A model generated the notes under the pieces. The model was given only the letters and a program-made list of their open reading frames with translations. It was not told where the DNA came from and made no database searches. The translations under genes and the position numbers were made by a program. From NCBI GenBank assembly GCA_964036155.1, contig OZ038422.1, forward strand, positions 64,193,201-64,257,200: DNA of 64,000 nucleotides. The letters are read 5' to 3'. This DNA is from Diploscapter coronatus. Its lineage: Eukaryota; Nematoda; Chromadorea; Rhabditida; Rhabditidae. Shown one piece after another: positions 1 through 64,000 of the stretch. Position 1 is the first letter of the stretch. The number at the start of each line of letters is the position of its first letter.

Positions 1-327
1 TTTTTCCCGACAATTTTCGGTTCCCCTGCATTTATATATAATTCTGGCGCTATACGCCGTCATTTCAAAAAGATGTCGTTTAAGAAATTCAAAATCGATT
101 TTCAAACGACCCAAATTCAGGTACTTTAATAGAATTTAAATTCATGAGTTAACACTCCTTATTTTTCTGATTATTAATTTGGATAAAGTTTCTTGGTCAT
201 TATTATTCGTCACTTTCAGTTACAAACATCAAATCGCATTTGTTTCCTATTTAAAATTCAATGAATAAATATTTCTCCTCAAAATTTTATTCATTTAAAA
301 ATCTAAATTTCTAATTGTTTAAAAGAA
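1..327. other. intergenic, no gene seen
   Basis: AT-rich sequence downstream of the ABC transporter stop codon. It presumably holds that gene's 3' UTR. I see no coding exon or RNA gene in it. Confidence 0.5.
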
Positions 328-3300
328 TTAATTAATCGAGTCATCCGCTAGACTCTCGTCGGTACTTTCGAAGTTTTTCATTTCATTGTCGTCGTCGCCA
401 AGCATCTAAATTCCAATTTCATTAATCTAGTTATTTTCACATTTTATCATAAAGAGTCAGCATTTTCAAGGTCTAAAATCAAGATTAAAAGAAAAGATAA
501 AATAGGAAATAAAATGGTTTTTAAGTTCAAGCTATCGGACAAATAATTAACGAAAGTAGTACGGTAAGTATGAAAGAATCTAGAATGTTTAGAAGTACTA
601 TTTTCATCAGTTTCTTTCGAGCCACTTTTTATGACCTCGAATGAAATAAACCCCGGAATTAAATAAACGTCATTACTTATTGAAAATATATCATTTCCTG
701 AATAGAAACGCATTCCAAGTAAGTATTGTTTTGGTCAAATGAAGTGACAGTTCATGCATTAAAGAGCGCTTTGCGAGAAATGTGCGTATGAACTCTGCAC
801 GAAGAAGGAGGCAGAGAAAGGAAGTCAACAGGGGACAATAAAAAGAGCGGTATGCGATTTGCTCTGCCACTCTCGCCCTTTCCCCCTATGTTTTCAACAC
901 ACGATCTTTCACTTCGTTTGACCAGCACAGTAATGAAAATGTAACAACGCCTCTTAATTAATTCCACGATATTTGTATGTTTAGTTAGAGTAAATACCTG
1001 ATTGATGTGCTTGAGTCGGTTCTTGTATTGTTCGACTTGTTGCAACTTCAATTCCAACTCCCGCTTTTCATCGGCCATCGATAATCTTTCCCCGATAATT
1101 GAGTCGCTCAGTTTCGCGAATTTATAACCGCCTTCACCGTCGAACTGAAGTAAATGGGTGTGGAATTTCCTAAATTAAAATATTTAGATTAAAGTGATAT
1201 CTTAATCTTAGAATAAAATGAGTTTTTTATTTTAGAATAATAGTTTTAGTCTGATTGAATTAATACGTATAGGGATCGATTTGATAATTAATGGTCAGAA
1301 AACCCACCACAAACTAGGTCGGTGGGTCACAGTGAGCAGTGTAATACCATGGTCTTTAATGGATTGATAAATATTGCCCTCCACATCGATTGAGACTGCA
1401 GATGTGCATTCATCAAGTAGAGCAAATTGGGGCCTAAATTTGGTAATAACACAAGAATGGTATATTTTATGGTAACAGCGATCAAATTTGGTACCGATGA
1501 TAGAATACCCTCGCCAGACCCATTCGTTGCTTTTCGCCACCAGATAGCACGTCCATCCAATCATTTTTCGCGCTCCAGCCTGAAATTCCCAGAAAATATT
1601 CCCAACTTTGTTCCCGGGGAAAATTTGCACCTCCTTCTCTTTCGATGATGTATTCAAGATGTACGATGTTCAGGATTTTAGCTAGATCTTCATCGGTTAC
1701 GCCTTTTCGTCGCATTTGGATCGTGGTGTCGGGGTAGATTACCTCAAATTTTAAACTATGTAGAAAAAAGTACCGATTTTTTTTTAAAAAAAAAAAAAAG
1801 ATCTTTCATATCATTAAGCTCGAGCTGGATGCAGTAATGTTATGTAAAAATTTAGTAAGAATCTGAATTTTCTTGAAACACATCCAAAAGAAATCACTGA
1901 CTTGGTCTCTCAAAGTACCCAGCGTCATGTAAGGCCTCTGTGGGATGTAATACATGTGGTTCTTATGGGGTTTCGCCAATTTTCCTCTGTACACCGGCCA
2001 AAGACCACCCAGAATTCGGAATAGCGACGATTTGCCACAACCATTAGGTCCTGTAATCAGGACGTGCATACCGCGCGCAATCTGAAAGACCATTTTAACC
2101 CGTAATTTGAGTAAATGACGTGCCATAATATTCATCTGTCTGACAACGACGTCCCCATTGGGGGTAACTATGGGCACATCCTCCAACTCGATGTTGTCAT
2201 CCTCCGAAATTTCGATTGAGCCTGAATTAGGTGTTTCAGAGATTTCTAATACTCGGGTAAAATTCAAACTGATTTCCCCCGCTGATCGTTTTATCTTTGT
2301 TTATCTCGAAATACAAAAAAAACAAACCGAAAACACGAAACTTACCCAAAATTTTACTGGTGTCATATCGCTCTCCTCTCTGTTGGCCTTCCGAACCAGA
2401 AACCAAGGTTCGTTCGTAGACTCGTTTCTTGGTCTCTTCAAAGACATGGAACATCTCATGCACTCTCGAAGTGTATCCAGCCAGCTCAGTGATCTCCTTG
2501 TAACTCGTCATCAATCGTTCAACAGCGTCTGCAGAGTTGTAGAGCAGATTTTTCGCAGTTGCAAACCCTTTGGTTCTTTCCGCGACTCCTTTATCTGGTA
2601 GATCATCCAATTTCTGGGTCTCTGCAAAATAAGTTTCAGAATCTTCCCACTTTTTCAAAAAGTAAGCACTTTTCTTTCTATACGTATGAAACTAGACTGG
2701 ATTGGTGTATGGAGTGAAAGTACTCAAAACTTGAGATAAGAGTACTCTAGCCCAAAAATTATAGAGAAAGATTTACTTTCATCGTCCGCATACTCGGCAG
2801 CAAGTATCGGAAGGGCAATCATGACCATTCCCGTGCCGCTCCAGACGTACTTCATCAGGAACTGCTCGATCATGATGTACGGAATTCGCTTCTTGTAGAT
2901 CAACATCATTTGCGAATACAAATCGTTGTACGCTTGGTTCAGCTGCTTGTATTCGGCCTGAGTTTGGAGATGCTATCTTATTTAATCATAATTCTGGAAT
3001 AGTTATAGCAGTATCGGAATGTGGAATTCCAGCCATCGAATTTTCAAACGTGAACTTTGAAGTCTTACCTCGTGCCCTCCATAAAACGCAATTTCTTCCG
3101 AGTTGGTGATGATTCTCGAATGAAGATATCTAAGGAACCCCTTTTTCCTTGCCTCCTCAGCTACCATGTGACCGAATCTAAAACTACTGGCAAAATTAAG
3201 GCTTATAATTTTCCAGACCTTGGAGAAACAGCCCTCAGAATTCGAGCAGTGATGACGACCGCACCGATAGCCATGAGTGTTGGAACTCCGGTGTGCTTCA

Positions 3301-4877
3301 GGTCTCCACGGCGGTAAGCCATTGAGAAGAGGGTTAGTCTGGAAAAGTTAAACTCTTGAAAATATCACTCTTCATTAAATGTGTTGAACAAAAATCTATT
3401 GTGACGTATTTCGTTTGGACAATTCGTAAAAGACTAGATCTCAAATGGCGAGATCTATCTTTTCTCACACTATTTCTCTACTTTCCTTCTCTCCCCTATC
3501 TCTAACTATAGGTCTTGTCATCTACGAATTGCCTCTCATTTGCATAACAATATCATGCTTTAATGTAAAGTTGCATAAGAAACTTTAAGACATAATTATT
3601 GAAATCTGCCTTACGATATTAAAGCAATGTCCAAAACCGGCTTCGTCAGATGCGAATACAGATGAGCCACGGATTGAGAGAACATCGTTATATCTTCCGT
3701 TAGGCATTGATCAGCATTTTGCAGGCGACTATCCAAATTAGAAACTGCGTAGTAGGTTTGATCGTTGAAATATTGCTTGTAAGCATATTGGGTAAGTCGA
3801 GTTTTGAAAGCTAATCCGAGGTAGGATTCGAAAAATCGAATCAAACTATTGACTAGAGTAGCAGGTACGGCGACAAATAGCCATTTTGACAATTCAAACA
3901 CGAACTGGGTTACGTCCTAAAATTCAAACACAATTTTAGGAAGCTATATTTAAATCCGCTATGTTTTCATAAGAAAAAAGCCCAATTTATCCATAAAATT
4001 TCATATTTAATTATTGCAGCCATTTTCTCGAATGGGGTGATATCAGTAGCCAATGAAATTTGCAAATTGATAAGGGCTATTTTCGACAAAAAACTCGGAG
4101 TTCCGACCTTTTTCACTATCGCCTGGACAATCAGACCTTCTAGTGTAGCCACATAAATTGTCAAGAAAGTTCTAGCCATCAGAATTAAAGAATGCATAGC
4201 TAAATTAAAAATCATTTTCCGAGAAAAGTTATAGAAAGCTAGAAATATTGGTATTAGTCTGCTATTCATTGCATTTGTGAACTATATTTACAACTATTAA
4301 CTGCCTTCGATTTCAGATATGATATATTTCAAAATACAGTTGCATCAGTCCAGAAATTACGATATTGATAAGCCATGCGATCGGGATGACATACACAATT
4401 TAAAATGTATTAAAAATTTCAAGGATGAATGAAAAGTTTTAATATTAATTTAGTTTTGGGATGTTCGTATCAATTATAATTCGTTATTTTAAACCCACTT
4501 GATTACTCACCAATTATCCCTGTTTCTCTACAAAATATCGACGGAATCATTATCTTCATCAGCGTACTTAACTGCCTCAGAAATTTATGGTCGAACAAGG
4601 TCTTCTTCTTCTTCTTTTCACTGTCACTCAATTCCTCTATTCTTCCATATTCCCTAACTTTCGCGCCTAAAACTTTAATTACCTCAATTAAATTTATTTA
4701 AGTCAATTACCCCTTTTACTAGCGTAATAAGTATACAAACATGTCGCCGCTACGGCTAAACTTGCGTAAAGAAATGTCTAAAATAGATCATCAGAGAGTA
4801 ATTATCGAGTTAATTACCTTCTTCTTGTTAGAAGTTATACCTTCAACGGTATCGAGTAATTTCGACTGTATCGCCAT
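328..4877 (-). CDS. pmp-4: peroxisomal half-ABC transporter, ABCD1/ALDP type
   Basis: Complete 16-exon model, 757 aa (human ALDP is about 745): 4818-4877, 4711-4777, 4511-4666, 4108-4199, 3615-3916, 3219-3338, 3069-3177, 2777-2957, 2346-2621, 2124-2281, 1902-2081, 1631-1742, 1495-1579, 1308-1433, 998-1169, 328-405. Family role: half-transporter that dimerises in the peroxisomal membrane and imports very-long-chain acyl-CoA for beta-oxidation. Seen: an N-terminal TM helix, CRETG and RTFLTIYVA in the membrane domain, the EAA-like [12 protein letters not shown] (about 291-302), Walker A GPNGCGKS (518-525), signature LSGGE (616-620), Walker B ALLDE with catalytic E641, H-loop H670, and a charged coiled C-terminus ending in acidic residues. 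All catalytic residues are intact. The symbol assumes orthology to nematode pmp-4 over pmp-5; the ABCD1/2 subtype rests on ALDP-like stretches across the whole length. Two introns are odd: 2082-2123 would be a GC-AG intron, and 1580-1630 is a stop-free 51-nt intron. Confidence 0.95.
2082..2123 (-). other. probable 42-nt GC-AG intron
   Basis: Lies within the ABC transporter. Reading straight through is open but would insert 14 residues just before the Walker A strand, where the family has none. Removing these 42 bases (starting GCACGT, ending TTTCAG) restores the exact family spacing between the NI of the preceding strand and GMHVLITG. The nearest GT donor gives a 38-nt intron and breaks the frame. 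Confidence 0.65.
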
Positions 4878-6360
4878 GATTAAATAGCCTTAATTAGTAT
4901 AATTATCGAGTTTGATATAATAACTGTTAAATCGTAACAATGACAATGATATCTCAAGACCAAACTGGATTTTATCTTCAGATTCAGGTACAGTTTAAAC
5001 CCTATTATTCTGTCAAGAGGTCGAGATAAAATCTAACTTTATGTTAACAAAGAAACGCGTTTTACAAAGGATAATAAGGATAAAAATAATAATTTTAAAA
5101 TCTAAAGATGAAAATACGTGATCAAGAAAAATTATGACGTTTAGGAATTTCAATACGCTATGATAAATAATGATGAAAGTTGCATGCGAAGAATGAAGAA
5201 TTGTAATATCGTTTAAAAAATAATTTCAAATATCAAGGAAAAGTCATGTTTGGTTGAAACATTTTAAAAGTGGTCATGTGAATAATGTGGATTGTTTCAA
5301 AAATGGAAATACTGTTTGAAAAAGAATTTGAAAGCTACGCGTCTAAAAGAAAATATCTTGTTGTTACATAGGCATACTCGGCTAATCAGTCAATACAATT
5401 CGTACTAGACTACGTCTTGATAAGTCTGACGGAGTAACAAAGGAAGCGAAATAGTACAATATCTTAAGAGACCGGAAAAGATAGAAAAATGATGCTTCTA
5501 GCTTTCAAAAGGCATCATGAACTATTCAATACTTCAGAACTTTGACCAGAAAAAGAGCTATCTAAATTGAATAGACTATAGATTTTCTGGAACAACCAAA
5601 AATTGTGATAATGAATCCCTGCAAATATGAACTTTGTCTGATGTTGACTAGACTAGTTTTTGAGTTCAAAGTATAAAATTCCCTTTAAGGAAACTTCGCA
5701 CCTACCTGTGAAGAAATTTTATGACCCTATGTATTGGGCTATAATTTAGTCCCTATAGATGATCAATAATGCTCACATTTCGAGTTCTAAAGGTCAAAAA
5801 TCCGAAATATGTTTAATAAGAACGAATAATGCATTTATTTTAAAAACGATTTTTAGTTGTTCGGTTCTAGCCTTTACAATTTACAAAAAAAATGTCATGA
5901 CGATGTTCCTTAACTTGTTAATTTAGTTTAATCATTTGACTCTATACCATGACTGGCATATTTACCCTAGACTTAATTAATCTGTGATAGGCTTTTTATT
6001 TACAGAAGTTGTGTTAAACCATGATGATCAGACTGGCTTTATGTTGATTGACCCTTAGCGGTTCCCTCATTAAAAGGAGGAACGTCCCCATAAACTGTTA
6101 TGACGAAATGAAATGCCGCAGATTAAGATAATCACCAACTTTCACTATCGTTTCACTTCGACTTGATGCCATACATATAATACATTTTTTCGTGGAGATC
6201 AGTTATCAGCGATTCTTTTAATCGTTTGAATCAATCCAAATCTTAAGCTAGTTTATTTAAAACGCCTTAAGATACCCGTCGTCGATGATACGAGATTTCC
6301 TTAATCCACACAAGATTTTCTCGAAACCCCTATCATGTGTAAGCCTGAAAATTAGCCCTC
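4878..6360. other. intergenic, no gene seen
   Basis: AT-rich spacer between the start of the ABC transporter (minus) and the CT-rich tract before the mucin-like gene (plus). It would hold the transporter promoter. No exon supported. Confidence 0.5.
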
Positions 6361-6800
6361 TTGTCACTTTTTGTTGTTCGATTTTGCCAATTACCCGAAC
6401 TTCCTAAGAGTAGATCACTTTTTGCCTCAAAGTCGGGCCAAGATACCATGTCAAGTTATCCCTTCTCTCCCCTCTTGCCAGCAGAACTGGTAGTTGATTT
6501 CTTTCTCTCTATTTCCTTCTCTATCTCTCGCCTTCTTTCTCTCCTTGTTTTTCTCGTCCCTCTCCCCAATCACTATGCTATTCTCTCCTTATCCAGGAAG
6601 ACGCCGGCGCCACGCCCCATAAATGGTAAACGCCACTTGCTGCCTCAGGCATTTCGTCTGGTTCTTTTTCGTCTCTTCGCTTTTTTCTCTCTCCTTCATC
6701 TGCCATGGGTTGGTCGCGTTTTTGCTTGCCCTCTCCTCTTTCTGTCCTGGGCCGGCGCGATCCGCTTTCGGCTTCAACATCGGGTTTGATACCGACGACG
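6361..6800 (+). promoter_or_regulatory. CT-rich tract upstream of the mucin-like gene
   Basis: Long pyrimidine-rich runs (TTTCTCTC-type) with GC-rich islands such as CGCCGGCGCCACGCCCC near 6603. Several overlapping open frames occur on both strands but look like composition artefacts: no splice-consistent protein, no recognisable domain. Placed 0.3-0.7 kb before the signal-peptide exon, it is a plausible promoter; this is inference. Confidence 0.35.
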
Positions 6801-7071
6801 AATTCTATCATCTTTACTATTGTCGGGGGTTTTAAATTTGACATTTTTTCTTTTACAGCCTTGAAATTCAATCTTTATTATTTACTCTTCAAAAAATCTA
6901 AAATCTGATGTTGAAATCTCTGATTCTTTGTCATCTCTTAAAGTCGAGACTTCGGCGTCGATGTCAGAGTTTGCTGGCGGGAGATTTATCAATATTTTTT
7001 TAACATTTAGGCGTCTAGACACGAGGCATTTCTGGCGTAATTTGAAGACAGCAGCTTTGACCCACACACAA

Positions 7072-10000
7072 ATGCATTGGCCTTTTGGCCATTTTCCAAG
7101 TTTTCGCCACTCGCACCGGCTGATCAGATCTACGATTTTCATCGTTCTCCTCGTCAACGACATTCTTCTTCCCGTCGCCAATGCACAATTCATCAGAGGA
7201 GTTCGGTAGGTGCCGATTTATGCTGATTTTTCAAGTTTCAATCGCTTGTAACTTTTTCCTTGCGATTTTTATCCCGCCATCCGGTTCATCTTTCCATGGA
7301 TTATTTTTCTATGGAAATTTTTATGCTAGTTTCAATTTTCTAATCTCCGTTCTGAACATTTTCTGCTATGTTTACCCTTCAGAATTTATATCACTTGACT
7401 CATCGTTTCAAGCGCTATCGAGCTGTACCGAAATCCTTGCGTTTTCCGATGTTTGATGTCTAGCTTTACTCATTTATGGGTTTGCGGATGGTTGTCAACT
7501 TTACCCGACTCAATTGTCTAGGTTTAGGCGCTTTGGATAATTTCTTGTTTTATCATCACATGCCTAGTCTAAAGCATAGCTTTCACTTTATTCTTTTCTG
7601 TCTGCCTTTCTCGCAAGGATTTTCTTTTTCCTCTTGAAACGAAGATATGATGATTTGCGATAGCCATATCGGCTAGGATATGCGAAATCCACATGAAAAG
7701 GGACATATGAAATCTCATCATCTTTAATATGTCGACCAATTGGCAAGTTTCGGATTTAGGAAACTCCCCTAATCAATCAATTTTTCAAGTTCTCGGGCTT
7801 ATCGTCATTCTATCATATCCATAAATTATTCAAGCCCATCTTATTCCTGCAGAGGAAAGCGAGAAGATCTGAATCAGGATATGATAATAATAACAATAAT
7901 AATAGTATTCTATTAGAAATGTTCCCAGGAAATTTCACTTTATGCTGAATATGAATAAGGTTGCGTAATGGAATTTCTAATTGAAGCTTAAGGCGCATAA
8001 ATCATCTGAAACCGCATTTTCTGAATTTATTAAAGCTATCCTCACGGGCTTAGGCTTAAATCAACTTCTATGAAAAGCCGTCTCTATCTTGGCCCATTGT
8101 TGATATAAACCTAGAAAAAGGAGTCCGATCAATGAACCTGTATCTCTCTTTTTCTAACAAGTCCGAAAGTTTGCCACAGTCCTTTCCGTAATCGGGTAAA
8201 AACCGTTGTTCTAGCGAAAAAAGTGACGATGTCCGGGAAACTCGTTTAGATGGATTTCCTAGACGCGCTGGCATGGCAGCAAAATTGGCGAGATACAAGC
8301 GGAATTAAGAGTTAAGAGGATAATGATGATGCAATAATGTCCATACACGCATGGGGAAAATGGAACATCAGGAGGAAGAAGAAGTGAGAGAAATTCGGGC
8401 TTGTGCTTAAGCATATAGAAGTAACCGTCTGGAATATAGCATTCCATCGATGAACATCGAGAGAGAAACCATAACGCTATTAGACATTAGACAACAACAG
8501 CAGTATGTTGTATCATACTTCAAGAGGAGTAACCAAGTAGGCTAGCTGGTTTAGCAGAATAGAATGCTGTTAGATTTTTGATGATAAGAAATAAAAATAT
8601 ACGATTTTTGATAATATGAAAATTGAATTTTTTACGGTTAGCTTAGACCCACTGAAATCTCGTCAATGCGTATGTGTACGATTAATCTTGATAGACAATA
8701 TTTTGAAACATACCCTAAAAGAATAGAAGTTATGCATATTGAACTTTGATCCCTATGAGCTTTAACTATCATTTATGTCTGAATGATACAATATGCCTGA
8801 AATGTGAACGACTATCATATGTTTTAAATCTGATTTCTGACATCGTGCAACTTAAAGATCGTGTTTTAATAGTGAAATTGTGCCATTAGATCGTTTTCAT
8901 TTCACTTTTTTTTTGCGATTTTCTGCTTGACCATTTACCTATAACAAATTTCCGAAATCGAACGTTCGGTATTTTTGCGACGTTAAAAGTTTCGCTTATA
9001 AAAACTCACGTAATCGGTGTGTAGCTTTCACTATTCTATCTTAGGTTTGGCTGGAATTGACTAAAGGCACAAATGAGAGAGAGGGCAATATTATGGGCTA
9101 TAGATCGTTCATTATACTATAATATACCATATGTACAAGATACACTTCCATATACGGCAAATTTATGCGTTCAAGCGTACAAGCAAAGGGCTAGTAGCTG
9201 GATATAGCTTAGGAATGAAGTAGGAATGGGGAAAGTACAAGTGAAATTTTGTTGACGAAATATTTTGAAAGCGTAATTTTAAATTATGACCAAGATAACT
9301 TAAACCATATTAGTTTTTACCTTTATGATTAGTCCTTGGTCAGTAGTATACCTTTAAAATGTAAGATACTCATGGTTAAGTTTAGATTAGGATCTGAGAT
9401 AACATAATTTATATTAGCCATTTGGTTTCTTACTATTGACTTTTGGTCAATTATAATATGTTAGCCCATGAAAATATGCCTTCTAGATATTATGCTGTAT
9501 TTTAATATGGTCAAATCCTCGTTTTTTAGTTTCATAGTTTGATTTGCGACCAGTCGATTCCAATTATAACACATATTCGCCATAAATTTGCCATGTCTAA
9601 TATCTCCATATTTTTTCTTTGCAAATTTCTATCTCGTATATCCTGATCTTTTACCTAAATTAAAATTCGTGTTCTAAATGAAAATCTCTCACAGAAATAT
9701 CGTTATTTTTTATACTAATTGGACTGAAATTACATGCCAAAATTCGCATATTATCTAATTTAGATTCGCTTTTTTGCTTGGCAATGGAACAATTCTTAGA
9801 TTTTAATCTAAACGCCATGAAATGCCCCGATATTTTTCCCGTTCGGCAAAAAAATCCATGGGATTTCAAGGGATAATCTGGAGATTAAATTAGGATGCAT
9901 TAAATTTCAAAAAAAAAACGACGGGAAATCTATCGATATTATGATAATTGTTATCCTAACCGAACCATCATTATCTTCCGAGAGTGAACTATATTCTAAT

Positions 10001-13000
10001 CTTAGCTTCAAGGTCGCGGTTATTTTGATCTTTCTATTGATTTTTCTCCAAACCTTAACTAAATTATACCATTTTAATGTTCATCAAGTTTTATTTTCCA
10101 TTCTAAGACTAAATTCGAGTATTCTATCTGAACATCATACTGAATCAATTGGTAAGTGTCCAGAATAACTGAAGGATAACACACCGATTTTTCTCTTAAT
10201 ATCCGAAAGATATGATAAAATGACGATAATTCGGCGCGACATATTTTCATTCTTCTTTAATTCTTCCATGATCGTCTTTTTCTTTCCATTCCAAGTGCCA
10301 ATATGCCATTCTTCTATCAATCAATCATTCCGATCCCTCGGAAATAACAGCGTGACGAGGGGGCTATCAATAGCTTTATTATCTCCTTAACAAGTCTCTG
10401 ATCCCATCGAAATCATATCTTCTTCATAGTTTCACGGCCTTGGTCTAAAATGGCTAGAACACGAAAATTCGAAGGTTGGGGTTGAAATTTCGCAAGCCTC
10501 AAGAAACCTCATATTTCACCAAATTTAAAGCTGATCTTCATATCTTTATTTATTAACAACCAAACTCACATGCAATTCTGTCAAAATCATCTAAGAATCG
10601 CGCATTTATTCTCAACTTTTTTTTCTAGATTAAATCGAACCGACGCAATCATTCGCGTTTCTCGAGATATCTTGTGATTTCAAAGGATCGAAAAAGATAG
10701 AAAGAAAAAAGGGGATTTTCTCGCCCCATCAACATTAGGTATGCGCGCGCGATTTCAGCTAGCATTGTATCACTTTCTTTCTCTGCCATCTCCTTCGTTT
10801 CTCGTACTATTTCTTGTCCTTTTTGTCTGAAGGTAAGAATTTGCTAGCCATCAGCAAGAAGCGATATCCTTTTGTAATTCGAAGCGAAAGAAAGCGAGAA
10901 TTGTTTTCCATCTTACAGCAAAAAGAACGCTTACCTGGGGATCACCATCAAACATTTCTTTAAAATAACCAATTATGCCAATTTCAGAAAGTCAAACATA
11001 GAAAGAGAAGCTCCCGAAGAAACTTGGGAAGAGCGACGGGAACGATTTCAGAGGGTATAAAAATTTTAATTTTCTTCGAAACATTGAAGAATTCAGGAAA
11101 ACGTCGAGCCCAGTGGGTATGAGGGCGGTCGAAATGGTAAGTCTTCAACAATTCTTGAACCCCAAACTTTTGCCCTTCAGAAGATCTAAAGGCCTGGCAG
11201 CAGATGCCCGGCTCCAATGACAGAATCTTTCCGAATGGATATGACGGTAATTTTTGTTGAAGCGTGAAAATGTTGACGTCGAAGTTCAGGATTATCCGCC
11301 GTTCCTCACGAGAAACAACCACCTCCTCAGCCTGAGACGACGACGACCACCACCACCACAACCACGACGACAACGTCGACCACTACGACGACAACTCAGC
11401 CCCCTGCGCCTCAGCCGAATGGATACGGTAAGATACTCATCAAATATCTTCTTCTTCTTCTTCATCATTTTTAATCTCTAGACGGCGCTGGATCAGAGGA
11501 ACAGAAATCTGTAGATGGTAACGTTTTCTGGATACAAATTGCACCATTGTTTTGATCTGATGAGCCCAAGTTTTTATCTAGAGAAAATGTGCTTTGAAGA
11601 AAATGACTTGGGTTGAGATGATCAAACCGATAAGTCACGAATTCCACACTTCTAGCTGCACCCCCCGCACTCCCAGAGCCAGAGTCAGAATCAGAATCAC
11701 AATCCACCGCCGCGTATGGAGCTGTGACTCCGCTGCTGAAACGAATAGGTTATTCTACGGTTGACGCAATAGCACCAATGGCACGTCTCTCGCACCTGCT
11801 CACCAAATGCACCCCTTGCAGTTCCACTGAAGCGCCAATTGTCTCTTCGCCAATCTCTTCTGCACCACTTTCGTCAGAAGCTATTCCGACCACATCTTCT
11901 AAATTCGTTACTAATCATATTGGCACAGGAGAGAATCCCAAGGAATACGGAGAAAGCTACCAGTTCACGCCGAAACCGCTGCAACGCTACCGCGGCAGAA
12001 TTGCACCACGAATTTTCACCAATGCACCAGCACTTATTAGCACAACATATTTGCCCAACATTGAAACAAATCTGATTGACGCTGCTTTGCCTTCAGAAAC
12101 GACCAAGACGCCGGAGAAGTCGTCGGAATCCTCGTCTGAGTCCTCGTCGAGCGAGAGCCATGAGACCAAGCCCTCCTATGCTGTTCAGGAGTTCACCAAG
12201 GAGGCAGTTGAGCCCGAGTCCAAAGCGGAACCAACCAAGAAGAGCGACGAGAACTTCATTGAGGAGCTTCCGAAAATCGGTAACACAGTCACAGACCCCG
12301 AACCGGCAGCATCCATTGCACCTCAGCTCACTACCACAACGCCCGCCTACGTCACGCCACAAGCAACCACAACCACGAGTGAGTCCATTCAAACATCTGT
12401 CACTTCTACCGAGCAATTTGTCGAAATAATCCCTCCTTCCACTGAACCCACTATCGCTCAAGAACTCACTACCACAGCATCTTCCTTCATAGCACCTAGT
12501 GTGAATATTGATGCACAAATCGACCCAAATCGGTATCCGGTACCCCCATCCATCGCCAGGCCAGTTGGAGACCGAGAATTCGCTCACGTCGAATTCAGCA
12601 CCGCTGCACCATTCCAGCAAACGCGAGTCGAAATTGTAGCTCGGGAGCTCGAGGAGTCGTTCGAAGAGGAGACCGACACCAATCAGGTAGTGCCACTCGC
12701 ACCGTCGCTTTTCCCTATCGATACAAACACTTCGCCAACGTCAACCGCCGCTACAGCTACAGCTACAGCCGCAACTAGCCTTTTGCCAACTTTGCCGTCA
12801 GAAGTCACTCTGCCACATCAAACAACGCCTCAGCTTGAGACGTCCGCTTCCATTTCCACGCAACTCACTCTAGTCACCGTAACTTTTCCGACTTTACTAC
12901 CAATCGCAGTTACCACCGCACAAGGTTACAGTGAAAGACCGCAGCAGGTAATTACAGCGCGTCCAGTACCTATTGAGCCTCCCGTCTTCCCTCCTGGATC

Positions 13001-14965
13001 CGCTCCACCAGGTCCCGACATCACAGATCTGCCAGAATTGCCGACGACTCTTCCGCCGGGAACGAGTCCTTTGCCTCCTGCCCCTCCAACCACTGCAGAG
13101 CTTCTGACGACGACGACGACGACCCAAGAGAAGAAGCCGAACGCCTACGTTCCTCAGCCACCCGTAGCTCCCCCGAGATTGCCAGTCGCCCCACCTCGAA
13201 TTAGCCCTATACCACCGGTCGCTCCTCCTGTAGCTCAGAGGATCACGCCGAACGTCGTCGTTTCTCCTCCTGCGATGCCGGTCGGCAAATTAGTCAGCTA
13301 CGTCCCAGCTCCAGTGAAATTCGAGGGAATCGTCTTCCAAACCACGACGAGACCAATTGTAACCACAACAGAGAAGAAGTACGAAGAAAAACCATCCATC
13401 CCAGTCGAATCATGTAAGCACAATTTTCCTTCTTGATGTAAACCGAGGTTCAGACAAAGAGGCCAAAGTCGTCCCAGAGCCTCAGTACAAGACGATGGTC
13501 GAGGTTCCTGCAGCACCGAAGATCGTCGCTCCTGACGAGGACAACGAAGCGATAGGTCAGTTCATAGAAATTTACGGAATTTAGAGTACTTCTAGACATT
13601 GGCAACCGCATCGCCAAGGAGCACTCAGAAATCACCGACTACGAGGAAGCTCCAACTGGAACGAGTGATACTGACGTGGCTGATGGAGAAGAAGTAGGGT
13701 TTCGATTTTCGATTCCTTTTAAAAGTTCAAACGAAATCACATTTAGCCTGAGGCAACCACAAGATCATCCCCAGAAGTCATTACGCCTCAAGTTGAGCAC
13801 TACAAGCCGCCTCCGATCATCGAAGAAAGAGTCCATCAAACTGTGTCGATTCCACAGAAAGTAGTAGAGGCGCCTCCCGTTCCCGATATTACCAGGTTTA
13901 GAAATGGTCCCTTTCAACAATTGAGAAATGAAATTTTAGAACCGAAAGCTACAAAACGAACTTCGTTCCGCCTCCAAAGAACAACTACGTTCCACCACCA
14001 ACTATCCCGAATGAACTCCCTCCTCCAAAGTTTTCCCACACCATCAACATCCAGCCAATTCCAAGGAAAGAGGTTTCTTTTATCGTTCTTTCAAGGATAG
14101 CCATGTATACTTTGAGATCCCTCTCGGGACCGATGGTGTCGGCCAATCTTACCAACAGATTCCCCAGAATCAACAGCTGTCTCTCCAGCCTGTACCAACC
14201 TACATCTCTCCACCAGCGCCTCAACAGGTGCCTCTAACCGATTGTTGCTTTTCTCAAATGAAATTTCAATAATTCTCAGCCTCCAACCTACTACCCTCCC
14301 GCTCTACCTCAGCCTCTGCCACAAGCTCCAGTCCAGCCTCCTTCCCAGTGCTGTGGTGGAAACTTGTTCGGAACTGGAGGAAACCTCTGCATGCCGATCA
14401 ACTTCAATCCCTGCCAGACCCCAGCGCCGCAGAGCAATTGTGGACGTAGGCTCTTTGGGTTTATGTTTCAAGGATATCTTAATCAAGCTAAACCTTGATT
14501 CGATCATTGAATTGATCGTACGTTTCATTATATATCAGAAATTTTCAGCTTGCCAACCCTCATGCCAGCCAACTTGTCAACCGTGCACTCCTCCTTGCAC
14601 TCCTACTTGTCAGCCTCAGAACAACTGCTGCCAACCGCAGTGCTGTACGCCTACTTTCCAGCTGCCACCTTTGCAACTGCCGTGCTTGCCGACGCCTTGC
14701 ATTCCGGTATGATCTCAGGAGTGATAGGAAAAATTGAAGAGCGACTTTAGACCCCCAGTTGTTGTCCGCCGTCAGCACCCCCAGCGGCAAACTGTTGCTG
14801 TCCCCAACCAACTCCTTTGCAGAATATTTGCGGACGAAGGAAGCGGTGAGACAACTACTCTAATAATTTACTTAATTAATTAATTAAATCCAATTACCTG
14901 CTCAATTATCTTAATTCAGATCAATAGCTCACGCAATCGGCATATGCGCTCGACATCGACATTAG
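7072..14965 (+). CDS. secreted Pro/Thr-rich mucin-like protein with Cys-Pro-rich C-terminus
   Basis: Model of 16 exons, 1105 aa: 7072-7205, 10988-11054, 11097-11136, 11181-11246, 11290-11427, 11482-11517, 11656-13413, 13454-13555, 13596-13693, 13747-13895, 13940-14072, 14096-14227, 14280-14445, 14549-14706, 14751-14845, 14920-14965. All phases agree. Seen: a signal peptide with a long n-region, hydrophobic core 22-33 and likely cleavage after ANA38; an acidic/basic stretch; a Thr tract (exon 5); a 586-codon exon rich in Thr, Pro and Ser with SSES repeats; then CQP/CTP repeats with many CC pairs; and a furin-like RRKR near the C-terminus. No TM helix or enzyme motif. Probably an extracellular matrix, cuticle or mucus protein; no family recognised. 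The first exon sits 3.8 kb upstream and is joined on phase and signal peptide alone. The start ATG follows a possible trans-splice acceptor (about 7012). The join near 14030-14100 is ambiguous (23- or 71-nt intron). Confidence 0.8.
7206..10987 (+). other. 3.8-kb first intron of the mucin-like gene
   Basis: Begins with GTAGGT after the signal-peptide exon and ends with ATTTCAG before exon 2. No other convincing coding exon was found within it. At least 50 times longer than most introns in this window, so it may hold regulatory elements or an unrecognised alternative exon. Confidence 0.5.
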
Positions 14966-17900
14966 ACATCGAACCAACGTTCAAAATTAGCCTAATTATC
15001 TATTTATTCGTTAACCTATTTATGCCTACCTCACATATTCCCATCATCACAATATTCCTGCCTAAATATTTGAATCCTTCATTTGCATTTACTTAATTTA
15101 TTGCTTATGTATTTATTATCTAAATTATATGGTCCGACCCTGGGGTTGGATTTCCCTAATTTAAAGTGACCTGGGTCGGATTTAAATTTTTTTTTTAAAT
15201 CGTCAAATATTATCCCCACAACGTGTCTTTCAGGTGCACTATGTTATGATCATAATTTATTTATTATTCTTATTTAAATAATACTTATATATTTAGATAT
15301 ATTGAGCTTCAATTATTGCATAGATTTAGTGCCTGAAATATCTCACTATTTATGTCATATCAAAGCTTAGAAAATATTGAATTACTGTCTATATAAAATG
15401 AAGATCTACCAAATAGATATAGTTTAATCAGATTAAAATGCTTATCACAAAAGAGTCACAATGTTAATCTCTCTGGAAACCAAAACGTTAGGGGGAAAAA
15501 CCATTGAAAGTACGCGTTATCGCGTCAATGCAAGGATAAAAATGGCATTTTGGATTCTTTGTCCAAGCGATTGAAATAAATAACCCATACGGGATGTTTC
15601 ATTAGATATGAAATGAAATGAGAACACCGAGGATTGTTGAAACTAAAATAATGCGATTATTTTAGGCTTCTAAATTTCTTTTTCCTATTCACAGACTTGG
15701 TGAACAAATTTCGGGATTAACATCACAATGAGATAAGATTTTTGAAACCCTCTTTAAGTGGAAGGGATTTTCACGATATTTAACCATTGTTTATTTAAAA
15801 TGAAATCTCGGAATTATTTCTAAAAATATCTTGAAATTTAGGTAAAATCGTTATTTTCTTCGAGATATATGAAGGTTCAAGCTCCAAATTAGTAACCAAC
15901 TTATGTAAGTAGTTTCATTTTTTGCTCGAAAATCTAATCATCTATTAAAAATACGTAGACCTTGTGCCAGGAAAATTTTTCTAGGCTTTCTCCCGAGATG
16001 ATTAATATTCAAGCATTTTCCTGAATCGAATGCATGTCTCTCCCAAGCCTTATATGTTGTATCTCGTGAAAACTCAGAGTTTATAATTATTTTTACCCTT
16101 CGCGTTTCCGCTAATCAGCATCAAACTACACACGGACATTTGCAGACTCATATATTAGTTCCTCTGCAACACAATTTCTGGGCCTTGGTTCACTTCCTTG
16201 AAAAATATTAATGCTTAAGATATAAGCCCATTTTAGAAAGTTGTTTCAAACTAAACCAAATTTAAACGCCATTCAAAATGCTGATCTGTATGAAATTTTC
16301 GTTACAACCATATGCGCTTTTACTCGTATTTCTAAGTCTAAACTAAAAATTTACCGCTTTAAAACTAATTATATTTTTAATTAAACTAATGTATACTCTA
16401 GTTCTACGTTCCAAACTTAAAACACATTTTTCTAGATCTTTAACCCGGGTTTAAGATAGTTGTTTCTTGAAGCGAATTTTGCAGCATCAGATGCATTCAT
16501 AATTAGCGTCCGCTGCGTCTCTAACTTCACCTAATGAGCATAGATGATTTTAAATAGCGAGAGTAATTTAAAGGAGAGGAAGATTTTTACATTTCATGTC
16601 TACACTGAGGGGATGGCACGGAGAGACACCTAAAATACGAAGAATCTAGAGACTAAGACTAATCTAAACATAATCTAATCCAAGTATGTAGTTCGTGCAC
16701 GCATTAACGAGATTAATTCGTGGATTTTGCAACGTTTTATCAACTTTTAAGTATAAAAGTGTTTGATTTTAGTTCAGCCTTGCTAAAATTAGACTTTAGG
16801 ATTAACATAAGCTATATTTTATATCGTTTTATTTATCTCTGAATAAGGAAGAATTTTTTATTCAACACTAATAGGATTTAGTTAAATACTGTTTACGATA
16901 TTCAAGGACAAGTTAAAAAATTAACCTGCTACGAAAATTATTTCAGAAGCTATATTAATGTTTAAATCCTTTACAAATCGATCAAATGTAGGCTAACGAA
17001 AAACGCACTAATACGTGAGAATTTACGAGTTTAACCCAGACTTATTCGCTTTAGTCCTGCTTCTTCGAGAAAAAATTATACCCAACTAATTATGAAGGCT
17101 TTTCCTATAGTTTACCCCCTTGATTTTCATAGTCATTGAAAATTTCTTCACAGACGAAATTTGAATTTCTGATACCAAATAACTAGTATTCATTGTTGTG
17201 TTTTCTAGGCTTATAATACAAAATAAAAGTTTTATTTGGCTTATACTATAATATATTTTTTCTTTAATAGAGAAAAGAAGTTTCCCGATCTCTGTACTAG
17301 TACAATTAAATATTCTTTAACTTTAAAAGTCGGAATGAGTTTCAAATTTCGAATTAAAATTCCCGGTGAATTTTCTGTGCGTGTGATCTAGCAATTAATT
17401 TACCGCCTGGTTCATATTTTATGTCTAGTAAGAATAGCTCATCTGTTAAGCGTCTCTTCATTTTATAGCACTATTTTGCCGTTATTAGGTTAAACGTTGA
17501 ACTACTATTTTGTCTACAATTATTCTAACAAGTCAACCGACTATTTATGGCATTAGAAATTCAAATTGGTGGCCTTTTTCAAAGCACAAACTATTCTATT
17601 TTCTGTTAAATTATTGCTAAACTTCATTCAATATTGGCAACGATTTCTTATTCGAAGTTAATAAAATTTACATATGAGCTTAGTCTATAGTAGTCCTTAA
17701 ATTTTTATCTTAAATCCCTGAATTATCAGAAAATCCCTATTATTTTTATTGTAATTTCTAATCCTGAAATTTCATTTCATTTGTGCATCATCAAAATCAG
17801 GAATTCCATTATTTGATGCTTCCTGGAATCTGAAATGAAATGACACCTTATTAAAATATGATTCATTTTTGAAGATATTTGAAATTGAATTTTAAAGATG

Positions 17901-20636
17901 CACATAATTTAAAGTCGTATTATAATCTTTGGAAACGCACACACACATTTTAAAAATGGGCAATGGCTAACCAATTTTTAATCTACCCTAAGCGCTTTTT
18001 CTAAATGACTTGGCTCTCGAGCACAAGTACTTTTTCAACTCATTTTTGCAATTAGCGTAAACGGAAAATTGGAGGAAGCTAGATAGAATTTTATTTTGGT
18101 TCAAAAATTGCTGCACGATATTTTGGGTCAGGACATATTTTCTAAATTACTTTAGATGCTAAAAATTCGAAAGTATTCTATCATATAAATAAACAAATAT
18201 TCGTTTGAAGTTAGATTTAATAATTTAAAATAAAGAAATAGTTCTAGTTTAAGAAGATTCTCACATTCAAATTTCCCATATCATTTAGTCCTGCAAATTT
18301 ATTCCAAGTTAAAATATATACATTCATATTAATGATCATCATATACGTGCAAAATCCCTATCTCTCAAATTAGATATCCTTAAAAATCCTAATTTTATGC
18401 TCTCAAAAATCCTTAGCTTTTTGAACTCATATTCACACGAATTTCATTATCTAAAACATTTTTTCCCTTTTGATGTTGCATTTTATATTTAACATAAAAT
18501 TTAAAATATACAACATTCTAATTAATTTAGGTTCAGACTAACCCCAGAATATGGTTAATTATTCATAATTGTATCATCATTAGAGAAAAGATCATTCTAC
18601 ATTCAACGTATAACGTATAACGCAAAATTTGCGCTTTTCTGCAGCAAAATGCGGCTTTCCATTCACACTTTCTATGCATAGACGCACTGCGACATCTTTG
18701 AAATAGCCACCAAAGCACACCATTTTACGACTAAACACATGAAAGAAGCACCCAAGTTTACGATTATTTTGGATATTTTCCAATTTTTTCTTAAAAATCA
18801 TTTTATCTTAATTCTAAAAAAAACAACAACAACAATTTATCTTCAGAATTTTACGTATATTTGCGTACTTTTTCCAAGAATACGTCTGAAATCACGACGC
18901 TTGGCAGTTTTCTTGTAAGAGGCATTCCCAATCTCAGACGTGTCACACCCATAATAGGCCATTAACTGTTCTAACGGTCTTTTCGCTGGGGCAAGTTAAC
19001 ATAAATTACGCCAGACTGTTTAGACTTTCATTTCTCCTATTCTCTAACGTTTAGCGCCAACTTCCAACCTTACTCATGAAGTGTGATTGAATAGTCCTGC
19101 TGTAATGCCGACAAAAACAACTGGAGCAAAATACTTCAAGCAAATTTTTCATGTCAGCCATTTTTTGTCCGACTATGTTTAAGTTCATGATGAGATTATT
19201 GACAGGTTCGAGATATCAAAATCGATGCGTCAGAAAGTTTCTTCGGGCCTATCTTTAAGCATTAGAAGAGAGATTATCTGATTACTCTAGTTTCGCTGTA
19301 ACAATGCATCGTCTTTCGCCGTCGTTAATTATCGACGTTTTCCAAGTACAATGATTCGACTAGGTTGTATCGCGAAAGGAACGTAGTTTTCAGGAAACAA
19401 CTGCAAAACTTCCGCATGGTTCCTTGCCTGTTTCTTTTTCTCTCTTCAACTAAACTATAGAACACCCTTCTATTTCTGCCTCTTGCATAAACTTTTGCAT
19501 CGTTCTCCATTCAGATACGTCTCTACTCTGTTTGTCTGTGCCCTCTTGTTTTTCAGTTCACTCTCTTCGTAAATTCTTCTTCCTTATATTTTTCTCGATC
19601 TTTGGGTGTCTCTCAAAAATGCATGCCCACTCTCTGAAAAAATCTGCATATTTCTTTTCAGTCTTATTTTGGCATGCTCTTTAATTTTCTCGTTCTCTGC
19701 GTTCTCCTAGTATTTTTCGTCGTTTCAAGCCCCTCCCCCCGTGCTACATTTCTCCTTTGCGAGAGCAGACTAGATACATATTTTCATTCTGCCTTCGCTC
19801 GCCATAGGCTGATCCTTCGTGCTGCAGCAAAAGAGTGAAAATCGACATTCGTTGTAATTCACTTTTTCGCACTTTAGACCCTTTTCAGAGGGGTAACTAT
19901 TTTAATTTAATTTAGATTTATTTATGCCAATTTCCAATTCTTCTTATGAACTTTTTCTAATAGGTTTGACCAATTTTAGGCTATACTTTGAGTTTGATAT
20001 ATGATTTTTATCTATAATTTTCGATTCAAACTCCTAAAAAATGCGAATATCAGTATTTTTGTCAAAATCTAAAAAATGCTCAATTTTTCATGGAAACAAG
20101 TTTGATCTTCATGATATTTTCCTTCTTACATTCATAATTTCCATACATTTTCCCATTGCAAAGTGTTTTTATCATACCATCAAAAATATCAATATTCCTC
20201 CATCTGTTTTGCATGGTTTTCTGTCAACCTCTGATCAGCTAGAACCATATCTTTCTAGGTTAATCAGAAAATATCCTATTTATGTTAATTTTCAAATATC
20301 CCAGCCGACTTTCAAGTTCTATCCTTCGTCATTAGACGAGTTTTTCTTGCTTTTGGCTGGCGTCCGAGAATTTATCGACTAATGAACACGTCTAGAGATG
20401 TTATCTCAGCCAATTTTCCTCGCCTACCTTTCACCATGTGACTAGAGGTGCGTATTTTCTTTTCTTTATTTAACCCACTACGCGCTATCTTTCCAAATTG
20501 TAGCCTGAACATATTTGGTAAATAATAAAGTCGAAATGATCTTATCTATGATCAGAGTAGAATGGCTGTAAAGTTTAGATTAATGTTAAAATATCATTGA
20601 ATTAAATTTGCATATACTTTGAGATCAGAACTGTCC
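14966..20636. other. gene-poor region
   Basis: No supportable exon chain on either strand. Contains the 3' UTR of the mucin-like gene with a hairpin at 15133-15180. The rest is AT-rich, with a CT-rich promoter-like stretch around 19400-19860. A 113-codon plus-strand frame at 20041-20382 has no recognisable domain and T-rich composition, so I do not call it a gene. Confidence 0.5.
15133..15180 (+). repeat. hairpin downstream of the mucin-like gene
   Basis: TCCGACCC pairs with GGGTCGGA across about 30 nt, with a near-continuous extension (TGG against CCT). It lies about 170 nt after the stop codon, so it could fold in the 3' UTR. Function unknown. Confidence 0.5.
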
Positions 20637-22027
20637 ACAGGTACTGAAAATCGTGCCTGTATTAAATCCTAAATTGTCGTACATTTTATCTATCCTAATT
20701 ATGGACAGGTACAAAGTTTGTCGTACCTGTTACCCGACTTTTTTCTATATATTAAGGGAAAACTTGGCGCCTGCACCTTACATGTGAACATCTCTGTTTG
20801 TGGTCTGTTTTGTTTTTATTTTAAGTTTATTCATGCATAACTTAAATTCAGAGCGTGTCATGTCTTATCTTTGATATTTCTGGCTCATTATTTATGCTTA
20901 AGTCTAGCTGCCAAGTTTTTTCCCCTTCATAAAAAGTCGATCCAGGCTATAGTTTCTAAAGACTAGATAAATTTCCTGGATATAATTTATTTAAAATCCA
21001 TAAAAAATTACTTTAAGTCCCTTAAAGTTTACCAAATAGATCATTTGACGCAAATTTTCTCGATTGATTTCTGAGACCTTATTTTAAAATGTTGTTTCTA
21101 TTCAATTTATTCGATTAAATAGGCCTTTCTTCGTCATTTTCATCATCGAACGTTTTATTTCTTCTTAATTTTCGCTCTTTTATTCTCTTTTCAACTCCAT
21201 CTATTGATATATTTCGTATTTCGTAGCTAGGCAAGTTTTTTTCTTTCATTTTAAACTTATGGTTCATCTTCAATTTTAAATCCAGACGTTTATAATTAAA
21301 TTAAATTTCATACATGAGAAATGTCATTTTGCAACATATTCTCTATTAAATTGCACTGAAATCGCGCCTATTTTTGGACTTAAATAAAGAATTCATCATC
21401 GAAATAATGATATCTTAAAATTAAAACCAGCTATCTCGCAGGTCACTTGAAAATTGAGAACATTTTCGTCATTTCTATGGTAACTACCCGCTGTTATTCT
21501 TTGCTAACTATACAAAATTCACGACTCAACTATTTAGTCCTTAAATTTATGAGTCAAAGTTTAATTTATCTGAAGATAAAGCCCCTTTCAGCTAAAATTT
21601 ATACTTTATTCTGAACTCTTCTTATATGTCAACATTTTATGACTAAAAATATATATCGACCAAGATAATTACATAATTGCATTTTCTTCAGTAAATACCC
21701 TTTAGGCTCATGTGTTAAATGATAGATAAACATCGAAATTGCTCCTTTTAATTTAGTTCATAATTACAGCGTCCGACGCAAATACAAAAGGAGCGTAACT
21801 AAAGTTTGCAATTTTGCAAAGCTGCCGCATACTTTCATGCTTTGATACTTAGCATATTTAATAATTAAGATATTTGACAAGTAAGGCACAGGTACGATAG
21901 TTTTCCTAATTATGAAGGAAACAGGTAAACTTGTCCGAAACTATATACCGCCCACAGATAAGGCAGACAAAAGGTACGGGAATTTTGGATTCATAACAGG
22001 TACAGGTATGATTTTCGGTACCTGTGA
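20637..22027. mobile_element. possible inverted-repeat element with ACAGGTAC termini
   Basis: CACAGGTACTGAAAATC near 20637 is matched in inverted orientation by GATTTTCGGTACCTGTG near 22010-22027. Further ACAGGTAC/GTACCTGT pairs lie inside each end (about 20706-20731 and 21887-22012). No transposase seen. Could be a non-autonomous foldback element; boundaries are approximate and no target duplication was established. Confidence 0.4.
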
Positions 22028-25000
22028 AGGTGTCCCTAGTTTCACACTTAACATGTTGATAAGGTTGGTCTGAAGTTGATACACATTTCTGTATTATCCT
22101 TGTCACAAATTGGTCTATCTTCCCTAAAATCTTCATTCTATATCTTTCGCCCCTCAAATACCCAAAACCCGTTATCAGTCTGATAAGAAATGTCATTGGA
22201 TTTTTGGAGAGGGAAGAGAAAAAGGAAGATATCCTGATAAAAGACCAAATTTGGGGAACAATTGTTAGAAAAGGGAATAGAGAGGGAGAGGGAAGTGAGA
22301 GAAAGAAAAGGATAATGAATACCTAAAAGACGGGAAGAAGTAGAGATAACGAAATATCACCAGACGCTTAGATAATTAGAGACGAAACGCGCGAAATTAA
22401 AGGGGACGATATTTAATAGCGAAGCTTTCGGACGTTGTCGTTGTTGCATAGCCAGTTCCTCAACAAAATCGTCTTCTCTGCGTCTTTTTCACTCTCCTCA
22501 ATTTGCGTTGTCTCGCATCTATCTCTATATCTCTTGAATTCTCTTAATTTCACACTTTCTACTTCTCTAACTTTCAAATTCACGTTATCTCACATTTAAC
22601 TCTATTTTTCCCGGTTCTCTTTTGATCCTATTATATTTTTCGTCCTCTGTTTCTCTAGATTTTGTGTTCTCTGGAATAATGCTGTATGACAGATGGTAAT
22701 AGGTTCTGCTTCTTTGCGCCCTCTTTTCCCTAACTCTTCCTGCATTTTTCGGCTTTATTGTTAGCTGACGTTCCGAAGATAGCACTCCACCTTTCCTGGA
22801 GATATTTTGAGCCACGAAATTTAATTGAGTTTAAATTTAACATTCATATACTTCATTGGAGTTCAATTGAAACTTCACTAAAATAATGTGGTACTTCAAA
22901 ATTTGAAACGAAATTACATTTTCACCCTTGGAAACTTCATCAAAGTTAAGGATGAGCCTCGAATTTTAATAAAGTTAAACCTGGACTTCAGGAACTTCAA
23001 GTAGAACTAATTTGTAGTTCGTGCCTAAGCTTTTTAATTAGAGCATTACTTCTTACTATATACTCTTGGACCCAAATTTTCAAAGCCTTTGTCAAACTAA
23101 ATATGATGCCCATTTCTGATATGTACCCCTAGGGAAATATCTTCGAAAAACGATGAAAAAACGCGAACTTTGCAAAAGTACTATTCTTTTTCTTCATTTT
23201 TCATTTAAAAAATCCACGTGCTAAGAATAGGCCATAAATTGAGCCCAGATTTAAAAAGAAAATTTCAAAATGGACATCGATCCTATTTGACCTTTGCCAT
23301 AAAAGTCGTATCATTTTCTTTTTCTCTCTTGCGTGTTTCATATATCTAATTTGTTTATGTCTTTTGGTCTCTGAAAATCGCATGCTACTTCTCGTTCTTA
23401 TCTGATTATAGATAATAGGTTACATCTAAAGTTACCTATTTCTTCCCTCTTTTCTTAGATCCCATCCTTTTCCCTGCAAAATACCTGCCTGTCCCATTTT
23501 TACGACTAAAGATTGTGTCAGTGTCGCTATCACTTTACCAATAAATGTTTTTTTCTTATCATTACGGTCATCAATACACCCTATTCGGCGCGCAAAAATC
23601 GATGATAGTTTGTCTTGCAAATGTATCGATTTTTCTAGTAAAAATATTCGAACCATTATTTTCGTTAGCTAACCTATTTTTATTGTGTAATACACAAATC
23701 TAAATATATTCATTTATATCTTATCATATATAATCTTAAAGCTATTCATTCTTCAAGCTTAATAATAAAATTTTTAATTATAATCCCAAAAACAATTTCT
23801 AAATATTAATTATTAAATTAGGATCCGCTAAATCGTTATTTCATTATCATATGTATATTTGTATTTCTATCGACCATCATGTAATAAGCGTAATGATTAA
23901 GTGGAACCTTTTCGTCTCTTAAATATCGCCGAATTTGGTCGGAATTCTTTATTTTTCGCGATTCTCTCTATGGTTTGGTTCCGCTTTTGTTCAAATTTAA
24001 AGATCGGGCAAATTTTCGGTAAATCTCCTGAATTCACGAAGAGAAACCTACAGACTTTCCTACAAGAAACGTGAAAATATGTGAAACGAAATTTCGTCTG
24101 AGATTAAAATATTTTAATTTAGGGTTTAATAAATTAAGGTCGAAATGTTGAATTAAATTTTCTAATTCATATCTTTTTAAAATATATAATCATTAAAGTC
24201 AATGAATTCTTCAAGCAATTGATTGATAGCTCTGTTATTTTGGTTTTAAGTTCGCGAATTTAAAACTAGAAACGTCGCGATTGTTTTTTCTCAATATTGA
24301 CACTGCAGGAAAATTTGAAAATTGATATGATTGATATGATGGTTATTTTCTTGAAGGTTGAGGTTTGAACCCTGGTTACTACAAGTTAAAACACCAATTT
24401 CTGATCGATAATCTAAAGATAATACCGAAACTTGATTGATATATCAGATGTGGGGTCTATTTTCAGATCCAAAAATTTTCCCGATTCTATCATTGTTTTT
24501 GATGTTGTGTGTACGGCCGCGTTTTAGTATTCATAGAATTTAGTTCGCACCCTGGTGGTAATACCTCACTCTAAACGTTGATCGGGGAAATTTCAACAAC
24601 TTATCATCTCCCCTAAATTTTACGTGAGATGACATTTTCCATCATATAAAACTCCACATATTTTTCATGGTATTTAATTTTTAACCATCCAAAATTCTCT
24701 CACGTTTTTCCTAAACCAATCGAAAAACTTGCTAAGTTTCGACACAATTTGATTTCGTTGAACTTAAATTTTCGTAATTTTCCAAATTCTCCCAGATTCC
24801 GATCATTTTAGACAATATTTTCAGGGTTAGGGTCGAAAAAAAAGTCTCAGTAAGTCGGAATTAATTTATGGTTTTCTGCAAGTGGCTATTATTTACGAAC
24901 CGAGAATAGTCTCGATGAGAAAAAGTCCAATTTCGAACTTTAAAATTGATGTTCAAATTTAGATTTAGCCTTTCTAACTATGAAATTACCATGGCACTAA

Positions 25001-26891
25001 ATTATAAAGATTTCTAAATTTACGCCCTGCGAATAAACTTCCTTGAACCTAAGAAATTATCTCGAATTTTTCACCGATTTTTTAAGTCATGGGAAAGGTT
25101 TCCGTTCCTCTTTTCAGAGATTAGTAATTCCTTCAGAATGTTGCCGATATTTACTGTAATTCTGGCTTTAATTTGATTTATATTCACTGTGATTTCTTCA
25201 CATTTCCTTATCAAACAAAAATCGCTTCCTGGTTTAAAATAGCTTTGTGTAAATTGTAGTAGTGCTTTCATATATAATTTTTAATTGATTTATATCTAAA
25301 AAATAAGTTTCCAGGAAACAAACAATATTTCTGCAAACCAATTTAAATATTAGTTCAGGCGTTCCTTGGAAATTTCGTTCCCTTATTTCCGATTTTCAAA
25401 TAATCGATTTTTGTCCCGAGAATTCATGTGCGCTATCAAAATAGAACGCAAAATTGCGAGGAAAAGAAATTCAAATCGAAATACAGCGCAACTTCAATAG
25501 GACGAAAAACGCACAGAAGCGCCCTCTATGTTTGGTCAAAATGAATCGATTTTTCTCCGTTTTTCTTTTCTAATAATTTGCTTCCAAAATCAATCTTGTG
25601 CGCTAAAAGACCGTTCGAACATTTTTCGGGGCGACCGCAAAATTTATAGATTTAATTTCTTTAAACTTCCCTTTTCAAGAGAATTTGGAATTTAATGTCT
25701 ATCCTACAATAAGACCCTGAAATATCTGAATATTCAACTTATAAAATTCCAAATTTGAACTAAAAATCATGAAGGATTCGAATATTTCTCCTTCAATGCA
25801 AAAATTTCTCATTTATGCTAAATCTCAAAGCTCCAATAAACTCACCGTATTCACTCATTTCCCTTTTTCCCGGCGTCTGAGAATCTCCCTAGTTTCCCCT
25901 TTTGTGAGATTTTGTCTTATCATTTTATCTCTCTTCTGGACGTATATCTGAGATCTTGCTTGTCTATCTTTTACCCAAAAAGGGTTGATTCACTTTTTCT
26001 TTCTCTGCAACTTTTTCATCCTCTAAAATTTCCCTATTCTCTCATGATCGATATTATCAGCTGTACAAGCTTCAGTTCCCTATTGATTTTGCAGAAAAAT
26101 TTCCACTCTTCCAACGTTAAAGGATAGCTACGGAATACCGCCATACTGGCTGAGATAATAAAAACATTCCTGATAGCAATATTCCTGACCGATAATGCCG
26201 CGTCTTTTTATGCCTATGTGTATATTTTTCGGTTCATATCAATGTCTCTCTCTCTCTCTCTCTCTCTCTTTTCCGCCCTCTTCATTTTTATTTCTCTCTC
26301 AGTTTCCTCCGCCTCTTTTTGCTTCCAATTGCGACGGCGTGTCTCGCGCTTCCTATGACCAATCAAATCACTTGTCGATAAATTTGATCAGTAGGAGGGC
26401 GGTTGGTCGGGATATTCCCCTAGCTCCTCCCCTTATTTCAGAAATAACCCCTTTTCCGAAATCGACCTATTTGATAGCCCTATCGCCAAATCATAATACG
26501 TCAGCTCTATGATAAAACCATAACTCTGTCCCAATAAATTTAATCATCTTTAGTCATGTCCTACTTTTTCATCATTCCTACCACATCCCTATTGTAAGTT
26601 CGAATACTTAAATACCTTTTAAACCATGAGAAATTTACCTTGAACTTGATAGACAATGATAAGAAACGGAATTTTCGAAGCGATCAATAGCCAAAGGTTG
26701 TTTGCCATATGTGTGATTACTTTAATCGTGAAATTACATCGATACACTTTATATGTTCATAGCAACTACAGTATCCTTAAGATTGATCTTCGGGAGAGAG
26801 AGAGTAATTTTAACCGGAATAAACAGCTATTGTCAATGACCGATTACTTGAGACACAATAAAGGTGAAGAAAATTTGACGCATGGAAATTA
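22028..26891. other. gene-poor region upstream of the nuclear receptor
   Basis: AT-rich, no supportable exon chain. CT-rich stretches at about 22440-22780 and 25850-26350 resemble promoter tracts. May contain missing 5' exons or the promoter of the nuclear receptor gene. Confidence 0.45.
26244..26269 (+). repeat. (TC)n microsatellite
   Basis: About 13 perfect TC dinucleotides inside a pyrimidine-rich stretch. An open frame running through it encodes alternating Ser-Leu and is an artefact of the repeat. Confidence 0.9.
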
Positions 26892-27014
26892 GTGCGTTGT
26901 TTGCAAACGAATAGACGACATTATTGAACCAAGAAATGACTTTGACGACTATCTGGTATACCGCAATGAACATTTTGCATATTTGAATTTGTGCATCGTT
27001 TATTTTGTCTCAAG
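26892..27014 (+). CDS. candidate 5' exon of the nuclear receptor
   Basis: An open stretch bounded by AAATTAG and CTCAAG/GTATCG begins CVVCKRIDDI and ends in phase 2, which fits the next exon at 27092. It contains a CxxC pair and further Cys. No in-frame ATG or compatible upstream exon was found: the preceding donor candidate would leave a 29-nt intron in the wrong phase. AT-rich codon use unlike the rest of the gene. We may be looking at chance open sequence. Confidence 0.25.
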
Positions 27015-27091
27015 GTATCGGTCATTAACAATATCTCAGTTGCTTTGTCGGCAAATTCGTTCGATGCAAATAGTTTATTATTTCTATTTAG

Positions 27092-30000
27092 GCCGGCTCA
27101 GACTCTGACGTCGTTGTCGTCTCAAGATTCAGAAGTGCCACGTCAGCTGGACCCGACGTCGTCGTCATCGACTTCAGAAGACAACAGCAGTGGTCAGCCG
27201 ACGGCGTCAACACTGTTCAGCATGGAGTTGGACAACGCTCTGCCGACTGCGCAGATTTTCGCTGGTCTGAATGGACAGAGAGCTGTAAGAAAAGACAGAC
27301 AAGAAACTCCAACAATAGAATCTGGGATCTGATGACAGAGAAGATTTAAAATTCACATTGTTCATCTCACCTTTTATCTTCGTCTGCATCTTCTCAAATT
27401 AACTCCGAAAACAGTTTCTGATGTTAGAGACCCAGCTTCCAAACTGCATCATTGAATGCACGAGATTTTTATAACCTTGGTATTTTCTCCCATCAAACTC
27501 TATGCGCTGTCTGCACTTGTGTCGAGATAGACTCTGTTTTGCTTCCTCTTTCAAGCTCAATCTCGCAAAGTGTAAACTTTACACACTCACAATCTGTCGT
27601 TTTGCAAATTCGCAAGAACAACCAAAGAATTCCTCCGGCTTCATAGTCTGGGTTTGACCAAAAATAGGCGGAGCCAGAAAACCCCCTAATTGTGATTTCA
27701 TTACATTACAATGATGGGGGAATGTGCGTTTCGTTTCTCTTTCTCTGCCCCTATTCTCTAGACAAAACCGATCGATGTGACATGCGACGTAGTGGAAAGA
27801 TTGGCGATGGGGCGCGCTGATTGTCGAATTCGCATCGGAGCGCATTTCCTGCAAGAAAAAACTTCTTCATCAGAAATTTTTCATCGATATTTTGCCGAAA
27901 TAAAAAACTCGCCGCTCCACACCACTCTTAGCCAAGATAGCCGCACCCCCGTTGCGCTTTTACACCAAAGATCAATAATTTCCGCGTTGTTATCCGACCT
28001 CTCGCTTGCACTCTATCGATTATTTTGGTCACCCATCGAGAATGTCGAGTATTGATTTTATGTTTATAAAATTAAAAAATAGTACGCGCTAAGTCACATG
28101 ATTTATTGAATAGAATCTTTGAATTTGATAATTAGGTTATCTTATCTCTTTCTCTCTTCTCCAAATTTATCAATATCAGACTGCATGCCTTCCTGATAGT
28201 CTTTTCTTAAGTATTGATCCAAAAATGATGTATGGCTACATTTAGTTATTATTATTATTATTATGTTACCATTTTTGATATCACTTTACCAATTGGCACC
28301 AGATTCAGATGATGCCATCGCCGGCTGACATCATAATCACAGCGAGTAAGATGTTCGGCATGCCAAAGAATTCACCCATCTCGTCTTCAATTCTTCTCCC
28401 TGTAAGCATATTCTTCCTGAATACAAGTCCCCCTATCTGTTCACTTAAAGGGTCTTCGAATCTGAGTGAATCATCTAATTTCAGAACGGTATCGACTTCA
28501 AAAAGCTGCAGCAGAACGATCAGATAGAGATCACTAACGAGTGTAGTCCCTCTCACTCGAAGCTCGAGCCTACCTCATCCTCTAACTCCCAACCGGGTAC
28601 GCCCAGGGTCTTGGAAAGGCGAACGGTAAAATCATCGTCTAAAATGTGTGAAATCAGTAGGGGATTTCCAGGTACCGGCATGCGCAATTTGCGGTACGGA
28701 CTCAACCGGCATCCACTTTGGCGTTGACGCGTGTGCGGCGTGCTCCGCCTTCTTCCGACGAACCGTGGTGCTGAACAAGGAGTACGGGTGCTCAAGAGAT
28801 GGAAATTGCGTTATTACTAAAGGTAATCAATTAGTTTATCTTAACTCCTTCGCACCAATTTCATAGCGTGAGAACGACCATGATATCAACGTCTTCTTCA
28901 TGAGCATTTCTTCATATTGAAATATTGCTAAGTTCAATCTAAACAAAATCAGCTCCTTTAAAAGTGCGTTTGATCTCAGAAGCAAGTCGGAAGCGTTTCG
29001 TGTTTAGCTTGAAATTCAGCTGCGTATAACCGCATTACATATTCTGGCGTTCGTCGTATTTTGCACGGATCCTGGAAATTTGCGGGACACAATTCCCGAA
29101 AAAGAAATCGCATTTGAAACCTCCGACAAATCCCATGAATAAGGAATTAAGGCCCTGCGGCGAGCAGCTAATTTGACGATACAGAAGCAAAAAGAGGCTG
29201 CAAAATTAAATAGCAAATTTGATACAAAACACACACGTGTCTTAATCCTGAAAAAAATCAAAGACAATATGGTAGTCGCGTATCAAAGAAAGAATAAACA
29301 TTGCTCGAGTAAAAAGAATCATGTTCAGATAGTTCCGGTGGTCAGAAATGTCGAGCGTGCCGTTTCTCGAAGTGCATTCGAGTTGGGATGGACCGCAACG
29401 CCGTGCAGCACCGACGTGACGCGATCGGCAAGTACTCCGCTGGCGTCAAGCGAGAATACTCACCAAGTACGGGTCCAACCCCCTATGTGATTTCACTTTC
29501 CATTTTAGGCCCTGGCGATCCCCAGTCGATGTCTCCGAAATCGCCCAAGTCGTCGAAAGATGGTGGAATGAGTATTCTCGACGAGTTCATGGAGTGTCAA
29601 AAGACGCTGAACGAGAGGCGCAATTTGTTCTACGCGTGGTCTGGGATGGAAGCCATGGTGGACGCAAATCATCCGGATCACAAGGTGATGGTTCCGCACT
29701 TGCTAAAGCTGACCAATTTGTTACGTTAGACTATTCGCGAACTGAACAACATCGAAGAATGCATTTGGGATCTGTGGAGGACGGAGCCCCGACTCGCCAC
29801 CGCTTTCGTCAAGGAGAACAAGTATCTCTCAAACGTGAACATCAAGGAGCTGGTAGTCTAAACCCAATTAAATAACTTTTAGTTAATAAACTTAGACGAA
29901 AATCATCAAGAACTTTATCGTCGTGAGGCAAGCTGTCGAAGAGCCCTATTTAACGTGGAAGCATGGCGGACTCGAGAAGGAGTGGTGGGTCATGACTAAC

Positions 30001-31112
30001 AAGTAGGGGGTTTTCTTAATTTCTCTTGGAATTTAACGACATTTCAGGGTCTATATCGACTGCAAGAATCCCGAGAAGTACTTTTTGAACGGTTCGATGG
30101 GTGGGCTTAATCTCGATGTGACTACGGCCAAAAAGTAAACATATTATTTCAAAGCTGTCTTCAATCTCTTTCATCTGTCATCACTTCATGAAACAACAAC
30201 AAAGAATGGGTTTTTTCTTCGTTGATTTTGTCATCGCCTCTTGAGACGGCGATAAAATTTTGCATAGCTTGATGTAGAATGAGATTTTCTCTCAACTTCC
30301 TGAAAGAATAATAAAAATTCAGCCTGTTCCTGCCCTCTTTCACTCACGCTATGTCCTCGGTCGGTGATTTGATGCGACGCATCGATATCAGTCACGTAGA
30401 GATGGTCTCGCTTTTGGCGCTTCTCCTCCTGGACCCAGGTAAGGCATAAGTCTCTTCTGGAAGATAGTGAAATAGTGGATCACGAGAGAAAAAAACTTAT
30501 TCTGTATTGTTTTTTTTAATAGAAATTCAGTTCCTCTTTCTTTCATACGCATTTACGAAAAAAAAAAAATATTAATTTTTTTGGCAACCTGAACAATTCG
30601 CTACTTCGCTACCTCCGAATAGTATAGGATGCGATACCCTCTATCTTGGCTATACCCTTAACTATTAGTAACGAAGTAGTTAGTTATCCAAGTTGCCATT
30701 TGTTTGATCAGCATGATACATGTATGATTTGATATATTTATTTCAGCAATCCCCAACCTAACGATCGATACCCGAAAACTCCTTTCCGGCCTGCGCGATC
30801 AGGTTATCAAGGACCTGTTCAACTACTATGAAGGCGATATTTCGAACGAAGATCCAGAAGTTCGACTGGGTAATCTGGTGATGATCATTAGTGCAATTAA
30901 GGTATGTATAATTGTCTTAAATTAGGCTAATTAAATATTTAACCATGGTAATTTAGATTCATGCCATTCGCACTCACGAGAACATGCAAATGTTTTCCAT
31001 CTTCAACTTGGTGCCGAACAACAAGACGTTCAGTGAAATGGCGTCGTGGTCAAACAGCTCTGCGCCTGAATTATTTACGAACGATGAAGAGCACCAAGGG
31101 ACGAGTAGTTAA
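27092..31112 (+). CDS. nuclear hormone receptor, supplementary nematode type
   Basis: Ligand-regulated transcription factor family. Visible exons (546 aa, 5' end unresolved): 27092-27284, 28303-28401, 28485-28625, 28672-28822, 29329-29466, 29509-29684, 29730-29852, 29896-30002, 30048-30134, 30323-30438, 30747-30901, 30957-31112. N-terminus: Ser/Thr/Pro-rich activation-type segment. Zinc finger 1: CAIC...CAAC with P-box [10 protein letters not shown]; zinc finger 2: C-x5-C...CRAC followed by [16 protein letters not shown]. The second-finger spacing is 11 residues before CRAC, against the usual 9. A hinge rich in Ser/Lys/Pro follows, then a helical ligand-binding domain ([10 protein letters not shown] to the C-terminus) including LLALLLLDP and a final Ser/Glu-rich tail. 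Exon 27092 begins in phase 2, so an upstream exon is required unless translation starts at the internal Met at about 27221. Function and ligand cannot be told from sequence. Confidence 0.9.
28246..28264 (+). repeat. short (TTA)n repeat
   Basis: Six or so tandem TTA units in the intron before the receptor's second visible exon. Confidence 0.8.
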
Positions 31113-32430
31113 CAGCCTATGGTATTTGTGAATTGCAAGACTTAAATTAGAATATCATAGATTTATTGAAAACCGCCCTAAAGTTCCAACTTTGGTTCCG
31201 ATAGATCAGTAACTAGTTTCAACCACTTTCTCCAGAGATTATCGTAGTTATTTTACCTTTCTACTTTCATTTTAAAATACCGTAAAGTCTTGTCATTTAT
31301 AATTGCCATTCGCTTAAAGGTTTTTGGAATATGATTAAGCATTGTTTGATGTATCGTACCTACCTAAAACTATCAGAAATAACTAAACTCTTCTAGCAAC
31401 AAGATAACTATGCGCAAATTGTTCCTCTCTATGTCAAGTATCAAACTAGTGAAACGGGTATTTCTAGCATCAAAATGTTTCTATGCACTATTTTTCTTTT
31501 AGATAAAATTCTATTTCTTTTTAGTTTGAATTTGAAACTTTATGTGGCAATCCTATCTATATTTTCCCCGGTTTTCTAGCAAAAATCATTATTATCTTCC
31601 TTGTTATTGTTGGGTTGATTACCGCTAAATTCCAAGCATATCCATTCAAAGTTTTGCCTAAATTTGTATTTTCAACTTTAAAATTTCAGTTTTCAATATT
31701 CTAATTTTTGATTCTTTCGATCTCACCATAGAGTTGTGGCACACACATTATATTCAATATTCTATGCAACGACATTATTCATATATGCGAAAATTCTATA
31801 TATTAACGAGTTCTATGTATTAGTATTATTGCATAGTGGCATATGCACACCTTTTATATGACAAATTCTTGTTATCCGTTACCCGATGTTCGAATGTTAC
31901 CTGTATATGTTGGGGGCTATCCTACTTAATGCTACTTCTATTGACTTTAAAGTATGCTATATATCCGAACTATTGAAGTTTCGATAACTATATATTTAGA
32001 TTTTATTTCGCTTTCCGGTTATCGTAACAAATTTACTCCTGCCATTTAAAATTGCGATAATATATTGCCTCTTTTGGAAGTTACCTGTTAAATAACTTTC
32101 TACATCGAAATTTTAAACCACTATATAATTTTGTATGATTCGAATAACTCAATACTATTGTTGACGTATGCCGTATTTCTTACATTAAACTAACAAACAA
32201 AATTTAAGAAATTTCGGTAAACATTTTCTTTCAGTCCTCAGTGATAAATACCTAATTTTCATACTAAATGTACAATATTTGCTATCATCAAACTCACCAT
32301 ACACTTGCTTGTTACGTGATGTAAAATAAATGGTTTTGAAAGTCTTGCTATATTTATGGAAATAGTAAGCTAATCTAGAATAATATCTCAATAAAATAAT
32401 AATATAATTTTATTTAAAAATAGATTTAGT
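31113..32430. other. intergenic, no gene seen
   Basis: AT-rich spacer between the nuclear receptor stop and the NUP43 start, both on the plus strand. No exon or RNA gene recognised. Confidence 0.5.
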
Positions 32431-34268
32431 ATGATCCTATCTAATTTGTACAATATAAAAAGCTCGCCAGCCGAAAGTCTAGCGGATTTTGAGCCCCAAG
32501 AAACTTCCCAGGCTCTGGACGTCAAATTAAGAAAAGTACGTTTTTTAATATTGGTTAAATCTTCTTATTATATTTTTATAAGAAATAAAAAAAACTTGTA
32601 TTTATCTAAAATTATATTTTCTCACGATTTTATTCATCGGAGACTATAGTTTTTAAGATTATGAAGAACCCGATACTTTTTGAACGATTTTAAATCTATT
32701 TTTGGATATCAGATATCTCATGAAAAATTTCGAGTTTTGTCTGGGAAATTTTAATTAAATTTAAGAATTGGTCGGTCAGTCATTTAAAATAAGCTTAAAT
32801 TGTCGAAAGAATAAACCAACTCAAATTCAATCTATAGCAAAATTGAATGCCTCAAATTTTAATGATAATAATACAAATGATGTGTTACCTCTATCCCATT
32901 TTCTATTCTAAATAATAAAAAAAATGCTAGAAATCAAATAATTGCAAAGATAAATTAAGGCCCTATTCACCGACTCGATCGGTGAACAAGTGGTTTGGTT
33001 AGGTTACGGCGCTGGAAAATGTGTCGGGTTGTCGAGATGCGACGACCTGAGTCCCGATGAGCCGTTCAGAGAACTCAATCGGGTCGAGGCGAGCTCGAAT
33101 TCTATGGATATTTGGTATTAAACTTTAAATTTCTGGGAATGTGTATCTTTTATCTTGTACATTTATTTCAGTAGAATTAAACCCAACCAATTCGGAGTCG
33201 GATTTGGCGACGGTACATTGAGAATCATCAGCACTGACAAGAAGAAAATTGAAAGCGTCGCCAAAATCAAGCCGCTTCATGGTTCATGCGACTCCAGGGT
33301 TCTTTCGTACCACGATGGCATCATTACCAGGTATCAAGCCTACCAATACCAATTCAGCGTATTTAAAATTATTATTTCAGCGGTTCTTCCAATGGGAGCA
33401 TCGTTCACGTCGACGTTACCACCCAGAAAGTTACCACCTATGGTAAATTCCATGGGGCCGTTCGATCTCTTGTGTCTTTCGCCGGCGGCAAGCTCTTGGC
33501 TTCTGGGCATGGGACAGGTAGACTCATCTTGCCATTTGTTTTCCAAATAACCCCATTCAGGGCAAATCGCCATCTGGGACTTGCGCCAACCGCCCTTCAA
33601 TTCAGTGAATTCCGTGGTGCCATCGAAAAAGCCTTTGGATGCGGTTACTGCACTCTCAGCTCATCCCGCTATGGCGAATTTGGTAAGTTAATCCAGAATA
33701 TCGACCTTGAATTACCATCTTAGGTATCATTTGGCACGGATGATGGTGCGATTGGGTTCTGTGATGTCAGAGGAACCTCTGGCACTTTGGTGCCAACTTC
33801 TTTTGACGTCGCTACAGCCGCTATAACCCAGGTAGATCCAAGAGGGTAACTTTTGGTAATTATTACCATTCTCAGATCAAGTTCGATGCTCACAGTGGTG
33901 AGCATCTATTATGTTCATCGGAAGATGGTAGTATAGTACATTGGGACGTGAGCGGTATCCCATCGACCGAATACCTATCGTAATTACCCAATTATCATAA
34001 TTTAATTAGCCTAATTCTCTCAGAGTCGGCAATTCTCGGCAGGCAGCGTGGTTGGCTGAGAGCCTTAGCGACTGGGTGAAGCTGAGCTCTCTGAGGTAAT
34101 TAGCTAACTAATTAAGTGAGAATAATTGCACTCCAATTAAGAAGCAAATGCTTCTCTGCGATCAACTCGATCGACATCAATAATACGACGGTTCTGGCTA
34201 CCTCTGACATCGGAACTCTGCTCTGCTACACTGGACTGCCATTCCCGAAATCTCACCAACATCGTTAA
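32431..34268 (+). CDS. nup43: nucleoporin Nup43, WD40 protein
   Basis: Nine exons, 362 aa (human about 380): 32431-32535, 32960-33114, 33172-33330, 33381-33517, 33561-33682, 33724-33831, 33876-33979, 34024-34095, 34142-34268. A WD40 beta-propeller subunit of the Nup107-160 Y-complex, the scaffold of the nuclear pore. Seen: FGVGFGDGTLRII, the blade ending LLASGHGTGQIAIWDLRQP, a TDDGAIGFCDVRG repeat, and SSEDGSIVHWDVSG, followed by the Nup43-type blade AINSIDINNTTVLATSD close to the C-terminus. The order and the C-terminal blade fit Nup43 (nematode npp-23) better than generic WD40 proteins. The start is the first ATG after an AT-rich leader with a possible trans-splice acceptor. Introns are about 40-60 nt except the first (424 nt). 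Confidence 0.88.
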
Positions 34269-35900
34269 CTAGTTAACTATCCCAATTATCCTATTTAATT
34301 ACGTTAATTGCCCAATTATCTCACTTTGTATCTCATGAACTTATGGGTTTAAGTTATTTCGTTTTCTGTCTTTAGCGATAAAGCTAATGCGTTAAGAAGT
34401 TATCACGACTAATTGATGATCTGTTAATTCACGTACGAGGCAATCATGAAGAAGGTTAAGTTGTAAGGTGAGAGACAAATGGAAGAGAAAGAAAGAAAAG
34501 AGAGATAATACTTGAAAACAAGAGAAAAAGAAAGAGATGCTTTTGACAAATGCCCGTTTCTCTGAGTCTCTCTAACCTTTTAATACTATTTCTCCTTCTC
34601 ATTTTTCTTTTCCTCTCTTACTTTTAAGTGTTCTGTCTTCGAACTTATTTTTATTTTATCTGCTGCATGTTTTGCGTCTTGTGTCTTCCGCCGAAAATTT
34701 GTAACGGCGAGCAAAATCAATTCTCCACTTTTTTTTAATAAACTTTGCGGTTTCACAAATTTCTATGTTATTTGTAAGGTTTAAACTTTGAAATATCTCC
34801 AAATATATTGTATCGTATCTAAATGTAGTTTCCATTCCTATCCTTCATCACACGGTCATAGACTTGCATTCACGACGTACCTGAAAAGTGTTATTCTTAA
34901 CTCTTATCACGGAAACTTGCAACGAATGGATGGTTTCAGTCATTTTTGATTTCTCGCCCCAAAATTTGATTCCAATCTTTCTATTTTCAGGCATTTCCAT
35001 AGAAAAACTTGGTATAATTTCCTCTGTATCTTAACTTTTCCTATATTTAAGCATAGAAACTCTGGCTACTCTAGTCGTACTATTCTTGCAAACCCAAAAT
35101 CTCTGTCCACTAGATTTGTAAGATATCATATCAGATTACTTCCCGTACTACATGCGTTCTTGCAAGGCTATAGTATTGATCATTCTATTCAACATAATTT
35201 TTTATTTAGGAACAAAAATCTTATCACCTTCCTTTAAAATTGCTTATAGTTAGTTATCACTGAAAGGAAGTGTCGTTATCATCAGTGAAACTGCCATTGT
35301 TAATATTCAACGGTTCTGAAAATCAATACGATTTTGCAATCATCACATAATATATTCACCATATGTTTAAAACCGTGGTGTTTATATTAAAATATATATG
35401 ACGTTTAAATCAACATTCAATATCGATTTTTCTCTAAATCAATATTTTTGAATCTTAATGATATTATTGATTTTATATAGGATTTCCGTGGTAAGCCCTG
35501 ATAAGATATCATGCTTTATAAACGCTGCGCACCGTGCGCTGTGCATTGTTTGCATAGTTCTTTCATCGCTTCTGCACATTTTAAACCCCCTTCACATTTT
35601 CTTCTGCTTGAAACTTGCAGGTTTATTATTTCATTTATCAGTTTTTATTTATTGCTATCTCGATTATTTAAATTATTTTTCATTAACCGGCAAAAAAATT
35701 ATTAAATACATTAAATCTTCACTAATTAATCTTGATATTGCTTGAATCATATCCACTTTTAACATCCGTTATTCATTATCGTAATATTTTCTCATTTTTT
35801 TCTTTTAAATTTTATCCATAACTACAAACTTGCAGAGAACGACCCAATTAAATCGACCGCAATTATTCTGCTTCTTCAATCTTCCTGATCCGGTGATCCG
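34269..35900. other. intergenic, no gene seen
   Basis: AT-rich spacer between two plus-strand genes. A purine-rich GAGAAAG stretch lies near 34470-34540. Open frames near 35458-35745 show no domain or splice support. Confidence 0.5.
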
Positions 35901-37148
35901 ATGGGCGTGTTAAGCAAGGCTGGCGTTTCTGGTATGTTCTATATTTTAAATAAAATAATAAAAATATAATTTATAGTATAGAAAAAAAATATTTTCAGGC
36001 TGGTTTCCGCCAATTTCATCCAGAACTTTGCTGAACCATTACCTACCCGCGTCCGGTGCCCTCTCGCATTCTCTCTATGCAGTGCATATCTTTTCGCCGA
36101 GTATCATTTCAAAGTAGGTTTTAATTTTTTTTTTTTTAATTTAATAACTATCTGTGCATTTCATTAAAATATGTACTTAAAATTTAAATTATAAAAAAAA
36201 AAGAAAAACTATGAAGTAACAATCTTAAGGGTGGTTAAAAAAACTCAAATAATCATACTACGTTTATATAAAACATATTGCATATTTTTAACTTATGCCA
36301 ATTTTTCAGTTTATTCCCGGTCGGCGACCTAGCCGTGTCCAACACGATATTGTGCAATTCGATGATCGGCGTCGGCGCGTTCGTCTATTCGCGAAGACAC
36401 CTTCAGAGGTCTGATCCGTGGGATCGGGTGGAATTTAGGTTAATTTAAAATTTGATTTATAAATCTTAAAATGTTATGTTAATTTTCTATGATTAGGTAT
36501 TCTTTGGTTTAATGGCGGTGATTATGATTTGATGTTTTCAGCGTCCTGGCCTCGAGTTTGTTCAATTTCGGAAGTTTACTAGCGGCAGTTCTGATCAAGG
36601 CCTTGCTGCCGCCCAGGTAAACTAGAGTGTTAAAAATCGAACTATTAAATTCTAAATGTTTAGAAGACATTTATTTGAAATATTCGACTTTTAGGGTATC
36701 GACCTACCTGAAGAGCGCCGTCGCAGTTACGTTGAGCATTTACTTATTGTCGAGGGGCAGGAAGTATATGACGTATTTGGACAATCGATCTGCGAGGGGC
36801 TCACCGTCACCAACGCGATTCAACAATCGATCTCCATCGGGGAATCCGGTAATCGATATTCTTTGGAGCATTATTATATCATTTTAGATTTCTACAAATT
36901 AAAATGTCGTTAGATTTTTCCGTGATTCATTGCTTACTTCGTAAGAAAGCGAACAAGATAAAATTTTCTGAAACAGCAAACTCTTTGTTTTGGTATGGTT
37001 AGCGTTAATTAATTAAGACTGAATTAAACTATTTGAAATAATAGTGATCTGACTTTTAAAACATAAACTATTTCGAAGTTTTAATTTTATCCAATTTTAG
37101 GACGAAGACGGTCTGACACGACTCAACGGCTCGCTAAATTCCAACTAG
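35901..37148 (+). CDS. uncharacterised multi-pass membrane protein
   Basis: Six exons with consistent phases, 183 aa: 35901-35931, 35999-36113, 36310-36438, 36542-36616, 36695-36848, 37101-37148. Three to four hydrophobic segments: around LYAVHIFSPSIIS, ILCNSMIGVGAFVY, VLASSLFNFGSLLAAVLI and YLKSAVAVTLSIYLL, followed by an Arg/Ser/Pro-rich hydrophilic tail (NNRSPSG) and a short acidic/Asn-rich end. No signal peptide. I do not recognise the family. Balanced codon use, GC-richer exons than introns, and phase agreement across five introns support a real gene. Likely an integral membrane protein of an internal membrane; this is inference. Confidence 0.75.
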
Positions 37149-38075
37149 AGAACGATTGAAATTTCCTAATCTCAATTTTTTCATCTAATTATTTGTTATC
37201 GCTATTTTATCGTAGGGTGCATAGCCATTTTAAATCGAAATTTATTTTTTTTAATCTAGATTGTTAGAAATGTGCAAGAGTCTTTGAAGTTGGTGGGATT
37301 CATATACGCCTCGTTATTGCCTAACTGGTTAAAACTTTTCAGGACTACTGTAATATTAAACCACGCTCATTTTTACAACAAAAAGTACAGTAATCCTTTC
37401 AGTCTTTAGAATTGTGAACGGTGTTTGAAAACGGTTCTTTGAGTTAAGAAAACATTGGCCAATAAGCATACATACATATTCTGTATGTAAAGAATAAATC
37501 ATTAGACTTTACTGTATTTTTGCACGAAGTTTATTTATTTACATGCTTTCTAAATATATTTAGAACAAAATCGCTTCTTTTCGAGCAAAGATAGAAAGCC
37601 GACCGGGTTTTACGAGCAGACGCACTTGTAAACGCAGGGACGAAATACCTTCGTCCCTCGTTCTGTGCATGCCCATCATGTTATCTCGATTTTTTCGTTA
37701 TTTTTATCGATTTTTTCAATTTTTTTCTCCCCAGTCTTCCTGACAAAACCTTTCCAATCTCGAAATAAGTTTCAAGATGAATCTCTATCAAAATGCAAAA
37801 ATTCCAGCGACTCTATCACTCCTCTTCATACACTCACAAGAGCGCCATATTTTCCACCTACATAATTTATTTATGACCACTTTATTGAAATTTTATAATT
37901 TAAAAATACCTGAATACCTGGGAATAATAAACGCTCAGGTATAGTGCAGCGTTTCGCCTCTCTACTTGCATTCCAAACCTTGTTTTCCATACTCGACATT
38001 ATATCGGAAAATCGTCAATGTACTAGTCGTTTAAAATATCCCGTATTCATGCCTGAATACTCGCATTTTCAGGTA
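37149..38075. other. intergenic with promoter-proximal hairpin
   Basis: Spacer between two plus-strand genes. Holds a perfect hairpin at 37636-37658 and a T-rich stretch. The acceptor-like ATTTTCAG at 38065-38072, directly before the NDUFB11 ATG, may be a trans-splice site. Confidence 0.45.
37636..37658 (+). repeat. perfect 9-bp stem, 5-nt loop hairpin
   Basis: AGGGACGAA, loop ATACC, then TTCGTCCCT. It lies 0.4 kb upstream of NDUFB11. Could be an RNA structure, a binding palindrome or part of a small RNA gene; nothing further can be told. Confidence 0.6.
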
Positions 38076-39588
38076 ATGCAGCGCTTGGCGGCGGCCTCGA
38101 CTACCCTGGGCCGTTTGCGGATGGCTGCAGGCCCCTCGTTTTCCTGCCTGTCCTCAGTTTCGCCCCTCCTGGCCACAGCCTCGTCCGTTCGCGGCTTCGC
38201 CTCGGGGCACGGCCATCACGACGACACCCCGCCCGGCGAGAAAAACATCCCCAAACAGACCGAGGATTATCGGTACGATCTTCAAGAGTTATTTATTTTA
38301 TTTTTCGGAATTTTGAAAGACGTTTCAAAAGATTCGATATGTTATGTGGAAAAAATCGCTAATTCGTACGTAAAATCTTTTATCTTGCAAGAAAGACGAA
38401 TTCTTGTGCAGCAGAAAAGGAGAAATATATCTTTTTAAATTTTTATAGAAACTTTATAGAAATGAAAAAAATTGACACTAATTTTTATCGATTATTTTTG
38501 CAGACCCGGTTCGGACTCGTTCGCCTACGAGAACCCATGGCCGAAGCTGAACAGCGGCCGACTCGATTGGCTCTTTCAGGAGGGCTGGAGACGGCCCCTC
38601 GCCAAGGATCAGGGTGGCAAAGTGGTAGGAGTTTTGGCTTTTATTCTTCTCATTTTTACCGAAAATAGCTCTAAAATCTTTATTTTTGCAAAAAAAACCC
38701 CTTAAAGGATAGCTTTTATTTTTTAAAAATAAATTTGAACATTTAGCGCCGCGAGTGGATCTGGTTCGGCCAGGTGCCGCATGACGAGCACAAGGATTGG
38801 CTCAAACATCATCAGGTAGAGAAAATATTTCTAAAAACGATATTATTATTTTTTGGAAATTACGCTTTTCTCAAGCACGCTATTTACAGCAACTAAGATG
38901 TTTAACCAGTGCCATTAGCCCAGATTACAATTGTATTTTCAGCTCTCGTTCCTCATCGTCACCGTGCTAACCGCGTGGATGACGATTTGGCTGTGCATGC
39001 TCAAGAGCGACGAGTAAGTGTAAATTAGAAAAAGATAACATTTTCCCAAAATTGTATATTTTCTTTCATCTTTTCCGCTTTAAAGGGAAGAACGGTAGGA
39101 AATTCTGAAAAAAGTGAGAAATAGTAAAAATCGTGGAACACATAATATAAAATTTTGAACAAACTATTAAAAGAATACGTTTTCCAAAAAATAAAAATAT
39201 CAGACCCGTCCTCCGCGAATGGGCTTTGCGAGAGGCGCACCTCGAACTGATACGTCGCGAGAAGGCCGGTCTGCCCTACATCAGTCCGGATTTGGTGCCG
39301 AGGTAAAGAATTATTTTATCTTTCAAATTTAGAAAAATATTGTTTAAAAGCTATTTTATGAAGATTTCTTAGAATATTGTTAATTTAATTTTTTTAATTC
39401 TCTTGAAAGCATCTAGATTCTCAGGGTTATAGAAATATTTGCACTTTTACTGTTTCTAGATTTAAATAATTTAACATTTTTAAATGAATTGTTACTGTTT
39501 ATTCTCTAATTTCATTTTTTCCAGGGATCGAGTTCTCGCCTGCCTTCCGTCCGAAGAAGAATTGCGCGACTTCGAAATTCTCATCTAA
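38076..39588 (+). CDS. ndufb11: NADH dehydrogenase (complex I) subunit NDUFB11
   Basis: Six exons, 206 aa: 38076-38272, 38504-38624, 38747-38815, 38943-39013, 39204-39302, 39525-39588. Accessory subunit of the membrane arm of mitochondrial complex I (inner membrane). Seen: an N-terminal mitochondrial-type presequence rich in Ala/Arg/Ser (MQRLAAASTTLGRLRMAAG); SDSFAYENPWPKLNSGRLDW; one TM helix at about 131-149 (SFLIVTVLTAWMTIWLCML); then the family hallmark EWALREAHLELIRREKAGLP and an acidic C-terminus (LPSEEELRDFEILI). An upstream in-frame extension to 37944 is open, but the ATG at 38076 follows a good 3' splice signal and begins a proper presequence, so I chose it. Confidence 0.88.
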
Positions 39589-40293
39589 ATCCGGAAAACT
39601 AGCTGAAAATTAGCACACCAGGTTATCATCTTCGACAATTTTATTCTAGAATAAGCAAATTTCCGGACTTCTTGGAAAGGTCATCCTTTTTACTTATTTG
39701 TTTGGGAAGTTCACAATTTTTCAAATTTTTATCAAGACTCGCTTTATCCCATTCATTTCTAAAGGTGACTTTTTGTTGGTTCTGAGTGATGTTTGAATTT
39801 ATTGGTCTAGAGTTAGACTTGATAAAGAAAGAAAAATGGATGAACTTTCTAAATTTAGGTCAATAAACTGAGTGATTTTTTCAAGAAATCCGTTTTATTT
39901 TCGCAACGAGGTGATTTTTAATTCGATAATCCAACAAAACTAGCCCGCTCATATCGCTGTTAGTCCGGCGAAAATACCGTAATTTTCTTTAATTGTTGTA
40001 AAAATCGATTGTTTGAGATTACGGTATTAATTTTCGTAGTTAACATAGTCGGTATAAAACTTGAGATAAAGAAGATTTTAAGCGATGGTTTTCTTTGTTT
40101 TTGTTTTCTATGATTTTCGGCCTTCATAGAAATATGAAGCCCCTGTATGTAAAATTATCATTTTTAGATGACAAATTGGAAAATAAAATTTAGAAAAATA
40201 TATTTTCAACCGACAAAATATGGCAATTTATAAGTTTTCATCAATATGACTGATATGTGTGTTGATAAGATTTTGAGTAATTGATCAATTTTA
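39589..40293. other. convergent intergenic region
   Basis: 3' ends of NDUFB11 (plus) and the CEP41-like gene (minus) face each other. AT-rich, no exon or RNA gene recognised. Confidence 0.5.
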
Positions 40294-41271
40294 TCAGTAA
40301 CGCCAGGGCGGGTGGATAGGAGTGTAGAGTCTGAAATATAAAATTTTCAGGAGGAAATTATAAATGCGAAGTTTTAATAACTTCAAAGAAACCCTTTAAA
40401 ATTCAATTTAATCAAATTTTAAAAGAAAGCTTCAAAATAAAATAGCACATCCAAATTAAAAATGAACTCCAAGAAAACTCGAATCCTTACCTTCCCATTG
40501 AAGTTGAAGTCGAAATGGGTCTTGATTTAGTCGCTTTCTGATTCCAACTCGAACCCCGATTTCTACTAGCTGAGGTACTTCTCGACAATCTACTTCCATT
40601 TGAAAGGGACCTAAAATATGAATTTCAAAAAATTAGGTTATATTTTAAAATAGTTTTGTTTGTACCTCTGATTATCATACTGAATTTTCAAGTCCTGAAC
40701 ATTAATCTCGTCATAGGGTGGATATATCAAAGCCGGATATATCTTTCGGAAATCTTCTATTGCTAAATTTGAAAAAGTCGTACAAATTCTTGAAAAATGT
40801 AAATACCCCCTTTCAAATGAATGGTTTTATAATGCCTCTCGAACAATACCTGGGCTATCCTATCTGATTGGTCTCCGTAAATCTGAAAAAAACTGAAATT
40901 AAAAATAAATAAATAAAATAATCATACCAAAAGAGCCCTATTCTCTTTTCTTGCTTCTTCAATAACCTTGTTTTCATAATTAACCCTCGATATTAGAGTC
41001 TTATCATAGTGTTTTGCTAAAGAAGATCATTTCATTTTAATTTAAAAAATAAAAATAAAAACCTCCAGCAATTCTTTCAGCCTTGTAATGTTGAATATCG
41101 TTAACATCTAATATCGTGAAATTTCCCGATGCGAATTTTGGTTTACCGTTGGTGGCTTCAGAATCTTCTATCATATGACGTACCTGTGATTTCAATTTAT
41201 TAAAAATATAAAATTTCAAATCTCACGAATTTATGTATACTTATTGACGGTGGCGAAAAGTGGGGGTCCAT
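40294..41271 (-). CDS. rhodanese-domain protein, CEP41-like
   Basis: Seven exons, 194 aa: 41227-41271, 41063-41183, 40928-41016, 40807-40882, 40666-40762, 40491-40610, 40294-40330. A single rhodanese domain at about 37-118: FTILDVNDIQHYKAERIAGA, then NYENKVIEEARKENRALLIYG, then LKGAIEDFRKIYPALI. The pattern is closest to vertebrate CEP41, a centrosome/cilium protein needed for tubulin glutamylation. The loop that carries the catalytic Cys in true sulfurtransferases reads YGDQSD, so the domain is probably non-catalytic, as in CEP41. The C-terminal part is Ser/Arg-rich (SNGSRLSRSTSASRNRGSS), ending HPPWRY. The protein lacks the N-terminal half of vertebrate CEP41 (about 370 aa). The 15-codon first exon is supported by phase and a good GTGAGA donor only. 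Confidence 0.75.
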
Positions 41272-42223
41272 AAATTATATTTTAGCTGAATGGTATTATT
41301 TCTGACTAGAACTAGAATAGTATCAATGCTAGAAACGACGAGTTTAAAATAATAATATTTTAGAAATTTAGGAACGCCGAGTTTAGAAATAAGTTTAAAA
41401 TAGTCTCATAGTTCGAATAATAATTTTATTGAAATATAAACCTAAGTTAGCGGTACATTCGTGTACTTTTAGCTAAAACTGAATTATGCCTGATTAGTTA
41501 TATCAATATTCCTTAAATAGCTCAGAGAAAGTGTAAAAATGATAAATTGATATTTATCTGCGGGAAATAGTATTGGGTTATTAGAGGATTAGAGAGGTCA
41601 GAATTTGCTCTGCCATAAAAGGCTAGCCTTGAGAAATATCGCCATAGCGACTTTAATCGAGGAGCAGAGAAGTCTTTTTCCTCTCTTCATTTTCAGCGCT
41701 ATTTTCCTTTATCCTTATTCTCGCGCTATTAAGTCTAACGGCCTCGAATGCGTAATCCAGAAAATGTTAATTTGTTAATTTTGTACCTATGAGAAAAATG
41801 ACTCGGTAACTATGGCCCCTGAGCTCCGTCGCTTTGCAAAAATCCCCACATTCTGCAGCATAGACGTTCTTATAGATTTGAAACAGGAAAACGCAGATGA
41901 CGACGACTTTTTCAAGCCACATTTTTGGTAATGACCATATTTTTATTAAAAAATGAAAGGAAATTCAAATAATTTATTCTTCAACTTAAAAAAACCATAA
42001 AAATTAAGATGATTATCCTAATTGCGCACACGTAGGTCCGGTCCATCTAAAATTTAGACAATTGCCCAATTATCTCTTAGTTATCCGATCTAATTACCCT
42101 ATATTGCAATAGCAAGAGAAATTCCTCACTGATCCTGTACAGATTCCATTGTTCGAACAATTTATGACTGAATGACACGGAGGCTCTGAAGTTAATTATC
42201 TAGAGTTAATTAAGGCAATTAAG
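41272..42223. other. intergenic with one small secreted-type ORF
   Basis: Between the CEP41-like start and the end of the EGF-repeat gene. AT-rich apart from the small minus-strand ORF at 41767-41922 listed separately. Confidence 0.45.
41767..41922 (-). CDS. possible small secreted peptide or orphan signal exon
   Basis: A 51-codon frame starting MWLEKVVVICVFLFQ with a good hydrophobic core, likely cut after VYA, then AECGDFCKATELRGH. It could stop at TAA (41767) or use a GTACAA donor after codon 45 as a first exon. No downstream exon with matching phase was found before the CEP41-like gene. Its position among secreted proteins on the same strand makes it plausible, but evidence is weak. Confidence 0.3.
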   Translation of the reverse strand: MWLEKVVVICVFLFQIYKNVYAAECGDFCKATELRGHSYRVIFLIGTKLTN

Positions 42224-44295
42224 TTAATTGCCTATTTCACATCGGAGGCCAAAGTAGCCCGGCTTGCACACGCATATGGGCATGTCTTTAGTGCCGATAC
42301 AGATGCCGGAATGGTTACACTCGTTGGAGCTGCATTGGTTTGTGAAAGTGTTCACGATATAACCGAGAACTAAAAATATTAAATAAATTTTAAAAATAAA
42401 TTGCAAAACATATTTAGATTAAAGTATCTAAATTATATTAATTTACAAAAAAAATAAAATGAATACCATCAGTCCTTTGACAGCGATCTCCGTTGTAGCA
42501 TAAATTTTATAAGTTTATTTTAAGAGTCTCCTTAAAAATAAATGTTCAGTTACCTGGGCTGCAAATACATGAAAAATTATCTTTTGTTCCTATGCAAATT
42601 CCTTCGTTATTGCAATCGAAGGAGTCGCAACTTTGGCCGGTAACTGTAATTTATAAAATTTAAATAGACAATTTAGAATTGTCGCAACGACACAACGTCG
42701 CAGCATGAAAATGACGCAACGCTTTCTTGTAAATGTTGTAATATGATTTGGAAGGGTGTGTAACGTTACCCACCAAAGCATCAGGAATACTAGGTAAAAG
42801 ATAGGGTAAGGGTAGACAAAGTTTGGATGTAAATTGATGCAGAGTAAGGCTATATAAAGAGCTATTATATAAGATAGATCATGGTAGGGATGAGTGAATG
42901 AATATCTAACGTTGCACATGATATTGAAAGACTAAATTGATAACAATAACTTTGAGTATCCATTTTGAAATTTTCTCGTATGTTGCAACACATTGAATTT
43001 ACTTATTTCTGCTTTTTCTATACTTTGGTGGATAACGCTACAGCTTGGTAGATTTCGCTATAATTAGATGTGTAGCGTTATCCTACAAAGATTTTGGTAA
43101 ATAACTTTACACCCTTCCAAATCATGTTGCGTCATTTTCATGCTGTGGCGTTGTGCCATTGAGACAATTTCAAGACCTCAATTTAAAAGTCTGAGATTTT
43201 ATATTTTAGGATTTATAACTATTTCAAAATTACCGTACCAGTTTCACAATTTCTTCCAGTATAGCCTAAAATGGAGGGCGTACATTGTCCAACAAAATGA
43301 GGCATTGTCCAAAAAAGATTTTATTGGACAATGCTATGAACTCACCTAAATAGCAGGCGCAAAAATACGACTCTTTATTACCGAAGCACAAGCCGTTGTG
43401 CGAACAGTCGCTATTGTCGCACTGAGCTGGAGGAGCTAAATATAAACATTTTTTTTAATTCAAAAAATCATAAACGTTACAAATCTGGCAGGTTTTTCCC
43501 GTATACGGTATGTTGCAAATACAGGTGAACGAGGACTGAGTTCCAATACAAAATCCTCGATTGTTGCAATTCGCAGACGAACAGATTTGATTATTTGATG
43601 GGGTAACTGAATCATAATTTAAGTAACAAAGATAAAAACTGATCATCGTTATTCAATTTTAAATCAAAACTTATGCCCTAAGTTTAATTTAACCTATAAT
43701 GCTTCGAAGGCAGAATTCTAGGTGATATGCGACGCAAAACTTTTCGGATTGTGAACCCTCGATGTTCAGGCTACAAGTATACCGTAGGGGTGTTGAGCGC
43801 CAAGTGCCTGCGGAAACATCGAATATTTTATTTTTAAAAATAATGCAGCTACACTGAAAGTTCAAAGATTGAAAAAAGCAATGTACTTTTTTGAAACGCA
43901 TCATCCTGACAAGATTGGCCAGTCCTTCCAAAGTGGCAATAACATTTCTTTTCGGATTTGTTCGATCCTTTCAAAAATTTCTCATCGTAGCAAACGCCTT
44001 GCTTAGAGCAGTATTCTGCAGTGCAGTTTGTTGATAAATTTGAAATCCCTGAATTTTAGGTATTTCAAAAATTGAGCCTCTATTTTTTCGTTAACTTACC
44101 TTTCAAACTCCCTACAAATCGATATCCAGAAACTATAATAAATAAAAGTAGGCGCATTCAAAATGGGAAAAAATCAGAGCAGGAACCGGATAGTTCCGAA
44201 AGAAGTTATAAGAAATATGGACTCGAGTCGCAACAATGCAGAAAATGGACATAGAGCCTACGGACGGAAAATATCCTGAACAAACAAATAAACAT
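42224..44295 (-). CDS. small secreted EGF-repeat protein
   Basis: Model of 10 exons, 284 aa: 44262-44295, 44100-44132, 43887-44048, 43694-43807, 43481-43606, 43346-43435, 43239-43265, 42554-42643, 42467-42499, 42224-42369. Five EGF-like domains of the form C-x4-C-NN-x-G-x-CIGT...C-x-C...Y-x-G-x2-C (for example CSSANCNNRGFCIGTQSSF). One Cys exon between EGF1 and EGF2 contains TWRSTPLRYTC, which weakly recalls the receptor modules next door. Nearly every internal intron is phase 1, the pattern of shuffled extracellular domains. The two halves of EGF3 and EGF4 are split before GY(T/N)G. Odd: the exon at 42467-42499 has TTTAT instead of TTTAG at its acceptor, and a MITE-like element sits in the intron 42644-43238. 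First exon weakly supported (short hydrophobic MFICLFRIFSV). Confidence 0.65.
42669..43170. mobile_element. MITE-like element with long inverted repeats
   Basis: Left end (about 42669-42765) carries CAGCATGAAAATGACGCAAC and ATGATTTGGAAGGGTGT; the same blocks in the same order occur inverted at the right end (about 43100-43170). Interior about 300 bp without transposase. Lies wholly within an intron of the EGF-repeat gene. A related GTAGCGTTATCC motif repeats inside. Boundaries approximate. Confidence 0.7.
43282..43338. repeat. local hairpin of CATTGTCCAA repeats
   Basis: CATTGTCCAA occurs twice in direct orientation and once inverted (TTGGACAATG) within about 55 nt, inside the 80-nt intron 43266-43345 of the EGF-repeat gene. 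The inner pair forms a 10-bp stem. Confidence 0.65.
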
Positions 44296-44992
44296 TGCCG
44301 GAAAGCAACTTTACGGACTATGTTACAATACGTGCAAAAACTATCTTTTCTAAATTTGTTTCAAGTTTTTGCAAAATTCTTAAAGTAGCCACAATTTTTA
44401 TTCAATATATTTAGTTCTAGGGAGGACGATCGTCAGAAACCCTTTGCGACCTACCTCTTACAGTTGCTTTTCGTCTGACGAAAGTGCCCCCTAGGCCTGA
44501 GTATACTTGATTTTCTTGACACCTCAAATTTTAGGCCAAATTAGCATTTTCTTGATATCTTGGAAGATTCTCCACGAATTCTTCTTTCAAAACTTCATGA
44601 ACATGCCTACCAACTTCTGTTCAAATTCTGCTTGCAAAATTCTCTATTTTGTTTTCTAGATATCGTGCGATTTCCAAATAGTTTGAATTGTCCGGTATCA
44701 TTTTTCCGAAAAAACTGTTATAACTTTCTATATATGTATTATTGTTTTAAAAATACTTCTTTATTGAGAACTTCTAGCAATATAAACGAAGAACATTCCC
44801 AAAAAATTGATGTAAAGTTAGAAAAATTATTAAGTCAATTTTTAGAGGGCTTCGTCGGACAAGGCAAAGAGAGAGCAAAGAACTGTGGAATAACACATGG
44901 AAACAATCCAACTCAATAGTCTATTTCATAGAGAAAAATGAAGAAAGTTTGTTACCATTAAAAATTGAACTTTTTATTGAAAATAAACTCGG
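44296..44992. other. intergenic, 3' flank of receptor A
   Basis: Spacer between receptor A and the EGF-repeat gene. From 44414 it is nearly the same as the 3' flank of receptor C (54269 onward), so it belongs to the duplicated block. An open plus-strand frame here (44560-44919) is not supported as a gene. Confidence 0.5.
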
Positions 44993-46029
44993 TTATTTTC
45001 CATATTCGATAGCCTTTGGGTCAATATAGCCATAATACTCGGAGTTTCGAAGAATCTGCCTTGCAATTTCCGATTTCAGCTGAAAATAAATACAAAAATA
45101 AGCTAATAAATATCTTAACTCTTACATATTCGAAGGATGGTCTATCTTCTGGTTCAAGACACCAACATTTCGTTAACAATGAATATCTGTAGTGAAAATA
45201 CTATCTTTTCATAAATTCATACTTTTTTATTCATACAGTTTGTCACAAAGTACTGGCACTTTCAACCTGTTTCCTTCATTTAGAAATTTCTGCAATTCTG
45301 TCGTTACAATTTCCTTATACGGGACTTCTCCAAACGAAAATATCTCCCAAATCGTAACTCCAAACGACCATCTAGATTTAGAAGAGCATTTCTTGTAAAG
45401 ACCTCAACATTCATCATACACATCACTCTTTTCACTAAATGATCGGAGTCCGAATGTCTCTGGCGCGGACCACCTAATTGGGAGCAGTTTACGACTTTGC
45501 CCATCGAAGTTATTATCTGCGTTTGCTCGAATTGACATACCAAAATCAGAAATCTGACAAAATGATGTTTTAAAAATATATATTTAGGACTAACCTTAGC
45601 AACTTTATTTTCTGTTAGAAGGATATTTCTGGCTGCTAAATCTCTGTGAATTATATCCTTTGATGCAACGTATGACTAAAATACGAAATCACGTTGAAAA
45701 ATGACAGGATAAATACCATTCCATTGCATATTTGCCAAGAGAACAAAATGAACTCTTTCAGGATCACTTTATCATTCTAGAATAAATATTGTAAAGCAAG
45801 CTAGAAAAATATACCTCAATTTCTTTATAGTTTATGCTCGAAGTATATCTTTGCAAGTCACCCATCGCGCAGTATTCAAGAATGATATGTGGTATGAATT
45901 TATTTATCAGATATCCATACATGCTAAAATGGTCACTAGTGTGTTAGTTTACAATGATTATCTGAGTTACCAAACAACATTTGGATGAAATTCAAGAACT
46001 TTCATTATTTCGATTTCATCTCGAAAATC
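44414..46029 (-). repeat. kinase half duplication, copy in receptor A
   Basis: Direct repeat of 54269-55983: 3' flank plus the last eight exons (kinase beta3 to the C-terminus), including introns, with scattered substitutions and small indels. The similarity fades inside the beta3 exon at about 46029. Confidence 0.9.
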
Positions 46030-49000
46030 ACTCAACTCGTTTTCAGTTGCATATCCCAATGTACACTTAGCAGCGACCTTTAATTTTGAATGATTTATGG
46101 CAATTGCATTATGACTTGTTCCCCAAAAGGTGAATATCAAGAGCGACGGATGGTTTTATGAGCAGAACCTTTCTTTTCTTAGGGAAGAAAGAAGAGCCAA
46201 CAGCTTGTGCCTTTCTTCTCCCTCACAAAAGCAAAGAAAGGAAGGCTTCGTCCATAAAACCCTCCGTCGATCTTGATATCCATCTTTTGGAGAGCAAGCC
46301 ATATAAATTCAATTACTTCGATAATAATATCTGATTTTCTCGAATATAATTGCACACTTAGGTTTTTACAAATTTTGAAGATTGGTATATCACCTTAAAT
46401 ATTTTTTTTATAAATGACATATTAGATAGCCCTCGCTAGCTGATTGTGAGCCATTCGCAAGTGTATCGAAAATATAGGTGTGGTTAAGAAAGAGTGAGCC
46501 AGAAGAGAGGGCTTCTTTTCCTGTCATATTTACACACTATCTCGCACCAAATGTCCTATTACGCACCTAGCGAAAGGCTCAGCGCTTGCAGATAGCTCGA
46601 TAGGACAAATGGAGAATAAATATAATGAATTCATGATATTATGCAAGGTCAATACTTATTTTTATTACTTTTTTCTCTAACAACACTTTTTCGAAATTAT
46701 TTCTTAAAAAATACAATGGATATTTATTGAGCTCGTGATGAGATTTCTGTAAACCTATGGTTTTAGCGACCTTCCATTTATTGTTGAAGCTCTGATATGC
46801 GTAGGGACCGCCAGCCATTTTGCCAAATTCACTCTGGCACTATGTTTTCTACATTTTTCAGGGTCTGAGGTGCCCCTCTAACCATCCCCATCGAAAAAAC
46901 CGCGAAAAAATACGTCACTGATGAAAAAATTGATAAAATTTAACGCGAAAAATCGGAAAAATCGCTCCTTTTCGTGGACAAGGGAAAGGGGCGTGGCCTA
47001 TCTGCAAAAAGCACTGTGTCGCTCGCTCCCCCCTTTCTTTTCCTGCCTTTGGGGATCTTTTTCTCTGCACTCTCCTCCATTTCAGCATTGACTTCTTTTA
47101 TATTTTCGCGGATTATCAGGATCTCAGTTGCTCTACGCAGGATTTTTCTGATTTTTTCATCGAAGATAGACAATTGACCAACTAATCAAAATATCAAATA
47201 AAAACATGTGCCTTTCAAAATATGCCTAGGGCGGTCCAATTTAGTAAAGACAAAAAAATGATCATTTTGAAATTAATTTTAAAAATATTTTTTGATAAAA
47301 TTTCGATTTTTTCTTTCGAATAGCATAATTAGGGAGTATCAAATTTTATTTTAGCCAAGTTTTCAGACGATCTTAACGATCCTTTGTCAAGATATAGTAC
47401 CGCAAAGGCGAGCACCTATTATTGCCTCGAAAAAATTTGCTCTACGCAGGATTTTTCTAATTTTTACATATGTTGTACATTTCAACTAGGTGTACCGATT
47501 CATCAAAAAAAATGAAATGTACCTTTTTTATAACTCGAAATATTAGCATTGTCGTAATTTGGTGTGCATTTGACGCACATTTGCGGACTTTTTTCGTACT
47601 CCAATCAATAAATCAATATCACCACGTGAAAGAGCGGTATCGAATTGTATAGTAGGTACCGATAAACTATTAAAAACAAAAAAAATCGGCGATAATCGAA
47701 AGGGTTATCAACTATGGACACTTTTGAATCCAGTGAAAGGGGCGGGGCTCGACGGTCCCTAGATATGCGGCTAGGGTTATCATTAAGGTGCAAAAAGCTG
47801 GTTATTCGAGATGAAGGCATCTCCATCATTATCCCGAGTCTCAACCGTAAACGGAAAGTTAGCAAAACTATATTTTCATAAATCTCGCAATGAGTTCTAT
47901 ATAAATCCGTTGGAATTTTTAAAGAATAGTTTTTAGGAGGAAAATTATTAAAGAAAAAGTAGTAAAAATATAAGTATTCACCCCTGTATATTTGGCATAA
48001 TGATATAAATATATACCATATAAAACTCCTTTATAAATTTCGGAAAATGTACCATTTCCAATGAGAGATTGAAAATCAATTTCTAATTTGCCAGAATTTA
48101 TCATCCATGGGTCACTAAATTTATTTCAAAGAATTCAGTATATATTGAAAATTTCCCTACTCAAGTATTGCTGCGTCACTCAAACGATAATTGTTTCCTG
48201 ATCTGGAATAATTTCTAGTTTAATTTTATCTTGTTTTATTTCGTGATTGTTTACGCTTTCGTTCTAAAGAATTTCAGGGTTTGTCGTTTTCTTCTATAAT
48301 ATATACAAACAATAATAATAGATGTGATAATTAATAACGCAATGACTGATGGTATCACAATTTCATAGACTGAAAATAATTACTATCTAATGTCGTATCT
48401 TACAATTAAGCTAAGTCTGACTTGTTTTAGTCGTCCCTTTAGTTATCAACACTGTAACAGCTAAATTTGATCTTTTAGTAACAAATTCCCCTCAACCGCA
48501 ACAACTAATAATTTCTTTTTAAATAGGATGAAATGTCTCTAAAGCGGTCCAAGACCATATTAATAAATTATCCATTTTTTCATATATTTAGTCACACATT
48601 GTCTTACGCATTGGTCCATAGCAGTAAATTGCGTCAATTTCGTGATATGAACCTGATATGCAACCATCACCATCGTCACAATACAATGACGTCCATGTTC
48701 CATTGAAACACATATAAACTGGACTCAAATTATTTTGATATAAGTGTGTACAATAATCAGAGCTTGCATCAGTCGTACGGGGAGACGTTCCAGAAGATGA
48801 GTCTGAACACAGCACTTGCCACCTTAAGACGATCCATTAAAACCATTTTATTGTTACGAGAATAACAAGTTTAATTTTTGAAGTATTTGTAACACATCCT
48901 TCATAGGCGAATTTTGTCATTTTTAGATCTAAGAGCTCCTTATTTGGTTGTCAAATTTCAGAACGATTCGTTCATGTAAATTCTAACTATTCGTATCAAA

Positions 49001-50097
49001 TTTAAGAATTCTAGTTCACATTTTTTACCCGCCACTATATAATTCATTTATTATGAGTTAAATAACATCTCACGTGCATGCACCGCCATCATCTATTGTT
49101 ACATTCTTCAGTGTACTAGCAGTAATTGTTCGATCATTACTACTGTCACATTTTGATTCACCCTAAATAAACTTATTTTTTAAACGTTTCTATAGTTAAT
49201 TACCCCAGGTTCCCCAGGTTGAAGGGGCTGTATTGGATTTGGGCATTTAGAGCACGAATCTAAATAGAAATTTTTATAGCAGATTTTACACCTTTTACTT
49301 TTCAAGTAAATTTCATTAAAAATGCTCTAATCTAGCAATATCTTGTTAAAATGTGTAAAATATTAGGATTACTTTCATCGCTCTCATAGCAGTATAGTTG
49401 ATCGACGCCTGGATAATAATTGCCACGAAACTCTGCCATCCAAGTCGAATTTATGCAGAAAAAATACATGTAGTGCAGACCAGTCAAACAGCTACTTTCA
49501 TTTTTATCAGCGAGGTGTGCAACGATTGAAACTGTTTTATTACATACGGTATAGTATCTTAAATCAAAAAACGATTTGTTTACATTTTTGATAAAACTTC
49601 ATCAAACTCTAATATCGAAATCGTACTTGCATGTATTTGCATCAACTTGGCCGGTGAGAGTGAAACTGTCTAAGATTGTTGCATTCGTACATTTAGCTCC
49701 AGAATCCTAAATTTTTCTCGATGATATAATTTTAATTTAGCACTATTGATCTGTATCCAAAATCGAACTCGTACTTTCGGCTGCAGAATTGTTGGTCGGG
49801 GCTGTAAGCAGGCAGAACATGCGGCTAAATTTAATTAATGTTTTTTTTCAAAGGATATTCATTATTTTACTAATTGGTGAAGTAGTTAAGGAAGATATTG
49901 ATGTTGTTATTGTCTCTGAAATCACGTATTATTCAGTTCATGAACTAATTTTATTTTCGTTATTTACTGAGAATATGATTCAAAATGCACTGGTATTTTT
50001 CTCAAAACTCACCTTCACCTTGACAACAGAGGATAATAAACGTAACTATAATGAATAGTATTTTGTTTATAGAGTAGTTCGAATAAGCAAGGTTCAT
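44993..50097 (-). CDS. receptor tyrosine kinase A, complete
   Basis: Twenty exons, 644 aa: 50013-50097, 49775-49824, 49627-49706, 49373-49557, 49204-49259, 49074-49162, 48608-48822, 48422-48490, 48255-48369, 48161-48202, 48017-48114, 46317-46393, 45971-46077, 45815-45923, 45717-45776, 45595-45675, 45420-45553, 45237-45371, 45126-45186, 44993-45079. Signal peptide (core ILFIIVTFIILCC); two Cys-rich units (about 28-133 and 133-253), each with a CxxC/P linker and an N-[GS]-T-W core; Thr-rich stalk; TM about 279-300 (IVIPSVIALLIITSIIIVCIYY) with RRKR stop-transfer; DPW juxtamembrane; kinase about 335-612: GNGTFS Gly-loop, VAAK Lys, EIEIMKVLEF helix C, HRDLAARN, SDFGMS, WSAPE, SDVWSFGV. All catalytic residues present, and HRDLAARN marks a tyrosine kinase. 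The activation loop has no Tyr. Family looks like a nematode-specific RTK expansion (KIN-16-like is my guess). Introns 46078-46316 and 46394-48016 carry insertions. Ligand unknown. Confidence 0.85.
46123..46290. mobile_element. 168-bp MITE in the kinase intron of receptor A
   Basis: Ends CCAAAAG...CTTTTGG. About 36-bp imperfect terminal inverted repeats include ATATCAAGAGCGACGGATGG (left) and its inverted counterpart on the right, followed by GGTTTTATG. It explains why this intron is 239 nt in A but 49 nt at the same place in receptor C (56032-56080). No coding capacity. Confidence 0.8.
46394..48016 (-). other. expanded kinase intron of receptor A
   Basis: 1623 nt between the Gly-loop exon and the next exon; the equivalent intron in receptor C is 51 nt (56164-56214). 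The extra sequence holds the putative element 46795-47769, a repeated GCTCTACGCAGGATTTTTCT block (47131 and 47440), and another region with weak inverted symmetry at about 46427-46600. Confidence 0.7.
46795..47769. mobile_element. putative inverted-repeat element, about 975 bp
   Basis: Left end GATATGCGTAGGGACCGCC is mirrored on the right by GACGGTCCCTAGATATGCGG, with loosely matching sequence for another 20 nt. No transposase. Boundaries and target duplication not determined. Confidence 0.5.
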
Positions 50098-50556
50098 TTA
50101 GATTAGACAATGTAGAATGTTCTCCACTTAATCAATAACAGTTCGCGTCAACATTCGGCAATTTTAATTCTAATGCTTGTTAGTTTTCGAGTGAACAAGT
50201 TACGGACAATCAATTCCGGAATAAAAAGGTATATGAAAATGCCATTATTTGCATATTAGTTAAATTTTAACACTTTCAAGCATTAACACCTGCTTATGAG
50301 GAGAAAACTAACGGATTCTTCGAGTATTTTAAGCTGTGAATTATCTGATTAAATTGGCGGTTCATGCATAATGCTCTGTTTGATATTAAAGATGCAATAC
50401 TATTAATACCTCCTTGATAGCAATTTTGATGTATGAAAATGGAAAGAATAACGACAGGGATATTTTTAAATGAATGCAGTAACCTTACAATATACAAGAA
50501 TTAAGGTATTTGATAGAATAATGCATGCACACATTATCTAATAATAATTTCTTTGA
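48283..50556 (-). repeat. ectodomain half duplication, copy in receptor A
   Basis: Direct repeat of 51737-54013: upstream flank, signal peptide, both Cys units, stalk and TM, with introns. The second-unit long exon is identical in its 75-residue open stretch between the two copies. Confidence 0.92.
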
Positions 50557-51502
50557 CTATCACTCAGGCGCCATTTGGTAACATTTTAATGAGGTTTCAT
50601 GCCTAATTAGATTAATTGGTGTAAACGCGATGCAGTTTCCCTGTCGGAAAAATTAGAAAGAACGCTGTAGAAAAGGATAATTTTACGAAATACACATAAC
50701 TTTTGATAGGATGGACCATTTTCGGAGATCTAAAAAGTATTCAGTTCCAAGTGGCCTCTTCAAAATAACTCATCATGAATACCCGTGATTATTAATTCCG
50801 AAAATTCACTTGACATCTCTAACCATTATTCGTTAAATAAATGGAGGTCCAAAGTGTTCTAAGCAAGAATTCAAAGTTCTTATGTTCATCATGGTAATTA
50901 TTGAAATATTATTATGCAGTTGGGTTTCATGTAAAATTGAAAAAATAGTGGATATCATTTACAGCAGTACTTTTCTTTTTTATTTGACTTCTTCAAATAC
51001 CTACATATATATAAATTCATATTGATATTCACATTCTACATTAAAATTCTAACGTAAAATTATGATAAACAAGAAAATATTCTTAAGACATACAGCTTAT
51101 AAAAGTGCCGAAACATTAAGTCTTGTTGTAAATGATATTATAACAACAGATTGACATTTATATGTGTTGAATCAATAATAAATTTCGGACCATTTATTTA
51201 CTTTTGTTACTTTCAGAAAATTTCGGTTTGATATGACTATAGTAATCAGTTTTCGCTAGAACCTGAATAGAGACTTCGGCTTTCGACTGAAAATACTCCA
51301 TCATCAATGTGCCTTATATAATAGTCATTTATGTATATCCTTGATGCGCGATAAACTGGTCATTCGTCTCATAGAGGGAAATGATTTGCTCATTTCTTTT
51401 TCAACGAAATAGCATGCAAAATGAATAGTTAGAGCACATCTTTTCTGTATCTCTCATCTCGAATAATCAGTTTTTGCGTCATAATGGTAGATAACATGCT
51501 GC
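50098..51502. other. spacer between receptors B and A
   Basis: Contains the duplicated 5' flank of receptor A up to 50556 and the remnant kinase tail exon of receptor B (51194-51286). Otherwise AT-rich with no gene seen. Confidence 0.5.
51194..51286 (-). pseudogene. orphan kinase C-terminal exon beside receptor B
   Basis: Preceded by a good acceptor (GTATTTTCAG) and ending in a stop, it encodes SKAEVSIQVLAKTDYYSHI..., clearly related to the last exon of receptors A and C (LKSEIARQILRNSEYYGYI...). The kinase exons that should precede it are missing. Either a relic, or the 3' end of an alternative transcript. Confidence 0.7.
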
Positions 51503-53547
51503 TCAAAATTCATTTTCAGTTTTTAGTTTTGTTTGTATTAAGCAAATGACGAGGTTCTTGAATCTACCAAAGAATTGTGTAAAGAAATCATCTAACAATT
51601 TTATATATGAAAAATGTGCTTACTCAATTATTACCGCATCGTTTGGACGTAATGGTTTTCTTGCCTAAGTAACATTCTAAAGTATTAGTAGATAATTAAA
51701 TCTTACGCTTCAGATCTCAACACTTCTGGAGCTTGTCGTTTTCTTCTATAATATATACAAACAATAATGGCAGATATGACGACTAATAATGCAATGACTG
51801 ATGGTATCACAATTTCATAGACTGAAAATAATTACTATCTAATGTCGTATCTTACAATTAAGCTAAGTCTGACTTGTTTTAGTCGTCCCTTTAGTTATCA
51901 ACACTGTAACAGCTAAATTTGATCTTTTAGTAACAAATTCCCCTCAACCGCAACAACTAATAATTTCTTTTTAAATAGGATGAAATGTCTCTAAAGCGGT
52001 CCAAGACCATATTAATAAATTATCCATTTTTTCATATATTTAGTCACACATTGTCTTACGCATTGGTCCATAGCAGTAAATTGCGTCAATTTCGTGATAT
52101 GAACCTGATATGCAACCATCACCATCGTCACAATACAATGACGTCCATGTTCCATTGAAACACATATAAACTGGACTCAAATTATTTTGATATAAGTGTG
52201 TACAATAATCAGAGCTTGCATCAGTCGTACGGGGAGACGTTCCAGAAGATGAGTCTGAACACAGCACTTGCCACCTTAAGACGATCCATTAAAACCATTT
52301 TATTGTTACGAGAATAACATTTAATTTCTAATTATTTGTAACACCTTCTTCATAGGTGAATTTTTCTTAATTTTGTCAAAGTCTTAGGCCTAAGGGCTCC
52401 TTATATGCTAGTCAGATTTCAGAATGATTCGTTCATGTAAATATTAACTCTATGTGTTAAATTTGAGAATTTTAGTTCACATTTTTATCCGCCACTATAT
52501 AATTCATTTGTTGTGAGTTAAATAACATCTCACATGCATACACTGCTATCATCTGTTACATTCTTCAGTGTACTAGCAGTAATTGTTCGATCATTACTAC
52601 TGTCACATTTTGATTCACCCTAAATAAACTTATTTTTTAAACGTTTCTATAGTTAATTACCCCAGGTTCCCCAGGTTGAAGGGGCTGTATTGGATTTGGA
52701 CATTTAGAGCACGAATCTAAATAGAAATTTTTATAGCAGATTTTACACCTTTTACTTTTCAAGTAAATTTCATTAAAAATGCTCTAATCTAGCAATATCT
52801 TGTTAAAATGTGTAAAATATTAGGATTACTTTCATCGCTCTCATAGCAGTATAGTTGATCGACGCCTGGATAATAATTGCCACGAAACTCTGCCATCCAA
52901 GTCGAATTTATGCAGAAAAAATACATGTAGTGCAGACCAGTCAAACAGCTACTTTCATTTTTGTCAGCGAGGTGTGCAACGATTGAAGCTGTTTTATTAC
53001 ATTTTACATAATATCTTAAATCAAAAAATGATGTTTACATTTTTGATAAAACTTCATCAAACTCAAATAATATCGAAATCGTACTTGCATGTATTTGTAT
53101 CAACTTGGGCGGCGACAGTGAAACTTTCTAAGATCGGTGCATTGATGCATTTAGCCCCAGAATCCTAAATTTTTCTCGATGATATAATTTTAATTTAGCA
53201 CCATTGATTTGTATCTAAAATCGACTTCGTACTTTCGGCTGCAGAACTGTTGGTGGGGGCTGTGAACAGGCAGAACACGCATCTAAATTATTGAATGAAT
53301 CTATGCAGATTTTCAGAACTGTACTGATTGGTGAAGTAGCTAAGGAAGATAACAATATTGGTTTCGTGAAATCACGTATTATTCAGTTCATGAACTAATT
53401 TTATTTTCGTTATTTACTGAGAATATGATTCAAAATGCACTGGTATTTTTCTCAAAACTCACCTTCACCTTGACAACAGAGGATAATAAACGTAACTATA
53501 ATGAATAGTATTTTGTTTATAAAGTAGTTCAAATAAATTTGATTCAT
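51503..53547 (-). CDS. kinase-less receptor B
   Basis: Eleven exons, 345 aa: 53463-53547, 53233-53282, 53085-53164, 52830-53014, 52661-52716, 52534-52619, 52060-52274, 51874-51942, 51707-51821, 51624-51659, 51503-51563. Signal peptide, two Cys-rich units, stalk and TM almost as in receptor A (TM core VIPSVIALLVVISAIIVCIYY, then RRKRQAPEVLRSEA). After a 12-residue juxtamembrane exon (KPLRPNDAVII) the kinase exons are absent and the reading frame continues into a short tail, EFKNLVICLIQTKL..., then stops. The same tail exon with the same acceptor exists in receptor D, which argues that it is used. Probably a membrane receptor without enzyme activity: a decoy, dominant-negative partner or co-receptor. 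The tail exon is the least certain part. Confidence 0.7.
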
Positions 53548-54013
53548 TTAGATTAGACAAAATATAGTGCTCTTCAGTTAATCGATAACAGTTCGTGCCA
53601 ATTTTCGAGTTTTAACTCTAACGCTCGTTGGTTTTCTAGGAAACAAGTTACGGACAATCAGTTCTGGAATGGGAAGTTGCATGAAAATGTCATTGCTTGC
53701 ATATTGGTTGAATTTAACACTTTCAAGCATTAACACCTGATTATGAGGAGAAAACTAACGGATTTTCGAACGTTTTAAGCCGTGAATTATCTGATTAAAT
53801 CGATGGATTCATGCATAATTCTCTGTTTGATATGAAAGATGCAATGCTATTAATACCTTATTGACAGAAATTTTTGATGTATGAAAGTGGAAAGAATAAC
53901 GACAGGGATATTTTAAAATTAATTTATTAATGCAGTAACCTTACAATATCCAAGAATTAAGGTATTTGATAGAATAATGCATGCACACATTATCTAATAA
54001 TAATTTCTTTGAA
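51737..54013 (-). repeat. ectodomain half duplication, copy in receptor B
   Basis: Partner of 48283-50556 in direct orientation. The match begins inside the TM exon region and extends through the signal-peptide exon about 465 bp into the 5' flank, so the promoter is duplicated too. Confidence 0.92.
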
Positions 54014-54950
54014 AAGAAGAATTATAAAGTTTAGGCAATTACAAAAATGGGTTAATTAGTTGAAATGTAAAAGAGGCCAAGCGTCCCGCTTTCGAGGGAG
54101 AGAAGGAATGCATAAATTTTTCCAACGTTTCACTTATCGCTAATTAATCGATCATTTGATGAAATCAAGATATTGACTAGAATAATAAATGACGCCCGAA
54201 ATGATAGCGGTATGCTAATTTTATTGCTGCTTTCTTATATCTATTGGTGTGAGTGCTCTTCAATAAGCAGTTCTAAGGAGGATGATCGTCAGAAGCCACT
54301 TGCGACCTACCCCCAGTATATTTTCTTAGCCAATTTCTATCTCTAGTTTATCATTAGCCAAAAATTGCTTATGTGGCCTGGTTACATAACTTTGATTTTA
54401 TTTTTGCGACCTACCTCTTATAGCTTATTTGCGTCTGACGAAAGTGCCCCCCAGGTCTGAGTATACTTGATTTTCTTGATAGCTCAAATTTAGGCCAAAT
54501 TAGCATTTTCTTAATATCTTGGAAGATTCTCCACGAATTCTTCTTTCAAAACTTCATGAACATGCCTACCAACTTCTGTTCAAATTCTGCTTGCAAAAAT
54601 TTCGATTTTTTTAGATATCGTGCGATTTCCAAATAGTTTGAATTGTCCTAAATCATTTTTTTCAGAAAAAAAAACTGTTATAACTTTCTATATATGTATT
54701 ATTGTTTTAAAAATACTTCTTTATTGAGAACTTCTAGCAATATAAACGAAGAACATTTCCAAAAATTGATGTAAAGTTAGAAAAATTATTAAGTCGATTT
54801 TTAGAGGGCTTCGTCGAACAAGGCAACGAGGGCAAGGAGCTGTGGAATAACACATGGAAACAATCCAACTCAATAGTCTATTTCATAGGGAAAAATGCAG
54901 AAGGGTTGTTACCATTAAAAATTGAATTTTTTTGTTGAAAATAAACGAGT
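53548..54950. other. spacer between receptors C and B
   Basis: 5' flank of B (duplicated to 54013) and 3' flank of C (duplicated from 54269). Compared with A, the C copy has an extra segment near 54310-54400 flanked by GCGACCTACC repeats. No gene seen. Confidence 0.5.
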
Positions 54951-55983
54951 TTATTTTTCAAATCCGATATCCTTTGGGTCAATATAGCCATAATACTCGG
55001 AGTTTTGAAGAATCTGCCTTGCAATTTCCGATTTCAGCTGAAAATAAATACAAAAATAAGCTAATAAATATCTTAACTCTTACATATTCGAAGGATGGTC
55101 TATCTTCTGGTTCAAAACACCAACATTTCATCAATAATGAATATCTGTAGTGAAAATACTATCTTTTCATAAATTTACTTTTTTATTCATACAGTTTTTC
55201 ACAAAGTACCGGCATTTTCAGTCTGTTTCCTTCATTTAGAAATTTCTGCAATTCGTTCGTTCCAATTTCCTTATACGGGACTTCTCCAAACGAAAATATC
55301 TCCCAAATCGTAACTCCAAACGACCATCTAGATTTAGAAGAGCATTTCTTGTAAAGACCTCAACATTCATCATACACATCACTCTTTTCACTAAATGATC
55401 GGAGTCCGAATGTCTCTGGCGCGGACCACCTAATTGGGAGCAATTTACGACTTTGCTCATCGAAATTATGATCCACGTTTGCTCGAATTGACATACCAAA
55501 ATCAGAAATCTGGCATAATGATATTTCTAAATATATATTTAGGACAAACCTTAGCAACTTTATTTTCTGTTAGAAGGATATTTCTGGCTGCTAAATCTCT
55601 GTGAATTATATCCTTTGATGCAATATATGACTAAAATATGAAATCATGTTGGAAAATGACAGAATAATACCATTCCATTGCATATTTGCCAAGAGAACAA
55701 AATGAACTCTTTCAGAACCACTTTATCATCCTAGAATAAATGTTGTAGAGCAAACTAGAAAACAATACCTCGATTTCTTTATAATTTATGCTCGAAGTAT
55801 ATCTTTGTAAATCGCCCATCGCACAGTATTCAAGAATGATATGTGGTACGAATCTATTTATCAGATATCCATACATGCTAAAATGGTCATTAGTGTGTTA
55901 GTTGAAAACGATTATCTGAATTACCAAACAACATTTGGATGAAATTCAAGAACTTTCATTATTTCGATTTCATCTCGAAAATC
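54269..55983 (-). repeat. kinase half duplication, copy in receptor C
   Basis: Partner of 44414-46029. Exon boundaries are identical in both copies. Confidence 0.9.
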
Positions 55984-58900
55984 TTCGATATCTTTATCAG
56001 TTGCGTGGGCCAATGCACGCTTTACTGCGACCTAAGAAATGTAAACATTTTCCTCAAATAGCATTAAAACAGCTATTTACCTCATTCGTATTCGATTTGC
56101 CTGATTTCTCTTGATACATCCTTAAATGGATATTATTGATAACTCTGAAAGCAGGAATGTCTCCTAGGTTTGTATTCTGATCATTTCAAATAGCGATATG
56201 AATTATATTCATACCACGAAGTACACCCTTATAAACCATCGAAAACGATCCATTTCCGATGCGAGATTCGGAGTTAATTAGTAGTTTGTCAAAGCTTATT
56301 ATCCAAGGATCATCACTAAATGAAAGATTTAATTTCAATTATAAAGTATTGCCAAGATTATTTTCGATATCAATCTCGATATTTCAAGGGACTTACTTAG
56401 AGATTTCACATTTTGTTGATTGAAGGTTATTCTTTTTTCTTATTGATCTACAAATTGTTTAAATTAATTAAAATGTAATGCTTATAATTTACGCAATTGA
56501 TCTGAATAAAGTTCGAGCTCGTCTCCTTCTATAAAATAAGTAGATGCAAATACTAATAGACACTGAGATGATAAAAAGCGAAACTGGAACAGTTATAAAA
56601 ACTGAAATTTAATAAATCTCTAACTTTTTATTTGAAATTAACATAGATGTGTATACCAATTAGTTTCGTATTATTTCTACTCGTTGGCTTTTCAGTTGAT
56701 GACGAACTTGTACTGACATCTGTTGAATAGGCTGTTGTGGTCATGATAGTACTAGCTAAAATTTGTATGATTGTTTAACAAAAAACAAACGCAGTAATTC
56801 TATGGTGACATAAGTCTCCGTATGCCTATTTATTGTCAATTATTGCAACTTGAATTGCAAAATTAACCATATATTACATTTACAATAGACATATATATAA
56901 TGTATAATAATGAACTCGTACAACTATCCGTATAACTGTCGTTATTCGAACAATAAAATTGATCGATTATATCGTAAAATATTTGAGCTGAATTATCTTC
57001 TAATCTAATTGTAGCCCATTTTCCAAAATAGCAGAAATATGCGAAAACATTCCCAACTTCTATAAAGCAACGCTGTTCTTCTCCAACAGTATGATAGTAA
57101 GTGTCCTGTTTAGAATTATCCAAACAATATACATTAATCCTATAAGCAATACAACTATTTGCAATATACAAATTTAAGACAGAAAATTCTAAGTACTCGC
57201 AAATGTAAGTATCATTAGTGTTATTAATAGATGAGCTTGCACCAATACTTCCGCTATCGCATTTGCGTTGCGATTCATCCTAAAATTCGATTAACTATTA
57301 ATTAAAAGGCAATTTTTTTTATTTCATTTGTATAGATATGTAGTTTTTAAAAGACAGTTACAAAGTATTTATGAATTACTCGATATGAACAGGTAGATAG
57401 GTAGTATGTAAATTAATATAACTTAGTAGCGCGTCACATAAACATAAACATTGCCTTTCCTTAACTTTAGACCTTAGTTCGTCAAGTCGATTCTTCGAAT
57501 TTGACCTTTTCTCATTTTTCTATCATTAAGATAACCTACCCCAGGTTGAAGAGGTGCCGATGGTGGTGGACAGGCGGCACATGAGTCTATAATATAAGCG
57601 AATTAATCAAATTCGAATTCTATTCAATTTTAAATTTACGTAACATCTATGGACATATTTAAATGATAGATCATATTGTTGAAAACATCAGGTATGTTTA
57701 GAGACCACAAGCCACGCCCACTTTATGAAGCAAAAACAGGTAAATTTTTTGCTCTCGCTAATTAAGCAATGTTATAGGTTTTTATTCTACAAATATTCTA
57801 ATGAGTATTCTGAGAAAATAGTTTTATCGAAAATGGCACGAAAAAAGTTACGGAATTGTTCTGGAGCCGGTTAAAAATTAGTCGTCAACGAAACTTTGAG
57901 AAAAATTAATTTCTAAAAGTGCACGGTTCCCAGAACAATCCTGATTCAATGGTGTAGGCTTTGAAGCGCTACCCTCAATTTTGTAAAATCAATTGGGGCT
58001 CTACTGTAGAGGTTAGGGTAATTCGTTTCGACCCTCAAATTTACCCAATAAATTACCTACGCTCTGACTACATGAGAAAAGAATTAGAATCCGATTTTAA
58101 TGGTAAATAAGGTTCCTATGTCACGACAAAGCATTGGAGAAATACTTTAAGGACTCTATATAAATAGTTAATAATAATGAAATATTGTTCTTTTAGAATT
58201 ATTTTCCTATAGATTCAGAAATGTAAAATAATGATTCTTACTTTCTCCGTTCTCATAACAATATATTTGATCCACATTATAGTATGTATCAAGATTAACC
58301 ATCACTACCCAGCTTCCATTGCTACATTCATAATACATAAACAAAAGGTTCTTTACACATCTGTCACCATCTGTTGTGTGAAGCACAATTGATGAACCGT
58401 TTTCACAATAGATTAAAGAGCTTAAATAAATAATTAAATATAAATTATATATTATATAATTTAATAATTATGAGATTTTAAAAGAGTTCAGGGAATGTAT
58501 CTTGAGATAGGAATTATACTTCTACAAATTTAGTGTCGTTATGTTAGCTGATTATCTGATTATACCTGCACTGTATTAAATTTGGATATATACTACTTGG
58601 ATAAATGGATGTCCCATTGGTACATTTCAATTCAACATCAGTGTCCTAAATCTTGTAATATATCGTGATAGAGCTTACGTATTTATGAGTTTAAAATATC
58701 TGTGTAGTTTACTATCATCATCACAAACTGTTTTGTATTAATCGTGATCCTCCAAGCAATGAATAAATCATTTAAGTGAAGTTAGAAGGTAGAGTAAAAT
58801 GTCGCAAAGTAGGTTAGATGAGAATAGAATGATTAAAACAATGAAAAGGCAGATGGCCTATGTTTCAGCAATTGGAAAGAATAGCACACAGAGTAGTATA

Positions 58901-59315
58901 TAGGAAGAATGTTATAATATTATAATCTAAAGAATATACGAATGCTTACATTTGGTCCCAGAACTCGCGGCTGTGGATCAGAGCAAGCTGGGCAATTATC
59001 TAAATTCCATCAATTTATACGGCAAATTGTCCAATTTTTGAATATGTTCCATTTCAGTCATGAATTGATTTGTATCAAATTTTAATATAAATATTATATA
59101 GTATTTACATTCGATCATTTATTTATGAGTAAACCTTTATAAATAAAGAAAAATATTTCAAAATTGTTGTAATTTGTTATTTAGTTGAATAATCTTATGA
59201 ATATATAATAATTAATTGAAAAAAACAAACCGTCAAGTATGTCTGATATGCAACTCGTTGGTAAATCCATAACTAGAATCATAGGAAGTAAGAAAATGAT
59301 ACGATACAAGCACAT
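54951..59315 (-). CDS. receptor tyrosine kinase C, complete
   Basis: Twenty exons, 657 aa: 59231-59315, 58950-58999, 58566-58645, 58242-58420, 57540-57586, 57197-57279, 56922-57154, 56657-56755, 56493-56601, 56397-56447, 56215-56315, 56081-56163, 55925-56031, 55769-55877, 55671-55730, 55550-55630, 55376-55509, 55193-55327, 55084-55144, 54951-55037. Signal peptide MCLYRIIFLLPMILVM; two Cys units with linkers DNCPACSDPQPRVLGP and SCAACPPPSAPLQPG; cores ECSNGSWV...VDQIYCY and YFCYFGKWA...IIDQFYC; Ser/Thr stalk; TM about 287-309 with RRRR; kinase with GNGSFS, canonical VAVK, HRDLAARN, DFG, SAPE and SDVWSFGV. The kinase 3' half is nearly identical to receptor A, while the ectodomain, TM and juxtamembrane are strongly diverged from A, B and D. 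No Tyr in the activation loop. Single-pass cell-surface RTK; ligand unknown. The donor of the second long Cys exon has two in-phase choices. Confidence 0.85.
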
Positions 59316-59680
59316 ATTGGAGATGCAAATTAGTAAATATGGTCCTGGAATTTCTTTCAAAGTAAAAATTTCCTATATCATAGTCGATTATGCATTTATA
59401 AACTAGTAAATGAAGAAAACTATCAGTCTAGGGGAAACACGCGTTCAGAATGCATTATCATGTTTAAATCAACATTCAGACTAGATAATACCGTCTTTAG
59501 ACGCGTTCTACTTGGTGACCTATGAAGAAGACGGAACAACGAATAATCACTAAACAAGTCATATAAGATTTTACAGATTTTATTACAAATAATCTATTAT
59601 ACTAATACAAATTGAATTCATTATTTAGTGATTGATTGGTTAAATAGAATTGAAAATAATTACTATCACTTCCGTATTCT

Positions 59681-59900
59681 CTCTAATTGAAGAGCACCCC
59701 CAAAATGCAGAACTACCCATCACCCAACTCAGATCATCTCAAAAAGTGTTTTATGATGTTCTTTAGATTGTGTAGAGTCGATTTAGTTTTGATTTGAAGT
59801 GATTACAATCATGAAATGAGGAATTATTGCCGTTTGAAAAATTCGAATTCTTCGAAAGTTAGGGGGTTGAAAGATGGAAGGACATGCTCTTCAACTAGAG
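59681..59900. mobile_element. 220-bp MITE-like inverted repeat
   Basis: CTCTAATTGAAGAGCA at 59681-59696 is mirrored by TGCTCTTCAACTAGAG at 59885-59900 (one mismatch), with weaker symmetry further in. No coding capacity. Confidence 0.55.
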
Positions 59901-59995
59901 GGAGTACGATATGTTAGTTTTTGTTAATACATACTTTCATGTCATATTTAAGTAAATAACTTTTATTATCTGCATGATATCTAAAATTAAACAAA

Positions 59996-60103
59996 TTATT
60001 CCAATTTTGATAGATTAGTTAAATCTGTTTGAATATGTTGTAAATCTATATAGCCATAATAATCGGTTTTCCCTAGAATCTGAGTAGAGATTTCGGCTTT
60101 CGA
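59996..60103 (-). pseudogene. orphan kinase C-terminal exon beside receptor D
   Basis: Same structure as the remnant beside receptor B: acceptor GTATTTTCAG, then SKAEISTQILGKTDYYGYI... and a stop after 35 codons. It resembles the C-terminal exon of receptors A and C and is open throughout, so it may still be spliced into some transcript. Confidence 0.7.
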
Positions 60104-60320
60104 CTGAAAATACTCCATCATCAATGTGCCTTATATAATAGTCATTTATGTATATCCTTGATGCGCGATAAACTGGTCATTCGTCTCATAGAGGGAAATG
60201 ATTTGCTCATTTCTTTTTTGACGAAATAACATACAAAATGGATAGTTAGAGTACAGATTTTGTGCATCTCTCATCTCGAATAACCAGTTTTATGCGCCAT
60301 AATGATAGATAATATGCTGC

Positions 60321-63300
60321 TCAAAATTTATTTTTAATTTCTAGTTTTGCTCGTATTAAGCAAATGACGAGATTATTGAATCTGCCAAAGAATTGTACCA
60401 AGTAATCATCTAAAAATTTCATACTATATACGAAAAATGTGCTTACTCAATTATTACCGCATCGTTTGGACGTAATGGTTTTCTTGCCTAAGTAACATTC
60501 TAAAGTATTAGTAACTAATTAAATCTTACGCTTCAGATCTCAACACTTCTGGAGCTTGTCGTTTTCCTCTATAATACATACAAACGGAAGCAATAATAGT
60601 AGATATGACGACTAATAATGCAATGACTGATGGTATCACAATTGCATAGACTGAAAGCAATTATTATCTAATGTCGTATCTTACAATTCGATTAGATCTG
60701 ACTTATTAGTTTATTATTTTCAGTTTTCACTTCAAGGCCTGTGGTAATCGGTTTCGTCGATGTTTGTAGTAGCGGTGAAGTTTGTGAGGCTAATATCCTG
60801 CGTGTTGAAGATGTTGACGAATGGATTGTTGATTGCAAGGTTGAAAGTTTAGTTGGCCCTTTAGTTGTCAATGCTGTAGTAGCAGCTAAATTTAATCTTT
60901 TAGTAGCAAATTCACCTCAATCGCAACAATTAATCATTTCTAAATAAGATAAAATATCTTTAAAGCAGTCCAAGACCATATTCATAAATTATAAATGTTT
61001 TTTTTTTCATATATTTAGTTATACACTGTCTTACGCTTTGGCCCATAGCAGTGAATTTCGTCAAATTCGTGATACGAAAATAATTTGCAAGATCCATAAT
61101 CGCAAGCCGATACAGTCCATTTTCCATTGAAACATTTATAAATATCATTCCAATTTCTCCAAAAATATATACAACTCTCAGAGACTGTGTCATTTAAATT
61201 GACCACGGTTCCAGAAGATGAGCCTGAGCACAGCACTTGCCACCTTAAAATAATCGATTAAAACCATTTTATTGCCATAAGAATGACCAACTTAATTCTT
61301 AAAACAGAGTCTCTGTAATTCTCGACGATCTCAAGGAAGAGGTCGGACCAGAGATTCCGAATTCGTTTCTGAAGGGGTATTTGAGTGTTTTCTACCTATA
61401 TTCGACCTGGAGAACACGATTTTGGGGCTTTTTCCCGGAGTTTCCAAGTCCAGGTTCGAGTACCGAGGTCCGGGGGTCAAATTTCAAAAGTCAGCCTGAT
61501 ATCCCAAAATGTATATCAGATTGTTTGGCTCGACGAGCTGAGTCGACTGGTGCAAATATTTCTCGGATCCGACTTTCCTATTGCAAGTTACGGCTAAAAA
61601 CGGCGCAAAAATGCCAAAAAGCATGGGTCTCTGGGATAAAATCTAAAATTACTCGAGTTGTTTATACTAATGTACCCAACTTTTAACATATTTTTATAAA
61701 CTACATGCATATACCTAATTAATGGTACCGGACTTTTCCAAATCTTGGGATACCGGTTTTGAGAAAAATCGGTCTGAAGTCAGACTTGAAAATTTCGATT
61801 TTTCAAAAATCAATGGTAACCCCACAAATCATATATCATTCGATAGAGCTCGTCAAACTGAACAACTTTTGTGAAGACACCTCGGTGAAATTTCCATCCC
61901 TGAAGGCTCTAGACAAGAAAAACCGAAAATCGTACTTTACATTCGGGAATTTTTATCTCGAAAATTTCTGAAGTAAGTGGGGTCAAATTTAGTGTTATAA
62001 TGAAGCTTAGACCTCGTAGAACATTCTAGAATTTTTTGGGGTCATTTGGGAAGATTTCAGATATCGGACCTGGCAGGGCCGGACGGGTACCGGTCGGGAT
62101 CTGAAATTTTCCGGAAACATATCCATGCTGTATATCATTCGAAAGCCAATGAAAAACTAAGTGTAATACCGAAAACCGCTTGAAAAAGGGGTTGATAGAT
62201 CGAGATTTATAATCAAAAACGTCTCCAAGTTTACTCTTCAATTTGACCAATACTTCATTTCCTCATAAAAATCGATACACTAATCTATTTTTCAAGTGGT
62301 TTTCAGCATTACACTTAGTTTTTCATTGGCTTTCGAATGGTATACAACATTATAGGTCTTTCTACCAAATGGTGACTCACCCCATAGGGGTCGAGGCTCA
62401 TATGGGTCAAGTTACCATTTTAACAAAGACCCATCATGTTATATATCAGATGAAAGCCCTTATTGAGCTGAGTAATATTCTGAAGACCACTTGAAAAACA
62501 GATTAGTCTATTGCCTTTTATGGCCATTTGAAGTTACCCCATTTTTGGTCTTTTTTGACAGGTAATTATAGTCAATTACAATGATGATATAATGAAACTA
62601 CTTGCTGAAATTGATAGAAATGGACTCGAATATTACTCTCCAGTCAATTTCGAGTCGATTGATACCCATTTTGGTATAGTACTACTCGGGTACCATATGG
62701 GTGGTTTTCCATGAACCCATATGATAACATGGTAAAGTGATAGCACGGTACTCTAGGAAGCAAAAATGAAGTATTGTCCTCCAACTACTATATTCCGAAA
62801 AGATTTTTCAATTTGGTTTTATTTTACAAAAGTTATGAATTTTTGAAGATTTTTGTCATTTTCGTGGGTCTGACCATTCAAACCTCCATACCACGCATAC
62901 CATAATAGATAACCATGAGGTGTCTTCACAAAAGTTGTTCAGTTTGATGAGCTCTATCGATTGATATATAATTTGTTGGGTTACCATTGATTTTTGAAAA
63001 ATCATTTTTTTCCGGATCATCTTCCGATCAATTTTTCTCAAAACCGGTATCCCAAGATTTGGAAAAGTCCGATACCATTAATTAGGTATATGCATGTAGT
63101 TTATAAAAATGTAATAAAAATCGGGTACATTGATATAAACAAATCTAATAATTTTAATTTCTTTCCGAAAACATCGATTTTTTGCATTGTTTTTAGCCGT
63201 AACTTGCGATAGAACGGCCGTTCCGGAAAACCAAAAACACCATGAGACTCAGCTCGACGAGACGAATCTTATGATACAAGGTTTAATCAGTTTTTATATT

Positions 63301-64000
63301 ATCCGGAAATTTTTCCGGATTCGGGTTCATCTCCGGAAAGTGTGAGAAAATCGAAAAACGGACACCGGATTCGTGTTCTACGGGTCCGAAATAGGTAGAA
63401 AACACTCAGAAACTCCTTCAAAAATGAATTTTATATCTCTGGTCCGGGCAGTTTCGAGAATTACGGAGAATGTGTTTTAATTATTTGTAACACCTTCTTC
63501 ATAGGTATTTTTTTAGGCCTAAGAGTTTCTTATATGCTAATCAGATTTCAGAATGATTCGTTCATATAAATGTTAACTCTATGTGTTAAATTTAAGAATT
63601 CTAGTTCACATTTTTATCCGCCACCATATACTTCAGTTATCGTGAGCTAAATAACATCTCACATGCATACGCTGCTATCACCTGTTACATTCTTCAGTGT
63701 ACTAGGTGTAATAGTTGCTTGGTCATTATCGTCGCATTTTGTTTTATTCTAAATAAATTTATCTTTAGATGTTTTATAGTTACTTACCCCAGGTTGAAGA
63801 GGTTTTAATGGTAATTCTGGGCATTTAGAACACGAATCTGAATAGAAATTTATCGATGACAATATCTCATACTTATTACTTTTCAAAAAATTTCATTAAA
63901 TATGCTCCAATCTATCGATATCTTGTTAAGATGTGTAAAATATTATAAGATTACTTTCATCGCTCTCATAGCAGTATAGTTGATCGACGCTTGGATAATA
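60321..64000 (-). CDS. kinase-less receptor D, 5' end beyond window
   Basis: Visible exons: 63955-64000 (continues off the edge), 63788-63837, 63663-63748, 61035-61243, 60703-60915, 60530-60650, 60447-60482, 60321-60381. Encodes the end of the first Cys unit, linker SCSKCPELPLKPLQPG, the second unit (CFNGKWTVSACD...EIHCYGP), a longer Ser/Thr-rich stalk than in A or B (about 70 against 23 residues), TM (VIPSVIALLVVISTIIASVCMYY), juxtamembrane with KRQAPEVLRSEA, exon KPLRPNDAVII, and a short tail EFNNLVICLIRAKL... before stop. Like receptor B it has no kinase exons. Intron 61244-63662 carries the 2.2-kb foldback element. B and D share their tail and 3' flank, so the kinase loss is older than their separation. 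Confidence 0.72.
61303..63476. mobile_element. 2174-bp foldback element flanked by TTAA
   Basis: A giant inverted repeat: the left arm (61303 to about 61880) and right arm (about 62900 to 63476) match inverted over most of their length, for example CCGTAATTCTCGA-type termini, GAGTGTTTTCTACCTAT, CAAATCTTGGGATACCGGTT and TCATCAAACTGAACAACTTT. A second nested inverted pair lies at about 62120-62190 and 62275-62350. Flanked by TTAA on both sides (61299-61302, 63477-63480). The same intron in A and B lacks it and reads continuously. No transposase recognised, so it is non-autonomous. The termini begin AACA, unlike classic piggyBac CCC ends. Confidence 0.85.

Follow-up and report, generated by a model that had tools for sequence, protein, structure and literature searches.

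The window, that is, the whole 64,000-nucleotide stretch of Diploscapter coronatus DNA that was analysed, holds an array of four paralogous genes on the minus strand (as are all window features given below), which in spliced-alignment models and window coordinates follow one another in the 5′ to 3′ order D, C, B, A. Gene D (60457-64691, with its stop from 60454; 11 exons, 381 aa) is kinase-less and has its 5′ exons outside the window, the model extending 691 bases beyond position 64000. Next comes the kinase-bearing gene C (54954-59315, with its stop from 54951; 20 exons, 652 aa), the ectodomain of which is unlike that of D, followed by the kinase-less gene B (51634-53547, with its stop from 51631; 10 exons, 318 aa), which ends in MLLRQENHYVQTMR and the stop. 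The last gene, A (44996-50097, stop codon from 44993; 21 exons, 649 aa), is kinase-bearing and encodes a hydrophobic start, two Cys-rich units, a short stalk, a transmembrane (TM) helix and a tyrosine kinase. The left boundary of 44993 drawn in a preliminary description of this DNA is the stop codon of A. All four models end in TAA and require neither frameshifts nor internal stops, while GT-AG at all introns is a condition of the models and no independent result, because the aligner allowed only such introns and the templates of A and C were first read by eye from the same DNA.

Exactly two hydrophobic stretches are present in each of the seven models (Kyte-Doolittle), one at the N-terminus and one at the position read as the TM helix, and the alignment of seven exons indicates that the Cys-rich units are homologous to each other, with invariant C, C, C, W, Y, D and C; the architecture earlier proposed as common to the four paralogs is borne out by these comparisons. 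Neighbouring genes inside the window follow each other head to tail at intervals of 1.1-1.5 kb. A look for more copies to the right of 64000 had been suggested, and the array indeed continues past the window edge to ~77,894 with another pair, D′-C′, the gap from D to C′ being 5.6 kb. As far as sequence can tell, the anatomy of the array, with its alternating kinase-bearing and kinase-less genes, is as modelled with near certainty.

The tyrosine kinases of A and C are intact-looking. Both match Pfam PF07714 (E=1.4e-71 for A and E=1.6e-76 for C) and both contain the motifs HRDLAARN, SDFG, SAPE and VAAK/VAVK; in the spliced model of A, the kinase exons span 44996-48114 and include an insert exon (GDIP..., 46317-46393). 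With the PF07714 domain, the K, HRD, DFG and APE residues and one internal hydrophobic segment, A and C qualify as receptor tyrosine kinases. B and D do not, as Pfam found no kinase or other signalling domain in either and the juxtamembrane exon contains a stop in both. Their reading frames end 28 residues past the membrane helix, and this tail, which has no kinase fold, contains two membrane-proximal tyrosines and one more beyond them. Given complete models, a Pfam kinase in A and C and none in B or D, the alternation of same-strand paralogs with and without a kinase, as previously described, holds.

The juxtamembrane exons of B (51631-51676) and D (60454-60499) carry a common 1-nt frameshift and stop, and in B a former splice donor remains right behind the stop. 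In the alignment, which left out X57 and C2:53.687 with their more different juxtamembrane exons, the same 1-nt gap sets five of five kinase-less copies apart from five of five kinase-bearing ones. The only kinase remnant found 3′ of the stop is a last-exon leftover, which in the 3′ flank of D lies at 60029-60103 (KAEISTQILGKTDYYGYIDLQHIQ) with its acceptor still there, and which in the 3′ flank of B is degraded and was recognised by eye alongside that of D (51196-51286); tblastn for kinase leftovers between B and A gave none at E<=0.01, the weak matches that it did return having E values of 3 and 9. Clear leftovers of this exon, which resembles the last exon of the kinase-bearing gene X74, lie behind D, D′, D53 and D54, where the X74 query matched at E 1.2e-7 to 2.8e-5. 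The common frameshift and the kinase-exon leftovers lead to the conclusion that the five kinase-less copies descend from one kinase-bearing receptor, and a single origin of the kinase-less form through kinase loss appears very probable; owing to the frameshift that they have in common, these genes are not independent of one another.

B, D and D′ each start with a first exon of their own and are preceded by DNA that resembles the stretch upstream of A. AATAAA starts 122 nt past the stop in D and D′, and B has the variant AATGAA at 117 nt and its first AATAAA at 433. It could be imagined that B and D serve as alternative ectodomain cassettes, joined by splicing to the kinase exons of the next gene, as in a Dscam- or protocadherin-like locus. 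The close head-to-tail spacing in the window would suit such an arrangement, and the phase at the end of the TM exon of B equals that at the start of the juxtamembrane exon of A, so that an in-frame join is possible; however, the kinase genes downstream are each equipped with a start, an ectodomain and a TM of their own, and the juxtamembrane exons of B and D themselves end in a stop, and we hold this explanation to be very improbable.

Part of the array has been duplicated. The D-C block (54403-61302) recurs at 69713-76661 in window numbering, at 97% over 6956 aligned bases, and D′-C′ and D-C are identical to two decimals across ~3.6 kb, so the duplication is young; an intron of D holds a 2.2-kb repeat that D′ is without. 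Further D-type then C-type genes lie at 53.24 and 54.24 Mb of C1, the homologue carrying the array, and full-length kinase-less tail DNA was found at five places among 13 matches, all five on C1, with a C-type gene next after the D-type gene in four. This search found no full kinase-less tail on the other homologue, C2, and the tail is therefore not retained on both; at the matching locus, C2 has one kinase-bearing gene, the counterpart of A (C2:60175578-60179725). In similar pairs at C1:42.03, C1:79.66 and C2:74.54 Mb the first gene is kinase-bearing as well. These observations run against the earlier reading of the locus as a paired toolkit, since the alternation comes largely from the duplicated D-C block, the D and C ectodomains differ and the three similar pairs have a kinase in the first gene. 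An assembly artefact, in which the assembler made the duplicates on C1 or collapsed C2, might be suspected from the 5.7 Mb by which C1 exceeds C2 in length, from the majority of family matches falling on C1 and from the near-identity of the two blocks across kilobases. Yet the copies differ at 7-16% of coding sites and occupy different C1 positions, the 2.2-kb repeat is present in D and absent in D′, and the array is bordered on either side by DNA that aligns to C2 mostly at 92-94%, with no N, and an artefact of this kind seems to us hardly credible.

With respect to the ectodomains, Pfam searches with ectodomain pieces and with whole A, B, C and D recognised the kinase alone, matches to TMEM154, ETRAMP, EBA-175_VI and similar entries all falling below the cut-offs. 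In a PDB sequence search with C, all of the best 60 of 1406 matches fall in the kinase. Searches of 5.8 billion proteins, with a reach limited to relatives with short exact words in common, gave no match to the A ectodomain at E<=1e-3 and none to B at E<=1, so that the route to relatives through the B ectodomain that had been suggested led to zero matches. An AlphaFold model of unit 2 of C was unusable (mean pLDDT 40), the query containing a 42-nt intron taken as coding.

A 531-nt tract of B (51791-52321), comprising the unit-2 exon, the stalk and the first 31 nt of the TM exon, is nucleotide-identical to A and is read as the probable product of recent gene conversion. Comparison of the copies likewise indicates that ectodomain segments have been shuffled among them, as gene conversion would give. 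In the C54-C53 pair the Cys-rich exons differ by 19.5% vs 3.2% for the introns, the unit-2 figures of C-type genes counting a 42-nt intron as coding; the excess of exon divergence is strongest in this pair, with little or none of it in other pairs. The idea that point mutations under positive selection are its sole cause was rejected, because synonymous sites are about equally divergent (pS 0.17-0.41 in the C54-C53 unit exons). Exons that diverge more than introns between paralogs or alleles are known from primate L/M opsins, MHC and snake-venom PLA2, where conversion combined with selection, or else a faster change of exons, has been given as the cause. Those are other proteins, however, and in the array the pattern is strong in the C54-C53 pair only; the literature search yielded nothing on intron-homogenised, exon-diverse genes.

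The reading frames are open in five of five kinase-less copies, in B and D54 only when exon 2 is skipped, as it is in their models because its splice acceptor has been lost; its omission preserves the frame. No stops were found, against 3.0-5.7 per pair expected without constraint (P 0.003-0.05 over six non-independent pairs). For ectodomain plus TM, dN/dS is 0.73 (95% bootstrap 0.53-0.99) among D, D′, D53 and D54, with B omitted as mosaic, and 0.72 (95% bootstrap 0.55-0.94) among the kinase-bearing A, X57 and X42. X79 and X74 were excluded from the dN/dS and stop-count sets, because the stalk was not fully covered by their ectodomain models, which have a stop and a frameshift mark at that point. 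Single pairs reach 0.95 (D-D54), and D53-D54 gives 0.79 (0.52-1.29), an interval that includes 1. A dN/dS of ~0.7 is weak constraint, and selection has probably, though by no means assuredly, kept the kinase-less frames; conversion from intact copies could also keep them open without selection. Considered as candidate pseudogenes, the five copies have the tail-shortening frameshift in common. Recent functionless duplicates, slowly decaying and carried by segmental duplication, would agree with the high dN/dS, with a full tail on one homologue only, with the loss of the exon 2 acceptor in B and D54, with the repeat inside the D intron and with the youth of the D′-C′ and D-C copies. The five open frames, the shortage of stops, a dN/dS the same as that of kinase-bearing copies and the frame-preserving nature of exon 2 skipping point the other way, and such decay is judged unlikely, though a serious contender.

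By similarity, insert and C-terminal YGY, the kinase of the array is assigned to a nematode F09A5.2-like group. Among the 120 listed out of 3430 kinase matches, the highest identity (50%) belongs to Diploscapter pachys WR25_24070, and F09A5.2 (39%) is the best C. elegans-named one. Both share with the array the YGY and a GDIP/GKIP insert that separates the second kinase strand from the third. In pairwise BLASTP, by which alone ectodomains were compared, no homologous ectodomain was found in this group: WR25_24070 aligns with C in the kinase only and with B at a best E=0.04, and F09A5.2 aligns with B at a best E=0.12. The literature search found no paper on tandem kinase-less nematode receptor tyrosine kinases and, judged by titles and abstract openings, nothing on such receptors in work on Diploscapter tyrosine kinases. 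Vertebrate FGFRL1 differs in being one conserved gene, the tail of which is longer, and not a tandem one-homologue expansion. Its likeness to B and D is that of a receptor paralog with an ectodomain like that of its kinase-bearing kin and no kinase; it was originally named a decoy and was assigned other roles later (PMC12026108).

In C. elegans, OLD-1 and FLOR-1 of the KIN-16 family form a kinase-pseudokinase pair in oomycete recognition, in which, as reported, FLOR-1 is required downstream of OLD-1, lies near enough to it for FRET and, as a kinase-dead member, is needed for signalling and does not inhibit it (PMC10523662). The array resembles this system as a lineage-restricted nematode receptor tyrosine kinase family with active and catalytically dead members and several clustered genes. 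It differs in one motif compared, the catalytic loop being HRDLALRN in OLD-1 and other KIN-16 family members (PMC10523662) and HRDLAARN in the array, and in its surroundings, as the C. elegans genes have GH18 (chil) neighbours and none is near the array (7 genome matches at E<=1e-6, none <30 Mb away on C1). By this same-phylum precedent, the kinase-less proteins might be positive co-receptors that join an active kinase partner and aid ligand binding, surface level or substrate presentation, and a C-type gene next after the D-type gene in four of five places would fit. Nevertheless, FLOR-1 is reported to have retained a kinase domain, the tyrosines of which are of importance (PMC10523662), whereas B and D have the kinase deleted and only their short tail left, and a co-receptor role is considered decidedly unlikely.

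The explanation that we favour, with a probability of roughly 0.45, is that kinase-loss receptors modulate their kinase-bearing kin. An ancestral kinase-bearing receptor of a fast-evolving nematode family very probably lost all kinase exons except the last and acquired the 1-nt juxtamembrane frameshift, which gave a membrane receptor with 28 residues beyond the helix, a form that now stands at five places on one homologue, with a C-type kinase receptor next in four. The kinase-less proteins would reach the membrane and affect the signalling of their kin, either by occupying ligand or by making dimers unable to trans-phosphorylate. The likeliest pairing would be that of B with its neighbour A, as the nucleotide identity of their second Cys-rich units makes ligand sharing or mixed dimers plausible. 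Thus, the decoy or inactive-dimer role first suggested for both kinase-less members may stand for B with A (identical unit 2, stalk and TM start; open frames), but not in the same way for D, since the ectodomain of C, its block partner, is different, which also counts against the favoured explanation. By analogy, kinase-dead FLOR-1, which is reportedly needed for signalling (PMC10523662), may speak against inhibition, and an inhibitory or tuning role is tentatively put at somewhat less than an even chance. Highly doubtful is the wider proposal that an asexual worm would have a germline repertoire of receptors, located for the most part on one homologue, that gene conversion would exchange ligand-binding exons among its kinase-bearing and kinase-less members again and again while selection keeps these exons different against homogenised introns, and that the kinase-less members would act as an adjustable brake of environmental or pathogen recognition.

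The array offers a readable, directional case of the birth of a kinase-less receptor, by kinase deletion and frameshift with the leftover exon visible, and this receptor appears afterwards to have multiplied and to have been supplied with the ligand-binding unit of a neighbour. The single-gene state of C2 at the same place serves as an internal reference, against which the additions made by the array can be read. If the exon diversity reflects recognition, these receptors, with their unmatched ectodomain, would be candidates for a receptor repertoire of environmental or immune function in an apparently asexual animal.

Spliced alignment with a script of our own, which admits only GT-AG introns and permits frameshifts and stops at a cost, resolves four minus-strand genes: A (44996-50097; 21 exons, 649 aa), B (51634-53547; 10 exons, 318 aa), C (54954-59315; 20 exons, 652 aa) and D (60457-64691; 11 exons, 381 aa). 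Only A and C carry a kinase, which upholds the alternation of kinase-bearing and kinase-less receptors on one strand proposed in the preliminary description. The further copies that it suggested seeking to the right of position 64000 are also present on the extended contig, as the minus-strand genes C' (70277-74666; 652 aa) and D' (75808-77894; 379 aa). None of the six models needs a frameshift or stop, and TAA directly follows each. Every ectodomain contains two homologous Cys-rich units with a C-x2-C lead-in; seven aligned unit exons share invariant C, C, C, W, Y, D and C residues. Beyond the units lie a Ser/Thr-rich stalk and a single hydrophobic helix. The kinases of A and C are full length (Pfam PF07714), with K, HRD, DFG and APE present. 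B and D stop 28 residues past the helix, with the tail QAPEVLRSEAMLLRQENHYVQTMR; D53 and D54, the D-type genes that accompany the C-type genes C53 and C54 at 53.24 and 54.24 Mb of the same contig, have a variant tail (...YVQAMR, then TAC and TAA). The exon 2 AG acceptor is lost in B (~53340) and D54 (locus L018, ~660), the frame being kept when this exon is skipped. Unit 2 of C has a 42-nt intron (57155-57196) that is open to in-frame read-through in C, C', C54 and C53; in the four other copies read it contains a stop. Just downstream of A, a minus-strand open frame (43849-44055) has a Cys pattern that looks EGF-like by eye.

All five kinase-less copies (B, D, D', D53 and D54) lack one nucleotide of the juxtamembrane exon that is present in the five kinase-bearing copies aligned, namely A, its counterpart A2 on the second giant contig (C2), and the family genes X42, X79 and X74 located elsewhere in the genome. 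The former splice donor is still present past the new stop. A last kinase exon that is still legible follows about 355 bp downstream in D, D', D53 and D54 (E 1.2e-7 to 2.8e-5 in comparison with X74); in D it reads KAEISTQILGKTDYYGYIDLQHIQ, the last exon of X74 itself being KAEISNHILKNNHYYGYVDLQHIQ. The leftover in B is more degraded, visible only alongside that of D, and gave no tblastn match at E<=0.01. The common gap and leftover argue that the exons between the juxtamembrane and last kinase exons were deleted from a kinase-bearing X-type gene, and either this deletion or the frameshift may have come first. A solitary last kinase exon also lies at C2:22.178 Mb (L025:3162-3254), with no other kinase exon at E<=0.01 in 5.5 kb. 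The tail DNA (60056-60704) has at least 13 genome matches, of which five are full length and lie on C1, the contig of the array: D' and D (100%), C1:54.238 Mb (97%), C1:53.246 Mb (93%) and B (90%). Four of the eight partial matches are on C2 (three of the TM/juxtamembrane part, one a last-exon leftover). A C-type receptor comes next after the full-length tail at four of the five places, and A comes after B. In the pairs at C1:42.03, C1:79.66 and C2:74.54 Mb the first gene, as modelled, has kinase exons, and within the next few kb come additional ones and a C-type unit.

The genome comprises 169,703,327 bases in three contigs (C1, 87,717,704; C2, 81,972,245; the third, 13,378), and the window spans C1:64193201-64257200. 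C1 and C2 are colinear around the array locus, mostly at 92-94% identity, and this colinearity and their near-equal size suggest that they are homologues in a nematode with a single chromosome pair. That fits Diploscapter, reported to have one chromosome pair, with assemblies of 157.7 Mb for D. pachys and 170.5 Mb for D. coronatus (PMC9071541). We infer that the worm is asexual. At the array locus C2 has a single kinase-bearing gene, A2 (651 aa), around which the flanks close up, so that the array represents either a gain on C1 or a loss on C2. The receptor family as a whole is one-sided toward C1: the C-type unit-2 exon has at least 12 matches (11 on C1 vs 1 on C2), the unit-1 exon at least 67 (54 vs 13; 19 vs 3 at >=70% identity) and the full kinase-less tail 5 vs 0, counts that are lower bounds because the genome scans score best candidates only. 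Repeats also lie inside array genes. An A intron holds a dispersed repeat of ~960 bp (46802-47761; at least 40 matches including itself, 90-100%) without counterpart in the C2 gene, and D intron 7 holds a 2.2-kb stretch with internal inverted repeats (61303-63506) that is absent from D'. A 1.1-kb piece of the latter is dispersed (29 listed matches of >1,000 bases, 23 on C1 including itself and 6 on C2) and also adjoins an X-type gene at C2:53.686 Mb.

B is a patchwork of A-like and D-like stretches. It shows no difference from A along 531 nt (51791-52321), which take in the unit-2 exon, the stalk and the start of the TM exon, and is almost identical to A at 52.58-52.94 kb; its match to D is exact or almost so in two stretches, 53.54-53.90 and 53.06-53.18 kb. 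A and A2 have diverged by 2.5-9% along the 531-nt tract, which suggests that A and B exchanged sequence after the homologues had separated. Among D, D', D53 and D54, the TM exons show no differences and the unit-2 exons differ at ~20% of sites (six pairs pooled). Between C54 (L018:4309-6020) and C53 (L019), in blocks ~1 Mb apart, unit exons differ at 118/604 sites (19.5%) vs 50/1584 (3.2%) in introns (Fisher p = 3e-33); signal-peptide and linker exons differ at 5/182 (2.7%), and divergence changes sharply at several exon edges. Positive selection on point mutations alone fails to account for this because synonymous sites of the unit exons have diverged too (pS 0.17, 0.41 and 0.21 in exons 3, 4 and 6). 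The pattern is accounted for by conversion that homogenises introns with unit-exon differences retained, or by import of diverged exons; no donor tract was found, the best other match to the C53 unit-2 exon being C/C' at 85%. This exon excess is weaker or absent among other pairs. D54-D53 gives 13.6% vs 7.8% (p=0.0025). Three-exon models covered six of the 12 C-type copies (C, C54, C53, C16, C83b and C42; of the rest, C83a was incomplete and set aside, and C' is a duplicate of C), and in the 14 other pairs intron 5 differs by 6-12%, unit exons by 11-28% and intron 4, often the most divergent segment, by 10-37%. In C-C54, unit 2 (11.0%) is close to intron 4 (10.4%), and the ectodomains of C and C' are identical, introns included.

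Alternatively, the kinase-less members may be decaying copies. The reading frame is open in all five, with exon 2 skipped in B and D54, and six kinase-less pairs, which are non-independent, show no stops where 3.0-5.7 would be expected without constraint (P 0.003-0.05). The dN/dS ratio is 0.73 (0.53-0.99) for D, D', D53 and D54, single kinase-less pairs ranging from 0.60 (D-D') to 0.95 (D-D54), and 0.72 (0.55-0.94) for A, X57 and X42; A/A2 gives 0.29. These values fit weak constraint plus diversification to an equal degree in both classes. Together with the open frames they fall short of demonstrating function, since the sequences are non-independent and open frames can also be maintained by conversion.

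Of 3430 kinase matches, 120 were listed, and the only D. pachys-named protein among these, WR25_24070, shows 50% identity to the array kinase; either the DNA is from a worm other than the annotated D. pachys strain, or that annotation lacks these genes. C. elegans F09A5.2, also among the matches listed, is 39% identical; both have the kinase insert and YGY tail in common with the array kinase. The ectodomain gave no match in protein-database searches confined to relatives with short exact words in common, or in comparison with these two proteins, and the single comparable motif does not support KIN-16 membership of the kinase. Another possible role for the kinase-less members is that of co-receptor. 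The nearest experimental precedent is the C. elegans OLD-1/FLOR-1 pair, which works positively, its kinase-dead member FLOR-1 being required (PMC10523662), and which cautions against assuming a decoy. FGFRL1 carries the same caution: according to PMC12026108, it was first labelled a decoy, before other roles emerged. Ranked first, at a probability of about 0.4, is a role as brake or tuning element, in which the kinase-less receptors would capture ligand or form dead dimers; the identity between B and A favours a ligand common to both.
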